From Methylomicrobium sp. wino1 (GTDB taxonomy: Bacteria > Pseudomonadota > Gammaproteobacteria > Methylococcales > Methylomonadaceae), in contig NZ_CP024202.1 in the NCBI RefSeq assembly GCF_003932755.1, forward strand, positions 868,001 to 932,000: a DNA stretch of 64,000 nucleotides, written 5' to 3'. Below, in pieces: positions 1 to 64,000 of this stretch (position 1 is the first letter of the stretch; each line of letters opens with the position of its first letter). A model generated the notes under the pieces. It was given only the letters and a program-made list of their open reading frames with translations. It ran no database searches and was not told the origin of the DNA. Made by a program: the position numbers and the translations under genes.

Positions 1-3000
1 CGCGGCATTGTTCAAGACCACCAGTTCGGCGGTTCGGTAAACATAATTGACAATCGCAAGGCTAAGGGTATCGGCCGGCAGTTCGCTTCCGTCGCGGATC
101 TCGACCTTGACCCGGTCATGCTTGATGCCTTTCGCCAATACCGTTAATTGCTGATTTTCGACAATCAGCAAATAACCGGTTTTCGCGCCTAAGCGCGCCA
201 TCACCGATTCCATGATCGTCACCAGTAAGGGTTTGAAATCGAGTTGTTGCGTGATCGTGCGAGTCGCTTGAACCAAATAGTCGACATCGAGCAATTGCGC
301 CAACGATTGCTCGGTCTGTTTACGCCTTTCGGTAACCGTGAACGAATATTGCTTCGCCAGTTGCGCCGTTTTGATCTCGGCGCCGCATTGCCGATAAATT
401 TTAACGGCCCGATTCAAATGATAAGCGGCATGATCGTGTTGCCTATCGAGCAGTATCTGTCCCAACCGTTCGTGTAAAAACGCTTGCAAAAATAGATATT
501 GCCGCGCCTTGGCCGAATCGATCGCATCCAAGCCATAGCGCCGGGCCTGACTGAAGTCGTCGGCGTGAAAGGCCCGCTCCATCATCATGAACAGCAAATA
601 GGGCTTCAAAATCGGCCCCAACGAGGACCAAACCTCGACCCGCTCCAAACATCTCGACAGATGATTTTGTTCGTCTCCGTCCAATGTTCGATACAGCCTC
701 AAACCATTGACGAAGCGAAAAACATACCAGAGCCGGTTGAGAATATTATCGCTCAAGCCGCGCAAATACGGCTCGGCCTTCGCTAGAAAAGCCTCTGCCT
801 GCCGATAATCGCCGAGATAATGGCTGCTAATTCCTTCTAAAGTGTAATAACCGCCGATCGACACAACATGCTTGTCTTGCTCCCAACGTTTTAACTTAGC
901 ATCGATTTGCGCCTCGGTCAGCTTGTTCCGGCCGGCATTCATTTCGTCGACCCAACCGACCAATACACTTTCGGCGAGCCCAAGCGATAGCGACAGATTA
1001 AATTTTTTCGAAAAGCGCCGGCACTCTTCGGCCACACTAATCACCTGATGTAAATCATTACCTTGATGGATCAAATGCCATAGATAAGGCCCGTAGGACA
1101 ATCCGGCGTTGTATAAATCGCCGCAATTTTTACCTCGGTGAATATTTTGCTGACATTGCTGAATGATATAATCGGAAGACCTTCGATTGTGCATATTGGT
1201 CCATAATATGCCGTTGATCCCCTTGGTTGCGCCGAAGGTATCGGGGTAGCGCTCCGATAAGGCGAGGCCGAGGTCTTCATAACGAAACGACATGTCGTAT
1301 TTATCCTGACGCTGCAAATACAAGCCGACCATCGAAAAACCGTAAATCACCGTTTCATCGACACCGCCGGCCAAACAGTTTTGCGTCGACTGAATCGCGG
1401 AAAGATACAATTGCGGTACCATGCCGGCCAAGTAATAATCCGGTATCAATTCGCTATAGATACCGGTTTCGATCCGCGTCGCGCGATCGCCGCTAGGTAT
1501 AATATCGAGAATTTGCTGCCAGACATCGCCATGCCCTTGATGAATTTGTTCCAGAATACTTTCTGCACGCTGCAACGCCTCATTGTCATCTTCCGGAATC
1601 GCGCGGCTAAAATAGTTCAAACCGCGGTTACCCAATTCAATCGCCTCTTTGAACTTGCCCATCGACGACAAGCCCGTGGTCTGCTCGTACAAGCAATCGA
1701 CCCGATCCAGATCGCTTTTCGCTTTTTCAATCAAGGTATTGAGTATCGCCTCCGAAGCCGGCTGATTGCCGAGCGCCATTTCGGTTCTGGCCAAATATTT
1801 ATGCAAATCGAATAAAAATTCATAATCGCCGTCCCAGTCCGGATTGGGATACAAGCCTTTGGCCTGTGCAAAGAAAAAATTGGCGTTATCCATCGCCAGT
1901 GCCTTCATCGCGGCAATTCCGGCATGGTAATTAAATATGACCTCTTGTTTGAGCCGCTCCTCGTTGGGATTTTGTGGGCGACCACCTTCCAAATGTTCGA
2001 CGATCGCGAATAAGTTCGACTGCGTTTCTAGGTCGGCGTTTTCGGGAATCGCTTCAACATAGGATTGTGCGATACGTTCATGAACGTCGCGCTTTTTCGT
2101 TTCATCCATGAAACTTTCAACCGCCGCTTGAACTTGGTCGTGAAAAAAATAGAGTTGATTTTTTTCACGCAATAAAATGTTATCAACGAAGGCTTCCGAC
2201 AGTAATTGATATAACACCGACATTTCGATACCTGCGGCGCGCGCCAAATCTTCGGCTTGAAAGCGCGCGCCCAAGCAGGCGCCGATCATCAACATGTCGA
2301 GCGTTTGACGATTTAGCTTGGTAATTTTGTCCTTAAATAAATCTAATGCCGTATCGGGAATTTCGGTATGCCGTAATTGTTGGTCATCCCAAGTCCAGAT
2401 ACCGTCATCGCCCAAATGCAAATGCCGGTAACTGTGCAGCCAGCGCAAACTTTCATTGACGAACAACGGATTGCCCGCCGAGGTCTGAAATATGATCTCG
2501 GCCAATGCTTCGGTCCGAACCGGATAGGTATTGAGAATATAGGCCGTCATCAAATTGACTTCATGTAAGCCCAAAGCATTCAGACGAATCTCCAACAAAG
2601 GCCGGTCATCGCGCTTGATACGTTCGATCAAGCGATTCAATCGATGGCCGGCATCGACTTCGTTATGCCGGTAAGCGCCCACCCAAAACAGCCAAGGATA
2701 TTCCGCCGAATTGTCGAAAAGGCTTTCCAGAACATCGAAGGTTGCACCATCGCACCATTGCAAATCGTCGATGAACAAGGTTAACGGGTTTTCTGCACTG
2801 GCCAGCGCGGCGATAAATCGGCCGATGGTATCGTTGAATCGATTGCGTGCTTCGACCGGCGGCAAATCGGAAACGTTCGGCTGAGGCCCGATGATCAGTT
2901 CCAATTCCGGAATCAAATCGATCATCAAGCGGCCGTTGTCGCCCAATTGCTCGCCGATGCGCTTACGCCAGTAGTCGATCCTATCCTTGTCCTCGGATAA

Positions 3001-4143
3001 TAATGTTTTGATCAAGCTCGTGAACGCTTGTATCAAGGTGCTATAAGGGATGTGTTTTTTGAACTGATCGAACTTACCGGATGTGAAATAGCCGGAATGA
3101 GCGACAATGGGCAATTGCAGTTCCTGAATCAGCCGGGTCTTGCCGATGCCCGATAAACCGGAAATCAACGCGGCGCGAAAGACGCCCGAGCAGACCTTTT
3201 TGAATTCTCCCAACAATTGCTGCTTTTCTTTGTCTCGTCCGACCATCACCGATGGAATCGTAATCCGGTTGCTGAAATCACGCTGCTTCAAAACGAAATC
3301 GTCGATACGCCGTTCCGTCCGCCACTGCGTCAAACAAATGCGCAGATCGTTTGCCAGGCCGGAGGCGGTTTGATAGCGTTTTTCGGGAGCTTTTTCCAAA
3401 AGCAATGCAATAATATTGCTCAAAGCCGTCGGTATTAGCGGATCAATTTGGTTTAAAAGCTCAGGCGTTTCGGCAAGATGCGAATGTACGATTGCGATCG
3501 GGTCGTTAAATGAAAACGGCGCCTTACCGGTTAGACAGGCATAAAGCACCATGCCCAAAGAATACAAATCGGTCGCGTAATTCACCGTGTATTTGATACG
3601 CCCGGTCTGTTCCGGCGAAAGATAAGGCAAGGTCTGCGTACGAAAATGCGGATCGTAAATAAAATGACTGACCTGATTGATATCGAGGATACGAATGTCG
3701 TCGATGATCCGGACGGATAAATTATCCGGTCGGATCAAAATATTGGTCGGCTTGATACTTTTATGAATATGCCCGGCTTTATGGATCTCTTCGAGCCGTT
3801 CGGCCAACGCGACGGCGATCGTCAGCACACGTTCGATATCCGGTTCCGAACCGATCGACAAACATTCGGACAACGGCTTGGCATCGATATAAGGCTGCCG
3901 CAATACCAGCCTGCCGTTTTCTCTGCTGAGGATTTCCGGAATAATGCTATGCGGTATGGCTAATTGGCTGAGCAAGTCGATTTGTTGCCGAACATAATCG
4001 CCAATACCCTTCACGCAAAAACGAAGCTTGATATCTTTTAAAACGACTAATTCCGAAGTACGAACATGCTGCGCTTTAAAAACATTTGCGTGCATGCTTT
4101 CGCCAAGCTTTTCGAGGATACTGTGATTTAAAAATTGGGTCAT
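1..4143 (-). CDS. Large Ser/Thr kinase-like / AAA ATPase / TPR / GAF signalling protein (C-terminus outside window)
   Basis: The frame is open from an ATG at 4143 down to base 1, about 1,380 residues, and continues outside the window. Residues 1-270 form a protein-kinase fold: a conserved Lys in VVLKDIK, a catalytic-loop equivalent HKSIKPTN (about residues 124-131) and DDI where DFG is expected. A predictive-ATPase domain follows, with Walker A GLSGIGKT (about 329-336) and Walker B LTLFIDD (about 450). A long helical TPR-like region runs to about 1,280, then a GAF domain starts. This is the layout of the trifunctional kinase/ATPase/GAF sensor family, which usually ends in a histidine kinase or cyclase domain; that end is not visible. 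The altered HRD and DFG motifs are usual for this family and leave kinase activity uncertain. It is transcribed away from the gene at 4344. Confidence 0.88.
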   Translation of the reverse strand, partial: MTQFLNHSILEKLGESMHANVFKAQHVRTSELVVLKDIKLRFCVKGIGDYVRQQIDLLSQLAIPHSIIPEILSRENGRLVLRQPYIDAKPLSECLSIGSEPDIERVLTIAVALAERLEEIHKAGHIHKSIKPTNILIRPDNLSVRIIDDIRILDINQVSHFIYDPHFRTQTLPYLSPEQTGRIKYTVNYATDLYSLGMVLYACLTGKAPFSFNDPIAIVHSHLAETPELLNQIDPLIPTALSNIIALLLEKAPEKRYQTASGLANDLRICLTQWRTERRIDDFVLKQRDFSNRITIPSVMVGRDKEKQQLLGEFKKVCSGVFRAALISGLSGIGKTRLIQELQLPIVAHSGYFTSGKFDQFKKHIPYSTLIQAFTSLIKTLLSEDKDRIDYWRKRIGEQLGDNGRLMIDLIPELELIIGPQPNVSDLPPVEARNRFNDTIGRFIAALASAENPLTLFIDDLQWCDGATFDVLESLFDNSAEYPWLFWVGAYRHNEVDAGHRLNRLIERIKRDDRPLLEIRLNALGLHEVNLMTAYILNTYPVRTEALAEIIFQTSAGNPLFVNESLRWLHSYRHLHLGDDGIWTWDDQQLRHTEIPDTALDLFKDKITKLNRQTLDMLMIGACLGARFQAEDLARAAGIEMSVLYQLLSEAFVDNILLREKNQLYFFHDQVQAAVESFMDETKKRDVHERIAQSYVEAIPENADLETQSNLFAIVEHLEGGRPQNPNEERLKQEVIFNYHAGIAAMKALAMDNANFFFAQAKGLYPNPDWDGDYEFLFDLHKYLARTEMALGNQPASEAILNTLIEKAKSDLDRVDCLYEQTTGLSSMGKFKEAIELGNRGLNYFSRAIPEDDNEALQRAESILEQIHQGHGDVWQQILDIIPSGDRATRIETGIYSELIPDYYLAGMVPQLYLSAIQSTQNCLAGGVDETVIYGFSMVGLYLQRQDKYDMSFRYEDLGLALSERYPDTFGATKGINGILWTNMHNRRSSDYIIQQCQQNIHRGKNCGDLYNAGLSYGPYLWHLIHQGNDLHQVISVAEECRRFSKKFNLSLSLGLAESVLVGWVDEMNAGRNKLTEAQIDAKLKRWEQDKHVVSIGGYYTLEGISSHYLGDYRQAEAFLAKAEPYLRGLSDNILNRLWYVFRFVNGLRLYRTLDGDEQNHLSRCLERVEVWSSLGPILKPYLLFMMMERAFHADDFSQARRYGLDAIDSAKARQYLFLQAFLHERLGQILLDRQHDHAAYHLNRAVKIYRQCGAEIKTAQLAKQYSFTVTERRKQTEQSLAQLLDVDYLVQATRTITQQLDFKPLLVTIMESVMARLGAKTGYLLIVENQQLTVLAKGIKHDRVKVEIRDGSELPADTLSLAIVNYVYRTAELVVLNNAA

Positions 4144-4343
4144 GCCATTAGGAGAATCATTGCGGGTTAGAAGAAATACCTAGGGCACGACGACTATAGC
4201 ATTTTCCCGAACAATGTCAGGGTTTTATCGACTTTGGTATCATAGCGCTTTCAAGCCTAAACCCGATAGCTATCCGCTCAACCGGATTTTTCCTCGCTAT
4301 CTCTATGTTCAATTATGGTTATCACAAACTTACAGGAAGTCTC

Positions 4344-4826
4344 ATGTCGAGTCACCATTTTTTACAACACAGTAACAACGATCTCAAACTTCACTGGACC
4401 GTCGCCGGGCTGACCCTTACATCCGTAGCAGCCTATTTGATTGTTTGCCATCTAGCCGGCGAACAATGGCGGATTCATCTCCCGGAAGATCAACGCGTCC
4501 TGATTCGTACCCTCTTTTATGTGCTCGCCATCATCGGTTTTCCGGTGACTAACTTGCTCCGCCATATTCAGTTGCGTCTCAATCAAACCATGCCTGGTCC
4601 AAAGCCGGCCAAGCACCGTTATTTGCTTACCGTGATCGTATCGATGGGACTGGCTGAAACTGTCGCATTGATGGGCTTGGTGATATTCCTGTTGGGAGAC
4701 GATTACAACACCCTTTATATTTTTACCGCGTTGTCGGTTTTGGCCGTGTTCCTGTACCGCCCTAAAGCCGATGAATATCGGGAAATAATGGTCGCGCTGG
4801 CAAACCGGGAAGACGATGACGATTAA
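4344..4826 (+). CDS. Small four-helix inner-membrane protein, unknown function
   Basis: About 160 residues. The ATG at 4344 is preceded by AGGAAG at good spacing and is preferred over the ATG at 4305. Four hydrophobic segments are visible (around WTVAGLTLTSVAAYLIV, LFYVLAIIGFPVTNLL, LTVIVSMGLAETVALMGLVI and YIFTALSVLAVFLY), with a charged acidic tail ending in EDDDD. This makes an integral inner-membrane protein very likely. I recognise no family with certainty. It is convergent with the kinase gene that ends 5 bases downstream at 4832, and divergent from the giant kinase gene, so it is probably a single-gene transcript. Confidence 0.8.
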   Translation: MSSHHFLQHSNNDLKLHWTVAGLTLTSVAAYLIVCHLAGEQWRIHLPEDQRVLIRTLFYVLAIIGFPVTNLLRHIQLRLNQTMPGPKPAKHRYLLTVIVSMGLAETVALMGLVIFLLGDDYNTLYIFTALSVLAVFLYRPKADEYREIMVALANREDDDD

Positions 4827-4831
4827 TACAT

Positions 4832-6466
4832 TCAGCGAATGGTAAATTCCAGTATTTTGATGACGACCCGGTAGTTTTCTTTGAGTTTTTCCGGATCAAA
4901 AACATTGATGAGGTCGATCGGCAAAGCATCGGGGCTTGCTATGGCGATCACTTGGTCGGTGCCTTTCGGCTCTCCGATATCGATTGTAAAATCGCCCTCT
5001 TCCGGCGGAATCCGGTAGCGGTTGCCGGGAAGACTATAATTATTTTCCTGATAGGGATTGGGATATACCCAACCCACGGCCCCCGCCGCATCGATTACGG
5101 CGATGTAGACATACAGGGCTTGCTCGACCTGAAAATCGACCACCAAACTTTCTCCGATTTTAAAGTCGGTTTTGTTGATCGAAACAGTAATGATGTGCTC
5201 GGGTAAGGAATTTTGATCGATTTTGCCGTTTAACGGTGTTGAAACTTCTGCAGTTTTCTCATTTGCGACCGACTTCTCCGCGTCACGTTGCGTAGCGGTT
5301 TTATCCATCGGCCGTTCGGTTGGCGAATCGGTTTCCGGTTTTTCAATCGAATCCCGATCCCAAAAAGGCCGAATCATTACCGCCGCACCCAGCAATATCA
5401 CCACCGGTAAGGCATAATAAATGGTCTTATAAGGCTTGTTCCGGGACACCAAACCTTTTAGCAACGTTTCAATACTATCGGTACGGTCTTCGCGCTTGAG
5501 CTGCAGCGCCTTTTTCAATGCATTCCATTGTCGGCTATTGAGCGATCGAATCGGTTTGGGACGGGCGTTTTGTTGCAAACAATCATCGGCACGCTGCCGG
5601 TTGAACGGATGAAAGCCGGCGAACAATTCATAAGCCACGCAAGCCAACGCATAAATATCGTCCCGAGGATCCGGCGTTCCGCCTTGCAACATCTCCAGCG
5701 TTGCGTAAGCCGGCGTCATACCGCCAAGCACACCGGCATCGAAACTTGCCACCCGAGAAAAATTCTGAAGCCGCGCGATGCCGAAATCCAATATCTTGAC
5801 TCGATTATGGATATCGATGAATACGTTAGAGGGCTTAAAATCCGAATGGATAATCCCTTTTGCATGCGCATGGCTCAACGCAGCGCAAATTTGCTTAATA
5901 ATCGCCAATGCTTCGGAATGTTCGAGCCCCGCCGGATGGTTTTTGACGATTTTGTCCAGCGTAACGCCTTCCAGATATTCCATCGTCATGAATACGATCG
6001 GACCGTCTCTGTCGAAATCGTAAACGGTCAAAATATTCGGATGCGCCAGCGATTGGGTTTTTCTGGCTTCACTATGCATGGCCTTCAATAATTCGGGATT
6101 AGCCCTGAACTCGTCATTCAGCACCTTGACCGCAATAAAGGCTGAATTGCCGGCTTCGATATCGCGCCGGTCCAAGGCTTTATAAACGCTGCCCATGCCC
6201 CCCGTTCCGATTTTCTCCAAAAGGTCATAACGATTTTTCAATACCGAGCCCGAACCCGGAGTCACTGAGCCGTCGGCATAAGGACTTCCTTCATCAAAAC
6301 CGGTCGCTGTTTTACCGATTCCGCCAGTCGCTCCGAAGAGTTCGTGCTGCGTTCGTGCCGAATATAAATCCGAATTGCCTTCGGTTCGGCGCGGCTTTTG
6401 TTGAATGATCGTTTCATCCGACTCTGTAGTTCGGTTGACGGCTGATTCTTTAGGATCTCGATCCAT
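4832..6466 (-). CDS. Membrane-anchored Ser/Thr protein kinase with C-terminal DUF4384 domain
   Basis: About 544 residues from the ATG at 6466; a TTG at 6490 would add eight residues, and neither start has a clear ribosome site. A Thr-rich N-terminal linker precedes a Hanks-type kinase domain: glycine loop IGTGGMGSVYKA (about 87-98), AVKVL lysine, catalytic loop HSDFKPSN and intact LDFGIA. The HRD arginine is Ser, so this is a non-RD kinase. One membrane helix (YYALPVVILLGAAVMI, about 355) separates it from a likely periplasmic DUF4384 domain with the motif VYPNPYQENNYSLPG. The same C-terminal domain occurs on the CsgG-like lipoprotein at 38575, which suggests a shared ligand or partner. It lies 46 bases downstream of the cyclase gene, so it is the last gene of a three-gene operon. 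Confidence 0.9.
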   Translation of the reverse strand: MDRDPKESAVNRTTESDETIIQQKPRRTEGNSDLYSARTQHELFGATGGIGKTATGFDEGSPYADGSVTPGSGSVLKNRYDLLEKIGTGGMGSVYKALDRRDIEAGNSAFIAVKVLNDEFRANPELLKAMHSEARKTQSLAHPNILTVYDFDRDGPIVFMTMEYLEGVTLDKIVKNHPAGLEHSEALAIIKQICAALSHAHAKGIIHSDFKPSNVFIDIHNRVKILDFGIARLQNFSRVASFDAGVLGGMTPAYATLEMLQGGTPDPRDDIYALACVAYELFAGFHPFNRQRADDCLQQNARPKPIRSLNSRQWNALKKALQLKREDRTDSIETLLKGLVSRNKPYKTIYYALPVVILLGAAVMIRPFWDRDSIEKPETDSPTERPMDKTATQRDAEKSVANEKTAEVSTPLNGKIDQNSLPEHIITVSINKTDFKIGESLVVDFQVEQALYVYIAVIDAAGAVGWVYPNPYQENNYSLPGNRYRIPPEEGDFTIDIGEPKGTDQVIAIASPDALPIDLINVFDPEKLKENYRVVIKILEFTIR

Positions 6467-6512
6467 GGTTCGGTATGTGTTTAATGTCAATGAATCGGGG
6501 AATGCGCCGGAA

Positions 6513-8651
6513 TCATTTTTCGTCCAAATGCCAGACGCCGTCGGCGCCCAATAAACGTCTTTCCAGCCATTTCGTTATCGTGCTTCGATCCTTTCGGTAA
6601 ACTTCGGGACATTCCGATGTCGCCGAGCCATACGTTTCGATTCCGGTCAGCCAATTTTCCCAAGCGGCAATCGCATCCGACGAAAAACGCGGGTCGCCGG
6701 CATGACCCACGGCATATAAGTTTGCCGGTTCGTTCCTGCCCTTGACTTGCAGGCGCCCTAAGCGCCGGGCCGGATAATTCAATTGCCGGGCTGCGCCGAT
6801 AAAGTCTTCGGTGACGATGATCTCGGTATTGAACAAGCGGGTCAGGCTTTCCACTCGCGCGGCCAGATTCATCGGATCGCCTAAAATACCGAATTTTCTG
6901 ACGCCTTTTTTCGGCCCCAGATCGCCCATCACCACCGAACCCGCAGTCAAGCCGACACCGGCGTCGATAATCGCATGAATCCGTTTGAGCACATCGGCTT
7001 CAATTTTTCGATCATAGCGCTCTTCGAGCGTCGCAAAAAAACGTTTTTGCAATGTGACCAATTCCAACGCGGCCTGCAATGCATTGGCGCATGCCGATAC
7101 ATTCTCCCCTTCGTTGCATTGATAGGGCCAATAATAGCAAACCATATCGCCGACATAATCCTCCAACCAGCCATTGTATTTATCCTGAAGAATCAATGAG
7201 GTTTCACTCAAATAATCGTTCATTAGATTCAGCACTTCGGCCGGATCCTTAATGAAACCGGTCACGGTCGTATACCCGGCCAAATCGCTCATCAATACCA
7301 GCGCGAATCGACGCCGGTTTTGAAAGGTCTCGTTGGGTTTTAAGCTTATCAATAAATTATGAATTTGCCTCGGCATATAGTTGATAATCAGCTTGCCTTC
7401 CCGCGAACCGATGATCAAATGCATCCCTATCGTTTGGCCGACACCTGCGATAAAAACGATCATACTAGCCGTTACCGGCCAAAGTTGAACTAAGTCGTTC
7501 AAATAGCACAAAGACCCGACAGCAGCAATAAACAAGCCGCCGATAAGCCAAACAAAGCTCTGTTTCAAATAAGCGCCCGATAGGACGCCGATCATGGCCG
7601 CCGTCAAAAACAATGCCGCTTTTACCGGTAACGCGGGCGCTCTCGGATGATCTCGATTCAATAGCGTCTCGACCGCATCGGCCAAAAACTGCGCTCCGTG
7701 AGTCGGCAAATGAGGGCCGAACAAACCCGTCGTCATCGGCGTCACCAACACGTCGGTGGCTTCGTCGGGTGCAGTCAACTGAAACACGGCAACTTTATCC
7801 CTCAATAACGCGGCAGTCTGCTCTGCAATTTCGCTATCGCAAGACGCCAAGCGACTGACCGGTATCATCGGCCTATTGCCTTCTTCGGATATGACGAACT
7901 GCGGCTTGCTCAACCGTATTCGGCGGCATGGATGGCGGCCGTCGCATAGTTCGTCATCGGGTCCGTGCAAATATTCGTCGCCGGTATTTTGCGGAAGGAT
8001 AAATCGAGTCAGAGCAACGACGGCATGATCCGGGCTCAAATCCAACCATCGTGAGATGGGGCTGTTATTTTTAGTGACCAAGCGGTCGCTTGCTACCAAA
8101 CCGTGTTCGGGTACTGCGAAAGCGGCCTCCAAGCCGTACAGCAAGAAATCGGGAAGCGCTTCTTGACCGCTAAAATAGGGGGCAATTTTGAAATGTTCGA
8201 TAGCAAAGGCCGGCATTTGCAAAGGCGCGTTGCCTAATTCGCTATTACTCATTCGGCATTCGCCGGTAGGGGAAGCAGCACATCGAGGCTGCGACCATTG
8301 CACGGCGCCGGAGGGTTCGATACAAGCGGCATAAGGCATTCTGCCTTCCATTTCTTTCGAAACGACCGCGTCGAGAAAAACGCCCTTACCGCCAGCGGCA
8401 ATAATTCGTTCCGTAGCTTTGGCAAAAAGCGGTAAAGCCTGTTTACGGCCGACATCGATCGGGACGCCGTGATCCAAAACCACAACCGCAGTGTACCGCC
8501 AATCTTCCCGTGCTTGAAAGACCAACGCGGAATCGTGAATCCAGTCGTCGATAGCGGTATCCGCCAAGCGGTCCAGAATCAAGCCGGCCAAAAATGCCGC
8601 CGCGATTAGCGGTATCAACACAATCCATCGGTTGATCGGTAAATCAAGCAT
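6513..8651 (-). CDS. CHASE2-domain adenylate/guanylate cyclase
   Basis: About 712 residues. An N-terminal membrane helix is followed by a CHASE2 extracytoplasmic sensor region (about 40-330), three closely spaced membrane helices (about 335-430) and a class III cyclase catalytic domain. The cyclase core is clear: LVLMSDLAGYTTVT with its metal-binding Asp, EDYVGDMVCYYW and the FGILGDPMNLAARVESL block. Its ATG at 8651 overlaps the stop of the upstream gene (TGATG), which favours this start over an in-frame ATG at 8726. It should make a cyclic nucleotide in response to a periplasmic signal. Both Crp-family genes in this window (9896 and 50490) are possible readers of it; that is inference. Confidence 0.92.
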   Translation of the reverse strand: MLDLPINRWIVLIPLIAAAFLAGLILDRLADTAIDDWIHDSALVFQAREDWRYTAVVVLDHGVPIDVGRKQALPLFAKATERIIAAGGKGVFLDAVVSKEMEGRMPYAACIEPSGAVQWSQPRCAASPTGECRMSNSELGNAPLQMPAFAIEHFKIAPYFSGQEALPDFLLYGLEAAFAVPEHGLVASDRLVTKNNSPISRWLDLSPDHAVVALTRFILPQNTGDEYLHGPDDELCDGRHPCRRIRLSKPQFVISEEGNRPMIPVSRLASCDSEIAEQTAALLRDKVAVFQLTAPDEATDVLVTPMTTGLFGPHLPTHGAQFLADAVETLLNRDHPRAPALPVKAALFLTAAMIGVLSGAYLKQSFVWLIGGLFIAAVGSLCYLNDLVQLWPVTASMIVFIAGVGQTIGMHLIIGSREGKLIINYMPRQIHNLLISLKPNETFQNRRRFALVLMSDLAGYTTVTGFIKDPAEVLNLMNDYLSETSLILQDKYNGWLEDYVGDMVCYYWPYQCNEGENVSACANALQAALELVTLQKRFFATLEERYDRKIEADVLKRIHAIIDAGVGLTAGSVVMGDLGPKKGVRKFGILGDPMNLAARVESLTRLFNTEIIVTEDFIGAARQLNYPARRLGRLQVKGRNEPANLYAVGHAGDPRFSSDAIAAWENWLTGIETYGSATSECPEVYRKDRSTITKWLERRLLGADGVWHLDEK

Positions 8652-9379
8652 CAAAAAGTGCGGGTAAACTTTTGGCCCGTTCTTGTTGCCGGATAACGGT
8701 AGTCTTTGATGACGGCTTCGACACAATCCGAAAACCGGCCGCCTTCAGATCCTATGGACGATAGCGTAACGGACTCGGCGCGCCCCATCGAATCGACGTT
8801 CCATTGAACCGTGATTTTGCCGTCGACTTGAAAAAGATTCCGGCACAGTCCGATTTCAGGCTCTATGGCCTCGAAGATTTCGTCGATGCCGGCTTGCCGT
8901 TCATCGGCCGAATAGTTTCGCATCTTGACCGAAGTCGACATCGCAAGTTGCCCGCTGCCTAAGGTCTCGGAACGCTTGATCGCCGCGATAGCGCAAAAGA
9001 ATACGTTACTGCCGCCATGAACGCCGTCGCATTTGAGTTTATGGTCCACCCATCCGGTGCAATTTTTCAAATCGGTCGGCGTAATCCACGGCAAAAACAA
9101 GCTCGATACCGTGACTTCAAGCGGTGCGGACGAACCGTTTTGACAAACGAGTTGAAAATCCGCATCGGTTTCAGGCTTAGGTAACGATTTGATCCATAAT
9201 CTTGCGTCCCGGCTTAATTTAAAGACAGTCCCCAGGCCGACTTCGTTTCCCTTGGCGCAACGATCGTTTACGACTTCGACGCCTTGACTCTTGGCATCCA
9301 GATATTGGATGTTACTGCACTCCGAGGCCTGAACTTCAAGCCCCGTCAGTACTAAAAACGTAACGACTATGGTTTTCAT
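8651..9379 (-). CDS. Exported protein with AgmX/PglI-type C-terminal domain
   Basis: About 242 residues. The ATG at 9379 starts a signal peptide (MKTIVVTFLVLTGLEVQA) and has GGAGG nine bases upstream; the longer frame to 9496 lacks such features. The mature part is Cys-rich (Cys near residues 20, 39, 94, 117, 125 and 140). It ends in an AgmX/PglI C-terminal-like, TonB-C-like segment around VQWNVDSMGRAESVTL and VIKDYRYPAT. The protein is probably periplasmic and protein-interacting. It is the first gene of an operon with the CHASE2 cyclase (overlapping stop and start) and the DUF4384 kinase, so it may present a periplasmic cue to one of them. Confidence 0.75.
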   Translation of the reverse strand: MKTIVVTFLVLTGLEVQASECSNIQYLDAKSQGVEVVNDRCAKGNEVGLGTVFKLSRDARLWIKSLPKPETDADFQLVCQNGSSAPLEVTVSSLFLPWITPTDLKNCTGWVDHKLKCDGVHGGSNVFFCAIAAIKRSETLGSGQLAMSTSVKMRNYSADERQAGIDEIFEAIEPEIGLCRNLFQVDGKITVQWNVDSMGRAESVTLSSIGSEGGRFSDCVEAVIKDYRYPATRTGQKFTRTF

Positions 9380-9572
9380 AACAAATGACCTCCGGCAAAA
9401 CTCTGTTGAGTTACAACTTATTTTGACTACTCTATTGATAAAAGAACAATATTCGTCAACTTGCATTAAACGATTCGGGCTAAAACGCCCTTTCATTTAT
9501 TATGGTAAGCAATTAATTCTTTAATGTGCTAGCTTTGTAAATCAATATAAGGAAAAGCGATTTTTGCCAATG

Positions 9573-9850
9573 TATACCTTTCGCACTTCAAATTTCGGCA
9601 GTGCCAGAGGAGGCGCCTGGGTGTTCGGTCGATTTTTGCTCCTGCAAAATCGACATTCACGCCATCCATGGCGCTCATAAAGGCTTTGCCAGCATGGAGC
9701 TGGCATAGAGCCTACATGGACGTATTCACCCAGCACCTAAATTCCATAGTCCATTGGCTATGCTTAACCATCTGGGATAATTTAGGTGCTGGGTTCACGG
9801 CGTCCTTTAACGGACACCCAGGCGCCGAATTTTGATCTACGACGGGTATA
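9573..9850. repeat. Dispersed TATACC-ended element, copy A (278 bp)
   Basis: Left end TATACCTTTCGCACTTCAAA and right end, read inward on the other strand, TATACCCGTCGTAGATCAAA, each followed by TTCGGC. The ends form imperfect inverted repeats. The same two ends occur at 10718-10801 and 36719-36875 in the opposite orientation. The interior carries a hairpin module (CCCAGCACCTAAATT with its complement AATTTAGGTGCTGGG) that also occurs inside an unrelated element at 32209. There is no coding capacity, so it looks like a non-autonomous MITE-like repeat. Confidence 0.75.
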
Positions 9851-9895
9851 AATCGCCGAAATCATTACTTGATAACCAATCAAAGCAGAGTCGCC

Positions 9896-10561
9896 ATGGC
9901 CACCGATATTGACATTTTAAGAAACAACGGTTTATTCAGCGAATTGAACGACGAAGAACTTTCCGCTCTGGCAAAACTGACCCAAACCCGGACATTTCTG
10001 AAAAACTCGTTGATCTTATGCGAAGGCGATACTTCCAATGCCATGTACATCATACAAAAAGGCAAAGTCAACATTACCGTAACCAATGAAGACGGAAAGG
10101 AAATGATTCTTTCCACGTTGCAAGCGGGAGATAATTTCGGAGAATTGTCCCTACTTGACGAAGCCCCCCGGTCCGCAAATGCCGTCGCCCTCGAAAAATG
10201 CGAATTGATCGTTTTGCACAAAGCCGAATTCGTACAACTACTGACTCAAAACTCTGCAATCGCATTGGCGATCATACGTTATCTATGCGAGCGGGTAAGA
10301 TTTTTGACCAGCCTAGCCCATGGTTTGGCATTATTGGACGTCTACGGACGGCTCGTTAAACTGATACAAAGCCTGGCCGAACCGAATCAAGAGGGCCAAT
10401 TAGTCGTCGCGATACCGTTGACCCACAAAGATATCGCAATGCGGGTCGGCTCGTCGCGGGAGATGATCAGCCGTATCCTGAGCGAACTGGAAAAAGGCGG
10501 ATACGTCTCATGCGAAAACAAACACATTAAAATCAACAAAAAATTACCGTCAGCTTGGTAA
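9896..10561 (+). CDS. Crp/Fnr-family transcriptional regulator
   Basis: About 221 residues from the ATG at 9896; a TTG at 9869 would add nine. A cyclic-nucleotide-binding-type beta-roll (about 10-125) has GDTSNAMYIIQKGKVNI and GDNFGELSLLDEAPRSANAV. The second is a near-canonical phosphate-binding cassette with Glu and Arg in the expected places, so cAMP or cGMP binding is plausible. A dimerisation helix and a winged helix-turn-helix follow (THKDIAMRVGSSREMISRIL). No Fnr-type cysteine cluster is present, so it is not an iron-sulphur oxygen sensor. It stands alone between two copies of the dispersed repeat. Confidence 0.9.
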   Translation: MATDIDILRNNGLFSELNDEELSALAKLTQTRTFLKNSLILCEGDTSNAMYIIQKGKVNITVTNEDGKEMILSTLQAGDNFGELSLLDEAPRSANAVALEKCELIVLHKAEFVQLLTQNSAIALAIIRYLCERVRFLTSLAHGLALLDVYGRLVKLIQSLAEPNQEGQLVVAIPLTHKDIAMRVGSSREMISRILSELEKGGYVSCENKHIKINKKLPSAW

Positions 10562-10717
10562 GAATTTGGTTATAAATAACTTCCCTATTTTTTGATTTAG
10601 GGTAGGCAGGTTCGACAAGTCGATGATGCGGCTTGTTTAAAGCGTGCCGCGAGTTATTTCGGTAAAGGCTCAGCTACCGCAATTGAATTAAACATCGATA
10701 GGGAAATACGAACAATG

Positions 10718-10801
10718 TATACCCATCGTAGATCAAAATTCGGCACCGGGGTGCTCGGCCCCTCCTAAGGTACTGCCGAAATTTGAATTGCGAAAGGTAT
10801 A
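10718..10801. repeat. Dispersed TATACC-ended element, copy B (84 bp, minimal)
   Basis: Starts TATACCCATCGTAGATCAAA and ends GAATTGCGAAAGGTATA. It is the smallest copy of the family seen at 9573 and 36719 and has almost no interior. It ends 58 bases before the GH63-like gene start, so its hairpin would lie in that gene's leader. Confidence 0.75.
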
Positions 10802-10859
10802 AAACTCGAATTATAGATCATATCGATACCTCTTACCGGTCACTACCAAGGAGCCGATC

Positions 10860-13535
10860 ATGGCTGATTGTAACGAGCGCAACCGAATCGAAGAAAACCG
10901 GGGCGACTTGCCTCCCTGGTGGTTATGGGGTCCCTATGTCGGCGAGAGGTCCTGGGGTACCGTCCGCGAAGATTACAGTCCGGATGGCGATGCCTGGCGT
11001 TATTTGCCCCACGATTTGGCGCGTAGCAAGGCTTATCGCTGGGGCGAAGACGGCTTGGCCGGCATCTGCGATCGCTATCAACTATTGGTTTTCGCCGTCG
11101 CCTTATGGAACGGACAAGACCCGATTTTAAAAGAGCGCGCGTTCGGCCTCAACATGTGGGAAGGCAATCACGGCGAGGACGTCAAAGAATATTATTTCTA
11201 TCTCGACAACACGCCGACGCACAGTTACATGCGTTATCTATACAAATATCCGCAGCGCGCCTATCCCTACGAAGCGTTGGTTCGGGAAAATCAAGCCCGG
11301 GGAGGACAAGGCCCCGAATACGAGCTGCTCGATACCGGACTATTCGACGAAAACCGCTACTTCGATATCGAAATCGAATACGCCAAAGCATCGCCCAGCG
11401 ATATTTGCATCAAAATATCCGCAACCAACCGGGGACCCGACGACGCACCGCTGCACATACTCCCCCATCTGTGGTTTAGAAATACTTGGGCCTGGAGCGA
11501 ACCGCGCAAACAGGCGCCGGAAATTAAATCAATCGATTCCCCGAATTCGCCCTATCGCTGCCTATTGGCCGATACCGCCAAGCTAGGTGCGCTACCCGGC
11601 CTACTTTTCCCATACCGTTTACCCAATTACCATCTATATGCCGAAGGCGACTGCACGCCACTGTTTACCGATAACGAAACTAACACTAGGCGAGTATACG
11701 GTACCGACAATACTCAGCTTTACACCAAGGATGCGTTTCACCGCTATCTCATCGATCGGGAACCGTGCCTTAAACCCGACAATTCCGGTTCCAAGGCCTG
11801 TTTTCATTATGCGTTCGATATCGAGGCGGGCAAAACGGCCGTAATTCATCTGCGTCTAAGCGAGCAACTCGTCGACGAGCCTTTCCGGGACGCGGAAAGC
11901 TTAATTAAACAACGCAAATCGGAAGCCGATACATTTTATCGAACGCTTCACCCCGAACTTGCGACCGAACAAGAACGCTTGGTGCAGCGGCAAGCATTGG
12001 CCGGCTTGCTGTGGAGCAAACAAACCTATTTATTCGACGTACGCAAATGGCTCGACGGCGATTTGCCGAGCGTACCGCCGCCGGAGTCGCGACTAACCAT
12101 CCGTAACCGGCACTGGCGGCATCTCAATTCGATGCGTGTGCTGCTGATGCCGGACAAGTGGGAATACCCTTGGTTTGCCGCTTGGGATTTAGCGCTTGCC
12201 AGCATCCCGATGGCATTGATCGACCCTCAGTTTGCTAAAGAACAGCTGTGGCTGATGTTATTCGAACAATTTCAGCATCCGAACGGTCAGATCCCGGCCT
12301 ACGAATGGGACTTTTCCGATTTGAATCCGCCGGTACACGCGTTGGCGGTCTGGCGCGTTTACAACATGGAAAAGCGCTTGCACGGCCATGCCGACCGTGA
12401 CTTTCTGGAGCGTTGCTTTCATAAATTAATGCTCAATTTCACTTGGTGGGTCAACAAAGTCGACAGCCAAGGCAATAATATTTTCGAAGGCGGATTCCTG
12501 GGCCTGGATAACATTTCGGTCGTCGACCGCAGTCAACCGTTGAACGGCGGCCAAACCCTCGAACAATCCGACGCAACGGGCTGGATGGCGATGTTCTGTT
12601 TGAACATGATGCGCATCGCCTTGGAACTCGCGTTGACCAACCGCACCTACGAAAGCCTCGCGACCAAATTTTTGGAACATTATATTTACATCGGCGCCGC
12701 AATGAAAAACATGGGCGGACGCCACTACCAACTTTGGGACGAAGACGACGGCTTTTTTTATGACGTGCTCCGGCAACACGATGGGCATTTCGATAAGTTC
12801 CGGGTCCGCTCCTTGGTCGGGCTGATCCCGTTATTTGCCGTCGAACGCCTCGAAGCCGATTGGATCGCCCCATTTCCATCGTTCCGGGCCAATCTGCAAT
12901 GGTTCCTGACAAACCGCAATCAATTCGCTCAGTTCAGTTGTCATCCCGTCGAACGGAACGGCCAAACCAATTATTTGTTGAGCATTCCGAATCAAGCTCA
13001 AATTAAACGCATGCTGGAACGCGTCTTCGACTGTAACGAATTCTTATCGCCGTTCGGTATGCGCAGTCTATCGAAATTCCATGCCGAAACCCCCTTCGAG
13101 TTCGGAGCGAGCAGCGTCCGCTATGAGCCGGGAGAAGCCGAATCCAAATTGAAAGGCGGCAATTCGAACTGGCGCGGTCCGATCTGGTTTCCGGTCGGTT
13201 TCTTAATGGTCGAATCGCTACGCAAATTGGATAAAGCCTTGGGTCCCGAATTCAAAGTCGATGTCATGTTGGACGATAAGCCTGCTTCGCTGACTCTAGG
13301 CATGCTGGCCAAAGAATTGGCGGACCGCATGATCAAGCTTTTTCAGCCTGGCTCCGATGGACGCATTCCCGCTTTCGGCAAAGACAGCCGTTTTCATGAC
13401 GACCCGCATTGGCGCAATCTTTTGCTGTTTCACGAATATTTTCATGCCGAAACCGGCAAGGGCCTGGGTGCATCTCATCAAACTTGGACGAATTTAGTGG
13501 CCGCGATGATCGACGAATGGAGGCGCGAAGAGTAA
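10860..13535 (+). CDS. GH63 / MGH1-like glycoside hydrolase (glucosidase-like)
   Basis: 891 residues; AAGGAG lies seven bases before the ATG. The N-terminal segment ([20 protein letters not shown]) and the (alpha/alpha)6-barrel blocks [24 protein letters not shown] and [12 protein letters not shown] are characteristic of the large MGH1-type, GH63-related family. The Asp in AAWDLA is the likely general acid, by analogy with GH63 enzymes. There is no signal peptide, so it is cytosolic. It probably hydrolyses an alpha-glucosidic bond in a glucoside or oligosaccharide such as a compatible solute; the substrate cannot be read from sequence. No sugar-pathway genes are adjacent. Confidence 0.88.
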
Positions 13536-13903
13536 AGTTATGAATTCGTTTACGGACCGATGTGAAATGAAGGTACGCTGCGCGTACCTAATGATGGCAC
13601 AAGGCAACACATGAAGGAACGTTAAACTACCGGCGGTACTGCTGTGGTACGCACAGCGTACCCTTAAGTTTCGAAATTGGTGTAGTATTAATTTCAACTA
13701 CTAGTACGAACATAGCCTAAAAAAACACGTCCCTGTGTCATGCGGTAATCCATTAGGTCTTTCTCCTTACAGTAAATTTGTCTTCGGCGACGTTCATTCA
13801 AAAGACGGTGTTTAGGACTCTTCCTTAAAATCTCCTTTCCTGATGGAAAATCCAGGAGAAAATGGGAAATTAAACAAAGCCTAAACACTTAAGAATCGAG
13901 CTG
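13536..13903. other. Intergenic stretch with short palindromes
   Basis: No convincing gene; a 64-codon frame at 13694-13888 has no ribosome site or recognisable content. The stretch holds two related short palindromes (GTACGCTGCGCGTAC near 13573 and GGTACGCACAGCGTACC near 13646), probably parts of a degenerate dispersed repeat. It is the downstream flank of the tandem repeat-protein genes. Confidence 0.5.
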
Positions 13904-14194
13904 TTAACGAATATCGACCGAACCTGTGTTCGCTACCGAATTACGGCCTATCGCTTGGGTGTTGGTCAAGGTGTTTTTAGACGCGTTGATCACGGTCGAT
14001 TTTTCGACTTTCGAACCGACCACGTTGATCGAACCGGTGCTAGCGGCACTGTTGCGGCCGATGGCTTGGGTATTGGTCAAGGTGTTTTTCGAAGCGTTGA
14101 TCAAGGTCGATTTTTCGATTTTGGAACCTTCGGCCATTGCCGATCCGCTGAAGACTGCGACCAATGCGACTGCTGCTAATGTATATTTTTTCAT
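13904..14194 (-). CDS. Small exported curlin-like repeat protein, left array copy 3 (last transcribed)
   Basis: 96 residues with a signal peptide ending SGSAMA. The mature chain is two imperfect copies of a roughly 36-residue unit, GSKxEKSTxINASKN followed by TLTNTQAIGRNSxAxTGS. Within the unit, Q, N at +5 and A/V at +7 (QAIGRNSA) resemble the curlin pattern Q-x-G-x-x-N-x-A, although the Gly is shifted by one. The chain is rich in Asn, Ser and Thr, has no Cys and is low-complexity: a plausible beta-solenoid or amyloid subunit. The protein is identical to the one at 14315. A good site (AAGAGG) precedes the ATG. The amyloid assignment is inference. Confidence 0.75.
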   Translation of the reverse strand: MKKYTLAAVALVAVFSGSAMAEGSKIEKSTLINASKNTLTNTQAIGRNSAASTGSINVVGSKVEKSTVINASKNTLTNTQAIGRNSVANTGSVDIR

Positions 14195-14314
14195 GACGTT
14201 TTCCTCTTGTGTTTTAAGTATTGGTTTTTTGTTACGGTTTTACTGTATCGTTTGGTTGTTTGTTTTGCGGTGAACCGTTCACGCTAAAATTGTGAACTAT
14301 TCACCGCTTCTGTA

Positions 14315-14605
14315 TTAGCGAATGTCCACCGAACCGGTGTTAGCCACCGAATTGCGGCCTATCGCCTGGGTGTTGGTCAAGGTGTTTTTAGACGCATTGA
14401 TCACGGTGGATTTTTCGACTTTCGAGCCGACCACGTTGATCGAACCGGTGCTAGCGGCACTGTTGCGGCCGATGGCTTGGGTATTGGTCAAGGTGTTTTT
14501 CGAAGCGTTGATCAAGGTCGATTTTTCGATTTTGGAACCTTCGGCCATTGCCGATCCGCTGAAGACTGCGACCAATGCGACTGCTGCTAATGTATATTTT
14601 TTCAT
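14315..14605 (-). CDS. Small exported curlin-like repeat protein, left array copy 2
   Basis: 96 residues, the same protein as the copy 411 bases away at 13904: signal peptide plus two INASKN/QAIGRNS units. The intergenic DNA is also nearly identical, so the duplication is recent or maintained by gene conversion. An inverted repeat (GCGGTGAA...TTCACCGC) separates each copy from the next. Confidence 0.75.
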   Translation of the reverse strand: MKKYTLAAVALVAVFSGSAMAEGSKIEKSTLINASKNTLTNTQAIGRNSAASTGSINVVGSKVEKSTVINASKNTLTNTQAIGRNSVANTGSVDIR

Positions 14606-14725
14606 GACGTTTTCCTCTTGTGTTTTAAGTATTGGTTTTTTGTTACGGTTTTACTGTATCGTTTGGTTGTTTGTTTTGCGGTGAACCGTTCACGCTAAAA
14701 TTGTGAACTATTCACCGCTTCTGTA

Positions 14726-15013
14726 TTAGCGAATGTCCACCGAACCGGTGTTAGCCACCGAATTGCGGCCTATCGCCTGGGTGTTGGTCAAGGTGTTTTT
14801 AGACGCATTGATCACGGTGGATTTTTCGACTTTCGAGCCGACCACGTTGATCGAACCGGTGCTCGCGGCGCTGTTGCGGCCGATGGCTTGCGTGTTGGTC
14901 AGCGTGTTTTTCGAGGCGTTGATCAAAGTCGATTTTTCGATTTTGGACCCTTCGGCCATTGCCGATCCGCTGAAGACTGCGACCAATGCGACTGCTACTG
15001 TGAATTTTTTCAT
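14726..15013 (-). CDS. Small exported curlin-like repeat protein, left array copy 1 (first transcribed)
   Basis: 95 residues. The signal peptide differs slightly (MKKFTVAVALVAVFSG), while the mature repeats match copies 2 and 3. It has more synonymous changes than the other two, so it is the probable parent. The upstream region lacks the repeated intergenic unit, so the array promoter should lie in 15014-15353. Homologues form a second, plus-strand array at 37031-38152. Confidence 0.75.
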   Translation of the reverse strand: MKKFTVAVALVAVFSGSAMAEGSKIEKSTLINASKNTLTNTQAIGRNSAASTGSINVVGSKVEKSTVINASKNTLTNTQAIGRNSVANTGSVDIR

Positions 15014-15353
15014 GACGTTTTCCTCTGGTTTTGATTATTTGATTTAGTTAAATTCGGGTTCGAACGTTTCGTTGAACTTGGGTACAGTATCCCGATTTGG
15101 AGAGGAAAACGCGGTGATCGAGTAACGCCGGTTCTGTGATTTATTCACGAACCGGATTCCGATGAATCATTGGTCGTTGTGTTTAATCGATCGGATTGAC
15201 GAATCATAGAAAAAGTAAATTTATTCTGATCACAGATCTTTCAAATTCAGGCGCGCCGCAATTCGATCTGGGTTTTGATTTAATTGAACCAATGTTTTTT
15301 ATGTACAAGTGGTAATTTGGATAGGCTAAACTGCGTTTTTTAGGATTGAGTGG
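15014..15353. other. Divergent intergenic region, likely promoters
   Basis: 340 bases between the minus-strand repeat-protein array and the plus-strand cation transporter gene. The array's ribosome site (AGAGGAAAACGTC) is at its left edge. AT-rich stretches (for example near 15205-15230) could hold promoters for both sides, but I cannot assign boxes with confidence. Confidence 0.4.
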
Positions 15354-16295
15354 ATGGCTGCCGAAATGAAATCATTGGCCCGCTACGGGTGGTTGTCGAT
15401 CATTGCGGCTGTATTGACCATAGCGCTGAAGAGTTATGCTTATTGGCTGACCGGTTCGGTCGGCTTGTTGTCCGATGCGCTAGAGTCGTTAATTAATCTG
15501 GTAGCTGCGGTAATTGTGTTGATTTCATTGAACATTGCTGCTCGACCGCCGGATGAATCTCACTCATACGGCCACGATAAGATCGAGTATTTTTCCAGTG
15601 GTGCCGAGGGCATCATGATTTTGTTGGCGGCCGGCAGCATCGCTTACACAGCGTGGGAACGCCTTCTGCATCCCGAGCCTTTGCAGCAACTGGATGTCGG
15701 TATCGCCATATCCGTGTTTGCGTCGTTAATCAATCTGGTTGTTGCTAAAATTTTGATTACAGTCGGTCGCAGTCGGCATTCAATTACTTTAGAAGCGGAC
15801 GGTAAGCATTTGATGACCGACGTGTGGACCACAGTCGGAATTGTCCTAGGTATTGGCTTGATCGCGTTGGGTAATCGGTTTCAATTGACGCTGGATTTTG
15901 CTGAGCAATTGGGAATGCAAGGCTGGGAGATTCTCGATCCGGTGATTGCGATTTTAGTTGCAATCAACATTCTTTGGGCAGGGTTACATCTATTGCGCCG
16001 CACTATTTCCGGTTTGATGGATGCTACGCTGCCGGAAGAAGAACTAGCCGAAATTGTAGGGGTGTTGGAGCAATTTATCGCTTCGGATCAAATTGCCTAT
16101 CATGCTTTACGCACCCGATATGCCGGCGCGCGCCGTTTCATGTCGGTACATGTGTTGGTGCCGGGGCAATGGTCTGTACAGCAAGGCCATGATTTGCTGG
16201 AAACCATAGAACATCGGATCAAGGCTAGATTCGACCATATCGATATAGAAACCCACCTGGAACCGATAGAAGATGCGGCTTCATGGCGGCATTAG
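15354..16295 (+). CDS. Cation diffusion facilitator (CDF) family transporter, FieF/YiiP-like
   Basis: 313 residues. There are six predicted membrane helices, with the CDF marks LLSDALESLINL near helix 2, HSYGHDKIEYFSSG in the following loop, and ADGKHLMTDVWTTVG in helix 5 (H-x3-D metal site). A C-terminal cytosolic domain (about 210-300) contains YHALRTRYAGARRFMSVHV and the closing HIDIETHLEP. It exports a divalent metal such as Zn, Fe or Cd by proton antiport; the ion cannot be fixed from sequence. It is monocistronic between the repeat array and an insertion sequence. Confidence 0.92.
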   Translation: MAAEMKSLARYGWLSIIAAVLTIALKSYAYWLTGSVGLLSDALESLINLVAAVIVLISLNIAARPPDESHSYGHDKIEYFSSGAEGIMILLAAGSIAYTAWERLLHPEPLQQLDVGIAISVFASLINLVVAKILITVGRSRHSITLEADGKHLMTDVWTTVGIVLGIGLIALGNRFQLTLDFAEQLGMQGWEILDPVIAILVAINILWAGLHLLRRTISGLMDATLPEEELAEIVGVLEQFIASDQIAYHALRTRYAGARRFMSVHVLVPGQWSVQQGHDLLETIEHRIKARFDHIDIETHLEPIEDAASWRH

Positions 16296-16500
16296 GCAGG
16301 GAATGCGCGTAAATACCGGCTAAAGAGTTGTACCGCGTGCCTTTACTTAAGGCTTGGCGCAACGAAACTGGAACACGCATTATCGATTCCGGCCTTCTTA
16401 ATTTCATCGTGTCTCCGGATCACACTCCTAACCCATGTTTGACACCTAACTTTAAAACTCTTTATGAATCAATATTTTATTGGATCATAAATGACCGTAA

Positions 16501-18498
16501 GGCACTACATAGGCGTTTTTTAAGCGTAATTCGATCTATAGTAGAGTTTTTTGTACACCTCCAGGAAGCGGGTCAAGGCCCAATGTGTGGTAAATCCGTG
16601 CTAATTCCGCTTCCGGTTGTGTGCTTTTGCGGATGTGCAGAATACCGCCGTCGGCGCGCCGGAAGGAGGCGGTGACGCGCTGCTGAACGGACAAGATGTC
16701 GCGCAGTGTGGACCAGCGGTCGTGAATGCCGTGTTCTTTCAGTTGCCGGCGGATGATTTGCACGAACTGATAGGCCAGGACGGTGATGAACAAATGGCCG
16801 TCGACGCGGACTTCTTTGTGATGGTAGACCGGACGAAGCCCGAGTTCGGATTTAAGGCTACGAAACACCGCTTCCAGGTCGGTGAGCATGATATAGGTGC
16901 GCCACAGTTTTTCAGCATCCCATTGCGTTTCGTTACTGCGGAGGCAATAGACGCCGGGATGGCTCAGGCGGCTGCCGGCTTTGGGCTGTTTCGACCAGGT
17001 CAGGCCGATGACTTTTTCGCCGGTCTCATCCGGGGTCAGTTCGATCGTGTAATGCTGGCCGATACCTTGGTATTTTTCTTGGAGCCGACCGATGCGCTGT
17101 TGCAGTTTGTCGAGGCGCTTTTCGGCGCGAGGCTTGTGGAGGCCGTCGGCGATTTTTTGTAATCCGGCTTCGAAGCGCTCGCACAGGCGTTGATTGATGC
17201 CGCGCTCTTTTTGTTCGCGCTGTTCGGAGTAGCAATACAAGCGCACGTCTTGGTGTTCGCTGTCGTCGACGCGCTGGATGTGGACGGCGGAGCCGGCGGC
17301 GGTTTCGATCGGAATGGCGGTTTCGGCTTCGAATTGCCGAGTGCGTTCGCGGCTGACGACCAGATAGCGGTAACCCTGTTCGCGCAGCCAAGTCAGATTG
17401 GCTTCCGTGGCGATGCCGGCATCCATAATCACCAAGGCCCCGGCCGGTGCGCCGAGGTCTTTGAGCATCCCGGCCAAGGTCTTGCCTTCCGAGACATTGC
17501 CGTCGAAGGTCTGGGAACGGCGGACAAAACCGCTGCCGTCGAGCACCAAGCCCAGCGTGACCAGTGGACAGTCGCGGCGCTTTTCTTTGGAGCGGCCCCG
17601 TTGCGCTTTCGGATTGGCGGCCGCCGTGCCTTCGAAATACGTATTGGTCAAGTCGTATAAGGTAACCGTGGTCTCGAAACCGAACAGATCGTGCACCCGG
17701 TTGAACAGCGTGCGTTCGATGACGTCCCGGTGCTTCATCAAAGCGTCTGAAGCCCGATACAACGTGATCGGCTTCATGCGTTCGAAATCGACGTCCAACA
17801 GCTCGCCCAAACCGCTGCGCTGACCTAGCCAACGGTGCGTGGCGGCCTCAGAAGCCGGCGCTGCCATGCGCCCGATGATCGAACCCACAACCGCCGCCCG
17901 TAGCGGCCCGGACAGACCCAATCCCATCAGCAGCGAGGTAAAATTGACCAAGTCCATCGCCGCCAAACCGACCTGCTCGACACCGATCGAACGGGGCCGC
18001 GCTAATTCCAGCGAGTTCGCATCAATGGTATATATTTCAGCCGGAGTCCGGGACTCCGGTGGCTCCGACGAAACCGATTCCGAAGCCGCCTGTGCGGCGT
18101 CATTGACGACAGGCATGGCTGGGGTCGGGATCAACGAAAGTCTCACGAGCAATGGCGCGCTTTCCGCCAACAAGCGCGCGGCGATATGTTCCGCGGCCAA
18201 GGCCACCGTCTGAGGTAAGTCCGGATCGAATAAACTCGTTTGCAACGATAACAACTCCAGGACACGGCGACATAAGGCCGGCCAAAAAGTGGGCTGGATC
18301 GAAAAATGCCGGCCTAGATTCAGCAGTGTGACCTGTTTAACTTGGTGACCGATGCGTTCGGAATGAACCAGTCGATAAGTTACATGAGGTTCGCCGGTGG
18401 CTCTGCAGCGGGTTTGAGTGCGTCGAATAAACATGCCGTCAACTTAGCGCAAACCGCGAGGCGGCGCAAGAGACCAGAGGCATTTTATGGCACTACAT
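16501..18498. mobile_element. IS1634-like insertion sequence (ends tentative)
   Basis: GGCACTACAT occurs at 16501-16510 and again at 18489-18498, just outside the transposase gene. This 10-bp direct repeat is a candidate target duplication. I could not find convincing terminal inverted repeats inside it, so the exact ends are uncertain. Confidence 0.5.
16536..18434 (-). CDS. IS1634-family (IS4-like) DDE transposase
   Basis: 632 residues, full length. It begins with the typical MFIRR and has the DDE core: LYDLTNTYFEG (first Asp), LVIMDAGIATEANLTWL (second Asp) and the insertion-type C-terminus with AVFRSLKSELGLRPVYHH (Glu). The frame is intact, so the element may be active. GC content is higher than in the surrounding cassettes, consistent with a separate origin. 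Confidence 0.92.
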   Translation of the reverse strand: MFIRRTQTRCRATGEPHVTYRLVHSERIGHQVKQVTLLNLGRHFSIQPTFWPALCRRVLELLSLQTSLFDPDLPQTVALAAEHIAARLLAESAPLLVRLSLIPTPAMPVVNDAAQAASESVSSEPPESRTPAEIYTIDANSLELARPRSIGVEQVGLAAMDLVNFTSLLMGLGLSGPLRAAVVGSIIGRMAAPASEAATHRWLGQRSGLGELLDVDFERMKPITLYRASDALMKHRDVIERTLFNRVHDLFGFETTVTLYDLTNTYFEGTAAANPKAQRGRSKEKRRDCPLVTLGLVLDGSGFVRRSQTFDGNVSEGKTLAGMLKDLGAPAGALVIMDAGIATEANLTWLREQGYRYLVVSRERTRQFEAETAIPIETAAGSAVHIQRVDDSEHQDVRLYCYSEQREQKERGINQRLCERFEAGLQKIADGLHKPRAEKRLDKLQQRIGRLQEKYQGIGQHYTIELTPDETGEKVIGLTWSKQPKAGSRLSHPGVYCLRSNETQWDAEKLWRTYIMLTDLEAVFRSLKSELGLRPVYHHKEVRVDGHLFITVLAYQFVQIIRRQLKEHGIHDRWSTLRDILSVQQRVTASFRRADGGILHIRKSTQPEAELARIYHTLGLDPLPGGVQKTLL

Positions 18499-18604
18499 TA
18501 GCCATTTTCGAGGAAGTCGATTTTTATCGTCCAATGATATCAATTAGTTAAAAAATTAATAATTTTTGCGAATGATAGATATTTACTAGAAAATGTTAAA
18601 GGTG

Positions 18605-18664
18605 GGCTAACGATTAGCTCAGCGACGTAGTTTTAGCGGAGTCCGCTGGAGCGTTGGGTTAGGC
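18605..18664 (-). repeat. attC-like site of the brnTA cassette
   Basis: On the minus strand it opens with GCCTAAC (RYYYAAC consensus) and closes with GTTAGCC (near GTTRRRY). The internal arms GCTCCAGCG and CGCTGAGC pair. It overlaps the last 32 bases of brnA, as cassette genes often do, and matches the site at 28956-29016 over most of its length. Confidence 0.7.
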
Positions 18665-18863
18665 TGGCCGAATGCTGGGCTATTTCAATTAAATAACGCA
18701 ATGCTTCATTTACAGCATCGGCGTTGGGGAACGCCGCAATCACATCCGGCTCTAAACGAACCGTATTGCAAAACTTTTTGCGGCCGGGTCCTAATTTTCT
18801 GACCTGTAAACCTTGCAAGTCGTATTCCGGCCGTAATTCATCTTCAACTTCATTCTTGTTCAT
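18633..18863 (-). CDS. brnA: BrnA-like antitoxin
   Basis: 76 residues. Paired with brnT directly upstream; the two frames overlap by 14 bases, as is usual for brnTA. It has the typical ELRPEYDLQGLQVRKLGPG segment, followed by a ribbon-helix-helix-like stretch TVRLEPDVIAAFPNADAVN. It should neutralise BrnT and autoregulate the operon by DNA binding. The C-terminus runs into the attC site, and QRSSGLR is encoded by attC bases. Confidence 0.8.
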   Translation of the reverse strand: MNKNEVEDELRPEYDLQGLQVRKLGPGRKKFCNTVRLEPDVIAAFPNADAVNEALRYLIEIAQHSASLTQRSSGLR

Positions 18864-19122
18864 ATGCTTTTCGCTCCGATGTCGTTGCTTCTCTTGCGCT
18901 AATCAACCGAATGATATTGTTACGCTCCATATAAGAAACGAACAATAACCTCCCTTGTACTGATTCGCCTAGTAGGATAAAACGATGTTCTACGTAAGAA
19001 TGGTCGGGATCGTAGAAATCCACGTATAACGGATCATCAAAAACCGTTTTTGCTTCCGCGAAGGAAACACCGTGTTTGGACAGATTGGCTGCCGCTTTGT
19101 TTTCATCCCACTCATATTCCAT
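18850..19122 (-). CDS. brnT: BrnT family toxin (ribonuclease)
   Basis: 90 residues. The N-terminus EYEWDENKAAANLSKHGVSF is the BrnT hallmark, followed by DHSYVEHRFILLG and the C-terminal block IIRLISAREATTSERKAYE. BrnT is a RelE-fold mRNA endonuclease. The gene is upstream of brnA, the usual order. Toxin-antitoxin pairs are common integron cassettes, where they stabilise the array. Confidence 0.9.
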   Translation of the reverse strand: MEYEWDENKAAANLSKHGVSFAEAKTVFDDPLYVDFYDPDHSYVEHRFILLGESVQGRLLFVSYMERNNIIRLISAREATTSERKAYEQE

Positions 19123-19189
19123 AAAAACTCATATTTCCGATTATGTAATACTTCCTTGCCCCCGCGCTGTCTTTTAGCGTCGGCTAAAT

Positions 19190-19652
19190 TTAAGTGTTAA
19201 ATGCCAATTTTTCTGCGTTTTTTGTCGATTCATCATATTCCCAAAACTCCACATCACTCGGCACTAGATGATTGTAAGTTCTCAAGTAGTACTCAGCAAG
19301 CGTTTCATTACGCTTATCGCTTCTGTCCTTAAGCACAAACATGATTTTTCTGTAATCTTCAGGGGCCACATAGAAATAGAACATGGCCTCATTCCATACG
19401 GTCATTTTGGCGCTAGGGACATTGTCACCAGACGTCCAGCGATGAGATTTACACTCAACTATTACTTTTTGTCTTTCACACCCTAAATCGAAGGCATGCT
19501 CTTTTTTAATAGTACCGACTCCTAACTAGTACTTTTAAATCGGGCATCAGCTCTAATCCTTGACTCGAAAAAAACTCTTTCGCAACAATCTAAAAATCAC
19601 GCCCAACGTGAGCATTGGATTTTGATCCTAACCTTTGAAATAGCTTATCCAT
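19190..19652 (-). pseudogene. PD-(D/E)XK-like nuclease-fold cassette gene, broken by a stop and a frameshift
   Basis: The original gene would start at the ATG at 19652 (MDKLFQRLGSKSNAHVGRDF). An in-frame TAG follows where a residue is expected before IVAKEFFSSQGLELMPDLKV. One extra base near 19525 then shifts the frame into GTIKKEHAFDLGCERQ, and the frame runs on through KVIVECKSHRWTSG, NVPSAKMTVWNEAMFYF and the end at 19190. The D...ECK pattern suggests a PD-(D/E)XK nuclease fold. The remaining 71-codon open frame from 19405 is the gene's tail. It lies directly 3' of the attC site at 19659, so it is a cassette. Confidence 0.7.
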
Positions 19653-19658
19653 TCTGGC

Positions 19659-19727
19659 ATTTAACGTTCCGCATAACCCGACTGAGCCGCATCACGGCGA
19701 AGGTCGGAGTTAATGCGGTTGTTGGAC
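19659..19727 (-). repeat. attC-like site bordering the IS91-like insertion
   Basis: The minus strand begins GTCCAAC (RYYYAAC) and ends GTTAAAT (GTTRRRY). Arms CCGCATTAACTCCGAC and GTCGGGTTATGCGG pair over about 14 bases. It separates the broken nuclease-like cassette from the IS91-like element. Confidence 0.75.
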
Positions 19728-20291
19728 GAAGCCGCTAACGCGGAGAAAAGAACCGTCGCTTGATTGACGATAAAATGTAACCTCACGCCCTCATTATACG
19801 AGGGAACATTCCACGACGAATCATGAGGTTACATGGCTATGACAACATCATCCGCGTTCGATTTCAAGCAAAACTATCAAACTCATCTCAAACATCTGAA
19901 ACTCAAGGGGCTTCAACCGAAGACGGTCGAGGCCTATTCCCGGGCCATTCGGCGCATCGGCGCGTATTTCGATGGACAAATCCATGATTTATCTGAAGCA
20001 CAATTGCTCGAGTATTTCTCCGATTTGCTGGCATCCCATTCTTGGAGCTCCGTGAAGCTGGATCTCTACGGGCTCAAGTTCTATTATCAACATGTGCTGC
20101 GCAAGCCTTGGGCGCATTTGGATTTGATCAAGCCGCCGAAGGGTCAAAGCTTGCCGGATATCGTCACGGTTGCAGAGGCGCAGCGTTTGTCTATGGCGAC
20201 CCGCTCGGTAAGTTACCGGGTGTTTTTTTTCACGCTCTATAGTCTGGGATTGCGCCTCGGTGAAGGCTTGCGGCTTCAGGTAGGCGATATT

Positions 20292-20337
20292 ACCTACATG
20301 GATGTAGGTAAGGGGCGTGAGCAGGAGCGGAAGCTTC
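20292..20337. repeat. 46-bp palindromic insert in the integrase gene
   Basis: Removing these bases restores GGC-GAT-ATT-GAT-GCT and joins the two integrase frames. The insert opens with the palindrome CCTACATGGATGTAGG, then GGGGCGTGAGCAGGAGCGGA. Similar CCTACATGGA text occurs in the repeats near 9712 and 32266, so it is probably a REP-like mobile unit. Confidence 0.7.
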
Positions 20338-20729
20338 GATGCTGAGCGGCAGCGTGTCCATATTCGGGATGCCAAAGGCAACAAGGACCGCCTGGTGTCG
20401 CTACCGGAAACGACATTGATTTTACTGCGCCGCTTTTGGCAAGTGCACCGCAATCCGGTGTTGCTGTTTCCCAGTCGCCAAGGCGGTCCGAAGTCGGCGC
20501 ATGCGGCCACTACCCCACTCGATCGTGGCGGCGTGCAAGTGACTTTGCGTAAAGTCGCCGAGGAATGCGGTCTAAAAAAAGATCACTCCGCACTGTTTAC
20601 GTCACTATCTACCCTTCCTGACTATGTCTTGTAAAGACTCGCCGATCTTGTATTCCCTGCAAACGTACCTCATTTTATCGATATAGTTTGAACTCCTTTC
20701 ATCAGCCCCGTGTAGGGGAGGAGTTCACC

Positions 20730-21968
20730 ATGAAATATCGTATCAATAACCAAGTCGTTTTATCGCAAATTCCCTTGGGCCCTCTTGCGGCTCATATTGG
20801 CTCATTTGCAGATTTCATCAGAGCTCAGGGTTATGCTCTGTATTCAATTCATCGGCAGGTTCGTCTTGCCGCGGACTTTAGTCAATGGCTTAAACTAAAG
20901 GACATTGAACTACACCGTATTTCCTCCGATCATCCGAAGCAGTATTTACGAGACCGCGCCCAGCAGGTGCAGTCATGTCGGGGTGATGCTGCGGCGCTCA
21001 GTCATCTCATTGACTTTTTGCGTGGTGAGGGTGTGATTCCCACCGAAAAAGTGTCGGAGCCTCGACTCACGCCGGCGGAGCACTGTACGCAGGCCTACGA
21101 GCAATACCTGCGCGAGGCGCGCGCCCTGTCCGAAGCAACGATTGTCAACTACGTGCCGTTCATCAGCCATTTTCTTGAGGATTGCTTCGGCGACGGACCG
21201 GTTACACTCTCAGACCTGTCTGCCCGTGACGTCGTGAGCTTTGTCCAGCGCCAAGCACAGCGGTTACAAAGTAAACGAGCCAAGCTCTTGACCAGTGCTT
21301 TGCGCTCCTTTCTGAAGTACGCCCACTATCGCGGTGAGATGTTGCTGGATTTGGCTGCGGCGGTTCCGGTTGTACCGAATTGGTCGATGCCATCGATTCC
21401 TCGCGCTATTTCGCCGGACCAAGTCAAGCAGTTGTTGGAAGGCATTGATCAGCGTACGGCGCTAGGACGTCGCGACTATGCCATTTTGCTGTTACTGGCT
21501 CGACTGGGATTACGGTCAAGCGAAGTGGCGTTTCTTGAACTCGATGCAATCGACTGGAACACCGGCACCTTCAGCGTGCGGACCAAGAGCAGTCAGCGCC
21601 ATGAATTTCCCTTACCCTTTGCGGTAGGTAAAGCGATCGCCGCCTATCTGCGGGATGGACGGCCGGTGAGTGCCAGTCGGCGTGTTTTTTTGCGCTCCAA
21701 GGCACCTATCCGCGGGTTCCGGGGTGCCAGTGCTGTTGGTTCTATCGTTCGTCATGCGCTTAAGCGCGCCGGGATCAAAGCACCCACTTACGGAACGCAT
21801 CAGTTTCGCCATGGCTTGGCCACCGAGATGCTGCGGCAGGGCGCCTCGCTAGGCGAGATTGGCGACGTGTTGGGTCATCGCCATTCCCAGACCACGATGA
21901 TTTATACCAAGGTCGATCTTGAGGCGTTGCGTACGCTGGCTCTACCCTGGCCGGGAGGTGCGCTATGA
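20730..21968 (+). CDS. ritA: RIT element tyrosine recombinase A
   Basis: About 412 residues from the ATG at 20730, which has GGGGAGGAG upstream; an upstream start at 20688 lacks support. It has an N-terminal core-binding domain (to about 230) and a catalytic domain with RLGLRSSEVAFLEL (Arg I), HQFRHGLATEML (His-x-x-Arg) and LGHRHSQTTMIYTK (His, Tyr nucleophile). All catalytic residues are present. It is the first gene of the trio, and its TGA overlaps the ATG at 21965 of ritB. Confidence 0.9.
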   Translation: MKYRINNQVVLSQIPLGPLAAHIGSFADFIRAQGYALYSIHRQVRLAADFSQWLKLKDIELHRISSDHPKQYLRDRAQQVQSCRGDAAALSHLIDFLRGEGVIPTEKVSEPRLTPAEHCTQAYEQYLREARALSEATIVNYVPFISHFLEDCFGDGPVTLSDLSARDVVSFVQRQAQRLQSKRAKLLTSALRSFLKYAHYRGEMLLDLAAAVPVVPNWSMPSIPRAISPDQVKQLLEGIDQRTALGRRDYAILLLLARLGLRSSEVAFLELDAIDWNTGTFSVRTKSSQRHEFPLPFAVGKAIAAYLRDGRPVSASRRVFLRSKAPIRGFRGASAVGSIVRHALKRAGIKAPTYGTHQFRHGLATEMLRQGASLGEIGDVLGHRHSQTTMIYTKVDLEALRTLALPWPGGAL

Positions 21969-22909
21969 ACACGCTTCGGCAAGCCGTTGCCGAGTAGTTG
22001 ACCATGCGGCGTAATCTAGGTTTCCAATTGCGGGAAGCGGGCAAAGCATTACTTGATTTTGTCACCTTTATGGAGCAACAGCACGCACCCTATATCACCC
22101 AGGCGTTAGCGCTTGCCTGGGCGCAACAAGCCGTGAATGCTCAACCCACCTATTGGGCACAGCGATTGAGCATCGTCCGTGGATTTGCCCGTTATCGCAG
22201 TTCGATTGATCCACGCACGCAGATTCCAGTGCCCGGTTTATTACCGTTCAAGCCAAAGCGAGCTCGGCCCTATCTCTACTCAAATGAAGAGATCACCAAC
22301 TTACTGCATGCCGCGCTAAAAATGCCGCATCGTTATAAAAACGGTGCTTTGCTGCCCTGGGTCTACTATTGCCTATTCGGACTGCTAAGCGTCTCAGGCC
22401 TACGCCTCAACGAAGCACGCAACCTTCAGCTTCAAGATGTCGATCTTGATGCCGGGGTGTTGACGATCCGCAACGCCAAGTTCGGTAAAACCCGTCTGGT
22501 GCCCATCCATGCCTCAACCTGCGAGGTGCTGGCAGACTATATCGCCAGACGCGAACGTCATTGGGCAGGGAGGCCTGTGTCTTCTTTCTTGTTTGTCTCC
22601 AGTTGGGGCAATCGGTTGGACAATGGCCAGATCCATCGCGCTTTCTATGCATTGTCTCGGCAAATCGGGTTGCGCAACGCAACCGACCGTCACGGCCCAC
22701 GTTTGCATGACTTGAGACACCGCTTTGCAACGAATACGCTAGTGAACTGGTATTGCCATGATCAGGATCCCGAGCGCCGCCTGCCCTTGTTGTCGGCCTA
22801 CCTCGGCCATGTTCACGTTGCCGATACGCAGTGGTATTTAGAGAGTGCGCCGGAGCTGATGCGGGAGGCGATGCGCCGCCTTGAGCAGCACTGGGAGGAC
22901 CGGTCATGA
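21965..22909 (+). CDS. ritB: RIT element tyrosine recombinase B, with an early in-frame stop
   Basis: The natural start is probably the ATG at 21965, overlapping the ritA stop. That frame reads MNTLRQAVAE, then TAG at 21995-21997, then LTMRRNLGFQLREAG and onward without a break. The stop stands where RitB relatives usually have a Tyr, so it looks like a point mutation. Restarting at TTG 21998 or ATG 22004 would give about 301 residues. The catalytic set is otherwise complete: SGLRLNEARNL, LHDLRHRFATNTL and YLGHVHVADTQWYLE. It may be functional through re-initiation, or dead. Confidence 0.8.
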
Positions 22910-23904
22910 CCACTGCCAACAGTTTAGCGCCCCTATTGGAGCGTTTCTTTACCCAACGTTTGATGCAGCAGCGCCAGGCGAGTCCTCATACTATCCGCTC
23001 TTATCAAGATACCTTCCGTCAATTCCTGATCTTCGCACAACAGCGCTTGCATCAACCGCCGTCACGCCTTAATGTCGAGCAGATTGATGCCCCGTTGATT
23101 GTAGCATTTCTGGATGAACTGGAAAAACAGCGTGGACTAACCGTCCGCAGCCGTAATTTACGGCTCACGGCAATCCATTCCTTCTTTCGTTACGCAGCCT
23201 TCGAACTGCCTACTCATGCCGCCCAGATCCAGAGAGTGCTTGCCATCCCCAGCAAGCGCTTCGTACATACCTTGGTCAGTTTTTTCAGCCGTCCGGAAGT
23301 TGATGCGTTACTCGCCGCCCCCGATTGCAGCACTTGGTCCGGGCGGCGCGACCATGCGTTCATGCTGACGGCAGTACAGACGGGTTTGCGGTTATCCGAG
23401 ATGACCGGACTCAAACGTGAGGACCTTGTCTTGGGAGTCGGCGCTCATGTGCGGGTAATCGGTAAGGGCCGAAAGGAACGCTGTATTCCTCTGGCAAGAT
23501 CGACACTCTCCGTATTAAAAGCCTGGCTGCGAGAACCACAACGAGGTGATGAGGGTGTGCTGTTTCCCAACGCGAGAGGCAACCGACTCAGTGTCCATGG
23601 CGTTCAGTACCTGCTGAACAAGCATCGCCAGGCGGCCTGCAATGTGTGTCCTTCACTTGGACAAAAGCGTGTCACTGTCCACCGATTGAGGCACACCATG
23701 GCCATGGACTTACTGCAAGCGGGTGTTGATCGCTCTGTGATTGCCTTGTGGCTCGGACATGAATCTGTCGAGACAACCCAGATTTATCTGGAGGCAACAC
23801 TCGCGATGAAAGAGCAGGCACTCGCCAGGACGACACCTCCACAGGGCAAGTTGGAGCGTTATCATCCCGGTGATAAATTACTCAATTTTCTCAACAGTCT
23901 CTAG
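22906..23904 (+). CDS. ritC: RIT element tyrosine recombinase C
   Basis: 332 residues; the ATG overlaps the ritB stop (ATGA). It has an N-terminal SAM-like domain (PHTIRSYQDTFRQFLIF), then TGLRLSEMTGLKR, VHRLRHTMAMDLLQAG and WLGHESVETTQIYLEA, giving the full R-H-R-H-Y set. It completes the order and size pattern expected of a RIT trio. The three proteins are thought to act together on the element ends. Confidence 0.9.
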   Translation: MTTANSLAPLLERFFTQRLMQQRQASPHTIRSYQDTFRQFLIFAQQRLHQPPSRLNVEQIDAPLIVAFLDELEKQRGLTVRSRNLRLTAIHSFFRYAAFELPTHAAQIQRVLAIPSKRFVHTLVSFFSRPEVDALLAAPDCSTWSGRRDHAFMLTAVQTGLRLSEMTGLKREDLVLGVGAHVRVIGKGRKERCIPLARSTLSVLKAWLREPQRGDEGVLFPNARGNRLSVHGVQYLLNKHRQAACNVCPSLGQKRVTVHRLRHTMAMDLLQAGVDRSVIALWLGHESVETTQIYLEATLAMKEQALARTTPPQGKLERYHPGDKLLNFLNSL

Positions 23905-24231
23905 CCGAAAACTATGTCGGGTACTCGGATAAGTCTTCAGGTGACATGAGTAGCAAATTCCGAACATGCCTCCAGAGTCTTTAATGTTACTCGACATAGT
24001 CAGCAAGGGAAGATAGTGACGACTATGTCGTTCAAGACATACACGGCACAGCTATGCCACCCATCTGATTGAAGCCGGCGTCGACCTGCTCGAAGTCCAA
24101 AAAATTCTCGGTCACCACAGTATTCTGGCCACCGCTCGGTATACCCATTTGACCGACGGTACTGGCCGCAATGCCGGCCAACTCATCAATGCCTTGATGG
24201 ACGGCTTTGTCATCGACTGGAGGACCGTCCA

Positions 24232-25377
24232 ATGATCCGCCTCTCGTCTATGATCGAAACCTTTGAAGCCGAGTTGCGGAAACAGTACTCGGGCTCGCTC
24301 TTACCCAGCCATTTGAACGCGCTGGCCGCCATGAAACAGTGCCGCACTACGCACAGCCCCGTGATGCAGACACGATGCGAGGACTGCGTTCACCAAGACT
24401 TCATCCCGCACTCCTGCGGGCATCGCCATTGTCCGCATTGCCAACAGCACGAGAGCCAACAATGGCTGGAGCGGCAACTCAAAAAACAGGTGCCGGCCGA
24501 GTATTTCCTCATCACCTTTACCCTGCCGAAGGAGTTCAGAGTTCTGGCCTGGCAACAGCAACGCACCCTGTACGACTTGATGATGCGCTGCAGTTGGGAA
24601 ACGCTGAACACGTTTGCCCACAACGATGTGCAGCTTAAGGGCAACGCCGGGGCGATCTCGGTACTGCACACCCATTCCCGCCGGCTCGATTACCACCCGC
24701 ATGTGCATGTCGTCATGCAGGCCGCCGCCATCGATACCGAACGGCGGCTGTGGCGAACCAAGACCGGTAAGCGCCAAAGCAAAAAGCCCAACCCAAGTCA
24801 AAACGGCACCGGTTATTTGTTCAATCACAAGGCCCTGGCCAAAGTGTTCCGCGCAAAATTACTCGACGCCATCAACCAGGAAGGCTTGGCACTGCCGGAA
24901 CGGTATCCCGAAACCTTGGTCGTCAACGTCAAGTCGGTCGGTAACGGCGACAAGGCGTTGGTCTATCTTGGGCGTTACCTGTACAAAGGCGTCATCCAGG
25001 AGAAGGACATCATCGCCTGTCAAGACGGCCAGGTGACCTTTCGTTACCAAGACAGCAAGACCCAACAAACGCAAACCCGTACTATGCCGGGTGCCGAGTT
25101 TCTCTGGTTGATGCTGCGTCACATCTTACCGAAAGGCTTTCGGCGGACGCGCAACTTCGGTTTCTTGCATCCCAATAGCAAACGCTTGATCAGCCTGTTA
25201 CAACTGCTACTCGGCGTCAATCCGAATCAGGCCTTGGCTTGGCTGAAAAAACGCCCGGCACTGAAATGCCCGTGTTGCGGCGGTAATATGCGCATCGTGA
25301 AAACGCGCATACCGAAGGTATTATTCTGTAAAACTCAGCCACCGGCTAAAAACCCAAAGGTAACCTCGGTTATGTAA
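24232..25377 (+). CDS. IS91-family HUH transposase
   Basis: 381 residues. A zinc-finger-like N-terminus (CEDC, then [11 protein letters not shown], about 48-71) is followed by the HUH motif in YHPHVHVV (about 155) and the tyrosine motif YLGRYLYKG (about 245). A second cysteine cluster, CPCCGG, is near the C-terminus. The enzyme nicks and joins single-stranded DNA in rolling-circle transposition. It overlaps the stop of the broken integrase gene, so the two were translationally coupled. Confidence 0.92.
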
Positions 25378-25619
25378 CCGACCCGCAGGTTCGGCTTGGT
25401 CAGCATCGGCATTCGGCGGCCGAGGACGTCGCTCGGGCCAAAATCAGGCTATAATGCGTCTAAATGCATTGCCTTTGAAACCCTGTTGCAGCAACGGCAA
25501 CGGTTTTAGGTTTAAATGAGGCGCCGCCGCTCACAAAGAGCCGCGGTGCCTCAAAACGGCAAAAAGCTATTTTCTTATCTAAAGCATCCAACCCACTCTG
25601 AATCAACCGGGCCGGGCTT

Positions 25620-25682
25620 GTCCAACAAACGGTTCAGATTTTGGTTCGCGTTGCTCACAAAATCTAACCTTATTCGTTAGAT
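25620..25682 (-). repeat. attC-like site of the PD-(D/E)XK-like cassette
   Basis: The minus strand begins ATCTAAC and ends GTTGGAC, both matching the core-site consensus. Internal arms AGATTTTG and CAAAATCT pair perfectly. The stop codon of the gene at 25670 lies just inside the first core box. Confidence 0.75.
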
Positions 25683-26410
25683 TTTCTTTCTATGCAAATG
25701 ATGCCGTACACGATGTGATGATTCTCTTCTAACTCAATAACAGGTTGCCCATTTTCATCCACCTCAGATGCGGCCTCCGCGTTGGATAGGCGTGGAAAGT
25801 TAGCCAAAGTATCGAGGGTCAAGGTGGCGCAAGTAATTGCAGAACAATAGTTATTAGCCTCCGATTGAAAGTGCTTTGTCTTTTCTGCAATAAAGCTGCT
25901 TGCCTCTTCCTTTGTTACCGATTTCTTATCATGCAAAAAGAAAGTTAACAGTCCGTAATTGATTTGGTTCAGTTTCTTCGGATCTGTCAATTCCATGAAC
26001 TCTTTATTTCTGTCCAAATCTTTAACTAACAGTTCATCTCGTTGGTCGAAGTTTTTTACCTCAATGATTGCTACTGTCTCAGGAAAATATGCGGCTTGTC
26101 TGTATATGACGATATCAACGGAGCCTTCCTCTCCTTTTTCCTTTGATGCTCGCCCGTAAACATTCTTCGGTGTGTAAGGCAAAGGCATAACTGGAAAAGC
26201 GCGTGTAGCGACATCTTTTGTTTGTTCCTCAAAACGAACAATACAGCTTCCTGAACCCAGCTTCTCTGATAAGAATTTGCCTAGCATGATCGTTGTCAAA
26301 TATTCCGGCTTCATCGACACGTATGGCGTGTCATTTGTCGCGAATGCCAAAAGCCAAGACTGGTATAGCCCATCCTTCACTGCATCAAGTAATTCTTTTT
26401 TTGTGAACAC
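25670..26410 (-). CDS. PD-(D/E)XK-like nuclease-fold cassette protein (predicted)
   Basis: 246 residues. The central stretch GSVDIVIYRQ followed by ETVAIIEVKNF gives the D...E-x-K arrangement of PD-(D/E)XK enzymes (about residues 93-120). The rest is mixed helical, with no membrane segment or signal. I do not recognise a named family. As an integron cassette gene with a nuclease fold it may be a defence effector or a restriction-like enzyme; that is inference. Confidence 0.65.
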   Translation of the reverse strand: MFTKKELLDAVKDGLYQSWLLAFATNDTPYVSMKPEYLTTIMLGKFLSEKLGSGSCIVRFEEQTKDVATRAFPVMPLPYTPKNVYGRASKEKGEEGSVDIVIYRQAAYFPETVAIIEVKNFDQRDELLVKDLDRNKEFMELTDPKKLNQINYGLLTFFLHDKKSVTKEEASSFIAEKTKHFQSEANNYCSAITCATLTLDTLANFPRLSNAEAASEVDENGQPVIELEENHHIVYGIICIERKSNE

Positions 26411-26430
26411 GCCGAGTATGCTTCCTGAAA

Positions 26431-26500
26431 ATCTAACGCCAAGCTCACCCGACCAAAAACCGCTACGCGGTTTTTGGTCGGGTGAGGCGCATGGTTAGGC
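26431..26500 (-). repeat. attC site with near-perfect hairpin
   Basis: The 70-bp site, minus strand GCCTAAC to GTTAGAT, has arms CACCCGACCAAAAACCGC and GCGGTTTTTGGTCGGGTG separated by TA. It abuts the stop of the next cassette gene at 26501. It is the clearest attC in the window. Confidence 0.85.
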
Positions 26501-27457
26501 TTATTTGCCAAATAAATCTTGTTGCGATTCTGCATATTTCTTTGACTGTTTATAGGCTTTTCCTTGAGGTGTTTGCAATGATTGGGTTGAATCATATTTA
26601 CCTATTACGGTAGTTACAGCATACCCAGTAATAACAATTTCGCCAGTCTCATCGAGTTTTCTTTGTATTTCAAGGACACAAGTAATTGTACTGCCATTTT
26701 GAAATGCAACCTGCTTTGATTGTACTTGATACCGAAAATCGCCATCAGACATTGCGAATGTGATTACCTCATCCTCATAAATTCCTTTCCACTTATAATT
26801 TCCTGCCTTAAGAACTGGAGATACTATTTCAATCTCTGCATCTTCAATATTTATAGGCTTTAATGCCTTTGAGTATATTATGAAAAATCTAAATGCGTCT
26901 CTATCGATATTTATTGACGGGCTGACAGGGATATTTTCAAAATTCAGATGAGTGTATGAAACATTTGAAATTTTTTCATACCTTATTGCTTTCTCATAAA
27001 AGTTAGATCTTCTTACAAGAACCTTTGAACTTTTAACTACCTCATCAGATATGATCTCCAATGCCTCTTGATTTTCCTTATCTTCTTTAAGTTTCTTTAG
27101 CTCTAGTTTAAGTTTTTCAATATTTAACCTAGCTTCTTCAGTTTGTAATTCAAGCAACTTCTCATCTGCGGCATTACGTTCGGAATCGGTTGGCGGATAT
27201 CTTGACATGACTAATGCAAGCACTGCGACTACCAATGCCACTTGTGGAGTACCCAGAAAATTCCATACTTCCTTTAACCCTCCTTCAGAAAATGCTTCAG
27301 ATTCAACGTTGCATTTAATGCCGAGGATTTCAGAACATTCTTTAAAAAGAGCTAATAACTCCCTTTCACAATCGTTTCTTACTAACGCATCCATAGAATG
27401 AGAGTCATCACTAAAAAAGTAATGAAGCTCAAATTTTTGGAGACATCTAGATTCCAT
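26501..27457 (-). CDS. Cassette-encoded membrane protein with coiled coil, unknown function
   Basis: 318 residues; the ATG at 27457 follows AAGGAAAG. An N-terminal soluble part of about 70 residues is followed by one hydrophobic segment (VALVVAVLALVMS, about 75-88), a strong coiled coil (about 95-140, EEARLNIEKLKLELKKLKED), and a C-terminal beta-rich domain. No family recognised. One membrane helix plus a coiled coil suits a membrane-associated oligomer, possibly an effector, but nothing in the sequence proves a role. It lies in its own cassette between two attC sites. Confidence 0.75.
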   Translation of the reverse strand: MESRCLQKFELHYFFSDDSHSMDALVRNDCERELLALFKECSEILGIKCNVESEAFSEGGLKEVWNFLGTPQVALVVAVLALVMSRYPPTDSERNAADEKLLELQTEEARLNIEKLKLELKKLKEDKENQEALEIISDEVVKSSKVLVRRSNFYEKAIRYEKISNVSYTHLNFENIPVSPSINIDRDAFRFFIIYSKALKPINIEDAEIEIVSPVLKAGNYKWKGIYEDEVITFAMSDGDFRYQVQSKQVAFQNGSTITCVLEIQRKLDETGEIVITGYAVTTVIGKYDSTQSLQTPQGKAYKQSKKYAESQQDLFGK

Positions 27458-27473
27458 CGCATCTTTCCTTATA

Positions 27474-27565
27474 GCCTAACGTAGAGCTAACCGGGCGCGG
27501 CACGGAAAGCTGAAAAAAAATAAAGCCGCATTATAACCGCGCTCCGGTTGAGCGCCATGTTAGGC
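27474..27565 (-). repeat. attC site of the Cap15-like cassette
   Basis: 92 bases. The minus strand begins GCCTAAC and ends GTTAGGC, both exact consensus. Internal arms CAACCGGAGCGCGG and CCGCGCCCGGTTAG pair. The TAA stop of the 27560 gene is inside the first core box. Confidence 0.85.
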
Positions 27566-28177
27566 ATAATTTTTAGGCTTCAAATTGATAGCACCTTGTC
27601 GAATACTGTCACTCGTAAAGTACGTCAGTTTAAATTCCGATGGCTTGTTCTTGAACAGCTTGCTGTCCATGCTAATAGTTGCAATTACATTCCTCGGTTC
27701 TTCTTGTCCATTTACAGGAGTAAAAAAATACATAGCATTAAATGACAGCCTCTTTGTATTTGTACCACTTACTACAAAGGGTGCATCTTGTTCGTATCGC
27801 GAAACACCACCGTCTTCCCATTTAAAAATAAGGTGAATAGTGGAAAATTGCTGATTTATTGAAACCAACGAGGCGGTGTGATTTGAGCAAACAGGAATAA
27901 TATTACCTGTATTATCTCGAGTTATTATCGTTTCGCTGCCAGTGCCTGCCCATTCGCCATTTAGATCTGGGACTTGAACAAGCCAACCATAGAACCATTT
28001 CCATTTCCATTTCCAAAAAAAGTGGTCAAATGCTAGTAATAAAGCTGAAAGGTTGAAAGATATAATTGCGAAGCTCTCAAAGATTGCTTTCTCTACTGTG
28101 CCTTGATGAAACCAAGATACAATCAGTGTGATAACCCCAACTAAGGCTAGTAAAACTTTCTGTTGATATTAGTTCAT
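27560..28177 (-). pseudogene. Cap15-like transmembrane beta-barrel protein with a stop at codon 3
   Basis: An ATG at 28177 with GGAG nine bases upstream is followed by AAC and then TAA. The same frame then runs open for 203 codons to 27560. It encodes two membrane helices (VLLALVGVITLIVSW and FAIISFNLSALLLAF) and a C-terminal beta-barrel-like domain beginning VPDLNGEWAGTGSE and ending KLTYFTSDSIRQGAINLKP. Size and layout fit the Cap15 family of CBASS effectors, which bind cyclic dinucleotides and damage the membrane. No CD-NTase gene is present here. The next initiation codon in frame is a TTG at 27868, after the membrane part, so the intact product would need read-through. Family assignment is moderate. 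Confidence 0.55.
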
Positions 28178-28351
28178 ATAGGTAAAACTCCGGATTCAGG
28201 TGCATTAATGCCTAACTATAATTAGACATCCTAAATGACGCAAAATATTGCGTCAAACAGCTGCCCAATTCGGTTTTAAAAAATTAAAATCATAAAAATT
28301 TCAATTAGTTGTAAAAAACAACCTTTCCTAATAAAAATACAAAACACGTCA
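28178..28351. promoter_or_regulatory. Possible attI / divergent promoter region
   Basis: This AT-rich region lies between the truncated integrase gene (plus) and the first cassette (minus), where an integron keeps attI and the cassette promoter. It contains a perfect palindrome, TGACGCAAAATATTGCGTCA, at 28235-28254. I cannot point to the crossover site itself. Confidence 0.4.
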
Positions 28352-28627
28352 TTGTCGGCTTCGGAAAATTCACCAACATTATTGGATCAAGTACGGGCTA
28401 AGGTTCGTTTGAAGCACTGTAGCCTTCGTACCGAACAGGCCTATACGGGATGGATTAAACGCTATATTTTGCATTTTGGCAAACGCCATCCGCGTGGCTT
28501 GGGCGCTAGCAATGTGAAGCAGTTTTTATCTCGTTCCCAAACTGAGGCTCTCATCATTATACAAAGTCGTAGATACCGTCTTGCTATCTTAGCTAATGCG
28601 ACCTCAATGCCATTTATTATTACCTAA
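28352..28627 (+). pseudogene. intI: Truncated integron integrase (IntI N-terminus)
   Basis: The first roughly 60 residues match the IntI N-terminal domain: LLDQVRAKVRLKHCSLRTEQ, AYTGWIKRYILHFGKRHPR and NVKQFLS. The similarity stops there and the catalytic domain is missing; the last 30 codons are unrelated. A TTG at 28352 is the only early start in frame. Its direction, opposite to the cassettes, is the standard integron layout. The integron therefore cannot exchange cassettes on its own. Confidence 0.75.
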
Positions 28628-28955
28628 CACTCACTGCCATTAAGTTAAGCCATTCGTGGCGAGCCTGTCGAACCATGGGCGGTTTAACTTATCAACTCGG
28701 ACTTTTCCGTTCGACTCGGCAACCTCGCGCGCTCTGATGCTGTTTTTTGCACGATCGCCATATCTATACTTGCGTGTAACAGCGTGCATAAAAGGGGTCA
28801 GGTTACTTTCTTTGGGTATAATGGTTGCCGATAATGAAAATAACCAACGCCCCCTTTTTTGTGCTTAAGGATTTTGCCAATACCCTTATTCTTCTTTACA
28901 GATTCTTTGCGATAGCTTGTTTTTCTTCTACAGCCACCTAACCTCCTAATTTTTT
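28628..28955. other. Gene-free stretch with repeat fragments
   Basis: No supported gene. It contains text like a dispersed REP unit (GAGCCTGTCGAACCATGG near 28660) and a segment around 28795-28866 that resembles an insertion-sequence end. This is probably the scar where the integrase gene was cut. Confidence 0.4.
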
Positions 28956-29016
28956 GGCGTAACGTAAAGCTCAGCGGTGTAGCGCTAGCGGAGTCTTATG
29001 GTGCGTTGGTTTAGAC
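28956..29016 (-). repeat. attC-like site of the hicBA cassette
   Basis: The minus strand runs GTCTAAAC...CGTTACGCC. It shares most positions with the brnTA site at 18605 (both contain CCAACGC, GACTCCGCTA and CGCTGAGCT). The core boxes are slightly degenerate. The hicA stop lies in the first box. Confidence 0.6.
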
Positions 29017-29238
29017 TAGAAATTTAAGTAACTCTCCAACTGTCATGCCAATATCCTTAGCGATTTGCCGAAGTAAAACTGGTGAGATATCACGTCCTGC
29101 ATGAAATGGCACTGTTGTGCATCTACCGTCATGATGACGGAATTGTTTATGTGAGCCGCGTTGCCGGATTTCTGTAAATCCTAATATTTCAAGCAAAGCT
29201 ACAACTTCGCGAGGTTTAAGAGCTGGTATGTTTCCCAT
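29011..29238 (-). CDS. hicA: HicA family toxin
   Basis: 75 residues. It contains the HicA double-stranded-RNA-binding-like fold, with PREVVALLEILGFTEIRQRG, the catalytic-type His in GSHKQFRH and the closing LLRQIAKDIGMTVGELLKFL. It is an mRNA interferase. It starts two bases after the hicB stop. The unusual order, antitoxin gene first, occurs in many cassette-borne hic pairs. Confidence 0.92.
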   Translation of the reverse strand: MGNIPALKPREVVALLEILGFTEIRQRGSHKQFRHHDGRCTTVPFHAGRDISPVLLRQIAKDIGMTVGELLKFLV

Positions 29239-29240
29239 GC

Positions 29241-29450
29241 TTAAGCAACAACTACATTTTGAGTTCCAACAAACTCGGCTTCCAGTATTGGCTCGCCATC
29301 CTCAAGTAACATTTGAATGACTTCCCGAAGATTTTGATTAAGCTCATCCAATGATTCCGCTTGGCTATGTGCACCTGTAAATCCAGGAATGAAGCCCACG
29401 TATAATCCGGTATCGCGACATTTTTCAATAATAGCCGTGTAAATTTTCAT
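29241..29450 (-). CDS. hicB: HicB family antitoxin (short form)
   Basis: 69 residues with the partial RNase-H-like HicB fold: YTAIIEKCRDTGLYVGFIPG, then SLDELNQNLREVIQMLLEDG. It lacks the C-terminal DNA-binding helix-turn-helix of long HicB forms. The pair probably stabilises its cassette. A GTTAGAT just upstream (about 29456-29462) fits a cassette boundary. Confidence 0.9.
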   Translation of the reverse strand: MKIYTAIIEKCRDTGLYVGFIPGFTGAHSQAESLDELNQNLREVIQMLLEDGEPILEAEFVGTQNVVVA

Positions 29451-29510
29451 ATTGATCTAACCTCTTTGAATATCAATTGGAATCCAAGCCGAATTTCCCT
29501 CACTTGGATT

Positions 29511-30593
29511 TTATGAACAGAATTTCGTCATGTAATCAGTCGGATTTATATCATTATCGCTAGTTTTCAAATCATCAAACATTAAGTGTTCCAGATCTAG
29601 CGGCCCAATAGCTCCAAATACGAAGCGCTCAATTCCGGCATCTTTAAGCTTATTCGCAAATTGATCATTTTTTTTACGAAAGAATGCCGAATAATAATAT
29701 CGTGTGGCCCCTGCCATAAGGTCGGCGACTTGAAGAGCAGGATATTGTCTTGAGTTTCCAGAGCGAAATTCTTTAACTTTTAAAGGAACCGTAAATTTCC
29801 TTTGACCATAGCCCACTTCTTCAGTAGGAATCGAACTATCCATCATTTTCATAAAAATGGGTTGCGACGCTGTAATGGGTTTTGATTCGTCATAGATAAT
29901 GATAGGCGCTTCATCTAGCTGTTTTTCCCATTCAGTTAAATGACAAAAGAACAGACTAATGGCGGGGTCTATAGCGTATTTTTTGTCAATGCCGTTGAGA
30001 ATATCATCTATAAAACGCTCCGCATAAATGTAAGGAGCAAGCATGGATTTATGCTTCTCATCTGTGCAGTTATCGTATAGCACTTTAGCGCTATTAAAAA
30101 ACTTACTTTTGGATTCGCTGGATTGATTTCTGACCATCTCAACAAAACTGGCCAGAAAGTCATCAAATTGTTGTTCGCCACAAAAATGTGGTGTCAAATA
30201 CCAATGTAAATTGGCTAATACAATATTGCCGCTATTTTTATAAATATCGATTCCATCCCTACGCATAAGCGTTTCTTCTATGATGTCAACAAGTTGAGTA
30301 ATTACATTGAAACGCTTATGTACAATCATCGTTTTTACACGTTTTTCAGAGTGCATTTGCGAATTAACAAAATCCAATATTTTTCTACGTCCTGCTTCAC
30401 TGCTTTGAAGACTACCGAATTTCGCTTCGGATGCTTGATGAGATGAAACTAAGTGTAAAAGCTCTGAACATTCATCTGGATTGTAATCTACCGAGGCAAG
30501 CGTAAATATCGGTTGATTAGCATCTAATAAATGAGCACCGGTATTATGTGACTCATCGAAGAAAATTATTGGTGTTGTCATTGGATATATCAT
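29511..30593 (-). CDS. DUF3800 domain protein
   Basis: 360 residues; a second ATG at 30581 would remove four. The N-terminal IIFFDESHNTG and the later LQVADLMAGA are the two acidic motifs of DUF3800, a family with a predicted RNase-H-like fold. The function is unproven, but such genes are frequent in mobile and defence regions. An inverted repeat AATCCAAG...CTTGGATT directly follows the stop (29481-29510). Confidence 0.8.
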   Translation of the reverse strand: MIYPMTTPIIFFDESHNTGAHLLDANQPIFTLASVDYNPDECSELLHLVSSHQASEAKFGSLQSSEAGRRKILDFVNSQMHSEKRVKTMIVHKRFNVITQLVDIIEETLMRRDGIDIYKNSGNIVLANLHWYLTPHFCGEQQFDDFLASFVEMVRNQSSESKSKFFNSAKVLYDNCTDEKHKSMLAPYIYAERFIDDILNGIDKKYAIDPAISLFFCHLTEWEKQLDEAPIIIYDESKPITASQPIFMKMMDSSIPTEEVGYGQRKFTVPLKVKEFRSGNSRQYPALQVADLMAGATRYYYSAFFRKKNDQFANKLKDAGIERFVFGAIGPLDLEHLMFDDLKTSDNDINPTDYMTKFCS

Positions 30594-30688
30594 GGGGGAG
30601 CGATGTCTGGTTTTAACTCACCAGATTGAAGCTTAGCGATTTTTCTTTTAATTCCTAAAATTCTGACAAAGAAATAGTCTTTATCTTT

Positions 30689-30916
30689 TTACAACAACAG
30701 AATAAATTCATCTGCTGGCTTATCATTTTTCATGGAATTTGCGTCATAGCATGGTGCGACAATGTTTTTGTAAGAGTTGTTTCCAAAACCTACTTGCGGA
30801 ATGACGTGATCTAGATAGCAATTTTGGGTGGTTATCTTGCGGCCAGTATAGAAACAACGATGCTTCTCTCGAGCCAATATACTACCGAGGGGCCTCCGGT
30901 CTCTCGTTGCGGTCAA
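30689..30916 (-). CDS. HNH endonuclease-like short protein or fragment
   Basis: 75 residues starting at a TTG at 30916. The HNH pattern is visible: HRCFYTGRKI, LDHVIPQVGFGNNSYKNIV and the terminal NSMKNDKPADEF. It lacks the N-terminal part common in free-standing HNH enzymes. The upstream 65-codon frame (30913-31110) overlaps its start but shows no recognisable domain. It may be a decayed gene. Confidence 0.5.
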   Translation of the reverse strand: MTATRDRRPLGSILAREKHRCFYTGRKITTQNCYLDHVIPQVGFGNNSYKNIVAPCYDANSMKNDKPADEFILLL

Positions 30917-31199
30917 TTGGCAATCACTGAATCGTTATTCGGCATCGTACAAGTGCAAAAAGCAATCGTCTTTTGCATTTCTCTATTTACCCCCTGTGTC
31001 TGGATAGTTCCACTTGGCCTTGACGTAAACAATGAGGCTGAAATTTCGAATATTTGATAAATCTGCAAAATTCCTTTTTGAAAACCTCCACTAGTCTTTC
31101 GATAACTCAAAATTCAAACCCGAATTGTTACCTTCTTAATGGCTCTATGGGCCATGGTGCGGCAAAAACTCTTTTTGAAACGAATCGAGGAATTTCCGA

Positions 31200-31994
31200 A
31201 TGCCAAAACTATCTTTAATCCAGGGTATTCTTTTCGACCTCGACGGTGTTTTGTATGTCGATTCGAACGTCATTGAAGGCGCCGTCGAGGCTATCGCCGA
31301 GATCAAACGGCGCGGTTACCGTTGCCGATTCATCACCAACACCAGCACGCTGTCGGCCGCTTCGCTGCACGACAAAATAACCCGCCTCGGCTTCGATATC
31401 GAAGAACGCGAGATCGTCAGCGCGACGCGCGCCACATTGATCTACCTCGAACAATTCGGCGATCCGGTCTGCCATTTGCTGCTCGCCGACGATGTCAGAC
31501 ACGATTTCGATCGGTTCCGGCAATCGGATACTCAGGCCGATTTCGTGATCGTCGGCGATATCGGCGACCGTTGGTCTTACCCGGTTCTAAACCGCGTCTT
31601 CCGTCTGCTGACCGGCGGCGCGCGGCTGATCGCGGTCCACAAGAACCGCTTTTGGCAAACCGAGCAGGGCCTGCAAATGGATATCGGCGGGTTCGTCAGC
31701 GCGCTCGAATACGCCAGCGGCCAGCAGGCGACGATCATCGGCAAACCGTCGCCCGACTTTTTCCGTGCGGCACTGACCGAATTGGAATTGCCGCCCGAAT
31801 GCGTCGCGATCGTCGGCGACGACATAGACTCCGACATCGGCGGCGGTCAAAATGCCGGCCTGATCGGCATTCTGGTGAAGACAGGCAAATTCCGCAAAGC
31901 CTATGCGGACGCCAGCCGCGTGATGCCGGATTTGATCATTTCATCGGTCGCCGAGCTGCCGGCTCGACTGCCTATCAAGGTCGCCGGTTCTTAA
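31200..31994 (+). CDS. HAD superfamily subfamily IIA phosphatase (LHPP/NagD-like)
   Basis: 264 residues. Motif I is FDLDGVLYVD (nucleophile Asp), motif II FITNTST, a conserved Lys lies in IGKPSPDFF, and motif IV is VGDDIDSDIGGGQNAG. The type IIA cap lies between motifs II and III. It is a cytosolic phosphatase or pyrophosphatase; the sequence is closest in style to the LHPP branch. It stands alone at the edge of the accessory region, and GC rises here back to genome-like values. Confidence 0.9.
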   Translation: MPKLSLIQGILFDLDGVLYVDSNVIEGAVEAIAEIKRRGYRCRFITNTSTLSAASLHDKITRLGFDIEEREIVSATRATLIYLEQFGDPVCHLLLADDVRHDFDRFRQSDTQADFVIVGDIGDRWSYPVLNRVFRLLTGGARLIAVHKNRFWQTEQGLQMDIGGFVSALEYASGQQATIIGKPSPDFFRAALTELELPPECVAIVGDDIDSDIGGGQNAGLIGILVKTGKFRKAYADASRVMPDLIISSVAELPARLPIKVAGS

Positions 31995-32208
31995 CATTCA
32001 ATTCGGACGCAAGTTTGGCTTAGCAGCGCGCTTCCCTACCTTCTCGATTTTTGAACTTCCTTGCGTCAGGCTATATTTGCAAAGAGCGAATAAAATAGGC
32101 TATGTTCGCGTTAATAGTTGATACCTATTTGAACTCAAAGTCAGCAGAAACCAAAGGATATACCTCTGAATAACTTGCTTTTTTCAATATTGAGCGGATT
32201 CTTGAAAG

Positions 32209-32381
32209 GAGGGTACGGTTGCTCGATTGGCAGGTGTCGGCGGCAGGGAAAGCCGCCGTCAAGCCTACATGGAGGTATTTACCCAGCACCTAAATTATCT
32301 ATGTAATCAATCATGGCCAATAGACTATGGAATTTAGGTGCTGGGTTTACGGCGTCCTGTCAAGCGAGTAATCGTACCCTC
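32209..32381. repeat. 173-bp MITE-like element with inverted ends
   Basis: Left end GAGGGTACGGTTGCTCGATT and right end, read inward, GAGGGTACGATTACTCGCTT match at 17 of 20 bases. Inside is the CCCAGCACCTAAATT...AATTTAGGTGCTGGG hairpin shared with the element at 9573. No coding capacity. The 31995-32541 interval otherwise holds no gene. Confidence 0.75.
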
Positions 32382-32482
32382 TTCCACGCTCAGAGTATGG
32401 GAAAGTAATCATTGACTATTTCCTAAATGGTTTATTTAGTAGGAAAGAGAACCGTTTCAACTGATCACGAGAACGTAGCCAT

Positions 32483-32514
32483 AAAAAAGCCCCGCCACAT
32501 CCGTGAGCGGGGCT
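32483..32514 (-). terminator. Rho-independent terminator of the 32542 gene
   Basis: On the minus strand: AGCCCCGC hairpin with GCGGGGCT and an 11-base loop, followed by a run of six Ts. It lies 28 bases past the stop at 32542. Confidence 0.85.
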
Positions 32515-32541
32515 AATTATCAAGCACGAGTAGTGCTTTTA

Positions 32542-34938
32542 TCAGAAAGGCGTACAGAATTCGCCGAGTTTACTGATATTCACACAGGCTTTAGGCATCG
32601 GATCGAAAGCCACTTTACCGTCGGCAAGCGATTGTCCGTTCATTTGAGCGCTGAGATTACCGCGAATGCCTTTGATATCGAGCGTTAGATCGATTTTACC
32701 GCCGACATCGAGATCGATCACCGGTAAGTCGGGCAAAGCCAATTTCGCGACCTTCAATGCCGCTTTCGCGCTTTCCAAGCCGATAATCAATCCGGACACG
32801 CGCGGATCCAAATCGATCGGCAATGTCGAGATACCTTGTTGAATACCGTACAGAACCTGTTCGGCAGTCCACAATACCCCTTTGGCGGCCGCCATCGCAA
32901 CATTCAGTCCGGCAATCGCTGTTTTGGCAACCCCTATCTGACCCAGCTTATAAGTACGATACCCGGTGTAGGCGATCCAAGCGGCCGGTTTTTTGTGCCA
33001 AGGCTTTTTGTTATACCATCTTTTTTTAGCAGCAATTTCGCCGTTATATTTTTTAATCAAACCGTTTTGATAGTTGATCTTCGACTGCAACGATTTAACG
33101 CCATTTTGCGCACTAACGACTTCGGCACGGGCTTTTTCCAGATTAGCCGCATCGCGGTCCCGATCGGCCTGCACTTGTTTCCGCGCTTGATCGACCAAAT
33201 ACCCGGCTTCTTGGACTTTTTGTTCTGCCTTCAGTACGCCTTCCCTCGCTTTGTTCAACGCGGCGGTAATATCGCCGATCGGTAAATAGATGCCTGCGTT
33301 ACCGGTCAATAAAGGCCCTTGGTTGGTAATTTGACCGCCCATGCCGATCTCGCTGAGCGGCGTGACGAATTTTCCGTTGATGAAAAAGCCTTTGGCGCTG
33401 ATATCCAAAGCAACCGGCGACAATCCGACGCCTGCAACCTGCATTTGACCCGACATACGAACATAGCTTAATTCCGGACGGGTAAACGGAAAGAAGATGT
33501 CGACATCGACCGAACCGCCCAATTTTATCGACGGATGAATGCTTGAAGATGTCCGTCCGCGCAACCGGATACCTTCGACCGTTACCGTCAGATCGGCACT
33601 GTTGACTGCTAGATTATTCAGATTGACACCGACCAGTTTGCTCAGTCCGGCGGTATCGTAGCCGAACTGACCCTTGGCCCGCAATTGCGTCAGCACTGGA
33701 TTGGCGCTGCTGATATAACCCGAAACCAGTGTTTTGTTGGCCGGAGTGAACGGTACGAAAGACGGTAAAAACGAATAATTCGGATCGTTGATGCCGCTGA
33801 AATAGGTGGCCTGTTCGTCCTTGGTTATCGTGACGCCTGCAGTGGCATTGCCGAGCGGAAACGAAAAGTTCAGGAAATTCGGAATCAGATCGAACGAAAC
33901 CTCGACTTTGCCGTTACCGCCTTGCATATAACCTTCTTTGCCGATATACGTGACGATTTCGCCGTTGAGTTTGACGAATTTATACAGCGGTAATTCGGTT
34001 TCTATGTACAGATGGCCTTTGAATTCCCCCGCTCCTTCCGGTATTCCCCATATTGTTTTCGGTCTGAATGGAATACCGCCCTCGAACGAAAACGCCAGAT
34101 CGCCTAAATCGGGTAATGCCGATTTGGCGGTTTCCGAGGCGGCGCCTTTGACTGCATCGTTGTTTTCTTTAGTATCCCCGCCGTTTTGCTGCTCCCGCTC
34201 CTTTTCCCTCTCTTCGTTGGCCTGCTTAGCCAAATCGATTGCGGCTTCCGATTTTTCGGCTACCAATTCACGCGCATTTTGCGATATGAAAAAATAAGGC
34301 TCTTCTAGATCGAGAATAAAGGTTACGCTTTTATCGCCGGGCACCGAAAAATTGAACGGATTATCGCCCTCCTGATTCATTCCCAATAATGCATTAAGCG
34401 GCATATCGAACGCCAAACCGCTTTGGAAATGAAAAAACAAATAAGCCGGCTGCTTGATATCGTTAGGATCGCCTTCCGGGTCTTTCGGGTTTTCCGCTAA
34501 AGGCAAAGTATAGCCGTCCGACTCAAGCAAAGATTTCAACATTTTTCTGCCAGCCAATCCGACTGCGGCCAGCGGTTTGGCGGTAAAGCTCGCACCAGCC
34601 AACAGAGGTACTGACGGAAAGGGCGCTTCGGCAACGCCGTAGACTTCGAATCCGATATCGGTATTGTCGGTATTTCTGGAAAAATACAACTCTGCATCCA
34701 GTAACGGCACATTGCCCGCCGGGGTTTTGACTATCAAATCCCCGATCATTTCATAACGGTCGCCGTCTCCGTAAAAATCGGAAACTCCGGACTCGATCGC
34801 CAAACTTTCATGTATCGAGATCGAACAACGGTAAGCATCGCAACTGACGCCTTCAGCACCGAACGCGGTCGACATCAATGGAATTTGCAGTAAAGCAGTC
34901 ATAAATAGCTTTACCATCGGTTTTTTTCTTGTTTTCAT
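32542..34938 (-). CDS. Large secreted protein with coiled-coil segments, unknown function
   Basis: About 798 residues from the ATG at 34938 (GTG at 34947 is the alternative). The signal peptide (LFMTALLQIPLMSTAFGA) is followed by a long beta-rich chain, with a charged helical insert near residues 235-265 and a coiled coil near 575-640. A hydrophobic helical stretch near 670-700 could insert in a membrane. It ends in Phe after two cysteines, CVNISKLGEFCTPF. I recognise no family. It is divergent from the caspase-like gene at 35236 and may belong to the same surface locus. Confidence 0.75.
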   Translation of the reverse strand: MKTRKKPMVKLFMTALLQIPLMSTAFGAEGVSCDAYRCSISIHESLAIESGVSDFYGDGDRYEMIGDLIVKTPAGNVPLLDAELYFSRNTDNTDIGFEVYGVAEAPFPSVPLLAGASFTAKPLAAVGLAGRKMLKSLLESDGYTLPLAENPKDPEGDPNDIKQPAYLFFHFQSGLAFDMPLNALLGMNQEGDNPFNFSVPGDKSVTFILDLEEPYFFISQNARELVAEKSEAAIDLAKQANEEREKEREQQNGGDTKENNDAVKGAASETAKSALPDLGDLAFSFEGGIPFRPKTIWGIPEGAGEFKGHLYIETELPLYKFVKLNGEIVTYIGKEGYMQGGNGKVEVSFDLIPNFLNFSFPLGNATAGVTITKDEQATYFSGINDPNYSFLPSFVPFTPANKTLVSGYISSANPVLTQLRAKGQFGYDTAGLSKLVGVNLNNLAVNSADLTVTVEGIRLRGRTSSSIHPSIKLGGSVDVDIFFPFTRPELSYVRMSGQMQVAGVGLSPVALDISAKGFFINGKFVTPLSEIGMGGQITNQGPLLTGNAGIYLPIGDITAALNKAREGVLKAEQKVQEAGYLVDQARKQVQADRDRDAANLEKARAEVVSAQNGVKSLQSKINYQNGLIKKYNGEIAAKKRWYNKKPWHKKPAAWIAYTGYRTYKLGQIGVAKTAIAGLNVAMAAAKGVLWTAEQVLYGIQQGISTLPIDLDPRVSGLIIGLESAKAALKVAKLALPDLPVIDLDVGGKIDLTLDIKGIRGNLSAQMNGQSLADGKVAFDPMPKACVNISKLGEFCTPF

Positions 34939-35235
34939 GGCACACACCCTAAGTTAATGATTGAGTTACGATTTAGCGCAACTTCATCGTATGCGGATTA
35001 ACTTAGGAACTCTGTGCGATATTCACCGGGTATTCGGGTAATAAACACGATCGATTTGCCTATCGCGTCATTACAATTTGTCATCCGAACTTTTCGGCAA
35101 ACTTACAGTGCATCATGAATTTATCACTTGAAGTCGAGCGGCCTTTCAAATGAATCCATGAACCATAAATATAAATCGCCGCTATAATTATGTGAGAATA
35201 CGAGCTATTTCTAGTCGTCTTTATACCGTAACACT

Positions 35236-36537
35236 ATGAAAAATAAAACTTTTAACCTCATCATCATTACGGCCTGTATATCGCTATCGGCATGCGCACC
35301 GAAACGTCACTATACCGACAACATAACGACTCGCCCCCTCGCTTCAGGAACAAGTACCCAAACCCGCGTATCGGCAGCGGTTGAGGAATGGCGAAATAGC
35401 GGCGTCAAGGTTTCGGCTGGGCAGAATTATCGGATATCGGCCAAAGGACAATGGCGGACTTATCCGACCTGCAATTTTACCGGCCCCGACGGCATCGGTT
35501 TATACAAGGCGTGGTGCGATAATTCTCCGTTATTCCCCACGATTATCGACGGATATAGTCATTCGACTCTAATCGCTAAAATCGGCCAACAGGGAAAGCC
35601 TTTCGTAGTCGGTTCGGACGTCACGTTTACGGCATCCGAAGACGGCCCCTTAATGTTCAGAACTAACGACGTAATCAACGGCAACCACGACAACGAAGGT
35701 TATGTCGATGTCGAAATTGCCTTTGCCGATTCTAATCCTGCAATCGCATCACCAAATCCCGCAATGATCACCCTGCCGCCCGGCACCCAACAATTGACAG
35801 CGTCATCGCCAACAGTGCAGCCCATGCCTAGCGCCGCCATTGATGCTATCGGAACTGTTCCGCTGCGTCGTATGGCTTTGGTTATCGGCAATAGCGCTTA
35901 TGACTTCAGTCCTTTAAAGAATCCGGTCAACGATGCCAAAGCCATGGCCGACTCCCTAAGCCGTTTAGGGTTTGAAGTCACGTTATTGCTTAATGGTAAT
36001 CAGGAGCAAATGGAAGCGGCGATCGATAAATTCGGACGGCAAATGAGTGCGGGGAAATTAGTCGGTTTATTCTATTTCGCAGGCCACGGCGTTCAGGTCG
36101 ACGGGTCAAATTACCTAATTCCGACGGATGCGGTCATTAAAAGGCAGTCCGATGTCCGTTATAAAGCGGTCAATATCGGGCAAGTATTGGGCGCAATGGA
36201 AGGCGAAGATAATTTACAAATCGTGATTTTAGATGCCTGCCGGGATAATCCGTTGCCGCGCAGTTTCCGGAGTGCCGGCCGGGGCCTCGCCAAAATAGAC
36301 GGACCAAAAGGCACCATTATCGGCTTTGCGACCAGTCCCGGTTCGGTTGCCGCCGACGGCGAAGATGACAACGGAATCTATACCAAGCATTTACTCAATA
36401 CTATGCAAGTTCCCGGACTCACGATAGAAGAAGTTTTCAAACGGGTCTTGCAAGGCGTCAATCAAGAAACCGGCGGCCAACAAATCCCTTGGATGGAATC
36501 GTCGTTTACTGGTAACTTTTTGTTTATACCGGAATAA
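35236..36537 (+). CDS. Caspase-like (peptidase C14) lipoprotein
   Basis: 433 residues. A lipobox signal, ITACISLSACA, predicts lipid attachment. Residues about 30-170 form a beta-rich domain with Cys. From about 210 a caspase p20-like domain begins: RMALVIGNSAYDFSPLKNPV, catalytic His in FYFAGHGVQVDG and catalytic Cys in IVILDACRDNP. Both catalytic residues are present. It acts outside the inner membrane. It is the first plus-strand gene of the curli-like locus, and a second caspase-like gene ends that locus at 46154. Confidence 0.9.
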   Translation: MKNKTFNLIIITACISLSACAPKRHYTDNITTRPLASGTSTQTRVSAAVEEWRNSGVKVSAGQNYRISAKGQWRTYPTCNFTGPDGIGLYKAWCDNSPLFPTIIDGYSHSTLIAKIGQQGKPFVVGSDVTFTASEDGPLMFRTNDVINGNHDNEGYVDVEIAFADSNPAIASPNPAMITLPPGTQQLTASSPTVQPMPSAAIDAIGTVPLRRMALVIGNSAYDFSPLKNPVNDAKAMADSLSRLGFEVTLLLNGNQEQMEAAIDKFGRQMSAGKLVGLFYFAGHGVQVDGSNYLIPTDAVIKRQSDVRYKAVNIGQVLGAMEGEDNLQIVILDACRDNPLPRSFRSAGRGLAKIDGPKGTIIGFATSPGSVAADGEDDNGIYTKHLLNTMQVPGLTIEEVFKRVLQGVNQETGGQQIPWMESSFTGNFLFIPE

Positions 36538-36718
36538 ATCGTGACAACAACAAAAATGACGCCTATTCTTGACAAATACGATCACTTATTGTTGCATGCC
36601 ATTCGATGTATTTAATCCTTCTCTTTATCATTACGTACAAACTATTGAACGGTTTTGAATAATTACACTGAACAAGTAAACTCCGATGAATCAAAAGTGC
36701 GAGAACATGCCCATCTTG

Positions 36719-36875
36719 TATACCCGTAGATCAAAATTCGGCATCGGGGTGCCCGTCAAAGGTCGCCGTGAATTCATCCCTGTAGGCTCTATGCCAGCTC
36801 CATGCTGGCAAAGCCTTTGTCGAACTCCCCGGTGCCACCTCAGGCACTGCCGAAATTTGAAGTGCGAAAGGTATA
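36719..36875. repeat. Dispersed TATACC-ended element, copy C (157 bp)
   Basis: Left end TATACCCGTAGATCAAAATT, right end GAAGTGCGAAAGGTATA, in the same orientation as copy B and opposite to A. The interior shares ATGCCAGCTCCATGCTGGCA with copy A. It lies in the 490-base gap before the right-hand repeat-protein array. Confidence 0.75.
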
Positions 36876-37030
36876 ACTTGGCCAGTCTCCGGGTGGAAAA
36901 AAAGCGCGATTATTTTGGCAATTTCCTGCCGGTCATTAAATCACAAATCGAATGTGAATGTTTCACATCGAAATCTCTCAGGAATGGTTAAACTGACCTC
37001 GAATTTTAAAACCACCACAGGAGAAACCAC

Positions 37031-37327
37031 ATGAAAACATTAACTACTTCACTACTTACATTAGCTTTAACTGCCGCCGTTTCGTCTTCCGCGTTCGCCG
37101 AAGGTTCGAAAATCGAAAAATCCACATTGATCAATGCATCCAAAAACACCTTGACTAATACCCAAGCAATCGGAAAAAACAGCTCGGCCAATACCGGCTC
37201 GATCAGCGTTGAAGGTTCTAAGGTCGAAAAATCCACAGTGATCAACGCATCGAAAAATACCTTAACCAATACCCAAGCAATCGGAAAAAACAGCTCGGCC
37301 AATACCGGCTCGGTCGATATCAAATAA
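37031..37327 (+). CDS. Small exported curlin-like repeat protein, right array copy 1
   Basis: 98 residues; AGGAG precedes the ATG. The signal peptide ends SSSAFA. The mature chain is two units of about 36 residues, GSKxEKSTxINASKN and TLTNTQAIGKNSSANTGS. Gln, Asn at +5 and Ala at +7 or +8 mimic curlin spacing, with alternating Ser/Thr/Asn expected of stacked beta-strands. It differs from the left-array proteins mainly by Lys for Arg and SSAN for SAAS. It is the likely secreted fibre subunit of this locus. Curlin relationship is inferred, not shown by overall similarity. Confidence 0.75.
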   Translation: MKTLTTSLLTLALTAAVSSSAFAEGSKIEKSTLINASKNTLTNTQAIGKNSSANTGSISVEGSKVEKSTVINASKNTLTNTQAIGKNSSANTGSVDIK

Positions 37328-37443
37328 CGAATTTAAGCTTAGGATGTGAATAAATCACGTTTTTTCCGTGATTACTTTACGCCCTTAAACCCGAGGCTCG
37401 GTTACACTGAACTCGAATTTTAAAACCACTCTGGAGAAACCAC

Positions 37444-37740
37444 ATGAAAACATTATCGACTTCACTATTTGCATTGGCTTTAACTGCCGCCGTTTCGTCT
37501 TCCGCGTTCGCCGAAGGTTCGAAAATCGAAAAATCCACATTGATCAATGCATCCAAAAACACCTTGACTAATACCCAAGCGATCGGAAAAAACAGCTCGG
37601 CCAATACCGGCTCGATCAGCGTCGAAGGTTCTAAGGTCGAAAAATCCACGGTGATCAACGCGTCCAAAAATACTTTAACCAATACCCAAGCAATCGGCAA
37701 AAATAGCTCGGCCAATACCGGCTCGGTCGATATCAAATAA
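37444..37740 (+). CDS. Small exported curlin-like repeat protein, right array copy 2
   Basis: 98 residues, with the same mature protein as copy 1; only the signal peptide differs (TSLFALALTAA). The spacer before it repeats the preceding one and carries the hairpin AATCACG...CGTGATT (37349-37371). Confidence 0.75.
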   Translation: MKTLSTSLFALALTAAVSSSAFAEGSKIEKSTLINASKNTLTNTQAIGKNSSANTGSISVEGSKVEKSTVINASKNTLTNTQAIGKNSSANTGSVDIK

Positions 37741-37855
37741 CGAATTTAAGCTTAGGATGTGAATAAATCACGTTTTTTCCGTGATTACTTTACGCCCTTA
37801 AACCCGAGGCTCGGTTACACTGACCTCATATTTTAAAACCACCAGGAGAAACCAC

Positions 37856-38152
37856 ATGAAAACATTATCGACTTCACTGCTTGCATTGGCTTTGACTGCC
37901 GCCGTTTCGTCTTCCGCGTTCGCCGAAGGTTCGAAAATCGAAAAGTCAACATTGATCAATGCGTCCAAAAACACCTTGACCAATACACAAGCGATCGGAA
38001 AAAACAGCTCGGCCAATACCGGCTCGATCAGCGTCGAAGGTTCTAAGGTCGAAAAATCCACTGTCATCAATGCGTCCAAAAACACCTTAACCAATACCCA
38101 AGCGATCGGAAAAAACAGCTCGGCTAATACCGGTTCGGTCGATATCAAGTAA
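37856..38152 (+). CDS. Small exported curlin-like repeat protein, right array copy 3
   Basis: 98 residues, with the same mature protein as copies 1 and 2 but more synonymous changes. It is followed within 75 bases by the small exported protein at 38225 and then the CsgG-like gene, so the array and the secretion genes probably share transcripts. Confidence 0.75.
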   Translation: MKTLSTSLLALALTAAVSSSAFAEGSKIEKSTLINASKNTLTNTQAIGKNSSANTGSISVEGSKVEKSTVINASKNTLTNTQAIGKNSSANTGSVDIK

Positions 38153-38224
38153 ATCTTAACCCTTACGGGAAGCCGGTTAGATTATTCAATCCGTCCGGTT
38201 TCCCTCTTAACGAGGAAGACGGCT

Positions 38225-38536
38225 ATGTCACTCATTCGATTGTGTACTTTTTTACTCATTATCGGCTTGCCCATAACGCCGCTTCTAGCCAACGATTTAG
38301 ACGACGGTATCGGCATTGATGAACCCATCAACGATAATATACAGCTCAATCCCAATATCGATTTTATAAAACGCAATGCCTTGGCAAAGGCGCGACGCAA
38401 GACCGATCAAAATTCCGGTTGCGGCGGTACAGGTAATCAAACCTTTGGTCCGGGCGCCAATTTACAAAATGCCACCATTGTCAACCTTTCGGATAACAGA
38501 CGCGCCAATTCGGTCTGCATCGAGCGAAGACGATAA
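38225..38536 (+). CDS. Small exported protein with a Gly/Asn-rich tail
   Basis: 103 residues; AGGAAG precedes the ATG. A signal peptide (TFLLIIGLPITPLLA) is followed by a charged acidic part and a C-terminal GCGGTGNQTFGPGANLQNA, then NLSDNRRANSVC. Two cysteines could form a disulphide. The tail's Gly-Asn-Gln pattern suggests a nucleator, chaperone or minor subunit of the nearby fibre proteins; HfaA or CsgE/F would be functional analogues, but I see no sequence match. It lies directly upstream of the CsgG-like gene. Confidence 0.65.
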   Translation: MSLIRLCTFLLIIGLPITPLLANDLDDGIGIDEPINDNIQLNPNIDFIKRNALAKARRKTDQNSGCGGTGNQTFGPGANLQNATIVNLSDNRRANSVCIERRR

Positions 38537-38574
38537 GCGTCCGAACACCAAATTTTTAGAAACGAGGTCGTGTT

Positions 38575-40122
38575 ATGAACAACTATAAACTCACTAGCGG
38601 TTTTCGAATCATTGGCTTGCCGCTCTTGCTCGTCGGCTGCGGTTTAAATCCGCAGAGTGCCGATATCGGACTCAATGAAACACTACCTGAAGCCAAGATC
38701 ACGATTTATCAACGCGCAATCAATAAATTGGGCTTGATGACCGAAATTTACAGCAACGAGCCGGTCAAAATCATGTCCAAGGAAGTGTTCGACAATACCG
38801 GGACTTCGGTAGCAACGAGCGGTGAAATTCCCCGTGACATCACTGAAATGGTCAAGAGTACCTTGAACGGAATCGGCGGGAACGTACTTTACATTCCTTA
38901 CGAACCTGAATTCATGCTCAATACCGCGCAAACCGGCTATAGCGGCTATGAGGATAAAATTCTGCCTCAGGTCATTTTATCGGGCGGTATCACCGAGTTC
39001 GATCGAGGCTTGGTCACGCAAGGCGATTCTTTCGATGTCGATATCGAAGTCAAAGAATACGGGCTTAATTTTTCCGATCAAAATAAATCTTCGTTGGCCA
39101 GCGTCACGTTGGATTTCAACATGATCGATTTCAAGACTTTTACCGGCTTACCGAGAATTCAGGCAATCAACGGTATCAAACTGCACAAGGCAACCAAAGA
39201 AGACAGTATCGGCTTTACGATCAAAAGCGTCACTTTCGGTGCCAAAGGCGAAATCAAAAAAGTTCAGGGTAGGCACGCCGCCGTCCGCTTATTGGTGCAA
39301 CTCAATATCATCCAATTGGTCGGTCGCTATCAAAAATTGCCTTATTGGCGCTTGATTCCCGGTGTCGAAGCCGACGAAGTCGTGATCGATCAAGTCCTGG
39401 CCGATTATTATTCAATGACTCGTCCGGAGCAAGTGGCCAAAGTACAGGAATTACTCTACTTACACGGCTACAAAGTACAACCTAGCGGACAACTGGACAG
39501 TCCGACGCAAAGCTCTTTACAAAATTTTGTTCAAAAGCACGGTTTACCAGGAACCGATTTGAATCAAGAGCTTTATCTTGCCTTGTATGAAAACGTACCG
39601 TTGAACCATGCAACCCGGCAACTGCGCAAAAATCTGATAGGACAGGGTACCTTCCATTATGCCGCTCATGAACCGATGACTTATAACCCGCCGGCCCCGG
39701 CGCCCGCACCGGCCCCGCAAACTTTTGTCGATGCATCGCCAGCTCCCGGCACGATATCGCTTAGAACCAACAAATCCGAATACCGTATCGGCGAACCGAT
39801 GCAAATTGATTTTACGGTCAGCGAACCGATGTACGTCCGTATCGTTCTAATCAATTCGGAAGGCAAAATCGACACGGTTTTCCCGAATATCTATCAACCC
39901 GATAATTATTGCTTACCGGGCAAATCCTACAGCATACCCGCACCCGGCGCCGATTTCACAATCGATGTCTCGGGCCCGGCCGGCACTGATAAACTGAGGG
40001 CTATAGCTGCTAAAAATCCGATTCCGGCCGATGCATTGTATTTCACCAACGACGGTCAATTCGACGAATCCAGAATGGCGGCCAATTCGGTTAAAGCCGC
40101 ACTCGACTATGTCATTCGATAA
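38575..40122 (+). CDS. CsgG/HfaB-like outer-membrane secretion lipoprotein fused to PG-binding-like and DUF4384 domains
   Basis: 515 residues. Lipobox LLLVGC places the lipid Cys at 22. Residues about 45-270 resemble CsgG: PVKIMSKEVFDNTGT (compare the DQTG block), a middle strand pair ILSGGITEFDRG, and AVRLLVQLNIIQLVGRYQKL then PYWRLIPG. A peptidoglycan-binding-like repeat follows (about 280-345, VAKVQELLYLHGYKV, SPTQSSLQNFVQKHG), then a Pro-Ala linker and DUF4384 (about 393-490, VFPNIYQPDNYCLPG). CsgG proteins form the pore that exports curlin. The extra domains could anchor the pore to the wall and sense a ligand. CsgG assignment is moderate; DUF4384 is firm. Confidence 0.7.
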   Translation: MNNYKLTSGFRIIGLPLLLVGCGLNPQSADIGLNETLPEAKITIYQRAINKLGLMTEIYSNEPVKIMSKEVFDNTGTSVATSGEIPRDITEMVKSTLNGIGGNVLYIPYEPEFMLNTAQTGYSGYEDKILPQVILSGGITEFDRGLVTQGDSFDVDIEVKEYGLNFSDQNKSSLASVTLDFNMIDFKTFTGLPRIQAINGIKLHKATKEDSIGFTIKSVTFGAKGEIKKVQGRHAAVRLLVQLNIIQLVGRYQKLPYWRLIPGVEADEVVIDQVLADYYSMTRPEQVAKVQELLYLHGYKVQPSGQLDSPTQSSLQNFVQKHGLPGTDLNQELYLALYENVPLNHATRQLRKNLIGQGTFHYAAHEPMTYNPPAPAPAPAPQTFVDASPAPGTISLRTNKSEYRIGEPMQIDFTVSEPMYVRIVLINSEGKIDTVFPNIYQPDNYCLPGKSYSIPAPGADFTIDVSGPAGTDKLRAIAAKNPIPADALYFTNDGQFDESRMAANSVKAALDYVIR

Positions 40123-40132
40123 GGTGGGCATT

Positions 40133-40435
40133 ATGAAAAAATTAACATTGCTTTTACTTGCCGGCCTGATTTTACAGGCCTGCGAAAATGCTCCGGTCAG
40201 GCGCGAGGAAATGATTTCCGAACATCCGGAGTGGGACAAGGAAATGGTCGAAGTCATCAAAGCCGGCTATCTGGTCAAAGGCATGGATCAGGATCAAGTC
40301 AAAGCGGCTTGGGGAAGGCCTTGCTGGAGCTGTACAGGCACCACTTCCGGAGATTGGGGTGAAGCCTGGGAATATTCCACGCAAGTGGTATTTTTCGGCA
40401 AAAACGGCAAAGTTACCCGTTGGGAACAAAAATAA
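40133..40435 (+). CDS. Small lipoprotein (SmpA/BamE-like fold possible)
   Basis: 100 residues from the ATG at 40133, 10 bases past the previous stop. The signal peptide ends in the lipobox LILQAC (Cys 17). The mature part has VIKAGYLVKGMDQDQVKAAW followed by GRP and a short beta end, VVFFGKNGKVTRWEQ. This is the layout of SmpA/OmlA-type small outer-membrane lipoproteins. It is a probable accessory of the CsgG-like pore by position. Confidence 0.75.
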   Translation: MKKLTLLLLAGLILQACENAPVRREEMISEHPEWDKEMVEVIKAGYLVKGMDQDQVKAAWGRPCWSCTGTTSGDWGEAWEYSTQVVFFGKNGKVTRWEQK

Positions 40436-40510
40436 GCCGGCAATTCTTTCTGAGCCGGTTTGATGAATAACACGAAACAATTCGTATTAAAAATTAAAGA
40501 GGTTAGTACC

Positions 40511-41101
40511 ATGAAACTACATCACTCTATCACCGCCGCCAGTGGTGCCCTTTTACTGGCTTTATACACCCTTAATACTCAAGCCGAGCAAGTACGCATG
40601 TACGATGCTCCCCCTAGTGCCGAGGAAATGGGCAAAGTTCTGTTCGGAGGTCAAACCAACAGTACTCCGGGAACCATGAAAATGCGTTCTATCAATTTCC
40701 AACCCAAAAGGAATGAACGGGCCGATGATTTAGCCATCGCCGAACGAGTCGAGGCGGAAAAAACCAGTATCGGTTTGCCGATTAAATTCGCCTATAACTC
40801 GGATGAAATTTTGCCCGAATCGCTACCATTCTTGGAAGAAGTCGGCAAAATGATGACGATGTCTGATTTTTCCGACAAGCGCTTGATCATCGAAGGCCAT
40901 ACCGATGCCGTCGGCTCTGCCTCTTATAATCTGGATTTATCCAGACGCAGAGCTCAATCCGTAAGAAATTATTTAGCGCGTAATTTCGGCGTCTCTTCGA
41001 ATCGATTGACCACCAAAGGGCTCGGAAAATCCAAACCCCTGCCGGGCCGCGACCCGTTCGATGCAGTCAACCGCAGAGTTCAGTTCTATAGCGCGAATTA
41101 A
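40511..41101 (+). CDS. OmpA-family peptidoglycan-associated protein
   Basis: 196 residues from the ATG at 40511 (GAGG upstream). It has a signal peptide, a short linker, then a C-terminal OmpA domain: IKFAYNSDEILPESLPFLEE, LIIEGHTDAVGSASYN, LDLSRRRAQSVRNYL and NRRVQFY. The Asp and Arg that bind diaminopimelate are present. No beta-barrel precedes it, so it is periplasmic and wall-bound. CsgG-like loci often include such an anchor. Confidence 0.88.
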   Translation: MKLHHSITAASGALLLALYTLNTQAEQVRMYDAPPSAEEMGKVLFGGQTNSTPGTMKMRSINFQPKRNERADDLAIAERVEAEKTSIGLPIKFAYNSDEILPESLPFLEEVGKMMTMSDFSDKRLIIEGHTDAVGSASYNLDLSRRRAQSVRNYLARNFGVSSNRLTTKGLGKSKPLPGRDPFDAVNRRVQFYSAN

Positions 41102-41143
41102 CAACGCGGCTTTTTTATTCGATTCGTCATCAGGAGACGCGCC

Positions 41144-41917
41144 ATGACAACGCAAGGAATACGAACACCCGATTTCCGGCCCGGACCACGGGCCGGCCGC
41201 CGACCACTCACTATCGGTCTGACCTTGAGTCTGTCCGTTTTATCACCATGGACGTCAGACGCTTTAGCAGGCCAAGCGACGACCGGCAAAATTATCATCG
41301 ACGGTGTCGTTTATGGCGGCAGCGATGCGCGTATCGAACAAGGCTCGGGAGTTTTAGGCAAAGAACGCCGCAATGTCGAGCCGTTTCGGGTAATCCATGT
41401 TGCCGCAGGAATCGACCTTAACTATCGTAACGGCCCGGCGCAAAGCATCGAGATCATCGGTGACCGAAATTTGATTCCGATTATCGAAACATCGGTTAGC
41501 GGCAGCGTTTTGACGATCGCCGGCCGAAAAAGCTATCAACAACATTTACCGCTGACGATCGAAATAACGAGCCCTAATCTGGAATCTCTTGCTCTCCATG
41601 GAGCCGGCGACATTCGCCTAACCGCTCTCAGACAAGAGTCGTTTGCTCTGACGCTCAACGGAAGCGGCAATGTGACCGCCGACGGACAGATCGACCGTTT
41701 CAGCGTGACCGTCAATGGCGCCGGCGATATCAATGCACAAGGATTGGTCAGCAAGTTGGCAGATATCCGGTTATCGGGTTCCGGGGATATTTCAGTTACT
41801 GCACGGGAAACATTGAAAGCCTATCTGATCGGTAGCGGCGAAATTACCTACTACGGGCGTCCGGCACACATCGAAAAACGCATAATCGGCAGCGGCGATC
41901 TGCAACCGGGAGATTAA
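41144..41917 (+). CDS. Exported GIN-domain (DUF2807) protein
   Basis: 257 residues; AGGAG precedes the ATG. The N-terminus is long before the hydrophobic core (LTIGLTLSLSVLSPW). The mature protein is a right-handed beta-solenoid-like GIN domain: repeated G-AGDI/SGN motifs, LHGAGDIRLTAL, LNGSGNVTADGQ, VNGAGDINAQGL, LSGSGDISVTAR, and the final IIGSGDLQPGD. It is likely an adhesin head or surface-layer part. It starts 42 bases after the OmpA-type gene. Confidence 0.88.
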   Translation: MTTQGIRTPDFRPGPRAGRRPLTIGLTLSLSVLSPWTSDALAGQATTGKIIIDGVVYGGSDARIEQGSGVLGKERRNVEPFRVIHVAAGIDLNYRNGPAQSIEIIGDRNLIPIIETSVSGSVLTIAGRKSYQQHLPLTIEITSPNLESLALHGAGDIRLTALRQESFALTLNGSGNVTADGQIDRFSVTVNGAGDINAQGLVSKLADIRLSGSGDISVTARETLKAYLIGSGEITYYGRPAHIEKRIIGSGDLQPGD

Positions 41918-42286
41918 ATGAAACTCACATGGCGCGGCGCTTGGGTCATTATGGCCGGTTCCCTCCTGATACTCGCGAACGGTTCCGCGCAAACCACTCA
42001 ATTGGCGGGAATCACATTCAGCGAATCGGAATCGCCGGCAATCAAACCGAAAGCGATGACTAAGCCGGAACTCAAGACTAAAAAATACCAATGGCACGAG
42101 TTGCACGGTAGTTTGAATAACCGGTATGTTTTTTTAATCGTGAAAAAAACCGGAACAAGAGACGTCACCGGCTATTTATTCGACGGCAAAGGCAACAAAA
42201 AATTCGTTTACGGCGAATGGTTCAATCGAAATTTACAGCTCTACGATCAATCCAACAAGCTGTTGAATATTTTACTGTATCCTTAG
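41918..42286 (+). CDS. Small exported protein, unknown function
   Basis: 122 residues; starts at the base after the previous stop, so it is coupled to the GIN-domain gene. The signal peptide (AWVIMAGSLLILANGSAQ) precedes a beta-rich, basic mature part (HELHGSLNNRYVFLIVKKT, VTGYLFDGKGNKKFVYG). No family recognised. Confidence 0.7.
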   Translation: MKLTWRGAWVIMAGSLLILANGSAQTTQLAGITFSESESPAIKPKAMTKPELKTKKYQWHELHGSLNNRYVFLIVKKTGTRDVTGYLFDGKGNKKFVYGEWFNRNLQLYDQSNKLLNILLYP

Positions 42287-42304
42287 ATTTAACCATCTAT
42301 GATT

Positions 42305-42615
42305 CCGGCATGAGTTCTAAAAAGAAATCCGAATGATTGCAAGCGATGCTCAAAGCCCGGTCCCGGACCGTAATGACCCAGGCGGATTGAAACCGGTCAT
42401 GGACGGCTGCGGCGAGCATTCGATATTCGCAGCTTCCTTCATTAAGGCCTTGGATCGCAACGATACTTTGCTCGAGGCCAAGAATTGTACAGGTACAGGA
42501 ACGTATCGGCCAATATCGTAGCGATAGCAGCGAAGTACGGTATCGAGCAAGTTTCGCAATACGCGCCGACTAATCATGCGGGACATGAATCAGGGAAGTT
42601 TTTCTTTGTACCATG
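42305..42615 (+). pseudogene. Decayed duplicate of the C-terminus of the 46154 caspase-like gene
   Basis: Pieces in several frames match the end of the gene at 46154-48514: MLKARSRT-like text, GGLKPVMDG, EHSIFAASFIKALDRND, then a shifted YRNVSANIVAIAAKYGIEQV-like stretch and NHAGHESGKFFFVP. Small indels break it. It lies in the opposite orientation to the intact gene and is the only gene-like content in 42287-42982; the remainder of that gap is AT-rich promoter DNA. Confidence 0.8.
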
Positions 42616-42982
42616 TAGCGTTTTTTTGGCTCTTCCGGATTTCCCGTGGTAGAAGCCGTGCCAGTATTTTGGAATGACAAAGGCAATGAATAATAACATT
42701 TTTATCAGTAACTTAATTCTATTCTAATTTTGCGAATCGTTATCATTATGCATTGCCACGTGAAATCCTAGAGAGCCTTTTTTTATCTAGAATTTTGTCT
42801 TAAAATGCTTCGTCAAAGAAGACGGTATACTTGACATTCGTACAAATTGATCTATAAATCAATAATATATTTACACTTATAAGAAAAAAATTACAAAAAT
42901 ACTATAAGTCTATGTATCAAATGATTATGGTTGGTAGAATTTTTAAATCTTTAATATTTTTTAATGAACAGGGGGAGGGAGA

Positions 42983-44311
42983 ATGATGAAAAAAAATAAT
43001 TTCCGGGTCGATGATCCGAAAAGATTGACCTTAATAACGGCACCATTGTTATGCGGCATTTTAATCAACGATGTTTATGCGGCCGATGATAATCGGGAAT
43101 TTGTAAGTAACACAATTTTAAGTATTTGTCCGTCAGGTGTTCTTTTAGGCACCGAATTACAAGATCGCTGTAATGAACTAGTCACTGAAGGTAATGGAAT
43201 TATACCTAATAGCATTTTAACCCAAGTAACGTCCGAGCAAACTGCCGCACAAAAGTCGATTTCGTTGGAAATGAACAGCTCTCAGTTGGGACTTTTAAGC
43301 AATCGCATTAGCGCGATTAGAAGCGGCAGACAAGGCGGCGGATTGAATATCAGCGGCCTGATGATGGACAGCAACGGTAATCCGGTGTCATCCAACCAAT
43401 TGGCCAATTGGGGCGATTATCAAAATAAAGGTGCTGCCGGCGACGATAGCTACGAACGGCTAGGGGTTTTCGTCAACGGCAATATCGGCTTCGGCGATCG
43501 GCGGACTACGGTAAACGAAGCCGGCTACAATCTCGATACACACGGCGGAACCGTCGGCATGGACTACCGTTTTACCGATAACTTCCTGATGGGTATGGCG
43601 TTCGGTTATAACAACGCGACATCGAGATATAGGAATAATTTGGGCGATATGGAGGCCGATAACTATACCGGTGCGGTATACGCTTCGTTTTATACCGAAG
43701 ACGGTTTTTTCATCGACGGCATATTCAGTGGTAGCCACATAGATTACACGACCAGAAGACGGATTCAATATAACTTTGGTAATAATATCAACACCAATGC
43801 CATCGGCGATAATTCCGGTCGAGAATTCAACGTATCGATGAATACTGGCTATAACTTTAACGTCAGCGGCCTAACGATTACTCCGCAAGTTCGTGTCGAT
43901 TACACGAGTAGCCAAATCGACGCGCTTAATGAACGCGGCGGATTAGGCTGGGCGTTGCATGTAGATGATCAGGATTTTGATTCGATGCAGACCGCGGCCG
44001 GCTTGCAACTCAATTATGCGGTCAGTCTACCGTGGGCTGTCATCGTGCCGATGGCGCGGGCCGAATATATTCACGAATTCAAAAACGATCAAAGGAATAT
44101 CCAGGCATTTTTTATCCAGGATCCGACGCAAACCCGGTTCAACATTCAGACCGATAAACCGGACCGAGATTACATCGTGATGAGCGCGGGTGTTTCCGCA
44201 CAATTCATGCACGGCATTTCGGCATTCGTCAATTACGATACGGTACAAGCCCATTCCTTCGTCAACAACCATAATTTTTCAGGCGGTGTCAGAGTACAGG
44301 TTCCCTTTTAA
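42983..44311 (+). CDS. Autotransporter-type outer-membrane beta-barrel protein 1
   Basis: 442 residues; GGGAGGGAGA precedes the ATG. A signal region (LITAPLLCGILINDVYA) and a short N-terminal domain of about 140 residues (with SGRQGGGLNISGL) are followed by a 12-strand autotransporter barrel from about 160: RLGVFVNGNIGFGDRRTT, AFGYNNATSRY, and a terminal strand ending in Phe. The passenger is very short, so this may be a display anchor or a porin-like barrel. A paralogue lies at 44683 on the other strand. Confidence 0.85.
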   Translation: MMKKNNFRVDDPKRLTLITAPLLCGILINDVYAADDNREFVSNTILSICPSGVLLGTELQDRCNELVTEGNGIIPNSILTQVTSEQTAAQKSISLEMNSSQLGLLSNRISAIRSGRQGGGLNISGLMMDSNGNPVSSNQLANWGDYQNKGAAGDDSYERLGVFVNGNIGFGDRRTTVNEAGYNLDTHGGTVGMDYRFTDNFLMGMAFGYNNATSRYRNNLGDMEADNYTGAVYASFYTEDGFFIDGIFSGSHIDYTTRRRIQYNFGNNINTNAIGDNSGREFNVSMNTGYNFNVSGLTITPQVRVDYTSSQIDALNERGGLGWALHVDDQDFDSMQTAAGLQLNYAVSLPWAVIVPMARAEYIHEFKNDQRNIQAFFIQDPTQTRFNIQTDKPDRDYIVMSAGVSAQFMHGISAFVNYDTVQAHSFVNNHNFSGGVRVQVPF

Positions 44312-44618
44312 AATATCGATAGGTGCATTAACCGAACAAGCGGAAACTCATTATTCCCTTTGTTCGATTCCAATGCAATTCCATTATTCACTCAACGTAT
44401 ACCCAAATCCGGATAGCTCATTATCAAAAAGTTAAATATATCGCGTAATCCGTATTTTGAATATCTCGGTTCAGTTCCGTTTCCTTCAGGTCTATCTACT
44501 CTTAATTATTACGTTCATGAAAAAAACAGCGCTCTATTATATGAACGAATGTAGAAGGTTTTGTATTATTTTTTTCTTCCTACGACCTCTTTAAGAGCGG
44601 CAAACTATTTAATAAAAA

Positions 44619-44646
44619 CAATCAGGATTAATCCTAATCCTGATTG
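44619..44646 (-). terminator. Terminator hairpin of the 44683 gene
   Basis: CAATCAGGATTA and TAATCCTGATTG form a perfect 12-base stem with a 4-base loop. On the minus strand it is followed by TTTTT, 36 bases past the stop of the barrel gene. The rest of 44312-44682 shows no gene. Confidence 0.8.
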
Positions 44647-44682
44647 TTCCGGATATGTCTAAAATCTAAATCATACTATTCT

Positions 44683-45906
44683 CTAGAAAGATACCGCCCA
44701 TCTTAAACCGCCGCTAAAGTTATGGTTATTAACGAACGAATGTGCTTGTACCGTATCGTAATTGGCAAATGCCGACAAACCATAAGCGAATTGCGCCGAA
44801 ACACCCGCATTCATAACAATGTAGTCTCTATCGGGATTATCGGTAATTACTGAAAACTGAGCAGTGGGATCAGCCACAAAACGTGCGTTAATTCGCCGGC
44901 TATCGTTTTCAAATTCATGAATGTACTCAGCTTTCGCACTTGGTACGATAACCGCCCATGGCAAACTCAGCGCATAAGAAAGTTGCAAACCGGCCGCGGT
45001 TTGCAACGACTCGAACTCTTGACTACCGATATGCAAAGCTAAACCCGCTCCACCTGTTTCAGTTAACGCATCAACCTGAGTCGTCGTGTAATCGACTCGC
45101 ACTTGAGGAGTCAAGGTCAGCCCTCCAAATGCCATGTTATAGCCGGTATTCATACTTACATTGAATTCATCACCCTGGGTATTTCCCTGAGCGCTCGTAT
45201 TTGCCACCGCAATATTTCTAATCGAGTCGTACTCTAGATGACTACCGGAAAAAATACCGTCAATAAAAAAACCGCTTTCGGTAAAAAATGACCCATAGAT
45301 TGCGCCGGTATAACTGTCATTTTCATTTCTTCCTAAACTATTAAAATACCGGGAAGTTGAATTGTTATATCCGAACGCTGCACCAAGGAGAAAATTATCG
45401 GTAATTCGATAATCCGCGCCAAAAGTCGCACCGTGCTCATCGAGATTGTAACCGAGTTCATTGACAGTTGTTCGTCTGTCGCCGAATCCGATATTACCGT
45501 TAACAAATATACCAAGTCTTTCATAACCGGTATCGCCCGCAGCAGCTTTGTTAGTTTGCCCTAGAGCTAGCGGGTTATTTACGTCATCAAACAACAAGCC
45601 GCTTAAATTCAAGCCGCCACCTTGACGCCCTCCTCTCACAGCAGCAACTCTTGCGCCGATCGACGATAGCTGTACATTGTTCATAGCTAATGCGTTCATA
45701 CTTTGAGCGGCAGTTTGCATGGATGAAAGTTGAGTAAGACCTTCTAAGCTTGTATCGCAAAATGAATTAACAGTACTAGAAATACTACCGCACATAGCGT
45801 TATTAACTTCTGTTTGATTAACAGTCTCCGTAGCAGATACTTGTCCCAATGGCATAAGCAAGCCACTTACTACCGAATAAACTAGCGATTTTTTAAAAAG
45901 ACTCAT
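44683..45906 (-). CDS. Autotransporter-type outer-membrane beta-barrel protein 2
   Basis: 407 residues; AAGGGGAG precedes the ATG. The signal peptide ends GQVSA. It has the same layout as the 42983 gene: short N-terminal part with GGRQGGGLNLSGL, barrel starting RLGIFVNGNIGFGDRRTT, C-terminal Phe. Convergent paralogues, similar mainly in the barrel and diverged in the N-terminus, suggest old duplication with selection on the exposed part. Confidence 0.85.
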   Translation of the reverse strand: MSLFKKSLVYSVVSGLLMPLGQVSATETVNQTEVNNAMCGSISSTVNSFCDTSLEGLTQLSSMQTAAQSMNALAMNNVQLSSIGARVAAVRGGRQGGGLNLSGLLFDDVNNPLALGQTNKAAAGDTGYERLGIFVNGNIGFGDRRTTVNELGYNLDEHGATFGADYRITDNFLLGAAFGYNNSTSRYFNSLGRNENDSYTGAIYGSFFTESGFFIDGIFSGSHLEYDSIRNIAVANTSAQGNTQGDEFNVSMNTGYNMAFGGLTLTPQVRVDYTTTQVDALTETGGAGLALHIGSQEFESLQTAAGLQLSYALSLPWAVIVPSAKAEYIHEFENDSRRINARFVADPTAQFSVITDNPDRDYIVMNAGVSAQFAYGLSAFANYDTVQAHSFVNNHNFSGGLRWAVSF

Positions 45907-46153
45907 TAAATCTCCCCTTTAGATTAAAAAAATTATTCATTTCATTTATGACGATTTGTCGTATACTATTGATTTATATATCTATTAATGAAAATTCCAA
46001 TAGCTAAACAGTTAACATGGCGTAATATGAGGGCAATCGATATTTTTACTGGGTTTGCGCAGAATTAGAAAACCCATTAAAAAATACCTTTATAAGCCAG
46101 GATCCCCCTATAAAAACCGGTAACCTTCAGATTTGATCTTGGATTTAATGCCA

Positions 46154-48514
46154 CTATTTCGGCACAAAGAAAAATTCTCCCGACTCATGCCCCGCATGAT
46201 TGACCGGTGCGTATTGCGGAACTTGCTCGATACCGTACTTCGCTGCTATCGCTACGATATTGGCCGATACGTTCCGATATAATTCCTGGCCTTCGAGCAA
46301 AGAATCGTTGCGATCCAAGGCCTTGATGAAGGAGGCCGCAAAGACCGAATGCTCGCCGCCGCCGCCGTCCATGACCGGTTTCAATCCGCCCGAGGTCATC
46401 ACAGTCCGGGACCGGGCTTTGAGCATCGCTTTCAGCCATTCGGATTTCTTTTCAGGACTCATGCCGGCATCTAAACGCGCCAGTGAAGAGCGGGTCATCG
46501 CACCGGAGTAACAAGAATCGGCAACGACCATGACATGTTTTGCGGACATCGCATTCAAAATATCGGTGATTGAAATGGTCGAAATCCAATTCGCGTTATT
46601 GTCGGCTTCGGCATCCACCGGCAACCAATGGCCGCGCATGTTCACTTGGTCCAACTCGCCATGGCCGGCATAGTAGATCAGTAAATTATCCTTTTCGGTC
46701 AGCTTGGCCCGCATTTCATTCATCGCCGACAAAATCTGATAACGATTAGCGTCGATCAATAATTTAGTGTTAAAGCCGTATTTTTCGCGAAGAACCCGGT
46801 CTACTGCTCGCGCATCGTTAACCGGCGTATCGAGAGACGGAATTTTCTGATAACGGTTATTACCGATTATCAGGGCATGATAATGGCCGAAATCCAAACC
46901 TTTCCATGGGCTGACAGTCTGCAACCGGGAAATGTCTTCTTTACCGCGTTGACTATCGCTTATCGGGCCTTCCAAGGTCATTTTGAATTCGAGGCTTTCG
47001 CGTGCACCGTTGTTATCGACCGCGACGATTCTAACCGGCGTTTCCTGAGCAGTAATGGCGATGCTACTGTTAAAAAGGCCCCGTTCGTCGAAACGGCTTT
47101 TTACATCATTGATCAATACCGACAACATACCCGCCGGCGAACTGGCCTTGCCGATGATTTCCCGTTCTTTGACTGCAGAACGCAACGTTATGGTCGGCAC
47201 TCCGCGCACCCGGACGAAAGGCGGATCGATAATTTCGATCACGGGTTTTTGCGCCGCGGCTACAGTCACCGAAGACTTTTGTAATTGTTGGATTTCCTGC
47301 TCGTATCTTTGCTTGTCGGCTTCGAGTCTGGCAATCTGATCGGCCATGAGGCGTTCACGGTTTTCTTTTTCTTGTAAGTCCTTTTGAATTTTCTGTAGGG
47401 CATCTTGATGTTTGCGCTCGATTGCGTCCAATTGCTGCGTATCGCCCGCCGCCGGAGTGGCCGACACGCCACTCTTGGCCGACAACAATTCTTGCTCGGT
47501 TTTTGCCAATTGCGCCTCGGCGCTGACTAATTTAAGCTGAACTTCGCCGGTCTCGGTCTGTTGTTTTTTGAGTTGGCTGTAGATTTGATTGGCCCTGTTT
47601 TCGGTTTCCTGCAATTTGCTGTTGAGTTGTTCGACTTCTTGACGATACTGCTTTTCAAGATTGCCGATCTGAGCCGTGTAAGCCGATAATTCCCGTTCCG
47701 CATCTTGCAATTTACGCTTTAAACCGGGGATTGCGACATTGTCGCCCCGGCCGATAGCCGCATCTAATTTCGACTGGCTATTGTTACGTTCGTCTAGGTA
47801 GCGTTGCAGTTTTTGTTGGCTTTCCTGTAATTGACGCTGCGTTTTCGCGAGTTCGTCCGATAAGCGACTTGCTTCATTGCGGCTGTTGTTGAGTTCGGCT
47901 TTGAGCCATTTGATTTCCTCCAGCAAGCCTTCATCCTGCGAAGTTTGGAGAGTTGCCGCATAGGGAAGATCTTTCTCGTCGAGCCCCGAGGCTTTCTGGT
48001 ACCATTCCATAGCAGCGGCGGAATCCTGCTCGACACCAAGCCCCTTTTCATAGAGATAACCGAGACTTAATTGCGCTCGCTTGTTGCCCTGCTCGGCCGC
48101 CCTTTTAAACCATAACGCCGCGCTTTGATAATCCGGCTGCGTCCCAAGCCCTTTTTGAAAAATTTCCCCGACATAGGCCTGAGCTTCGGCGTCTCCCTCT
48201 TGTGCGGCTGGGAGCCATAAGTTTAATGCGGTCGCATAATTCGAGCGATCGAACGCGACATAATCGCCGCCCCGAATTTCGCAGTCCAGCGCGGTGGTCT
48301 TGATCGGAATCTTGGCCGTTAAAAAGGTCATCATCCGGCCCATTCTTCTAATTTGACCGGGCAGGAGACAATCCACTATATAAAGTTTATCGGCATCTTG
48401 CATCTGTTCCACTTTCGCAAAATCCGCCGCGCGCTCCTTGACCCCGGCGGTATCAGCCGTACAGGCGGTTAGAATAACGAGTGCCATGGAAGTATAAAAG
48501 GGAACCGGTTTCAT
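46154..48514 (-). CDS. Caspase-like lipoprotein with Sel1 repeats and coiled coil
   Basis: 786 residues. Lipobox VILTAC (Cys 18). Sel1/TPR-like repeats at about 90-175 (EAQAYVGEIFQKGLGTQPDY, RAQLSLGYLYEKGLGVEQD) are followed by a long coiled coil (about 200-430), a beta domain, and a caspase domain from about 545: HYHALIIGNNRYQKIPSLDT, catalytic His in LLIYYAGHGELD, catalytic Cys in MVVADSCYSGAM. All catalytic residues are present. It is anchored outside the inner membrane. A decayed partial copy of its 3' end lies at 42305. Confidence 0.9.
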   Translation of the reverse strand: MKPVPFYTSMALVILTACTADTAGVKERAADFAKVEQMQDADKLYIVDCLLPGQIRRMGRMMTFLTAKIPIKTTALDCEIRGGDYVAFDRSNYATALNLWLPAAQEGDAEAQAYVGEIFQKGLGTQPDYQSAALWFKRAAEQGNKRAQLSLGYLYEKGLGVEQDSAAAMEWYQKASGLDEKDLPYAATLQTSQDEGLLEEIKWLKAELNNSRNEASRLSDELAKTQRQLQESQQKLQRYLDERNNSQSKLDAAIGRGDNVAIPGLKRKLQDAERELSAYTAQIGNLEKQYRQEVEQLNSKLQETENRANQIYSQLKKQQTETGEVQLKLVSAEAQLAKTEQELLSAKSGVSATPAAGDTQQLDAIERKHQDALQKIQKDLQEKENRERLMADQIARLEADKQRYEQEIQQLQKSSVTVAAAQKPVIEIIDPPFVRVRGVPTITLRSAVKEREIIGKASSPAGMLSVLINDVKSRFDERGLFNSSIAITAQETPVRIVAVDNNGARESLEFKMTLEGPISDSQRGKEDISRLQTVSPWKGLDFGHYHALIIGNNRYQKIPSLDTPVNDARAVDRVLREKYGFNTKLLIDANRYQILSAMNEMRAKLTEKDNLLIYYAGHGELDQVNMRGHWLPVDAEADNNANWISTISITDILNAMSAKHVMVVADSCYSGAMTRSSLARLDAGMSPEKKSEWLKAMLKARSRTVMTSGGLKPVMDGGGGEHSVFAASFIKALDRNDSLLEGQELYRNVSANIVAIAAKYGIEQVPQYAPVNHAGHESGEFFFVPK

Positions 48515-49133
48515 ACGTTAACGCCGAATTACAATTGTTAACCTAAGTTTATAGATGTACAGACTCGATCGGTGCTTGTCGAATTTCGATTAACTTCATT
48601 CCATCAAACGATGGAAATTCACACCATGAAATTATTTTCATCATAAATATTTATATTTTGTGAATGGTTACACAAAACGAATCATAGTACTAGTTTTTAA
48701 TTTTTTCCAGTTTCAAAATAATCCGCTTAGGTGAGATTACCGAATTAGATTCGATTCGATAGTTGGTTTGAATACACCAGGCTGTACCAAGCCTTAACAA
48801 ATGTAGTGACCATACTCTAAGGCATTGAATTATATACGTTAAAAATTACACCCATTTTCGTTGCAGTGCAATAATAATAATTTTTAATTGTTTTCAATAT
48901 CTTATGGCCGACAAATGTTAAAGCTGGGTTAAAACGGCAAAGCGATTAATTTCAAAAATTAAGAGTTTTTTTAAAGAAAATTCGGCAATCGATGCCAAAA
49001 TCTAATGAAGAGAAGGGGGAACTAAAATTTAGACCTTCCATGGTCAAAATATCTAACGCTATACGCGAACGAATAGATCGAATTAAACCTATACGCGGAA
49101 TAATTCATTATTCACTGCTTACCGCTTACCAAA
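48515..49133. other. AT-rich intergenic region without supported genes
   Basis: About 620 bases. A 74-codon frame at 48992-49216 runs into the antisense of speD and has no support. The AT-rich part upstream of the 48514 start could hold its promoter. I see no strong hairpin. Confidence 0.5.
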
Positions 49134-49922
49134 TTAAGCATAATTTCTACCATAAAATATTTCAGCCATTTCCTGTTGTAATTGTTCTTGTATGGCTTCC
49201 TTTTCTTCTTCGTTGAACGCGCTTTCTTTTTCGAACAAATAATTTTCCAACTCGGTTTCTTTCAACATCATTTTGGTATGGAAAAGATGTTCTTGATAGA
49301 CATTAACGTCGATCATTTGATATTTTTCGCGTGTATCTTCCGAGATATATTTTTGAATCGACGTAATATTATGATCGATATAATGCTTTTGCCCCGATAC
49401 ATCACGTGTAAAGCCGCGTATTTTATAATCCATGATCACAATATCGGATTCAAAACTATGAATCAGATAGTTTAATGCTTTTAACGGCGATATCTGACCG
49501 CAAGTCGATACATCGATATCGGCACGGAATGTGCTGATCTCGGTATCGGGATGACATTCGGGATAGGTATGCACGGTGATATGGCTCTTGTCCAAATGCG
49601 CGAGCACGGTTTCGGGCAGCGGTCCCGGCGACTCGCTGTTGAGTTGCTCGGCATCGACTTCAGTATCCATACCCTCGGCAATCAACATGGTCACGCTGGC
49701 ACCTTGCGGATCGTAATCTTGATGCGCAATATTCAGAATATTGGCGCCGATAATTTCGGCGACATCCTTTAATATTTGTGTGAGACGGTCGGCATTGTAA
49801 GCCTCATCGATATAGTCTATATAAGCCTGTTTTTGATCGGCCGGTGTATAACAAACATCGTAAATATTAAAGCTGAGCGACTTTGTTAAATTGTTAAAGC
49901 CGTGTAATTTTAATTTTTTCAA
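49134..49922 (-). CDS. speD: S-adenosylmethionine decarboxylase proenzyme (class 1A)
   Basis: 262 residues, close to the 264 of E. coli SpeD. The self-cleavage Ser is S113 in [13 protein letters not shown], which becomes the pyruvoyl group. The second conserved block is [19 protein letters not shown], and [14 protein letters not shown] is also typical. It makes the aminopropyl donor for spermidine synthesis. It lies beside an osmC-like gene and vfr, an arrangement seen in pseudomonads. Confidence 0.97.
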
Positions 49923-49928
49923 AATTTA

Positions 49929-50345
49929 TTAAACCTCCATTACTTCAAAGTCGTGGGTAACCTCTGCCGTTTTACCCAGCATGATGGATGCGGAACAATA
50001 TTTTTCCGCCGATAAATTTATCGCGCGTTCTACAGCATTCGCTTTAAGTTCACGTCCGGTTACGACAAAATGCAAATGAATTTTGGTGAACACGCTGGGT
50101 ATGGAGTCCGCTCGTTCAGCCGTTATTTCGACACGACAATCGACGATGTCGTTTCTGCCTTTGCGCAAAATGTCTACGACATCGAAAGACGAGCAACCGC
50201 CTAGTCCGAGTAAAATCATTTCCATCGGCCTCGCCCCCATGTTACGTCCGCCATGGTCTGGCGAACCGTCCATGACCACCGCATGTCCGCTACCGGTTTC
50301 GCCAACAAACATAACACCGTCAACCCATTTAACTTTCGCTTCCAT
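49929..50345 (-). CDS. OsmC family protein (YhfA-like)
   Basis: 138 residues from the ATG at 50345; the ATG at 50375 would add ten less conserved residues. The OsmC peroxidase fold carries both cysteines, in LLGLGGCSSFDVVDIL and AEKYCSASIML. It probably reduces organic hydroperoxides. It starts upstream of speD with a six-base gap, so the two are co-transcribed. Confidence 0.93.
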   Translation of the reverse strand: MEAKVKWVDGVMFVGETGSGHAVVMDGSPDHGGRNMGARPMEMILLGLGGCSSFDVVDILRKGRNDIVDCRVEITAERADSIPSVFTKIHLHFVVTGRELKANAVERAINLSAEKYCSASIMLGKTAEVTHDFEVMEV

Positions 50346-50489
50346 CTGTCTATACCGACTCAATAAAAGTCGCATAGATTACCACACCAGGCTAAATTTA
50401 AAAGATCATCATTGTTGATTTTTTTATAAAAATGCGGCACTGTTAGCGGAATTTTTTTTTACAACATAGTTAGAGGATGATTAGTTGTT

Positions 50490-51143
50490 ATGACCCCTAG
50501 TAAGCTAAACCCGGCATATAGAGATGCATTGGAGCCTTTTTTACACTTGTGCCATACCAAGTCCTACCCGGCTAAAACCACCATCATTCGTCCCGGCGAT
50601 ACCGGTGACCGCCTCTATTTTATTATTGAAGGCTCTGTTAGTATCGGTGTCGAAGACGAAGACGGCCGTGAATTGATCCTTGCTTATTTGAACAAGCACG
50701 ACTTTATCGGCGAAATCGGTGTATTTAAGCCGACCGACACCCGTGAAGTCAGTGTTAACACACGAACACCCTGCAAATTGGCGGAAATCGGTTATGAAAG
50801 GCTAAAACAAGCATTAAAAAAAGAATTGTTGGAATATGCTCCCGAAATCCTGTCCATGCTCGGCGAACAATTAGCGTCTCGCCTTTTGATCACCAGCCGC
50901 AAATTCCGCGACCTCGCCTTCATGGATGTGGAAGGCCGTATCGCTCGCACCCTTCTCGACCTAGCAAAAGAACCGGATGCCGTTACTCACCCGGACGGCA
51001 TGCAACTGCGCATCACCCGACAAGAAATCGGCCGTATTGTCGGTTGTTCTCGGGAAATGGCGGGAAGAGTGCTCAAAGAACTTGAAGATAAAGGCCTGAT
51101 TACCGCCCACGGCAAAACCATCGTCGTCTTCGGCACCCGTTGA
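50490..51143 (+). CDS. vfr: Crp/Vfr-type cAMP-responsive regulator
   Basis: 217 residues. The cAMP-binding beta-roll has GDTGDRLYFIIEGSVSIG and the phosphate cassette FIGEIGVFKPTDTREVSV. The helix-turn-helix ITRQEIGRIVGCSREMAGRV is nearly that of Crp/Vfr, so its DNA target is likely the TGTGA-type site. It is divergent from the osmC-speD pair. It is a candidate receptor for cAMP from the CHASE2 cyclase at 6513. Confidence 0.92.
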   Translation: MTPSKLNPAYRDALEPFLHLCHTKSYPAKTTIIRPGDTGDRLYFIIEGSVSIGVEDEDGRELILAYLNKHDFIGEIGVFKPTDTREVSVNTRTPCKLAEIGYERLKQALKKELLEYAPEILSMLGEQLASRLLITSRKFRDLAFMDVEGRIARTLLDLAKEPDAVTHPDGMQLRITRQEIGRIVGCSREMAGRVLKELEDKGLITAHGKTIVVFGTR

Positions 51144-51161
51144 CGTAATCGTTATTCATTG

Positions 51162-51641
51162 ATGGTCGATAGTTGTTTATGCGGTTCGGGGCTCCCCTAC
51201 GAACAATGCTGCCAAACCTATCATAACGGTAGCCGCTTTGCCGAAACCGCCGAAATCTTAATGCGCTCGCGTTTTACGGCTTATGCCTATCATGACGCTG
51301 CTTATCTTTTAGCAACCTGGGACAATGCTAAAAAGCCTCAGTCTATCGATTTTTCTAAAGATAAAACGGTTTGGACCAAGCTCGAAATCGTCAACGTCAA
51401 AAAAGGCGATAAAAACGACGCTAAAGGTTTAGTGGAATTTAAAGCCTATTTTACACTCGATGGCGAAGAGCAAGTCATACACGAACTCAGCCGTTTCAAA
51501 AAATCCGGCGGTCACTGGTATTATCTGGACGGGCTAGTCAAATCGGTCGGCCTACCGAAAACGGAAAGCGGCCAAGCCAAAAATGCCCCATGCCCATGCG
51601 GCAGCGGAAAAAAATTCAAACGTTGTTGCGGACAAAATTAA
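51162..51641 (+). CDS. YchJ-like SEC-C zinc-binding protein
   Basis: 159 residues from the ATG at 51162. SEC-C motifs at both ends (CLCGSGLPYEQCC and CPCGSGKKFKRCCG) flank an NTF2-like YchJ core (AEILMRSRFTAYAYHDAAYL). The function of YchJ proteins is not established. It is 18 bases downstream of vfr and probably in the same transcript. Confidence 0.93.
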   Translation: MVDSCLCGSGLPYEQCCQTYHNGSRFAETAEILMRSRFTAYAYHDAAYLLATWDNAKKPQSIDFSKDKTVWTKLEIVNVKKGDKNDAKGLVEFKAYFTLDGEEQVIHELSRFKKSGGHWYYLDGLVKSVGLPKTESGQAKNAPCPCGSGKKFKRCCGQN

Positions 51642-51701
51642 AGCAACTTTTTTTGCCTCATTCAGTCATATTTCAACATCCATCAAAAAAGGGGGGCGGC
51701 A

Positions 51702-52232
51702 ATGAATCAGCATTTAGCAGCAATCAGGGCTTACCACGACGCATTAGCGATTCCGCAAGCCGAGCACGGGGTACCCGTCGAAGCTTCCGATATGGATATC
51801 ATTCTACGTCAGGCTTTATTAATGGACGGCGGCAGCGAAACCTTTAAGGCGATCAAATCCGGCGAAATGGCCGCTATCCTGGCCGGCTTGACCGATCTCG
51901 CCTATTACGCGTTGGGCGCCATTGCGCTTTCGGGGGATGATGTTAGCGATGAACCGGTGGATTGGCGGCACGACGGCTTCGTGCTATCGGTCATGACGTT
52001 GTTGTCGGAGGAAATCGATCGTTGTAAAGACGGCGATGCCAAAAACTATTCAGCACTCTATTGCTTATGCGTCCACTTGACCAAAGCTTTTTTAAACGCC
52101 GACTTCAACGGCGCCTTTCAGTGCGTTCACGCCAATAATATGGCCAGACTGAATGCAATAAAAAACGCCGATGGATTGACTCAATTGCAATTACCGAAAG
52201 CGCCGGACTTGAGCGAATTCATGTATGAATAA
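51702..52232 (+). CDS. MazG-like / PRA-PH superfamily nucleotide pyrophosphohydrolase
   Basis: 176 residues; GGGGGG lies ten bases before the ATG. The all-alpha fold has an acidic active-site pattern: FKAIKSGEMAAILAGLTDLAYYALGA and a later DWRHDGFVLSVMTLLSEEID. It resembles phage-type and Pseudomonas phosphoribosyl-ATP pyrophosphohydrolase-like proteins. It probably hydrolyses non-canonical NTPs. Third gene of the vfr-ychJ group. Confidence 0.75.
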   Translation: MNQHLAAIRAYHDALAIPQAEHGVPVEASDMDIILRQALLMDGGSETFKAIKSGEMAAILAGLTDLAYYALGAIALSGDDVSDEPVDWRHDGFVLSVMTLLSEEIDRCKDGDAKNYSALYCLCVHLTKAFLNADFNGAFQCVHANNMARLNAIKNADGLTQLQLPKAPDLSEFMYE

Positions 52233-52399
52233 CGATGCTAAGGAGTTAGTCGCAAATAACTTCCTTAATTTACGGAGGGTTTCCACGGTCCTCCGCTCAT
52301 CGTTATACACAAGTATCAGTAAACTTGCTAAACAGAGACTATCGAATATCCGGGAACGGTACGGTTTGATAAATCTGCGGATATTGAACGGCAGTGGCT

Positions 52400-52478
52400 T
52401 CGAAATCGCGATCATGGGATCGCCCCCACAGAAGCATCCGCCCCCCTTGTGGGAGCGACGCCTTCGTCGCGATTTCGA
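52400..52478. repeat. REP-like palindromic repeat
   Basis: Arms TCGAAATCGCGA and TCGCGATTTCGA enclose GTGGGAGCGACGCC, a dispersed motif common in gammaproteobacterial genomes. A second REP-like unit with TTCCCACGCTGTAGCGGTGG spans about 52570-52672. Together they fill the 52233-52708 gap, which has no gene. Confidence 0.65.
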
Positions 52479-52708
52479 GGCCGAGAGTGTTAAGCAGCAA
52501 TAAAGGGTATCGAAGCCTCATTGGCTAAGATTGCAAAAGGGTAATGCATGACTTATGTATAACGATTAGCGGTCCTCCGTGGGGACCCATACCTTAGCTG
52601 CCGAGACAAGATCGGTATGCATTCCCACGCTGTAGCGGTGGGACGAGGTACGTTCCCACCTTCTGGAAAGGAGGAATCAAAAAGGCTTACGTTATTTCGT
52701 GCCCATTC

Positions 52709-53542
52709 CTAAACCGAAATTGCCGCCTTGATATGTGCGTGTGCCTGGTAATCGAGCATCTCAAAATCTTCGAAGCGATAATCGAATATCGATTCCGGCT
52801 TGCGTTTTATCGCTAAGCGAGGCAAGGGATACGGCTTGCGCGTCAATTGCAATTTAGCCTGCTCCAGGTGATTCGAATACAAATGGACATCGCCGCCGGT
52901 CCAAATAAAATCGCCAACCTCTAAGCCGCTCTGCTGCGCGGCGATATGCGTCAATAACGCATAACTGGCGATATTGAACGGCAACCCCAAAAAAGTATCA
53001 CAGCTGCGCTGATACAACTGACAAGATAATTTGCCGTCGGCAACATAAAACTGAAACAACGCATGACAAGGCGCCAATGCCATTTTTCCGTTGGTGACGT
53101 TTTGCTGCGGACTCAAATTTTCATCGGGCAAATCAGCAACATTCCAAGCCGAAACGATCATGCGCCGGCTATTAGGGTTGCTTTTTATTTGCTCAAGTAC
53201 TGTAGCAATCTGATCGATATACGTTTTATCCGGAGACGGCCATGAACGCCATTGATAACCGTACACCGGCCCCAAACCTCCGTCGGCATCGGCCCATTCG
53301 TCCCAAATCGTCACCCCATGCCGATGCAAATAATCCAAACGGGTATCGCCCTGCAAAAACCAAAGCAGCTCATGAATGATCGATTTCAAATGAATTTTTT
53401 TGGTCGTCACCAACGGAAATCCATCAGCCAACGAAAAACGCATTTGATGACCGAAAATCGATAAAGTACCGCTACCAGTTCTATCGCCTTTCAACGTCCC
53501 TTCGGTTAAGATTTTTTCCAATAAATTCAGATATTGCTTCAT
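52709..53542 (-). CDS. thyA: Thymidylate synthase
   Basis: 277 residues from the ATG at 53542, which overlaps the lgt stop (ATGA). N-terminus [20 protein letters not shown], catalytic Cys in [12 protein letters not shown], folate/dUMP block [19 protein letters not shown], and [16 protein letters not shown]. It methylates dUMP to dTMP with methylene-tetrahydrofolate. Confidence 0.98.
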
Positions 53543-54321
53543 GCAGTTTTTCTGTAAGCCCAATAGAACATAAATCCGCCGATTAAAATCATCGGCGTCG
53601 ACAATATCTGCCCCATCGTGACCCAATCCAACATCAAATAACCCAGATGCGCATCGGGCATGCGATAAAATTCGACAAAAAATCGAAAGCAGCCGTAAAG
53701 CATCACCGCCAAGCCGGTCGCGGCCATTGTCGGCCTCGGTTTACTGCTATATATCCAAAGCACGACGAACAACACGAACCCTTCGAGAAACGCTTCGTAA
53801 AGCTGCGAAGGATGACGCGGCAAAGGCCCGGCATTCGGAAACACCATCCCCCAAGGGACATGGGTCGTTCGCCCCCACAATTCGGCATTGATAAAATTAC
53901 CGATGCGACCCGCGCCCAATCCGATCGGCGCCAGCGGCGCGATAATGTCGGTCAATTGCATCATGGTGCAATTATGTTTCCGCCCGAAAATCCACATTGC
54001 AACAAACACGCCGAGCATACCGCCGTGAAAGGACATGCCGCCTTGCCAAATTTTGTAAATGATGTTCGGATCGTTCAAAAACTCACTGAAGTTATAAAAC
54101 AAAATATAACCCAATCGTCCGCCCAATATGACTCCTAACGCACCATAAGTAACAAGGTCTTCGATCGCTTCCGGTTTAATCGGCGACCAAGACTGATCGG
54201 CTCTTTTTTTGCCTAACACCCATACGGCGGCAAATCCGATCAAGTACATTAAGCCATACCAATGAACTTTTACGGGACCCAAACTAAACGCAACAGGATC
54301 GATATTAGGATAAGTCAGCAT
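53539..54321 (-). CDS. lgt: Prolipoprotein diacylglyceryl transferase
   Basis: 260 residues from the ATG at 54321; a TTG at 54333 is less likely. Seven membrane helices, with the Lgt signature [13 protein letters not shown] and HGGMLG with catalytic His. It attaches diacylglycerol to lipobox cysteines, so it processes the lipoproteins of the curli-like locus. lgt-thyA is a conserved pair. Confidence 0.98.
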
Positions 54322-54512
54322 TTTTCTCGACAAGTAATGATTAACGGGCCTTTATTATACATGCCTAACGGTGACATCCCGATAATCACCAACTCTCTAT
54401 TGTCATTCAATCGTCAACAAACATTCACCGATTTGTCACAGACTGCGGTTATTTTGTTAAGTGCTGCACAAAAAAACGAACGAGATCCTTAACTTTAACC
54501 TAGAGACGAATC

Positions 54513-55193
54513 ATGAATTTTACTAAAACGACCCTTTCTGCGGCTATTTTGTCGACCAGCTTGGCTTTTTCCGGAATATCCGAAGCCGCTTTGGAAAAAC
54601 GTATCGAGGGCATGTGGTACGACACCGATTTGAACGTGACTTGGCTGGATATGACCGCAACCGGTAAAACATGGGATGAAGCGGTCGCATGGGCGAACAC
54701 TCTGAGCCATGCCGGTTTTGAAGGCTGGCGCCTACCGTCCGTAAACCCCGTCAACGGCACGGATTTCCAATACGGCGTTGAATTTGAGGGCGTTAACTAT
54801 GAAACTGCTGACGGCAGCTCGGACTGGGGTTGGAACATTACCAGCCCGAATTCTGAATTGTCGCACTTATTCTATGTCACCTTAGGTAATGCCGGTTCTT
54901 ACGATATCGACGGTAACTACATCGACGGCACACTGAGCAACACGGGGCCTTTCAAAAATTTGCAAGCCGGCGTTTACTGGACCGGTACCGAATTTTTCCT
55001 GGATACCGAAGATTTCGCCTGGATTTTCCAAACCGATCTGGGTCTACAAATCGATAATCTGAAATCATGGCAAAATCTATCCATAGCGGTTCGCGACGGC
55101 GATTTTGCACCGGTACCGGTTCCTGCTGCTGTGTGGTTTTTCATCAGCGGTTTAGTAGGTTTGGTCGGCATTCGCCGTAAAGCGATCGCCTAA
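54513..55193 (+). CDS. Exported PEP-CTERM-like protein with DUF1566-like domain
   Basis: 226 residues. The signal peptide (ILSTSLAFSGISEA) is followed by a DUF1566/Lcl-like fold (TWDEAVAWANTLSHAGFEGW RLPS, VYWTGTEF). The C-terminus VPVPAAVWFFISGLVGLVGI then RRK is a sorting signal of the VPxPAA PEP-CTERM kind. It should be handled by exosortase and archaeosortase-type enzymes, none of which is encoded in this window. Confidence 0.85.
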   Translation: MNFTKTTLSAAILSTSLAFSGISEAALEKRIEGMWYDTDLNVTWLDMTATGKTWDEAVAWANTLSHAGFEGWRLPSVNPVNGTDFQYGVEFEGVNYETADGSSDWGWNITSPNSELSHLFYVTLGNAGSYDIDGNYIDGTLSNTGPFKNLQAGVYWTGTEFFLDTEDFAWIFQTDLGLQIDNLKSWQNLSIAVRDGDFAPVPVPAAVWFFISGLVGLVGIRRKAIA

Positions 55194-55233
55194 TTTTTTA
55201 AAACATTTTAGTATCGAACATCTTGCTTTTTCA

Positions 55234-55272
55234 GGTCAATGCAGAAGACCGCTGTGGTCTGCTGCATTGACC
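55234..55272 (+). terminator. Hairpin after the PEP-CTERM-like gene
   Basis: GGTCAATGCAG and CTGCATTGACC, with additional pairing of AGACC and GGTCT, form a long stem 41 bases past the stop. No clear T-run follows, so it may be a bidirectional hairpin or REP unit instead of a terminator. Confidence 0.45.
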
Positions 55273-55336
55273 CCATAGGCGTTTGAAAACTTGGCGCATG
55301 CTATTTTGCCAAAGCTATAATACGCGCGGTCACCCA

Positions 55337-56335
55337 ATGGAACTCATATCGTCACCAATAAGCGAACTCTGTCAAAAAATTCGGCCCGGCAAGATCGCGC
55401 CGGATTTTTTGTTACCGGAAATAGACGAAATGCCGGTAACTTTTTATGAACAATACTGTGGCCAAGGCCCGGTCGTCATCGTATTTTCTAACAATCAAGC
55501 AACGCTCGCACGCTATGCACCCCTTGCAGATCATACTAGCCTACTCGTGGTATTGTCCGAAAAGCAAAATCAAGAGATCGATTCTCCATTTCCAATACTT
55601 CCGGATGACGGGCGCTTGACACAGGCTTTTTTAAACTCCTCACAGGTCAACGAACCGCTGGTCTTGATATTGCGGCCCACCTTGACCATTTTTGCCTGTC
55701 TTGAAAATCCCACTCTCAACGAAATACAGCACATCCTTGATGCAATACCGGCGCAAAACTCTATAGTTTGTAATGAAACCGCACCGGTTTTAATGGTTCC
55801 CGAAGTGTTGCCCTATTCGTTGTGTACACAATTGATTGCTGCTCATGAAGCGGATAACTTCGATAGCGGCATGGTGCGCATGGTCGCAGGTGAACCGGCA
55901 CTGATTCCCGATGCAAAGACTAAAATCAGACGCGATCATCGCTTAATCGATCCGGATTTGACTCAGGCTGTAAGTGATGCATTAGTCGAGCGATTATTGC
56001 CGGTTATTGCCCGTGCCTTTCATTATCCGGTGACCCGGCTGGAAGGTTATAAAGTCGTGGCCTATGATGCAATTACCGGCGGTTATTTTCGCCTGCACAG
56101 GGACAACATGACGCCGGATGCCAAACATCGGCGTTTTGCATTATCGCTAAATTTGAACGACGATTACACGGGAGGCGAAATCGTTTTTCCGGAATTCGGA
56201 GCCAAACGTTACCGTCCGCAGGTCGGAGGTGCGTTGGTATTTTCCGGAACCTTACTGCACGCCGCTACCGATGTGACTGCCGGTAAACGTTATGTATTGT
56301 TGACGTTTATGTGGGGGGATGAGGTTAGCGGTTAG
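55337..56335 (+). CDS. Peroxiredoxin-like / 2OG-Fe(II) oxygenase fusion
   Basis: 332 residues from the ATG at 55337. Residues 1-150 form a thioredoxin/peroxiredoxin-like fold (GKIAPDFLLPE, VVIVFSNNQATL) that lacks the peroxidatic Cys at the usual place. Residues 160-332 are a prolyl-4-hydroxylase-type oxygenase: iron ligands in YFRLHRDNM (His, Asp) and TLLHAATDV (His), and 2-oxoglutarate Arg in GKRYVLLTF. Known fusions of this type are predicted hydroxylases of unknown target. The stop codon and last residues lie in the 7-bp tandem repeat. Confidence 0.88.
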   Translation: MELISSPISELCQKIRPGKIAPDFLLPEIDEMPVTFYEQYCGQGPVVIVFSNNQATLARYAPLADHTSLLVVLSEKQNQEIDSPFPILPDDGRLTQAFLNSSQVNEPLVLILRPTLTIFACLENPTLNEIQHILDAIPAQNSIVCNETAPVLMVPEVLPYSLCTQLIAAHEADNFDSGMVRMVAGEPALIPDAKTKIRRDHRLIDPDLTQAVSDALVERLLPVIARAFHYPVTRLEGYKVVAYDAITGGYFRLHRDNMTPDAKHRRFALSLNLNDDYTGGEIVFPEFGAKRYRPQVGGALVFSGTLLHAATDVTAGKRYVLLTFMWGDEVSG

Positions 56336-56386
56336 CGGTTAGCGGTTAGCGGTTAGCGGTTAGCGGTTAGCGGTTAGCGGTTAGCG
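56323..56386. repeat. Tandem GGTTAGC repeat, about nine copies
   Basis: A 7-bp unit repeats for 64 bases without a mismatch. Its first copies encode the last codons and the TAG stop of the oxygenase gene. Because TAG falls in the second unit, changes in copy number would not alter the protein. Confidence 0.95.
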
Positions 56387-56459
56387 AATTGTAACGGTAA
56401 TGATGCGTCTGTCAAATTCCATGACTTCTTTCATGATTTATCCTTTAAGCGCTTCGCGT

Positions 56460-56780
56460 CTACCGCTGTCCTGGTTTCTTGTTGCGCTTCGGTGATGGTA
56501 CGATTGACGACATCGGCTTGTTAATTTTTTGCCTGAGCTCATCGGCCTCTTCTTTGAATTGCACGATCTCCTCCAAGCCGCTTTGCTCTCGGACCGCTTG
56601 ACGCAGTTCTTCTGAGTCCAGTTCTTCCTTGATTTCGGCCTTGACTTTGGCCACGGTATTTTTCGCCTTGCCAACCCAAAAGCCCGCAACGCGGGCCACC
56701 TTCGGCAGTTTCTCAGGCCCTATCACCAACAATGCGACCAAACCGATCATGCACAGTTCAGTAAACCCGATATCGAACAT
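56460..56780 (-). CDS. tatB: Sec-independent translocase protein TatB
   Basis: 106 residues. The N-terminus [20 protein letters not shown] then [10 protein letters not shown] is TatB-typical, with one membrane helix and an amphipathic helix. The tail is basic ([11 protein letters not shown]). It starts nine bases after tatA. No tatC follows in the window. Confidence 0.95.
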
Positions 56781-56788
56781 AGCGGGAT

Positions 56789-57004
56789 TTAAACTTTGCT
56801 TTGATGATGCAATTCGACCGAATCTTCCGGCTTTTCGGATTCGTCTTTACTTAATTGTTTATCTTGCTCGCTTTCCTTGACTGAATTGCGAAAACTCTTG
56901 ATCGCGGCGCCCAAATCGGAACCTAAATTTCTAACGCGTTTGGTACCGAATAACAGAATCACGATAACCATGATGATAACTAATTGTGTGACGCTGATGC
57001 CCAT
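56789..57004 (-). CDS. tatA: Sec-independent translocase protein TatA
   Basis: 71 residues. N-terminal helix [20 protein letters not shown], the [20 protein letters not shown] hinge and amphipathic helix, then an acidic tail. Located 87 bases downstream of phoX, so probably co-transcribed with it. Confidence 0.96.
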
Positions 57005-57090
57005 TGGATCTCCCGGCTAAAAGCATTTTAAAAAATAGGCGTCCTTGCCCACGAGTCTTTCCTTTAGAAAATGACTAACTCACGAGCTCT

Positions 57091-59451
57091 TTATAAACCG
57101 ACCACGCCGCCGTCTTCACGCGTAACGACCAATGTCGCCGAGCGCGGACGAGGACCGTTAGGATTCGGCACAACTTCATCATCGCCAGGATGTCCATATA
57201 CGGCGCCGCTGTCCGGCCAGTTACTGGTGAATTGGCCCGGTTGCGAACGGTCGCCCGGATGCTGGAAGTTGACGAACAAGGTTTTACCGTCCGGTGTAGA
57301 AACAACGCCTGTGGTTTCCTGATCCCATGGTCCTTGCAAGAAACGCTTGATTTCGCCGGTTTCCGGATTCGCCGCCAGCATTTGGTTATTCCCGAACGGT
57401 CCCGAAGCTTGCTGCGAGCCGCTCATATCGGTTTGAATCCACATCGTACCGAACTGGTCGATCCACAAGCCATCCGCGCTGGCGTGAATATTTTCTTGCG
57501 TCAATGCAGGACCACCTTGTTCCGGCAATACTTGGCTGTCGCTTTCCGGACCCGACAAGACGAAGATATCCCATTCGAATTTGGTCGCCCAAGAACGGTT
57601 GCCTTGCTCGCGCCAACGAATGATGTGACCGTACGGATTCGGCCCGCGCGGATTGGCAGCATCGATTGGATTATTACCATTCTCATCGGTACGCGAACTG
57701 TTATTGGTCAAAGCGAAATAAACTTCCCGGGTTTGCGGATGCACGGCACCCCATTCCGGACGGTCCATTTTCGTCGCGCCGGAGACATCGGCCGCCAAAC
57801 GCGTGTTGACCAACACATCGGCTTGATCCGCGAATTCGACGCCGGCAGCGGCGGCCGCGGCTTGAAATTTCGGATTGTTGATGTCCAAGGCCAACCATTC
57901 GCCGGTACCGTCGTCGTTGAAACGGGCCGCATACAAAATGCCTTCGTCCAGCATGTCGCCGTTGGCATTTTTGCTGTAACGCGCTTTCGTGACGAATTTA
58001 TAGCAGTATTCGTTACGCGCATCGTCGCCCATATAGAAAGTAAGCGGCTGGCCAAGTTGCGGCGGTGCGAACACGCAACCTTCGTGTGCGAAACGGCCCA
58101 TCGTGGTACGTTTGATCGGCGTGCTGTTCGGATCGAACGGATCGATTTCCAGCACCCAGCCTTGCGTGTTCGGCTCGTTGCGGTAATCTTCGGCCGCATC
58201 TGCGCCTTTAGGCGTGGCATCGAAGCGGATGTATTGATCTTCGCCGCTTTGCGCAGTTTCCCACCGGTAACGGCTGTTGGCGGTAGCCACGCCGAAACGG
58301 CTTTGTTCTCTCGGCCGGATCAATGACAAGTCTTCGGCAATACCGGCTTGTGCCAACAAGGCGCCGAATTCGCCTTCCAACACACGATCAGAATCGTTAA
58401 AGGTGTTACCGGCTTGCGAGTAGACCAAGTTGGTGACTTTTTGATCGAAAAACTCGTCGAAGATACCGATGATACGGTTGGTTTCCGGATAGAAACGCGC
58501 AAAGTAACGGCCTTGTACGAAAGACGTTTTCCGGCTCGGATAAAGAGCGGCCTGCGTGTCTTCGAACCAGTTCAATAAGGCTTCGGCGCGGGCCAATTGC
58601 ACGCGACTGACGAAATAGCCCGCCCAGTTTTCTTCACAGGTCAAATAAGTGCCCCAGGGGGTATAACCGTTCGCGCAGTTATTGATCGTGCCGCGGGCCA
58701 TTGTGCCGTCCGGGCTGTATTTGGTTTTAACCAAATCGCTTCCACGAACCGGGCCGCGAATTTCGGCGGGCGTACCGGCCGTGACGCGGCGGTTGTATTG
58801 ACCATTGACGACACCCCACTCGCCGCTGATCGCATTTTTTTGGATCTCGACTACACTGACACCGTGCCCGGCGATCTCTTTTCTGACCTCGTCGGTCGGC
58901 CTTTGACCGGCAACGAATGTAGGGCCGGCAGCATGAAAGACGCGTTGATCGACATATTCATGATTCACGCACAAGAGACCGTGACCGTTCGGGTCGTCTT
59001 GCATCGGAAAGTAATGCATGCCGTCGTGATGCGAGCCGACTTGTTGTTCTTGTTCGTCGCCGGTGTTGCTGTCGGCCGAATTGAATTCCGGATAGCTACC
59101 GGTGATCGGCGTACCCCAAGGAATCAGAGCCTGAGCTTTATAACCGTGCGGAATGGTTGCGGTATCGGAACGCGTGACCGGAATGGCGTCGAAACCCAAT
59201 GTCGGCTTCAATGCAAACGGCGGTTTGCCGACTTGCGGCGGCAGGAAGCCGGGCTTTGCCGCTTCGGCTAAATTATTGATACCGGAAGCCCCGAACACAC
59301 CAGCCACAGCTGCGGTTAAGCTACCGCTCAAGACTTGGCGGCGCGACAATCTTTTTTCCAAAATCGTTGCAAAATGCGGGTTATCGGAATGATTGCTCAT
59401 CGGCTCGTCGCCGTTATCGATCTCAATCATCGATTGTTTATCATCGCTCAT
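57091..59451 (-). CDS. phoX: PhoX-type alkaline phosphatase (DUF839) with Tat signal
   Basis: 786 residues from the ATG at 59451, which has AGAGAGG upstream; a start at 59478 has none. The twin-arginine signal is LSRRQVLSGS (Arg 37-38), followed by hydrophobic AAVAGVFGASG. The DUF839 core has CVNHEYVDQRVFH, TYLTCEENWAG, and GRFAHEGCVFAPP. PhoX uses Ca and Fe ions to release phosphate from organic esters in the periplasm. A Pho box lies 83 bases upstream, so it should be induced by phosphate starvation through PhoB. Confidence 0.93.
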   Translation of the reverse strand: MSDDKQSMIEIDNGDEPMSNHSDNPHFATILEKRLSRRQVLSGSLTAAVAGVFGASGINNLAEAAKPGFLPPQVGKPPFALKPTLGFDAIPVTRSDTATIPHGYKAQALIPWGTPITGSYPEFNSADSNTGDEQEQQVGSHHDGMHYFPMQDDPNGHGLLCVNHEYVDQRVFHAAGPTFVAGQRPTDEVRKEIAGHGVSVVEIQKNAISGEWGVVNGQYNRRVTAGTPAEIRGPVRGSDLVKTKYSPDGTMARGTINNCANGYTPWGTYLTCEENWAGYFVSRVQLARAEALLNWFEDTQAALYPSRKTSFVQGRYFARFYPETNRIIGIFDEFFDQKVTNLVYSQAGNTFNDSDRVLEGEFGALLAQAGIAEDLSLIRPREQSRFGVATANSRYRWETAQSGEDQYIRFDATPKGADAAEDYRNEPNTQGWVLEIDPFDPNSTPIKRTTMGRFAHEGCVFAPPQLGQPLTFYMGDDARNEYCYKFVTKARYSKNANGDMLDEGILYAARFNDDGTGEWLALDINNPKFQAAAAAAGVEFADQADVLVNTRLAADVSGATKMDRPEWGAVHPQTREVYFALTNNSSRTDENGNNPIDAANPRGPNPYGHIIRWREQGNRSWATKFEWDIFVLSGPESDSQVLPEQGGPALTQENIHASADGLWIDQFGTMWIQTDMSGSQQASGPFGNNQMLAANPETGEIKRFLQGPWDQETTGVVSTPDGKTLFVNFQHPGDRSQPGQFTSNWPDSGAVYGHPGDDEVVPNPNGPRPRSATLVVTREDGGVVGL

Positions 59452-59533
59452 GTAATGCCTCTCTCTTCGCTTAATCAAGGTTAAGGTGAGCGGTCACTAT
59501 AGTGAGGGCATGTGAAAAATTGATGAAGATTTA

Positions 59534-59551
59534 GTGACTGTTAAATGACGG
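59534..59551 (-). promoter_or_regulatory. Pho box (PhoB-binding site) upstream of phoX
   Basis: On the minus strand CCGTCATTTAACAGTCAC: two 7-bp halves (CCGTCAT and CAGTCAC) 11 bases apart, matching the CTGTCAT direct-repeat consensus at 6 of 7 positions each. Right position for phoX regulation. Confidence 0.75.
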
Positions 59552-59688
59552 AAACGTTACTATGCAAGACTTAATCGATAATTGACAAGCATCAATGAAT
59601 CAACCCAGTAGCACATAGAGTTAACTTTAAACTGAACTTTCTTGTTAGACATATTCATTTTCAACAGGCTATTACTTTTGATTACTAC

Positions 59689-62259
59689 TCACTCAATGTT
59701 TATCCCAAATTGATCGACCGGCACCGGCTTGCCGAAAAAATAGCCTTGAAATACGACGCACCCTTTTTCAACGAGAAACTCCAACTGCCGTTCGGTTTCG
59801 ACGCCTTCGGCAACGACCTTTAAACCCAGGTTGCCTGCCATGGCAATGATGGTTTCGACAATGACGGCACTGTTCTTGTCGACATCAATATTTTTGACAA
59901 AACGCTGATCGATCTTCAATTGGCTAAGCGGAAATTGCGTCAAGTAGGCCAACGACGAATAGCCGGTACCGAAATCGTCGATCGAAATCGCGATACCCAA
60001 TTCCATCAATGCCTGCATTTTTTCTATAGTGTCGTTGATATCCTGCATCAACACACTTTCGGTTATTTCAATCATTAACCGACTTGATTCGATATCGGCT
60101 TGCACAATGGCTCGCCTCACATTTGTCACGAAATCTTTTTGCCGAAATTGTTGCGAACTCACATTAATCGAAACATAAGCATAGTCCCTACCGACTTGTT
60201 GCCATAGTTTAATCCGGCTACACGCCGCCTCGATTACCCAAGCGCCTATTTGCTGTATCATCCCCGTTTCCTCGGCGATTGGAATAAATTCGTTCGGGGC
60301 AATCAGTCCCTTATCCGGATGATTCCAACGAATCAACGCTTCAGCGCTGATTATCCGGCCGGTTCTATCGACCTGAGGTTGAAAATAAAGCGTAAATTGC
60401 TGTTGCTCTATCGCCATTCGTAGCGCATTTTCGATCTGTAAGCGTTTATCGGCAGCTTCTTGCATGCTCCGGTCGAAAAAACTGATGGTATTGCGACCCT
60501 TTTCTTTCGACCGGTACATCGCGGTATCGGCCTGTTGCAGTAAATCGTTCGCCGCCAATTGGCACTGCCCGGAAAATAAGGTAACCCCCATGCTGGAACT
60601 AAAATAATGCTCGTTACCTTTGATTAAATAGGGCTCGTTCAACTTACGCATAATTTTTTCGGCAAGATTTAAAATTTTTTGAGTCGCCTCATCTTGACGA
60701 TTGGTATCGGTATGCACCAAGATAACGAACTCGTCGCCGCCGAGTCGAGTCGGCGTATCCTCTTGTCGTATCGATTGCTTCAAACGTTTGGCTACTTGGA
60801 CCAACAACTCATCGCCGGTTTGATGCCCCATCGAGTCATTCAACACCTTAAATCGATCCAAATCCATATACAGAATCGCCGCATAAGTATTTTTTCGTTT
60901 GGCTTGTATCAATACCTGTTCGATTCTTTCGAGTAACAGTCTGCGATTCGGTAAATCAGTCAACGGATCGTAAAAAGCCAATTGCGAAATATATTCCTCG
61001 AATTTTTTCTTCTCACTCAGATCGGTAAATACCGCAACATAATGCGTGGTTTCTCCCCGGTTGTTTTTAACTGCGGTAATGCATTGCCAAATCGGAAAAA
61101 TCGAACCGTCCTTGCGGCGATCCCAAATCTCGCCTTCGAATCGACCATCGATTTGCAATTGCTGCCATAAGTCTTCATAAAATGATTGTTCGTGCCGGTC
61201 GGAATGCAGAATATTCGGATTTTTGCCGATCACTTCTTCGGCCGGATAACCGGTCACTGTCGTGAATGCTTGATTGACACGCAAAATTGTCGCGTCAGGA
61301 TCGGTAATCATGATCCCTTGCAAGCTTTCAAAAGTAATCGCCGCCAGGTGTAGTTCTTCTTCGGCTTCTTTATGTTCGGTCACATCCATCCATGCGCCGA
61401 ATACTTCATCGATTTCCCCTGTCGATGTTCGGGTCATAATCGATCTGTCATGTATCCAACGATAGGAACCATCTTTATGCCGAAACCGGTATTGATGATT
61501 CAACTGTCCGGTTTCTTTTAGTTGTTCCATTAATTCGATAGTCTGCTCTCGGTCGTCCGGATGCAACCGATCGATCCATAAGGCATCATCACTATACCAA
61601 TCGGAAGGTGCGAACCCGGTAATGCTTAAAAAAGCATCGCTTATAAATGTCGTTCTATAGGGATAACGGTCATGGCCGGTAAATAGTAGCGTGTATATCG
61701 CGGTCGGCGTGACGTTGACGACATGTTTGAAACGTTGTTCGCTTTCCTGAAAAGCCTGGTTACTCTGTTGCAGCAACTCAACCGTTTTGTCTAAATCATG
61801 ATTGAGCCGCTTAAGTTCATTTTGTGCTTGTAAGTTATAACGAATTTCGTCCTGTAATAGAGAGTTGGCTTTCAATAATTCCGATGGGCTCGGAATCAAT
61901 AGCGTTTTCGGTATCAAAGGCCAAAGCATTACGGCCGCTACCACAGAGACACCAGCAGTCAATGCATCGATGATGCCTGACAATCCGTAAACAGGTTTCC
62001 AGATCGTTACGACATGCATGACATGTGTTGCGCCGCAGGAAAAAATGAACAGGCTGAATAGCAATAATATGCCTTTGAATTCGACTTGCTTACGCTTATA
62101 AACGAAATAAAGCAGCGCAACCGGAATTGAAAAATACGCCAAGGCGATCACGGTATTCGCCGTTACAGTTAGCCATAGCAAGCCGGGTTGCCACAGGAAG
62201 CAATTACCGTGCGGCATTAAATCTGCACTGCCAAATAAAAATTTCATCAGTTCTTGCAT
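59689..62259 (-). CDS. ETR1-like sensor with PAS domains, GGDEF and EAL
   Basis: 856 residues. Residues 25-115 are an ETR1-type ethylene-binding membrane domain: AYFSIPVALLYFVYKRK and FSCGATHVMHV, with the copper ligands Cys75 and His79. A second membrane helix pair follows, then a coiled coil and two PAS/PAC domains (about 175-300 and 305-420), GGDEF with intact RLGGDEFVI, and EAL with intact SAEALIRW and DDFGTGYSSLAYL. Both cyclic-di-GMP synthesis and hydrolysis may occur. The protein could link copper or a small gas to cyclic-di-GMP. Confidence 0.92.
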   Translation of the reverse strand: MQELMKFLFGSADLMPHGNCFLWQPGLLWLTVTANTVIALAYFSIPVALLYFVYKRKQVEFKGILLLFSLFIFSCGATHVMHVVTIWKPVYGLSGIIDALTAGVSVVAAVMLWPLIPKTLLIPSPSELLKANSLLQDEIRYNLQAQNELKRLNHDLDKTVELLQQSNQAFQESEQRFKHVVNVTPTAIYTLLFTGHDRYPYRTTFISDAFLSITGFAPSDWYSDDALWIDRLHPDDREQTIELMEQLKETGQLNHQYRFRHKDGSYRWIHDRSIMTRTSTGEIDEVFGAWMDVTEHKEAEEELHLAAITFESLQGIMITDPDATILRVNQAFTTVTGYPAEEVIGKNPNILHSDRHEQSFYEDLWQQLQIDGRFEGEIWDRRKDGSIFPIWQCITAVKNNRGETTHYVAVFTDLSEKKKFEEYISQLAFYDPLTDLPNRRLLLERIEQVLIQAKRKNTYAAILYMDLDRFKVLNDSMGHQTGDELLVQVAKRLKQSIRQEDTPTRLGGDEFVILVHTDTNRQDEATQKILNLAEKIMRKLNEPYLIKGNEHYFSSSMGVTLFSGQCQLAANDLLQQADTAMYRSKEKGRNTISFFDRSMQEAADKRLQIENALRMAIEQQQFTLYFQPQVDRTGRIISAEALIRWNHPDKGLIAPNEFIPIAEETGMIQQIGAWVIEAACSRIKLWQQVGRDYAYVSINVSSQQFRQKDFVTNVRRAIVQADIESSRLMIEITESVLMQDINDTIEKMQALMELGIAISIDDFGTGYSSLAYLTQFPLSQLKIDQRFVKNIDVDKNSAVIVETIIAMAGNLGLKVVAEGVETERQLEFLVEKGCVVFQGYFFGKPVPVDQFGINIE

Positions 62260-62530
62260 AATGGCTATCCGTTTATTGATTGACCGAATCTTAGAAACTA
62301 CATGATCGGCAATTTATTTTATTACGGTTATTAAGGTTTATTAATACGCCATTCTAAGCGAAGAATACCGGAAAGATAAGACAATAGTTTCGGCAGGAAA
62401 TAGTTATAAACAACCATCGATTGCGAAAATGAAATAGCTACTTATTCCGAATATAGCTGTTTAAGCCCGACTTACGCGATCCCTTCGCACTGCAAATTTC
62501 TGTACCGGCATATGGAGGTGCCGATAGGAA

Positions 62531-62839
62531 TTAAATCACACCGCTATCGAGTACCGGCGATACCCGGTAGCTGATTCCCGAACCCGAAAATTCGCCGCGC
62601 AATTTATCCAATAATTCCTCCAAGCCCGGTTCGGCAAGATACATTTGAAAACGGATTTTGCGTTGACGGCCGGTCACCTGCTCGGCCAAAGACAAACCGA
62701 CATTGCGGTGGTCGTGCGAATAGACCGGCAGACTGCTGAAACCGTGTTCGGATTCCAGCGTCAATAAACAATCGACGACCGCTTCCTCAAGATCCGGTGC
62801 GACATTCAATGTGACTAAAAACTCAGGGCTACTCATCAT
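62531..62839 (-). CDS. DUF3240 protein (CusA-associated, P-II-like)
   Basis: About 102 residues. Two ATGs (62839 and 62836) lie near AAGGAG; either fits. It starts inside the last codons of the RND pump gene, so it is coupled. The ferredoxin-like fold (EFLVTLNVAPDLEEAVVDCL, GFSSLPVYSHDHRNVGLS) is the DUF3240 family found after heavy-metal RND pumps. Confidence 0.9.
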   Translation of the reverse strand: MMSSPEFLVTLNVAPDLEEAVVDCLLTLESEHGFSSLPVYSHDHRNVGLSLAEQVTGRQRKIRFQMYLAEPGLEELLDKLRGEFSGSGISYRVSPVLDSGVI

Positions 62840-64000
62840 CAAGCTCCTTTGCCATACCAAAACGTTGAAACAATATTGGCAGTAAAAACAGCGTCAAAAA
62901 GGTCGATGACAACAAACCGCCGATAACAACGACCGCCAACGGCCGCTGAATTTCGGAACCCGGCCCGGTTGCGTACAACATCGGCAACAAACCGAATGCC
63001 GTGGTTGCGGCTGTCATCAAGACCGGCCGTAAACGCCGCATCGACCCAACTACGACAGCCTGCCCGACTTGCATGCCGGCTATGCATAATTGATTGAAAT
63101 GGGTCACCATCACCACGCCGTTCAAGACCGCGATACCCAACAACGTAATAAACCCTACCGAAGCCGGTACCGATAAATATTCGCCGGACAACCACAAGGC
63201 AATGACGCCTCCGATCATCGCCAGCGGGATGTTCGATAATACCAAAGTCGCTTGACGCACCGACCCGAAGGTCGCGAACAACAGCAAAAAAATGAGCAGC
63301 AAAGCAACCGGCACGACGATCGCCAGCCTTGCCGCAGCCCGTTGCTGATTTTCAAATTGTCCGCCGAACTCGACTGAATAGCCGGTTGGCAATTCGACTT
63401 GTTGCGCAACCTGGTTTCGCGCTTCGTCGACGAAACCGACTAAATCTCTGTTTTCGACATTGCTGCGAATGACTGCGAAGCGCTGGGTTTTTTCACGCTC
63501 TATCGACACCAGTCCTTCGCTGCGATCGAGTTTCGCCAATGCCGACAGCGCCACATAGCCGCCTCCCGGCAACGCAATCGGTAAACTAGCGAAATTCGCC
63601 GAACTACCAGCGCCACGCAACAGTAACGGCGTCCTCACTTGACCTTCCTGAACGATACCCAGCTTCAAGCCTTCGATCTGCGCTCTCAACAGATTCTCGA
63701 CCACATCGATATCCAAACCGAAGCGTCCGATCGCCGCACGATCCAGCTTTAATTGTAGAAACTGCATGCCTTCGTTTTGTTTCAAAAAGACGTCGCTAGA
63801 ACCTTTTAGACTTCTCAATACCGCTGCGATTTCCTCTGCTTTTCGATTCAAAACGGCTGAATCCGGACCGAATAATTTGACCGCGACATCGCCTCGGGTC
63901 CCGGTCAGCATTTCCGACACGCGCATTTCTATCGGCTGCGTGAAACCATAGGCGATACCCGGCAGTTGATCGAGCACCGTACGAATCTCGTCGATCAACG
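62829..64000 (-). CDS. CusA/CzcA-family heavy-metal RND efflux pump, C-terminal part
   Basis: The frame is open to the window end, so only about 390 C-terminal residues are seen. They include the porter-domain end (LTGTRGDVAVKLFGPDS, FLKQNEGMQFLQLKLDRAAI), the membrane helices (VALLLIFLLLFATFGS, NIPLAMIGGVIALWLSGEYL), and the HME-type motif GIAVLNGVVMVTHFNQL. The pump exports a divalent or monovalent metal (Cu, Co, Zn or Cd) across both membranes; the ion is not fixed by this part. Confidence 0.95.
   Translation of the reverse strand, partial: LIDEIRTVLDQLPGIAYGFTQPIEMRVSEMLTGTRGDVAVKLFGPDSAVLNRKAEEIAAVLRSLKGSSDVFLKQNEGMQFLQLKLDRAAIGRFGLDIDVVENLLRAQIEGLKLGIVQEGQVRTPLLLRGAGSSANFASLPIALPGGGYVALSALAKLDRSEGLVSIEREKTQRFAVIRSNVENRDLVGFVDEARNQVAQQVELPTGYSVEFGGQFENQQRAAARLAIVVPVALLLIFLLLFATFGSVRQATLVLSNIPLAMIGGVIALWLSGEYLSVPASVGFITLLGIAVLNGVVMVTHFNQLCIAGMQVGQAVVVGSMRRLRPVLMTAATTAFGLLPMLYATGPGSEIQRPLAVVVIGGLLSSTFLTLFLLPILFQRFGMAKELDDE

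Follow-up and report, generated by a model that had tools for sequence, protein, structure and literature searches.

Gene content of the locus

The window analysed here is a stretch of 64,000 nucleotides from a Methylotuvimicrobium-type genome. As a sequence-only reading had described, the genes between 37031 and 42286 all lie on the + strand with short gaps between them. They begin with three tandem subunit genes (37031..37327, 37444..37740 and 37856..38152), of which the first encodes a 98-aa exported protein with two 37-residue repeats and the other two encode the identical mature protein. Next come gly (38225..38536), for a small exported protein that is a candidate adaptor or nucleator of the CsgF/CsgB type, and the gene for a CsgG-like outer-membrane lipoprotein that is presumed to be the pore and carries peptidoglycan-binding-like and DUF4384 extensions (38575..40122). 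These five genes form one real unit. Downstream lie genes for a small BamE-like lipoprotein (40133..40435; Pfam BamE E 0.066, below the cut-off), an OmpA-type wall-binding protein (40511..41101; E 3e-19), a GIN/DUF2807 protein (41144..41917; E 3e-38) and a 122-aa protein recognised as conserved by clustering across loci (41918..42286). Lipobox and signal-peptide-like starts are visible by eye in the encoded proteins.

The repeat subunits

The subunits had been described as two identical repeats of about 36 residues. The short two-repeat build holds for the window genes and their homologues, but the repeats are only nearly identical (31 of 37 residues equal by hand count in the window subunit), and the spacing measured on its close relatives is 37. 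The observation is not a chance one: the tandem gene copies are 90-94% alike in DNA, and between their mature parts 8 to 17 of the 225 bases have changed without a single amino-acid change. Among relatives, a unit HMM counts 2 to 16 repeats, most commonly spaced at 36 residues (131 times) and next at 37 (21 times), and the two-repeat form belongs mainly to Methylococcales. The corresponding alignment (A4) takes in 67 of 80 two-repeat segments and adds three window segments, with duplicates and the most diverged ones left out. The BLAST repeat cluster is a single-linkage one and contains at least two non-repeat ORFs (L042:11647 and L081:136).

AF2 predicts an all-beta subunit with strands along its whole length (pLDDT 97.2; 58 for the lowest-scoring of five models), so that the structural check proposed with the sequence-only reading came out in its favour. 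When repeats are perfect, the solenoids that AF2 predicts with high confidence are known to be unreal in some cases (PMC11795689). Conserved positions alternate and carry charge in 0-1% of cases across 290 units; the presumed inward-facing positions are taken from this alternation, not from coordinates. The two-rung model has no Foldseek relative: none of its six matches is better than E 4, and nothing is drawn from FapC, nominally the best of them. A PDB sequence search with the repeat profile gave no match. Pentapeptide-repeat and AAA matches to repeat proteins, far under the cut-offs and occurring once each, were dropped.

The CsgG-like lipoprotein

The AF2 model of the lipoprotein encoded at 38575 (mean pLDDT 79.4, pTM 0.58) has four long strands at residues 133-230, with pLDDT 57-66 over residues 141-170 and 201-230, which make up much of the hairpins. 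Four strands from each subunit form the CsgG barrel (PMC7738311). The first 24 Foldseek matches are all CsgG (E 3e-9 to 1e-5), including membrane-bound and CsgF-bound forms, at moderate TM-scores of 0.38-0.56 by target length and rmsd 7-15. Here too the proposed structural check was passed, since the model and Foldseek together assign the predicted protein to the CsgG fold. With its N-terminal lipobox, whose Cys22 is kept in at least 90% of 52 pore-family members, it is placed in the CsgG superfamily.

At the level of sequence, the relationship is faint: hhalign gives E 0.0026 (probability 11.5%), Pfam CsgG is not significant (E 0.073), and the protein was missed in the whole-genome Pfam CsgG search as well. 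A PDB sequence search with a profile of the CsgG part found no match, and one with the full family profile found only weak peptidoglycan-binding and chance matches. The description of CsgG-like blocks joined to a peptidoglycan-binding-like domain and DUF4384 stands clearly for DUF4384 (E 3e-25), by structure but not by sequence for CsgG, and at sub-cut-off level for peptidoglycan binding (17.5 of 23 bits). Across the family, peptidoglycan-binding matches at E 0.01 or better occur in 14 of 52 members and DUF4384 at E 0.01 in only 20 of 52; the suggested ligand sensing by DUF4384 is unsupported. The other gene of the genome with a Pfam CsgG match (G000:C1:2592062) was considered as the pore and rejected as a separate gene; it adjoins two small lipoprotein-like ORFs, which together we take to be the common CsgG/DUF4810/DUF799 trio.

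In a low-probability hhalign alignment, the loop matching the CsgG constriction loop is five residues shorter, Tyr51 of CsgG falls in a gap, and Asn55 and Phe56 pair with Ala80 and Thr81. Every one of the 52 members has the short loop, which is 15 residues long in 51 of them and 14 in the remaining one. Position 80 is Tyr in 8 of 52 and position 82 is Phe in 9 of 52, and an aromatic gate may exist in some members. Of the 52 pore proteins longer than 390 aa, the family alignment (A2) includes 51, together with the window protein, omitting short, split or cut proteins (L060, L075, L090, L092, L096, L098) and the partial L094.

gly and accessory genes

The Gly protein has a DLDDGI motif, a segment NxxFIxxxAxxxA and a repeat-like C-terminal end. 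Clustering places gly in 45 of 58 loci and an HMM adds five more; in L140 the HMM also found an extra gly next to repeats, on a contig other than that of the pore gene. Its similarity to CsgF is weak (E 0.062, probability 0.9%). Pfam found no common family among 41 Gly proteins, only eight families in one member each; alignment A3 covers the window protein and 40 of the 42 Gly proteins on the list.

Among the 58 loci, clustering finds the BamE-like lipoprotein in 15 (17 by BLAST), the OmpA-type gene in 18, the GIN/DUF2807 gene in 21 and the 122-aa protein gene in 11. Beyond the gamma/betaproteobacterial group, OmpA and the BamE-like lipoprotein occur in 0 of 31 loci and GIN in 5 of 31; hence the three look like accessories of the system.

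Distribution and linkage

The unit recurs in 58 loci from Methylococcales, Desulfobacterota, Nitrospirota and others, and the system is thus present across several bacterial phyla; M. buryatense 5G carries the set (L042). Repeats are found in 41 of the 46 loci whose upstream sequence exceeds 2.5 kb, gly in 39 and both in 36; four gly genes added by HMM raise the latter counts to 43/46 and 40/46. The exceptions are L045 and L065, with neither nearby, L046, L056 and L060, with no repeat (a weak BLAST match in L060 was left out of the 41), and L050, with no gly. For L076 and L089 the repeat count comes from BLAST clustering, the unit HMM having given 0 repeats in their single proteins.

Among 61 related genomes, which are not independent of one another, repeats occur in 14/14 in which the match to the CsgG part of the pore runs without interruption and in 1/47 of the others (Fisher 7e-13). 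In G038, which belongs to the 14, a contig end truncates the match; the 47 include G013, with a 25% match over residues 131-286, four stops and no repeats. Matches to DUF4384 only numbered seven, in six genomes. Both comparisons uphold the proposed link between the repeat proteins and the CsgG-like protein.

Further subunit genes and a candidate operator

The three tandem genes are joined by eight further subunit genes, of which three lie inside the window. A homologue search located these three in a second array on the - strand at 13904-15013, overlooked in the earlier reading: subunit genes 4 (14726..15013), 5 (14315..14605) and 6 (13904..14194). A motif search found a palindrome, GTGA-N5-TCAC (given without strand), upstream of gene 1 (36954..36966), with counterparts upstream of genes 2 (37346..37358), 3 (37759..37771) and 4 (15136..15148), and paired palindromes upstream of genes 5 (14681..14715) and 6 (14270..14304). 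In six genomes the paired palindrome occurs at 24 places, 23 of which precede a mature subunit by 133-155 nt, while the 24th lies at a contig end; a control pattern occurs 0 times. Duplicated upstream regions among these places are not independent. The paired palindrome is specific to subunit genes and makes a candidate dedicated operator. This operator is not general to the system, because across the 58 loci the palindrome (N4 to N6) precedes just 5 of 66 repeat genes: four belong to Methylococcales, and MAG locus L066 has one pair.

Pfam searches point to a candidate controller, a CRP-like regulator (9869..10561, + strand), and to a candidate signal source, a class III adenylate/guanylate cyclase (6513..8726, - strand). 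Relatives of the former flank 4 of 58 loci (L043, L065, L046 and L058), and a cyclase relative (55%) lies directly upstream of the operon in L043. The cyclase/CRP-like module adjoins subunit genes in two genera. The eight further subunit genes, the paired palindrome confined to subunit genes and this module are new here.

A proposed mechanism and its alternatives

Our best reading is a separate branch of CsgG-type secretion, built on gene linkage and co-occurrence, predicted folds and operator specificity, and we consider it rather probable that this type VIII-like system makes wall-anchored surface fibres from its own subunit family. Sec would export the small subunits, which would then pass the outer membrane in unfolded form through a ring made by the CsgG-like lipoprotein, presumably the pore, whose peptidoglycan-binding part would anchor it to the cell wall; in Methylococcales, the OmpA protein perhaps adds wall attachment. 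Outside the cell, the subunits would take up a beta-solenoid fold, with about 36 residues to a rung, and polymerise by stacking end to end. Gly might combine CsgF and CsgB, with its front part placed at the pore while the repeat-like end starts or holds the fibre. In the window genome the subunit genes would have been multiplied and scattered, with one pore gene serving all, and the dedicated operator would switch them, perhaps through the CRP-like protein, as the acting regulator, and the neighbouring cyclase. A fuller version we put forward more tentatively, as somewhat short of probable: a CsgG-dependent fibre branch spanning several phyla, with an independently evolved solenoid subunit of 36-residue rungs, a single protein acting as pore plug and fibre starter, a wall-tethered pore with a shorter, different gate, and a methanotroph subunit regulon under a cyclase/CRP-like switch.

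The strongest competing view is that secretion takes place but no fibres form. Small solenoid proteins might instead be exported as soluble or surface-coating molecules that bind ice, metal, polysaccharide or the S-layer. The window subunits have two rungs only, beta-solenoids are common in non-fibre proteins (PMC10192328), the exporter of a non-fibre protein, MafA, has been suggested to be CsgG-like (PMC7738311), and the S-layer of the genus is built by other genes (PMC11784148). We nevertheless regard this view as unlikely: the best-known CsgG-like proteins serve multimer-forming subunits, CsgA and HfaA, the open edges of a two-rung solenoid would favour stacking, and the variable repeat number (2 to 16) recalls CsgA homologues, where it varies up to 22 (PMC3521004).

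It is less probable still that nothing is secreted, the lipoprotein being a periplasmic, wall-tethered protein of the FlgT or PelC type and the repeat proteins periplasmic stress or wall-spacing proteins. The peptidoglycan-binding, OmpA and BamE-like neighbours suggest the wall, and FlgT, HpaA-type, GNA1162 and PelC structures appear at Foldseek ranks 27-38. However, the four long hairpin strands of the model, the exclusive presence of CsgG among the best 24 matches, and the pairing, in several phyla, with dedicated repeat proteins rich in Asn/Ser, which resembles curli and Hfa, argue against it. FlgT, HpaA and PelC, superfamily members from further down the Foldseek ranking, have no known role as fibre pores.

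Among CsgG-type fibre or anchor systems, curli and Hfa are the ones known to have been studied at the bench. If the fibre reading is true, there is a further one, in which the subunits are unrelated, the pore loop is shorter and neither CsgE nor CsgF can be recognised; it would probe the essential parts of the mechanism: gate, plug and nucleator. Its hosts (methanotrophs, sulfate reducers, Nitrospirota) are environmentally important, and its subunits, at about 75 residues, would be very small for natural building blocks of a solenoid. The idea is directly testable, because M. buryatense 5G has the set and surface-protein genes have already been deleted in strain 5GB1 (PMC11784148). CsgG, curli and OmpA are absent as words from the main text of that S-layer paper. 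We found no literature joining CsgG and DUF4384 and nothing related on curli and CsgG in methanotrophs; searches on CsgG, curli and Desulfobulb gave only the MafA work and nothing on the window system. Among the matches listed for CsgG-like/beta-solenoid the window system is absent; those listed for Nitrospir/Geobacter include no CsgG, which says little.

Comparison with known systems

That the locus is just a diverged operon of the ordinary curli or Hfa kind is highly improbable, such membership being largely refuted, for although the CsgG fold, the high variability of curli subunits (PMC3521004) and the pairing of a CsgG-like with a CsgA-like protein in HfaABD (PMC6707917) speak for it, models of curlin repeats (PF07012), CsgF (PF10614), CsgE (PF10627) and HfaB (NF037935) match in 0/6 genus genomes while finding their controls (E. 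coli for all, Caulobacter also for HfaB), and the repeat profile does not match CsgA (E 0.56). On three distant members, the HfaB model gave one match at E 0.052. The absence of full csgEF homologues noted from sequence is thereby confirmed; of the proposed kinship with curli and Hfa, the CsgG fold survives and membership does not.

The S-layer (hauberk) of Methylotuvimicrobium is likewise a surface protein coat in the same genus, yet it is made of other, distantly RsaA-like proteins (PMC11784148). Caulobacter HfaABD shares a small amyloid-like subunit alongside a CsgG-like protein (PMC6707917), but differs in its HfaB, whose model matches nothing in the six genus genomes. With curli, the system shares a CsgG-fold lipoprotein whose gene stands with those for small exported repeat proteins, rich in Asn/Ser and varying in repeat number, and for a further small exported protein of accessory kind; it also shares predicted all-beta, solenoid-like subunits. 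It differs from curli in its unit (36 residues versus about 23 with QX10Q), in the wall-binding-like and DUF4384 or TPR tails of the pore protein and, by the low-probability alignment, in a loop five residues shorter than that bearing Tyr51, Asn55 and Phe56 in CsgG; the Methylotuvimicrobium subunit genes, moreover, are dispersed under a candidate operator of their own.

Gene organization of the main locus

All the genes described in the sequence-only reading were found where it had placed them, on the same strand and separated by short gaps. Three tandem genes for the repeat-containing subunit (37031-38152, + strand) are followed by those for gly, a small exported protein (38225-38536, +), a 515-residue CsgG-like lipoprotein, the presumed pore (38575-40122, +), a BamE-like lipoprotein, an OmpA protein, a GIN/DUF2807 protein and a 122-residue protein. 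Each subunit gene encodes a 98-residue product; inspection by eye suggests a signal peptide of the Sec type, and the spacing of the product's two repeats is 37 residues. Over the 225 bases that encode the mature part, 8 to 17 differ between the genes, yet the three mature proteins are identical; since all these differences are silent, the tandem genes are evidently real and strongly selected.

Upstream of the subunit genes lies the gene of a caspase-domain lipoprotein (35236-36537; Pfam E 1e-41), its position kept in four genomes of the same genus (L026-L029). Short ORFs at 42333-42652 resemble, by eye, a decayed copy of a caspase-like gene (46154-48514) and have matching fragments in locus L041. 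Two look-alike convergent genes (42983-44311 and 44683-45906) adjoin the operon, the first encoding an autotransporter domain with a short passenger.

Distribution across bacteria

The genome holding the window (5.06 Mb) is of the Methylotuvimicrobium kind, and the pore protein is 93-94% identical in four genomes of the same genus (G002 to G005). When a profile built on the CsgG part was run against named genomes, 58 loci were revealed; because one of two short peptide patterns was required, more distant members were missed. According to taxon names in the sequence records, MAGs included, the loci include Methylococcales, one Chromatiaceae and one Nitrosomonas MAG, Nitrospirota MAGs, one Elusimicrobia MAG and many Desulfobacterota and Desulfuromonadia, with Desulfobulbus elongatus DSM 2908, D. 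alkaliphilus DSM 24258 and Geomonas sp. Red32 as named strains.

Clustering placed a repeat protein in 47 of the 58 loci and gly in 45. Where more than 2.5 kb was available upstream of the pore gene (46 loci), repeats were present in 41, gly in 39 and both in 36; an HMM recovered gly in four more (L068, L074, L087, L091), bringing gly to 43 and both to 40. As for the exceptions, L045 and L065 have neither nearby, no repeat was counted in L046, L056 and L060, and L050 is without gly. The genome of L045 has a repeat elsewhere, and that of L065 (G011) has repeats on other contigs, with gly adjoining one array.

Among 61 related genomes, 14 match the CsgG part without interruption, and all of these possess repeats. 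The other 47 include a single genome with repeats, the 79% complete G001 of the same genus, as well as G013, where the match (25%) contains four stops and repeats are absent. Fisher's test for this co-occurrence gives 7e-13, a value that overstates independence because the genomes are related (repeats occur in five genera). Within the class the distribution is patchy: the pore profile matched 7 of 369 sampled genomes, two of these matches covering only a third of the profile.

A number of loci have additional neighbors. In L061, L062, L063, L066, L069, L071, L074, L078, L079 and L097 (Desulfobacterota, Nitrospirota) the pore gene is followed by that of a cluster-9 protein, which Pfam shows as LPP20-like in L061; members of clusters 5 and 11, all small proteins, often accompany it, and L097 features a DegP-like protease. 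In L091 (by Pfam), L068, L076 and other Desulfobulbaceae loci, a double-FHA ABC transporter with a nearby Ser/Thr kinase lies downstream of the pore gene, a possible phospho-signalling link.

Subunit gene copies and a candidate operator

The three subunit genes noticed initially are not the only ones in the window, as three further tandem copies had been overlooked on the opposite strand (13904-15013, −), with single or paired palindromes upstream. The genome has 11 repeat-profile matches in total, these six and five scattered singly in different surroundings. The palindrome, GTGA-N5-TCAC, is found 8 times in the 64-kb window, compared to about one expected from base counting, and every occurrence lies a short distance ahead of one of the six repeat genes. 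A pair accompanies five of the 11 copies and a single palindrome another five, while the remaining copy, L135, lacks an exact site. Across six whole genomes, 24 places carry the pair, and these are not independent events because upstream regions of paralogues are homologous; a control pattern occurs at none. Except for one, located 17 bases beyond a subunit gene close to the end of a contig, the 24 are placed 133-155 nt ahead of a mature subunit; the pairs serve 23 of 44 repeat matches. The telling point is that the six genomes have no pair away from subunit genes.

Some kilobases from the second array, genes for a Ser/Thr kinase with DUF4384 (4832-6490), a class III cyclase (6513-8726), an uncharacterised protein and a CRP-like regulator (9869-10561) stand in a row (4832-10561). 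The subunit-gly-pore operon of Methyloglobulus (L043) has immediately ahead of it relatives of the cyclase (55%), of the CRP-like gene (54%) and of the third neighbor (27%). Counting L065, L046 and L058, whose flanks hold CRP-like relatives as well, these are present in 4 of the 58 loci. Classical CRP sites have N6 spacing, whereas the palindrome has N5. Given this difference and how common CRP-like genes are, naming the CRP-like protein as regulator of the subunit genes is a guess.

Subunits and the gly protein

The consensus of 290 repeat units from the loci is NSEVKGTVVNKANVKNSTNVAIGKGAEANMGSVNIK. The commonest spacing is 36 residues (131 times), followed by 37 (21 times), and proteins in which the HMM counts any repeats have 2 to 16. 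Charge is 0-1% at the conserved alternating positions (2, 4, 6, 8, 10, 12, 14, 17, 19, 21, 23, 26, 28, 30 to 33) and 34-56% at positions 3, 5, 11, 13, 15, 24, 25 and 27. The expected β character of the repeat protein is supported by the AF2 model of the window's mature 75-residue subunit (70 sequences; pLDDT 97), which has strands throughout; the five subunit models scored 97, 96, 95, 82 and 58. AF2 over-predicts solenoids for perfect repeats, buried charges being a warning sign (PMC11795689). This worry is reduced here, though not removed, by the lack of charge at the presumably buried positions and by the diversity of the alignment. No sequence link to curlin repeats or to solved chains was detectable, and a Foldseek search with the two-rung model found no matching fold. 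Further long repeat proteins, encoded close to the main subunit gene, reach the locus end in L066 (2-1468) and L063 (10691-11449, −).

At its front, gly carries the conserved DLDDGI; it also has a segment NxxFIxxxAxxxA, and its end resembles one repeat turn, e.g. NSVVLGPGGNVRGDIIII. Its sole hhalign alignment with CsgF (E 0.062, probability 0.9%) covers the CsgF stretch NPNNGAFLLNSAQAQN, which by our count falls within residues 1-36, the part that binds CsgG. This alignment may be regarded as a lead, not a result. We propose that gly combines a pore plug and a fibre starter in one protein.

Relationship to CsgG-type exporters

By sequence alone the relation to CsgG is barely visible: Pfam CsgG matches the window's pore protein at E 0.073 and, in the first alignment, reaches E 10 or better with 7 of the 12 members, 2e-4 being the best value; hhalign against E. 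coli CsgG gives E 0.0026. Structure is clearer. The AF2 model (52 sequences; mean pLDDT 79) places four long strands in the stretch 133-230, and each CsgG subunit is described as contributing four strands to the barrel (PMC7738311). Placement in the CsgG fold was upheld by Foldseek against PDB, where ranks 1 to 24 are all CsgG, CsgF-bound forms among them; TM-scores are moderate (0.38-0.56 by target length) and the hairpins are in large part modelled with low confidence (pLDDT 57-66). The CsgG part is followed by a peptidoglycan-binding-like segment, matched at E 0.01 in 14 of 52 members, and then by a variable tail, with DUF4384 in 20 of 52 members and TPR in two. The genome has a second CsgG-family gene (L139, G000:C1:2592062), present in 5 of 6 genus genomes in a different context.

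No description of the system was found in the open-licence literature, among the matches listed. The system falls within the CsgG superfamily by fold, but the membership tests run do not place it in curli or Hfa. Export of subunits through the CsgG-like pore protein is quite likely, and we lean, with less assurance, towards the whole reading, fibres included. The system appears to work like a CsgG-type fibre exporter. In the hhalign alignment the pore protein and E. coli CsgG have a D-x-T-G motif in common, whereas the loop bearing the CsgG constriction (Tyr51, Asn55, Phe56) is five residues shorter in the pore protein, a length kept in 51 of 52 family members. This loop has no aromatic residue in the window's protein, and Tyr at position 80 and Phe at 82 occur in 8 and 9 of 52 members, respectively; thus, the gate appears to differ from that of CsgG and may vary within the family.
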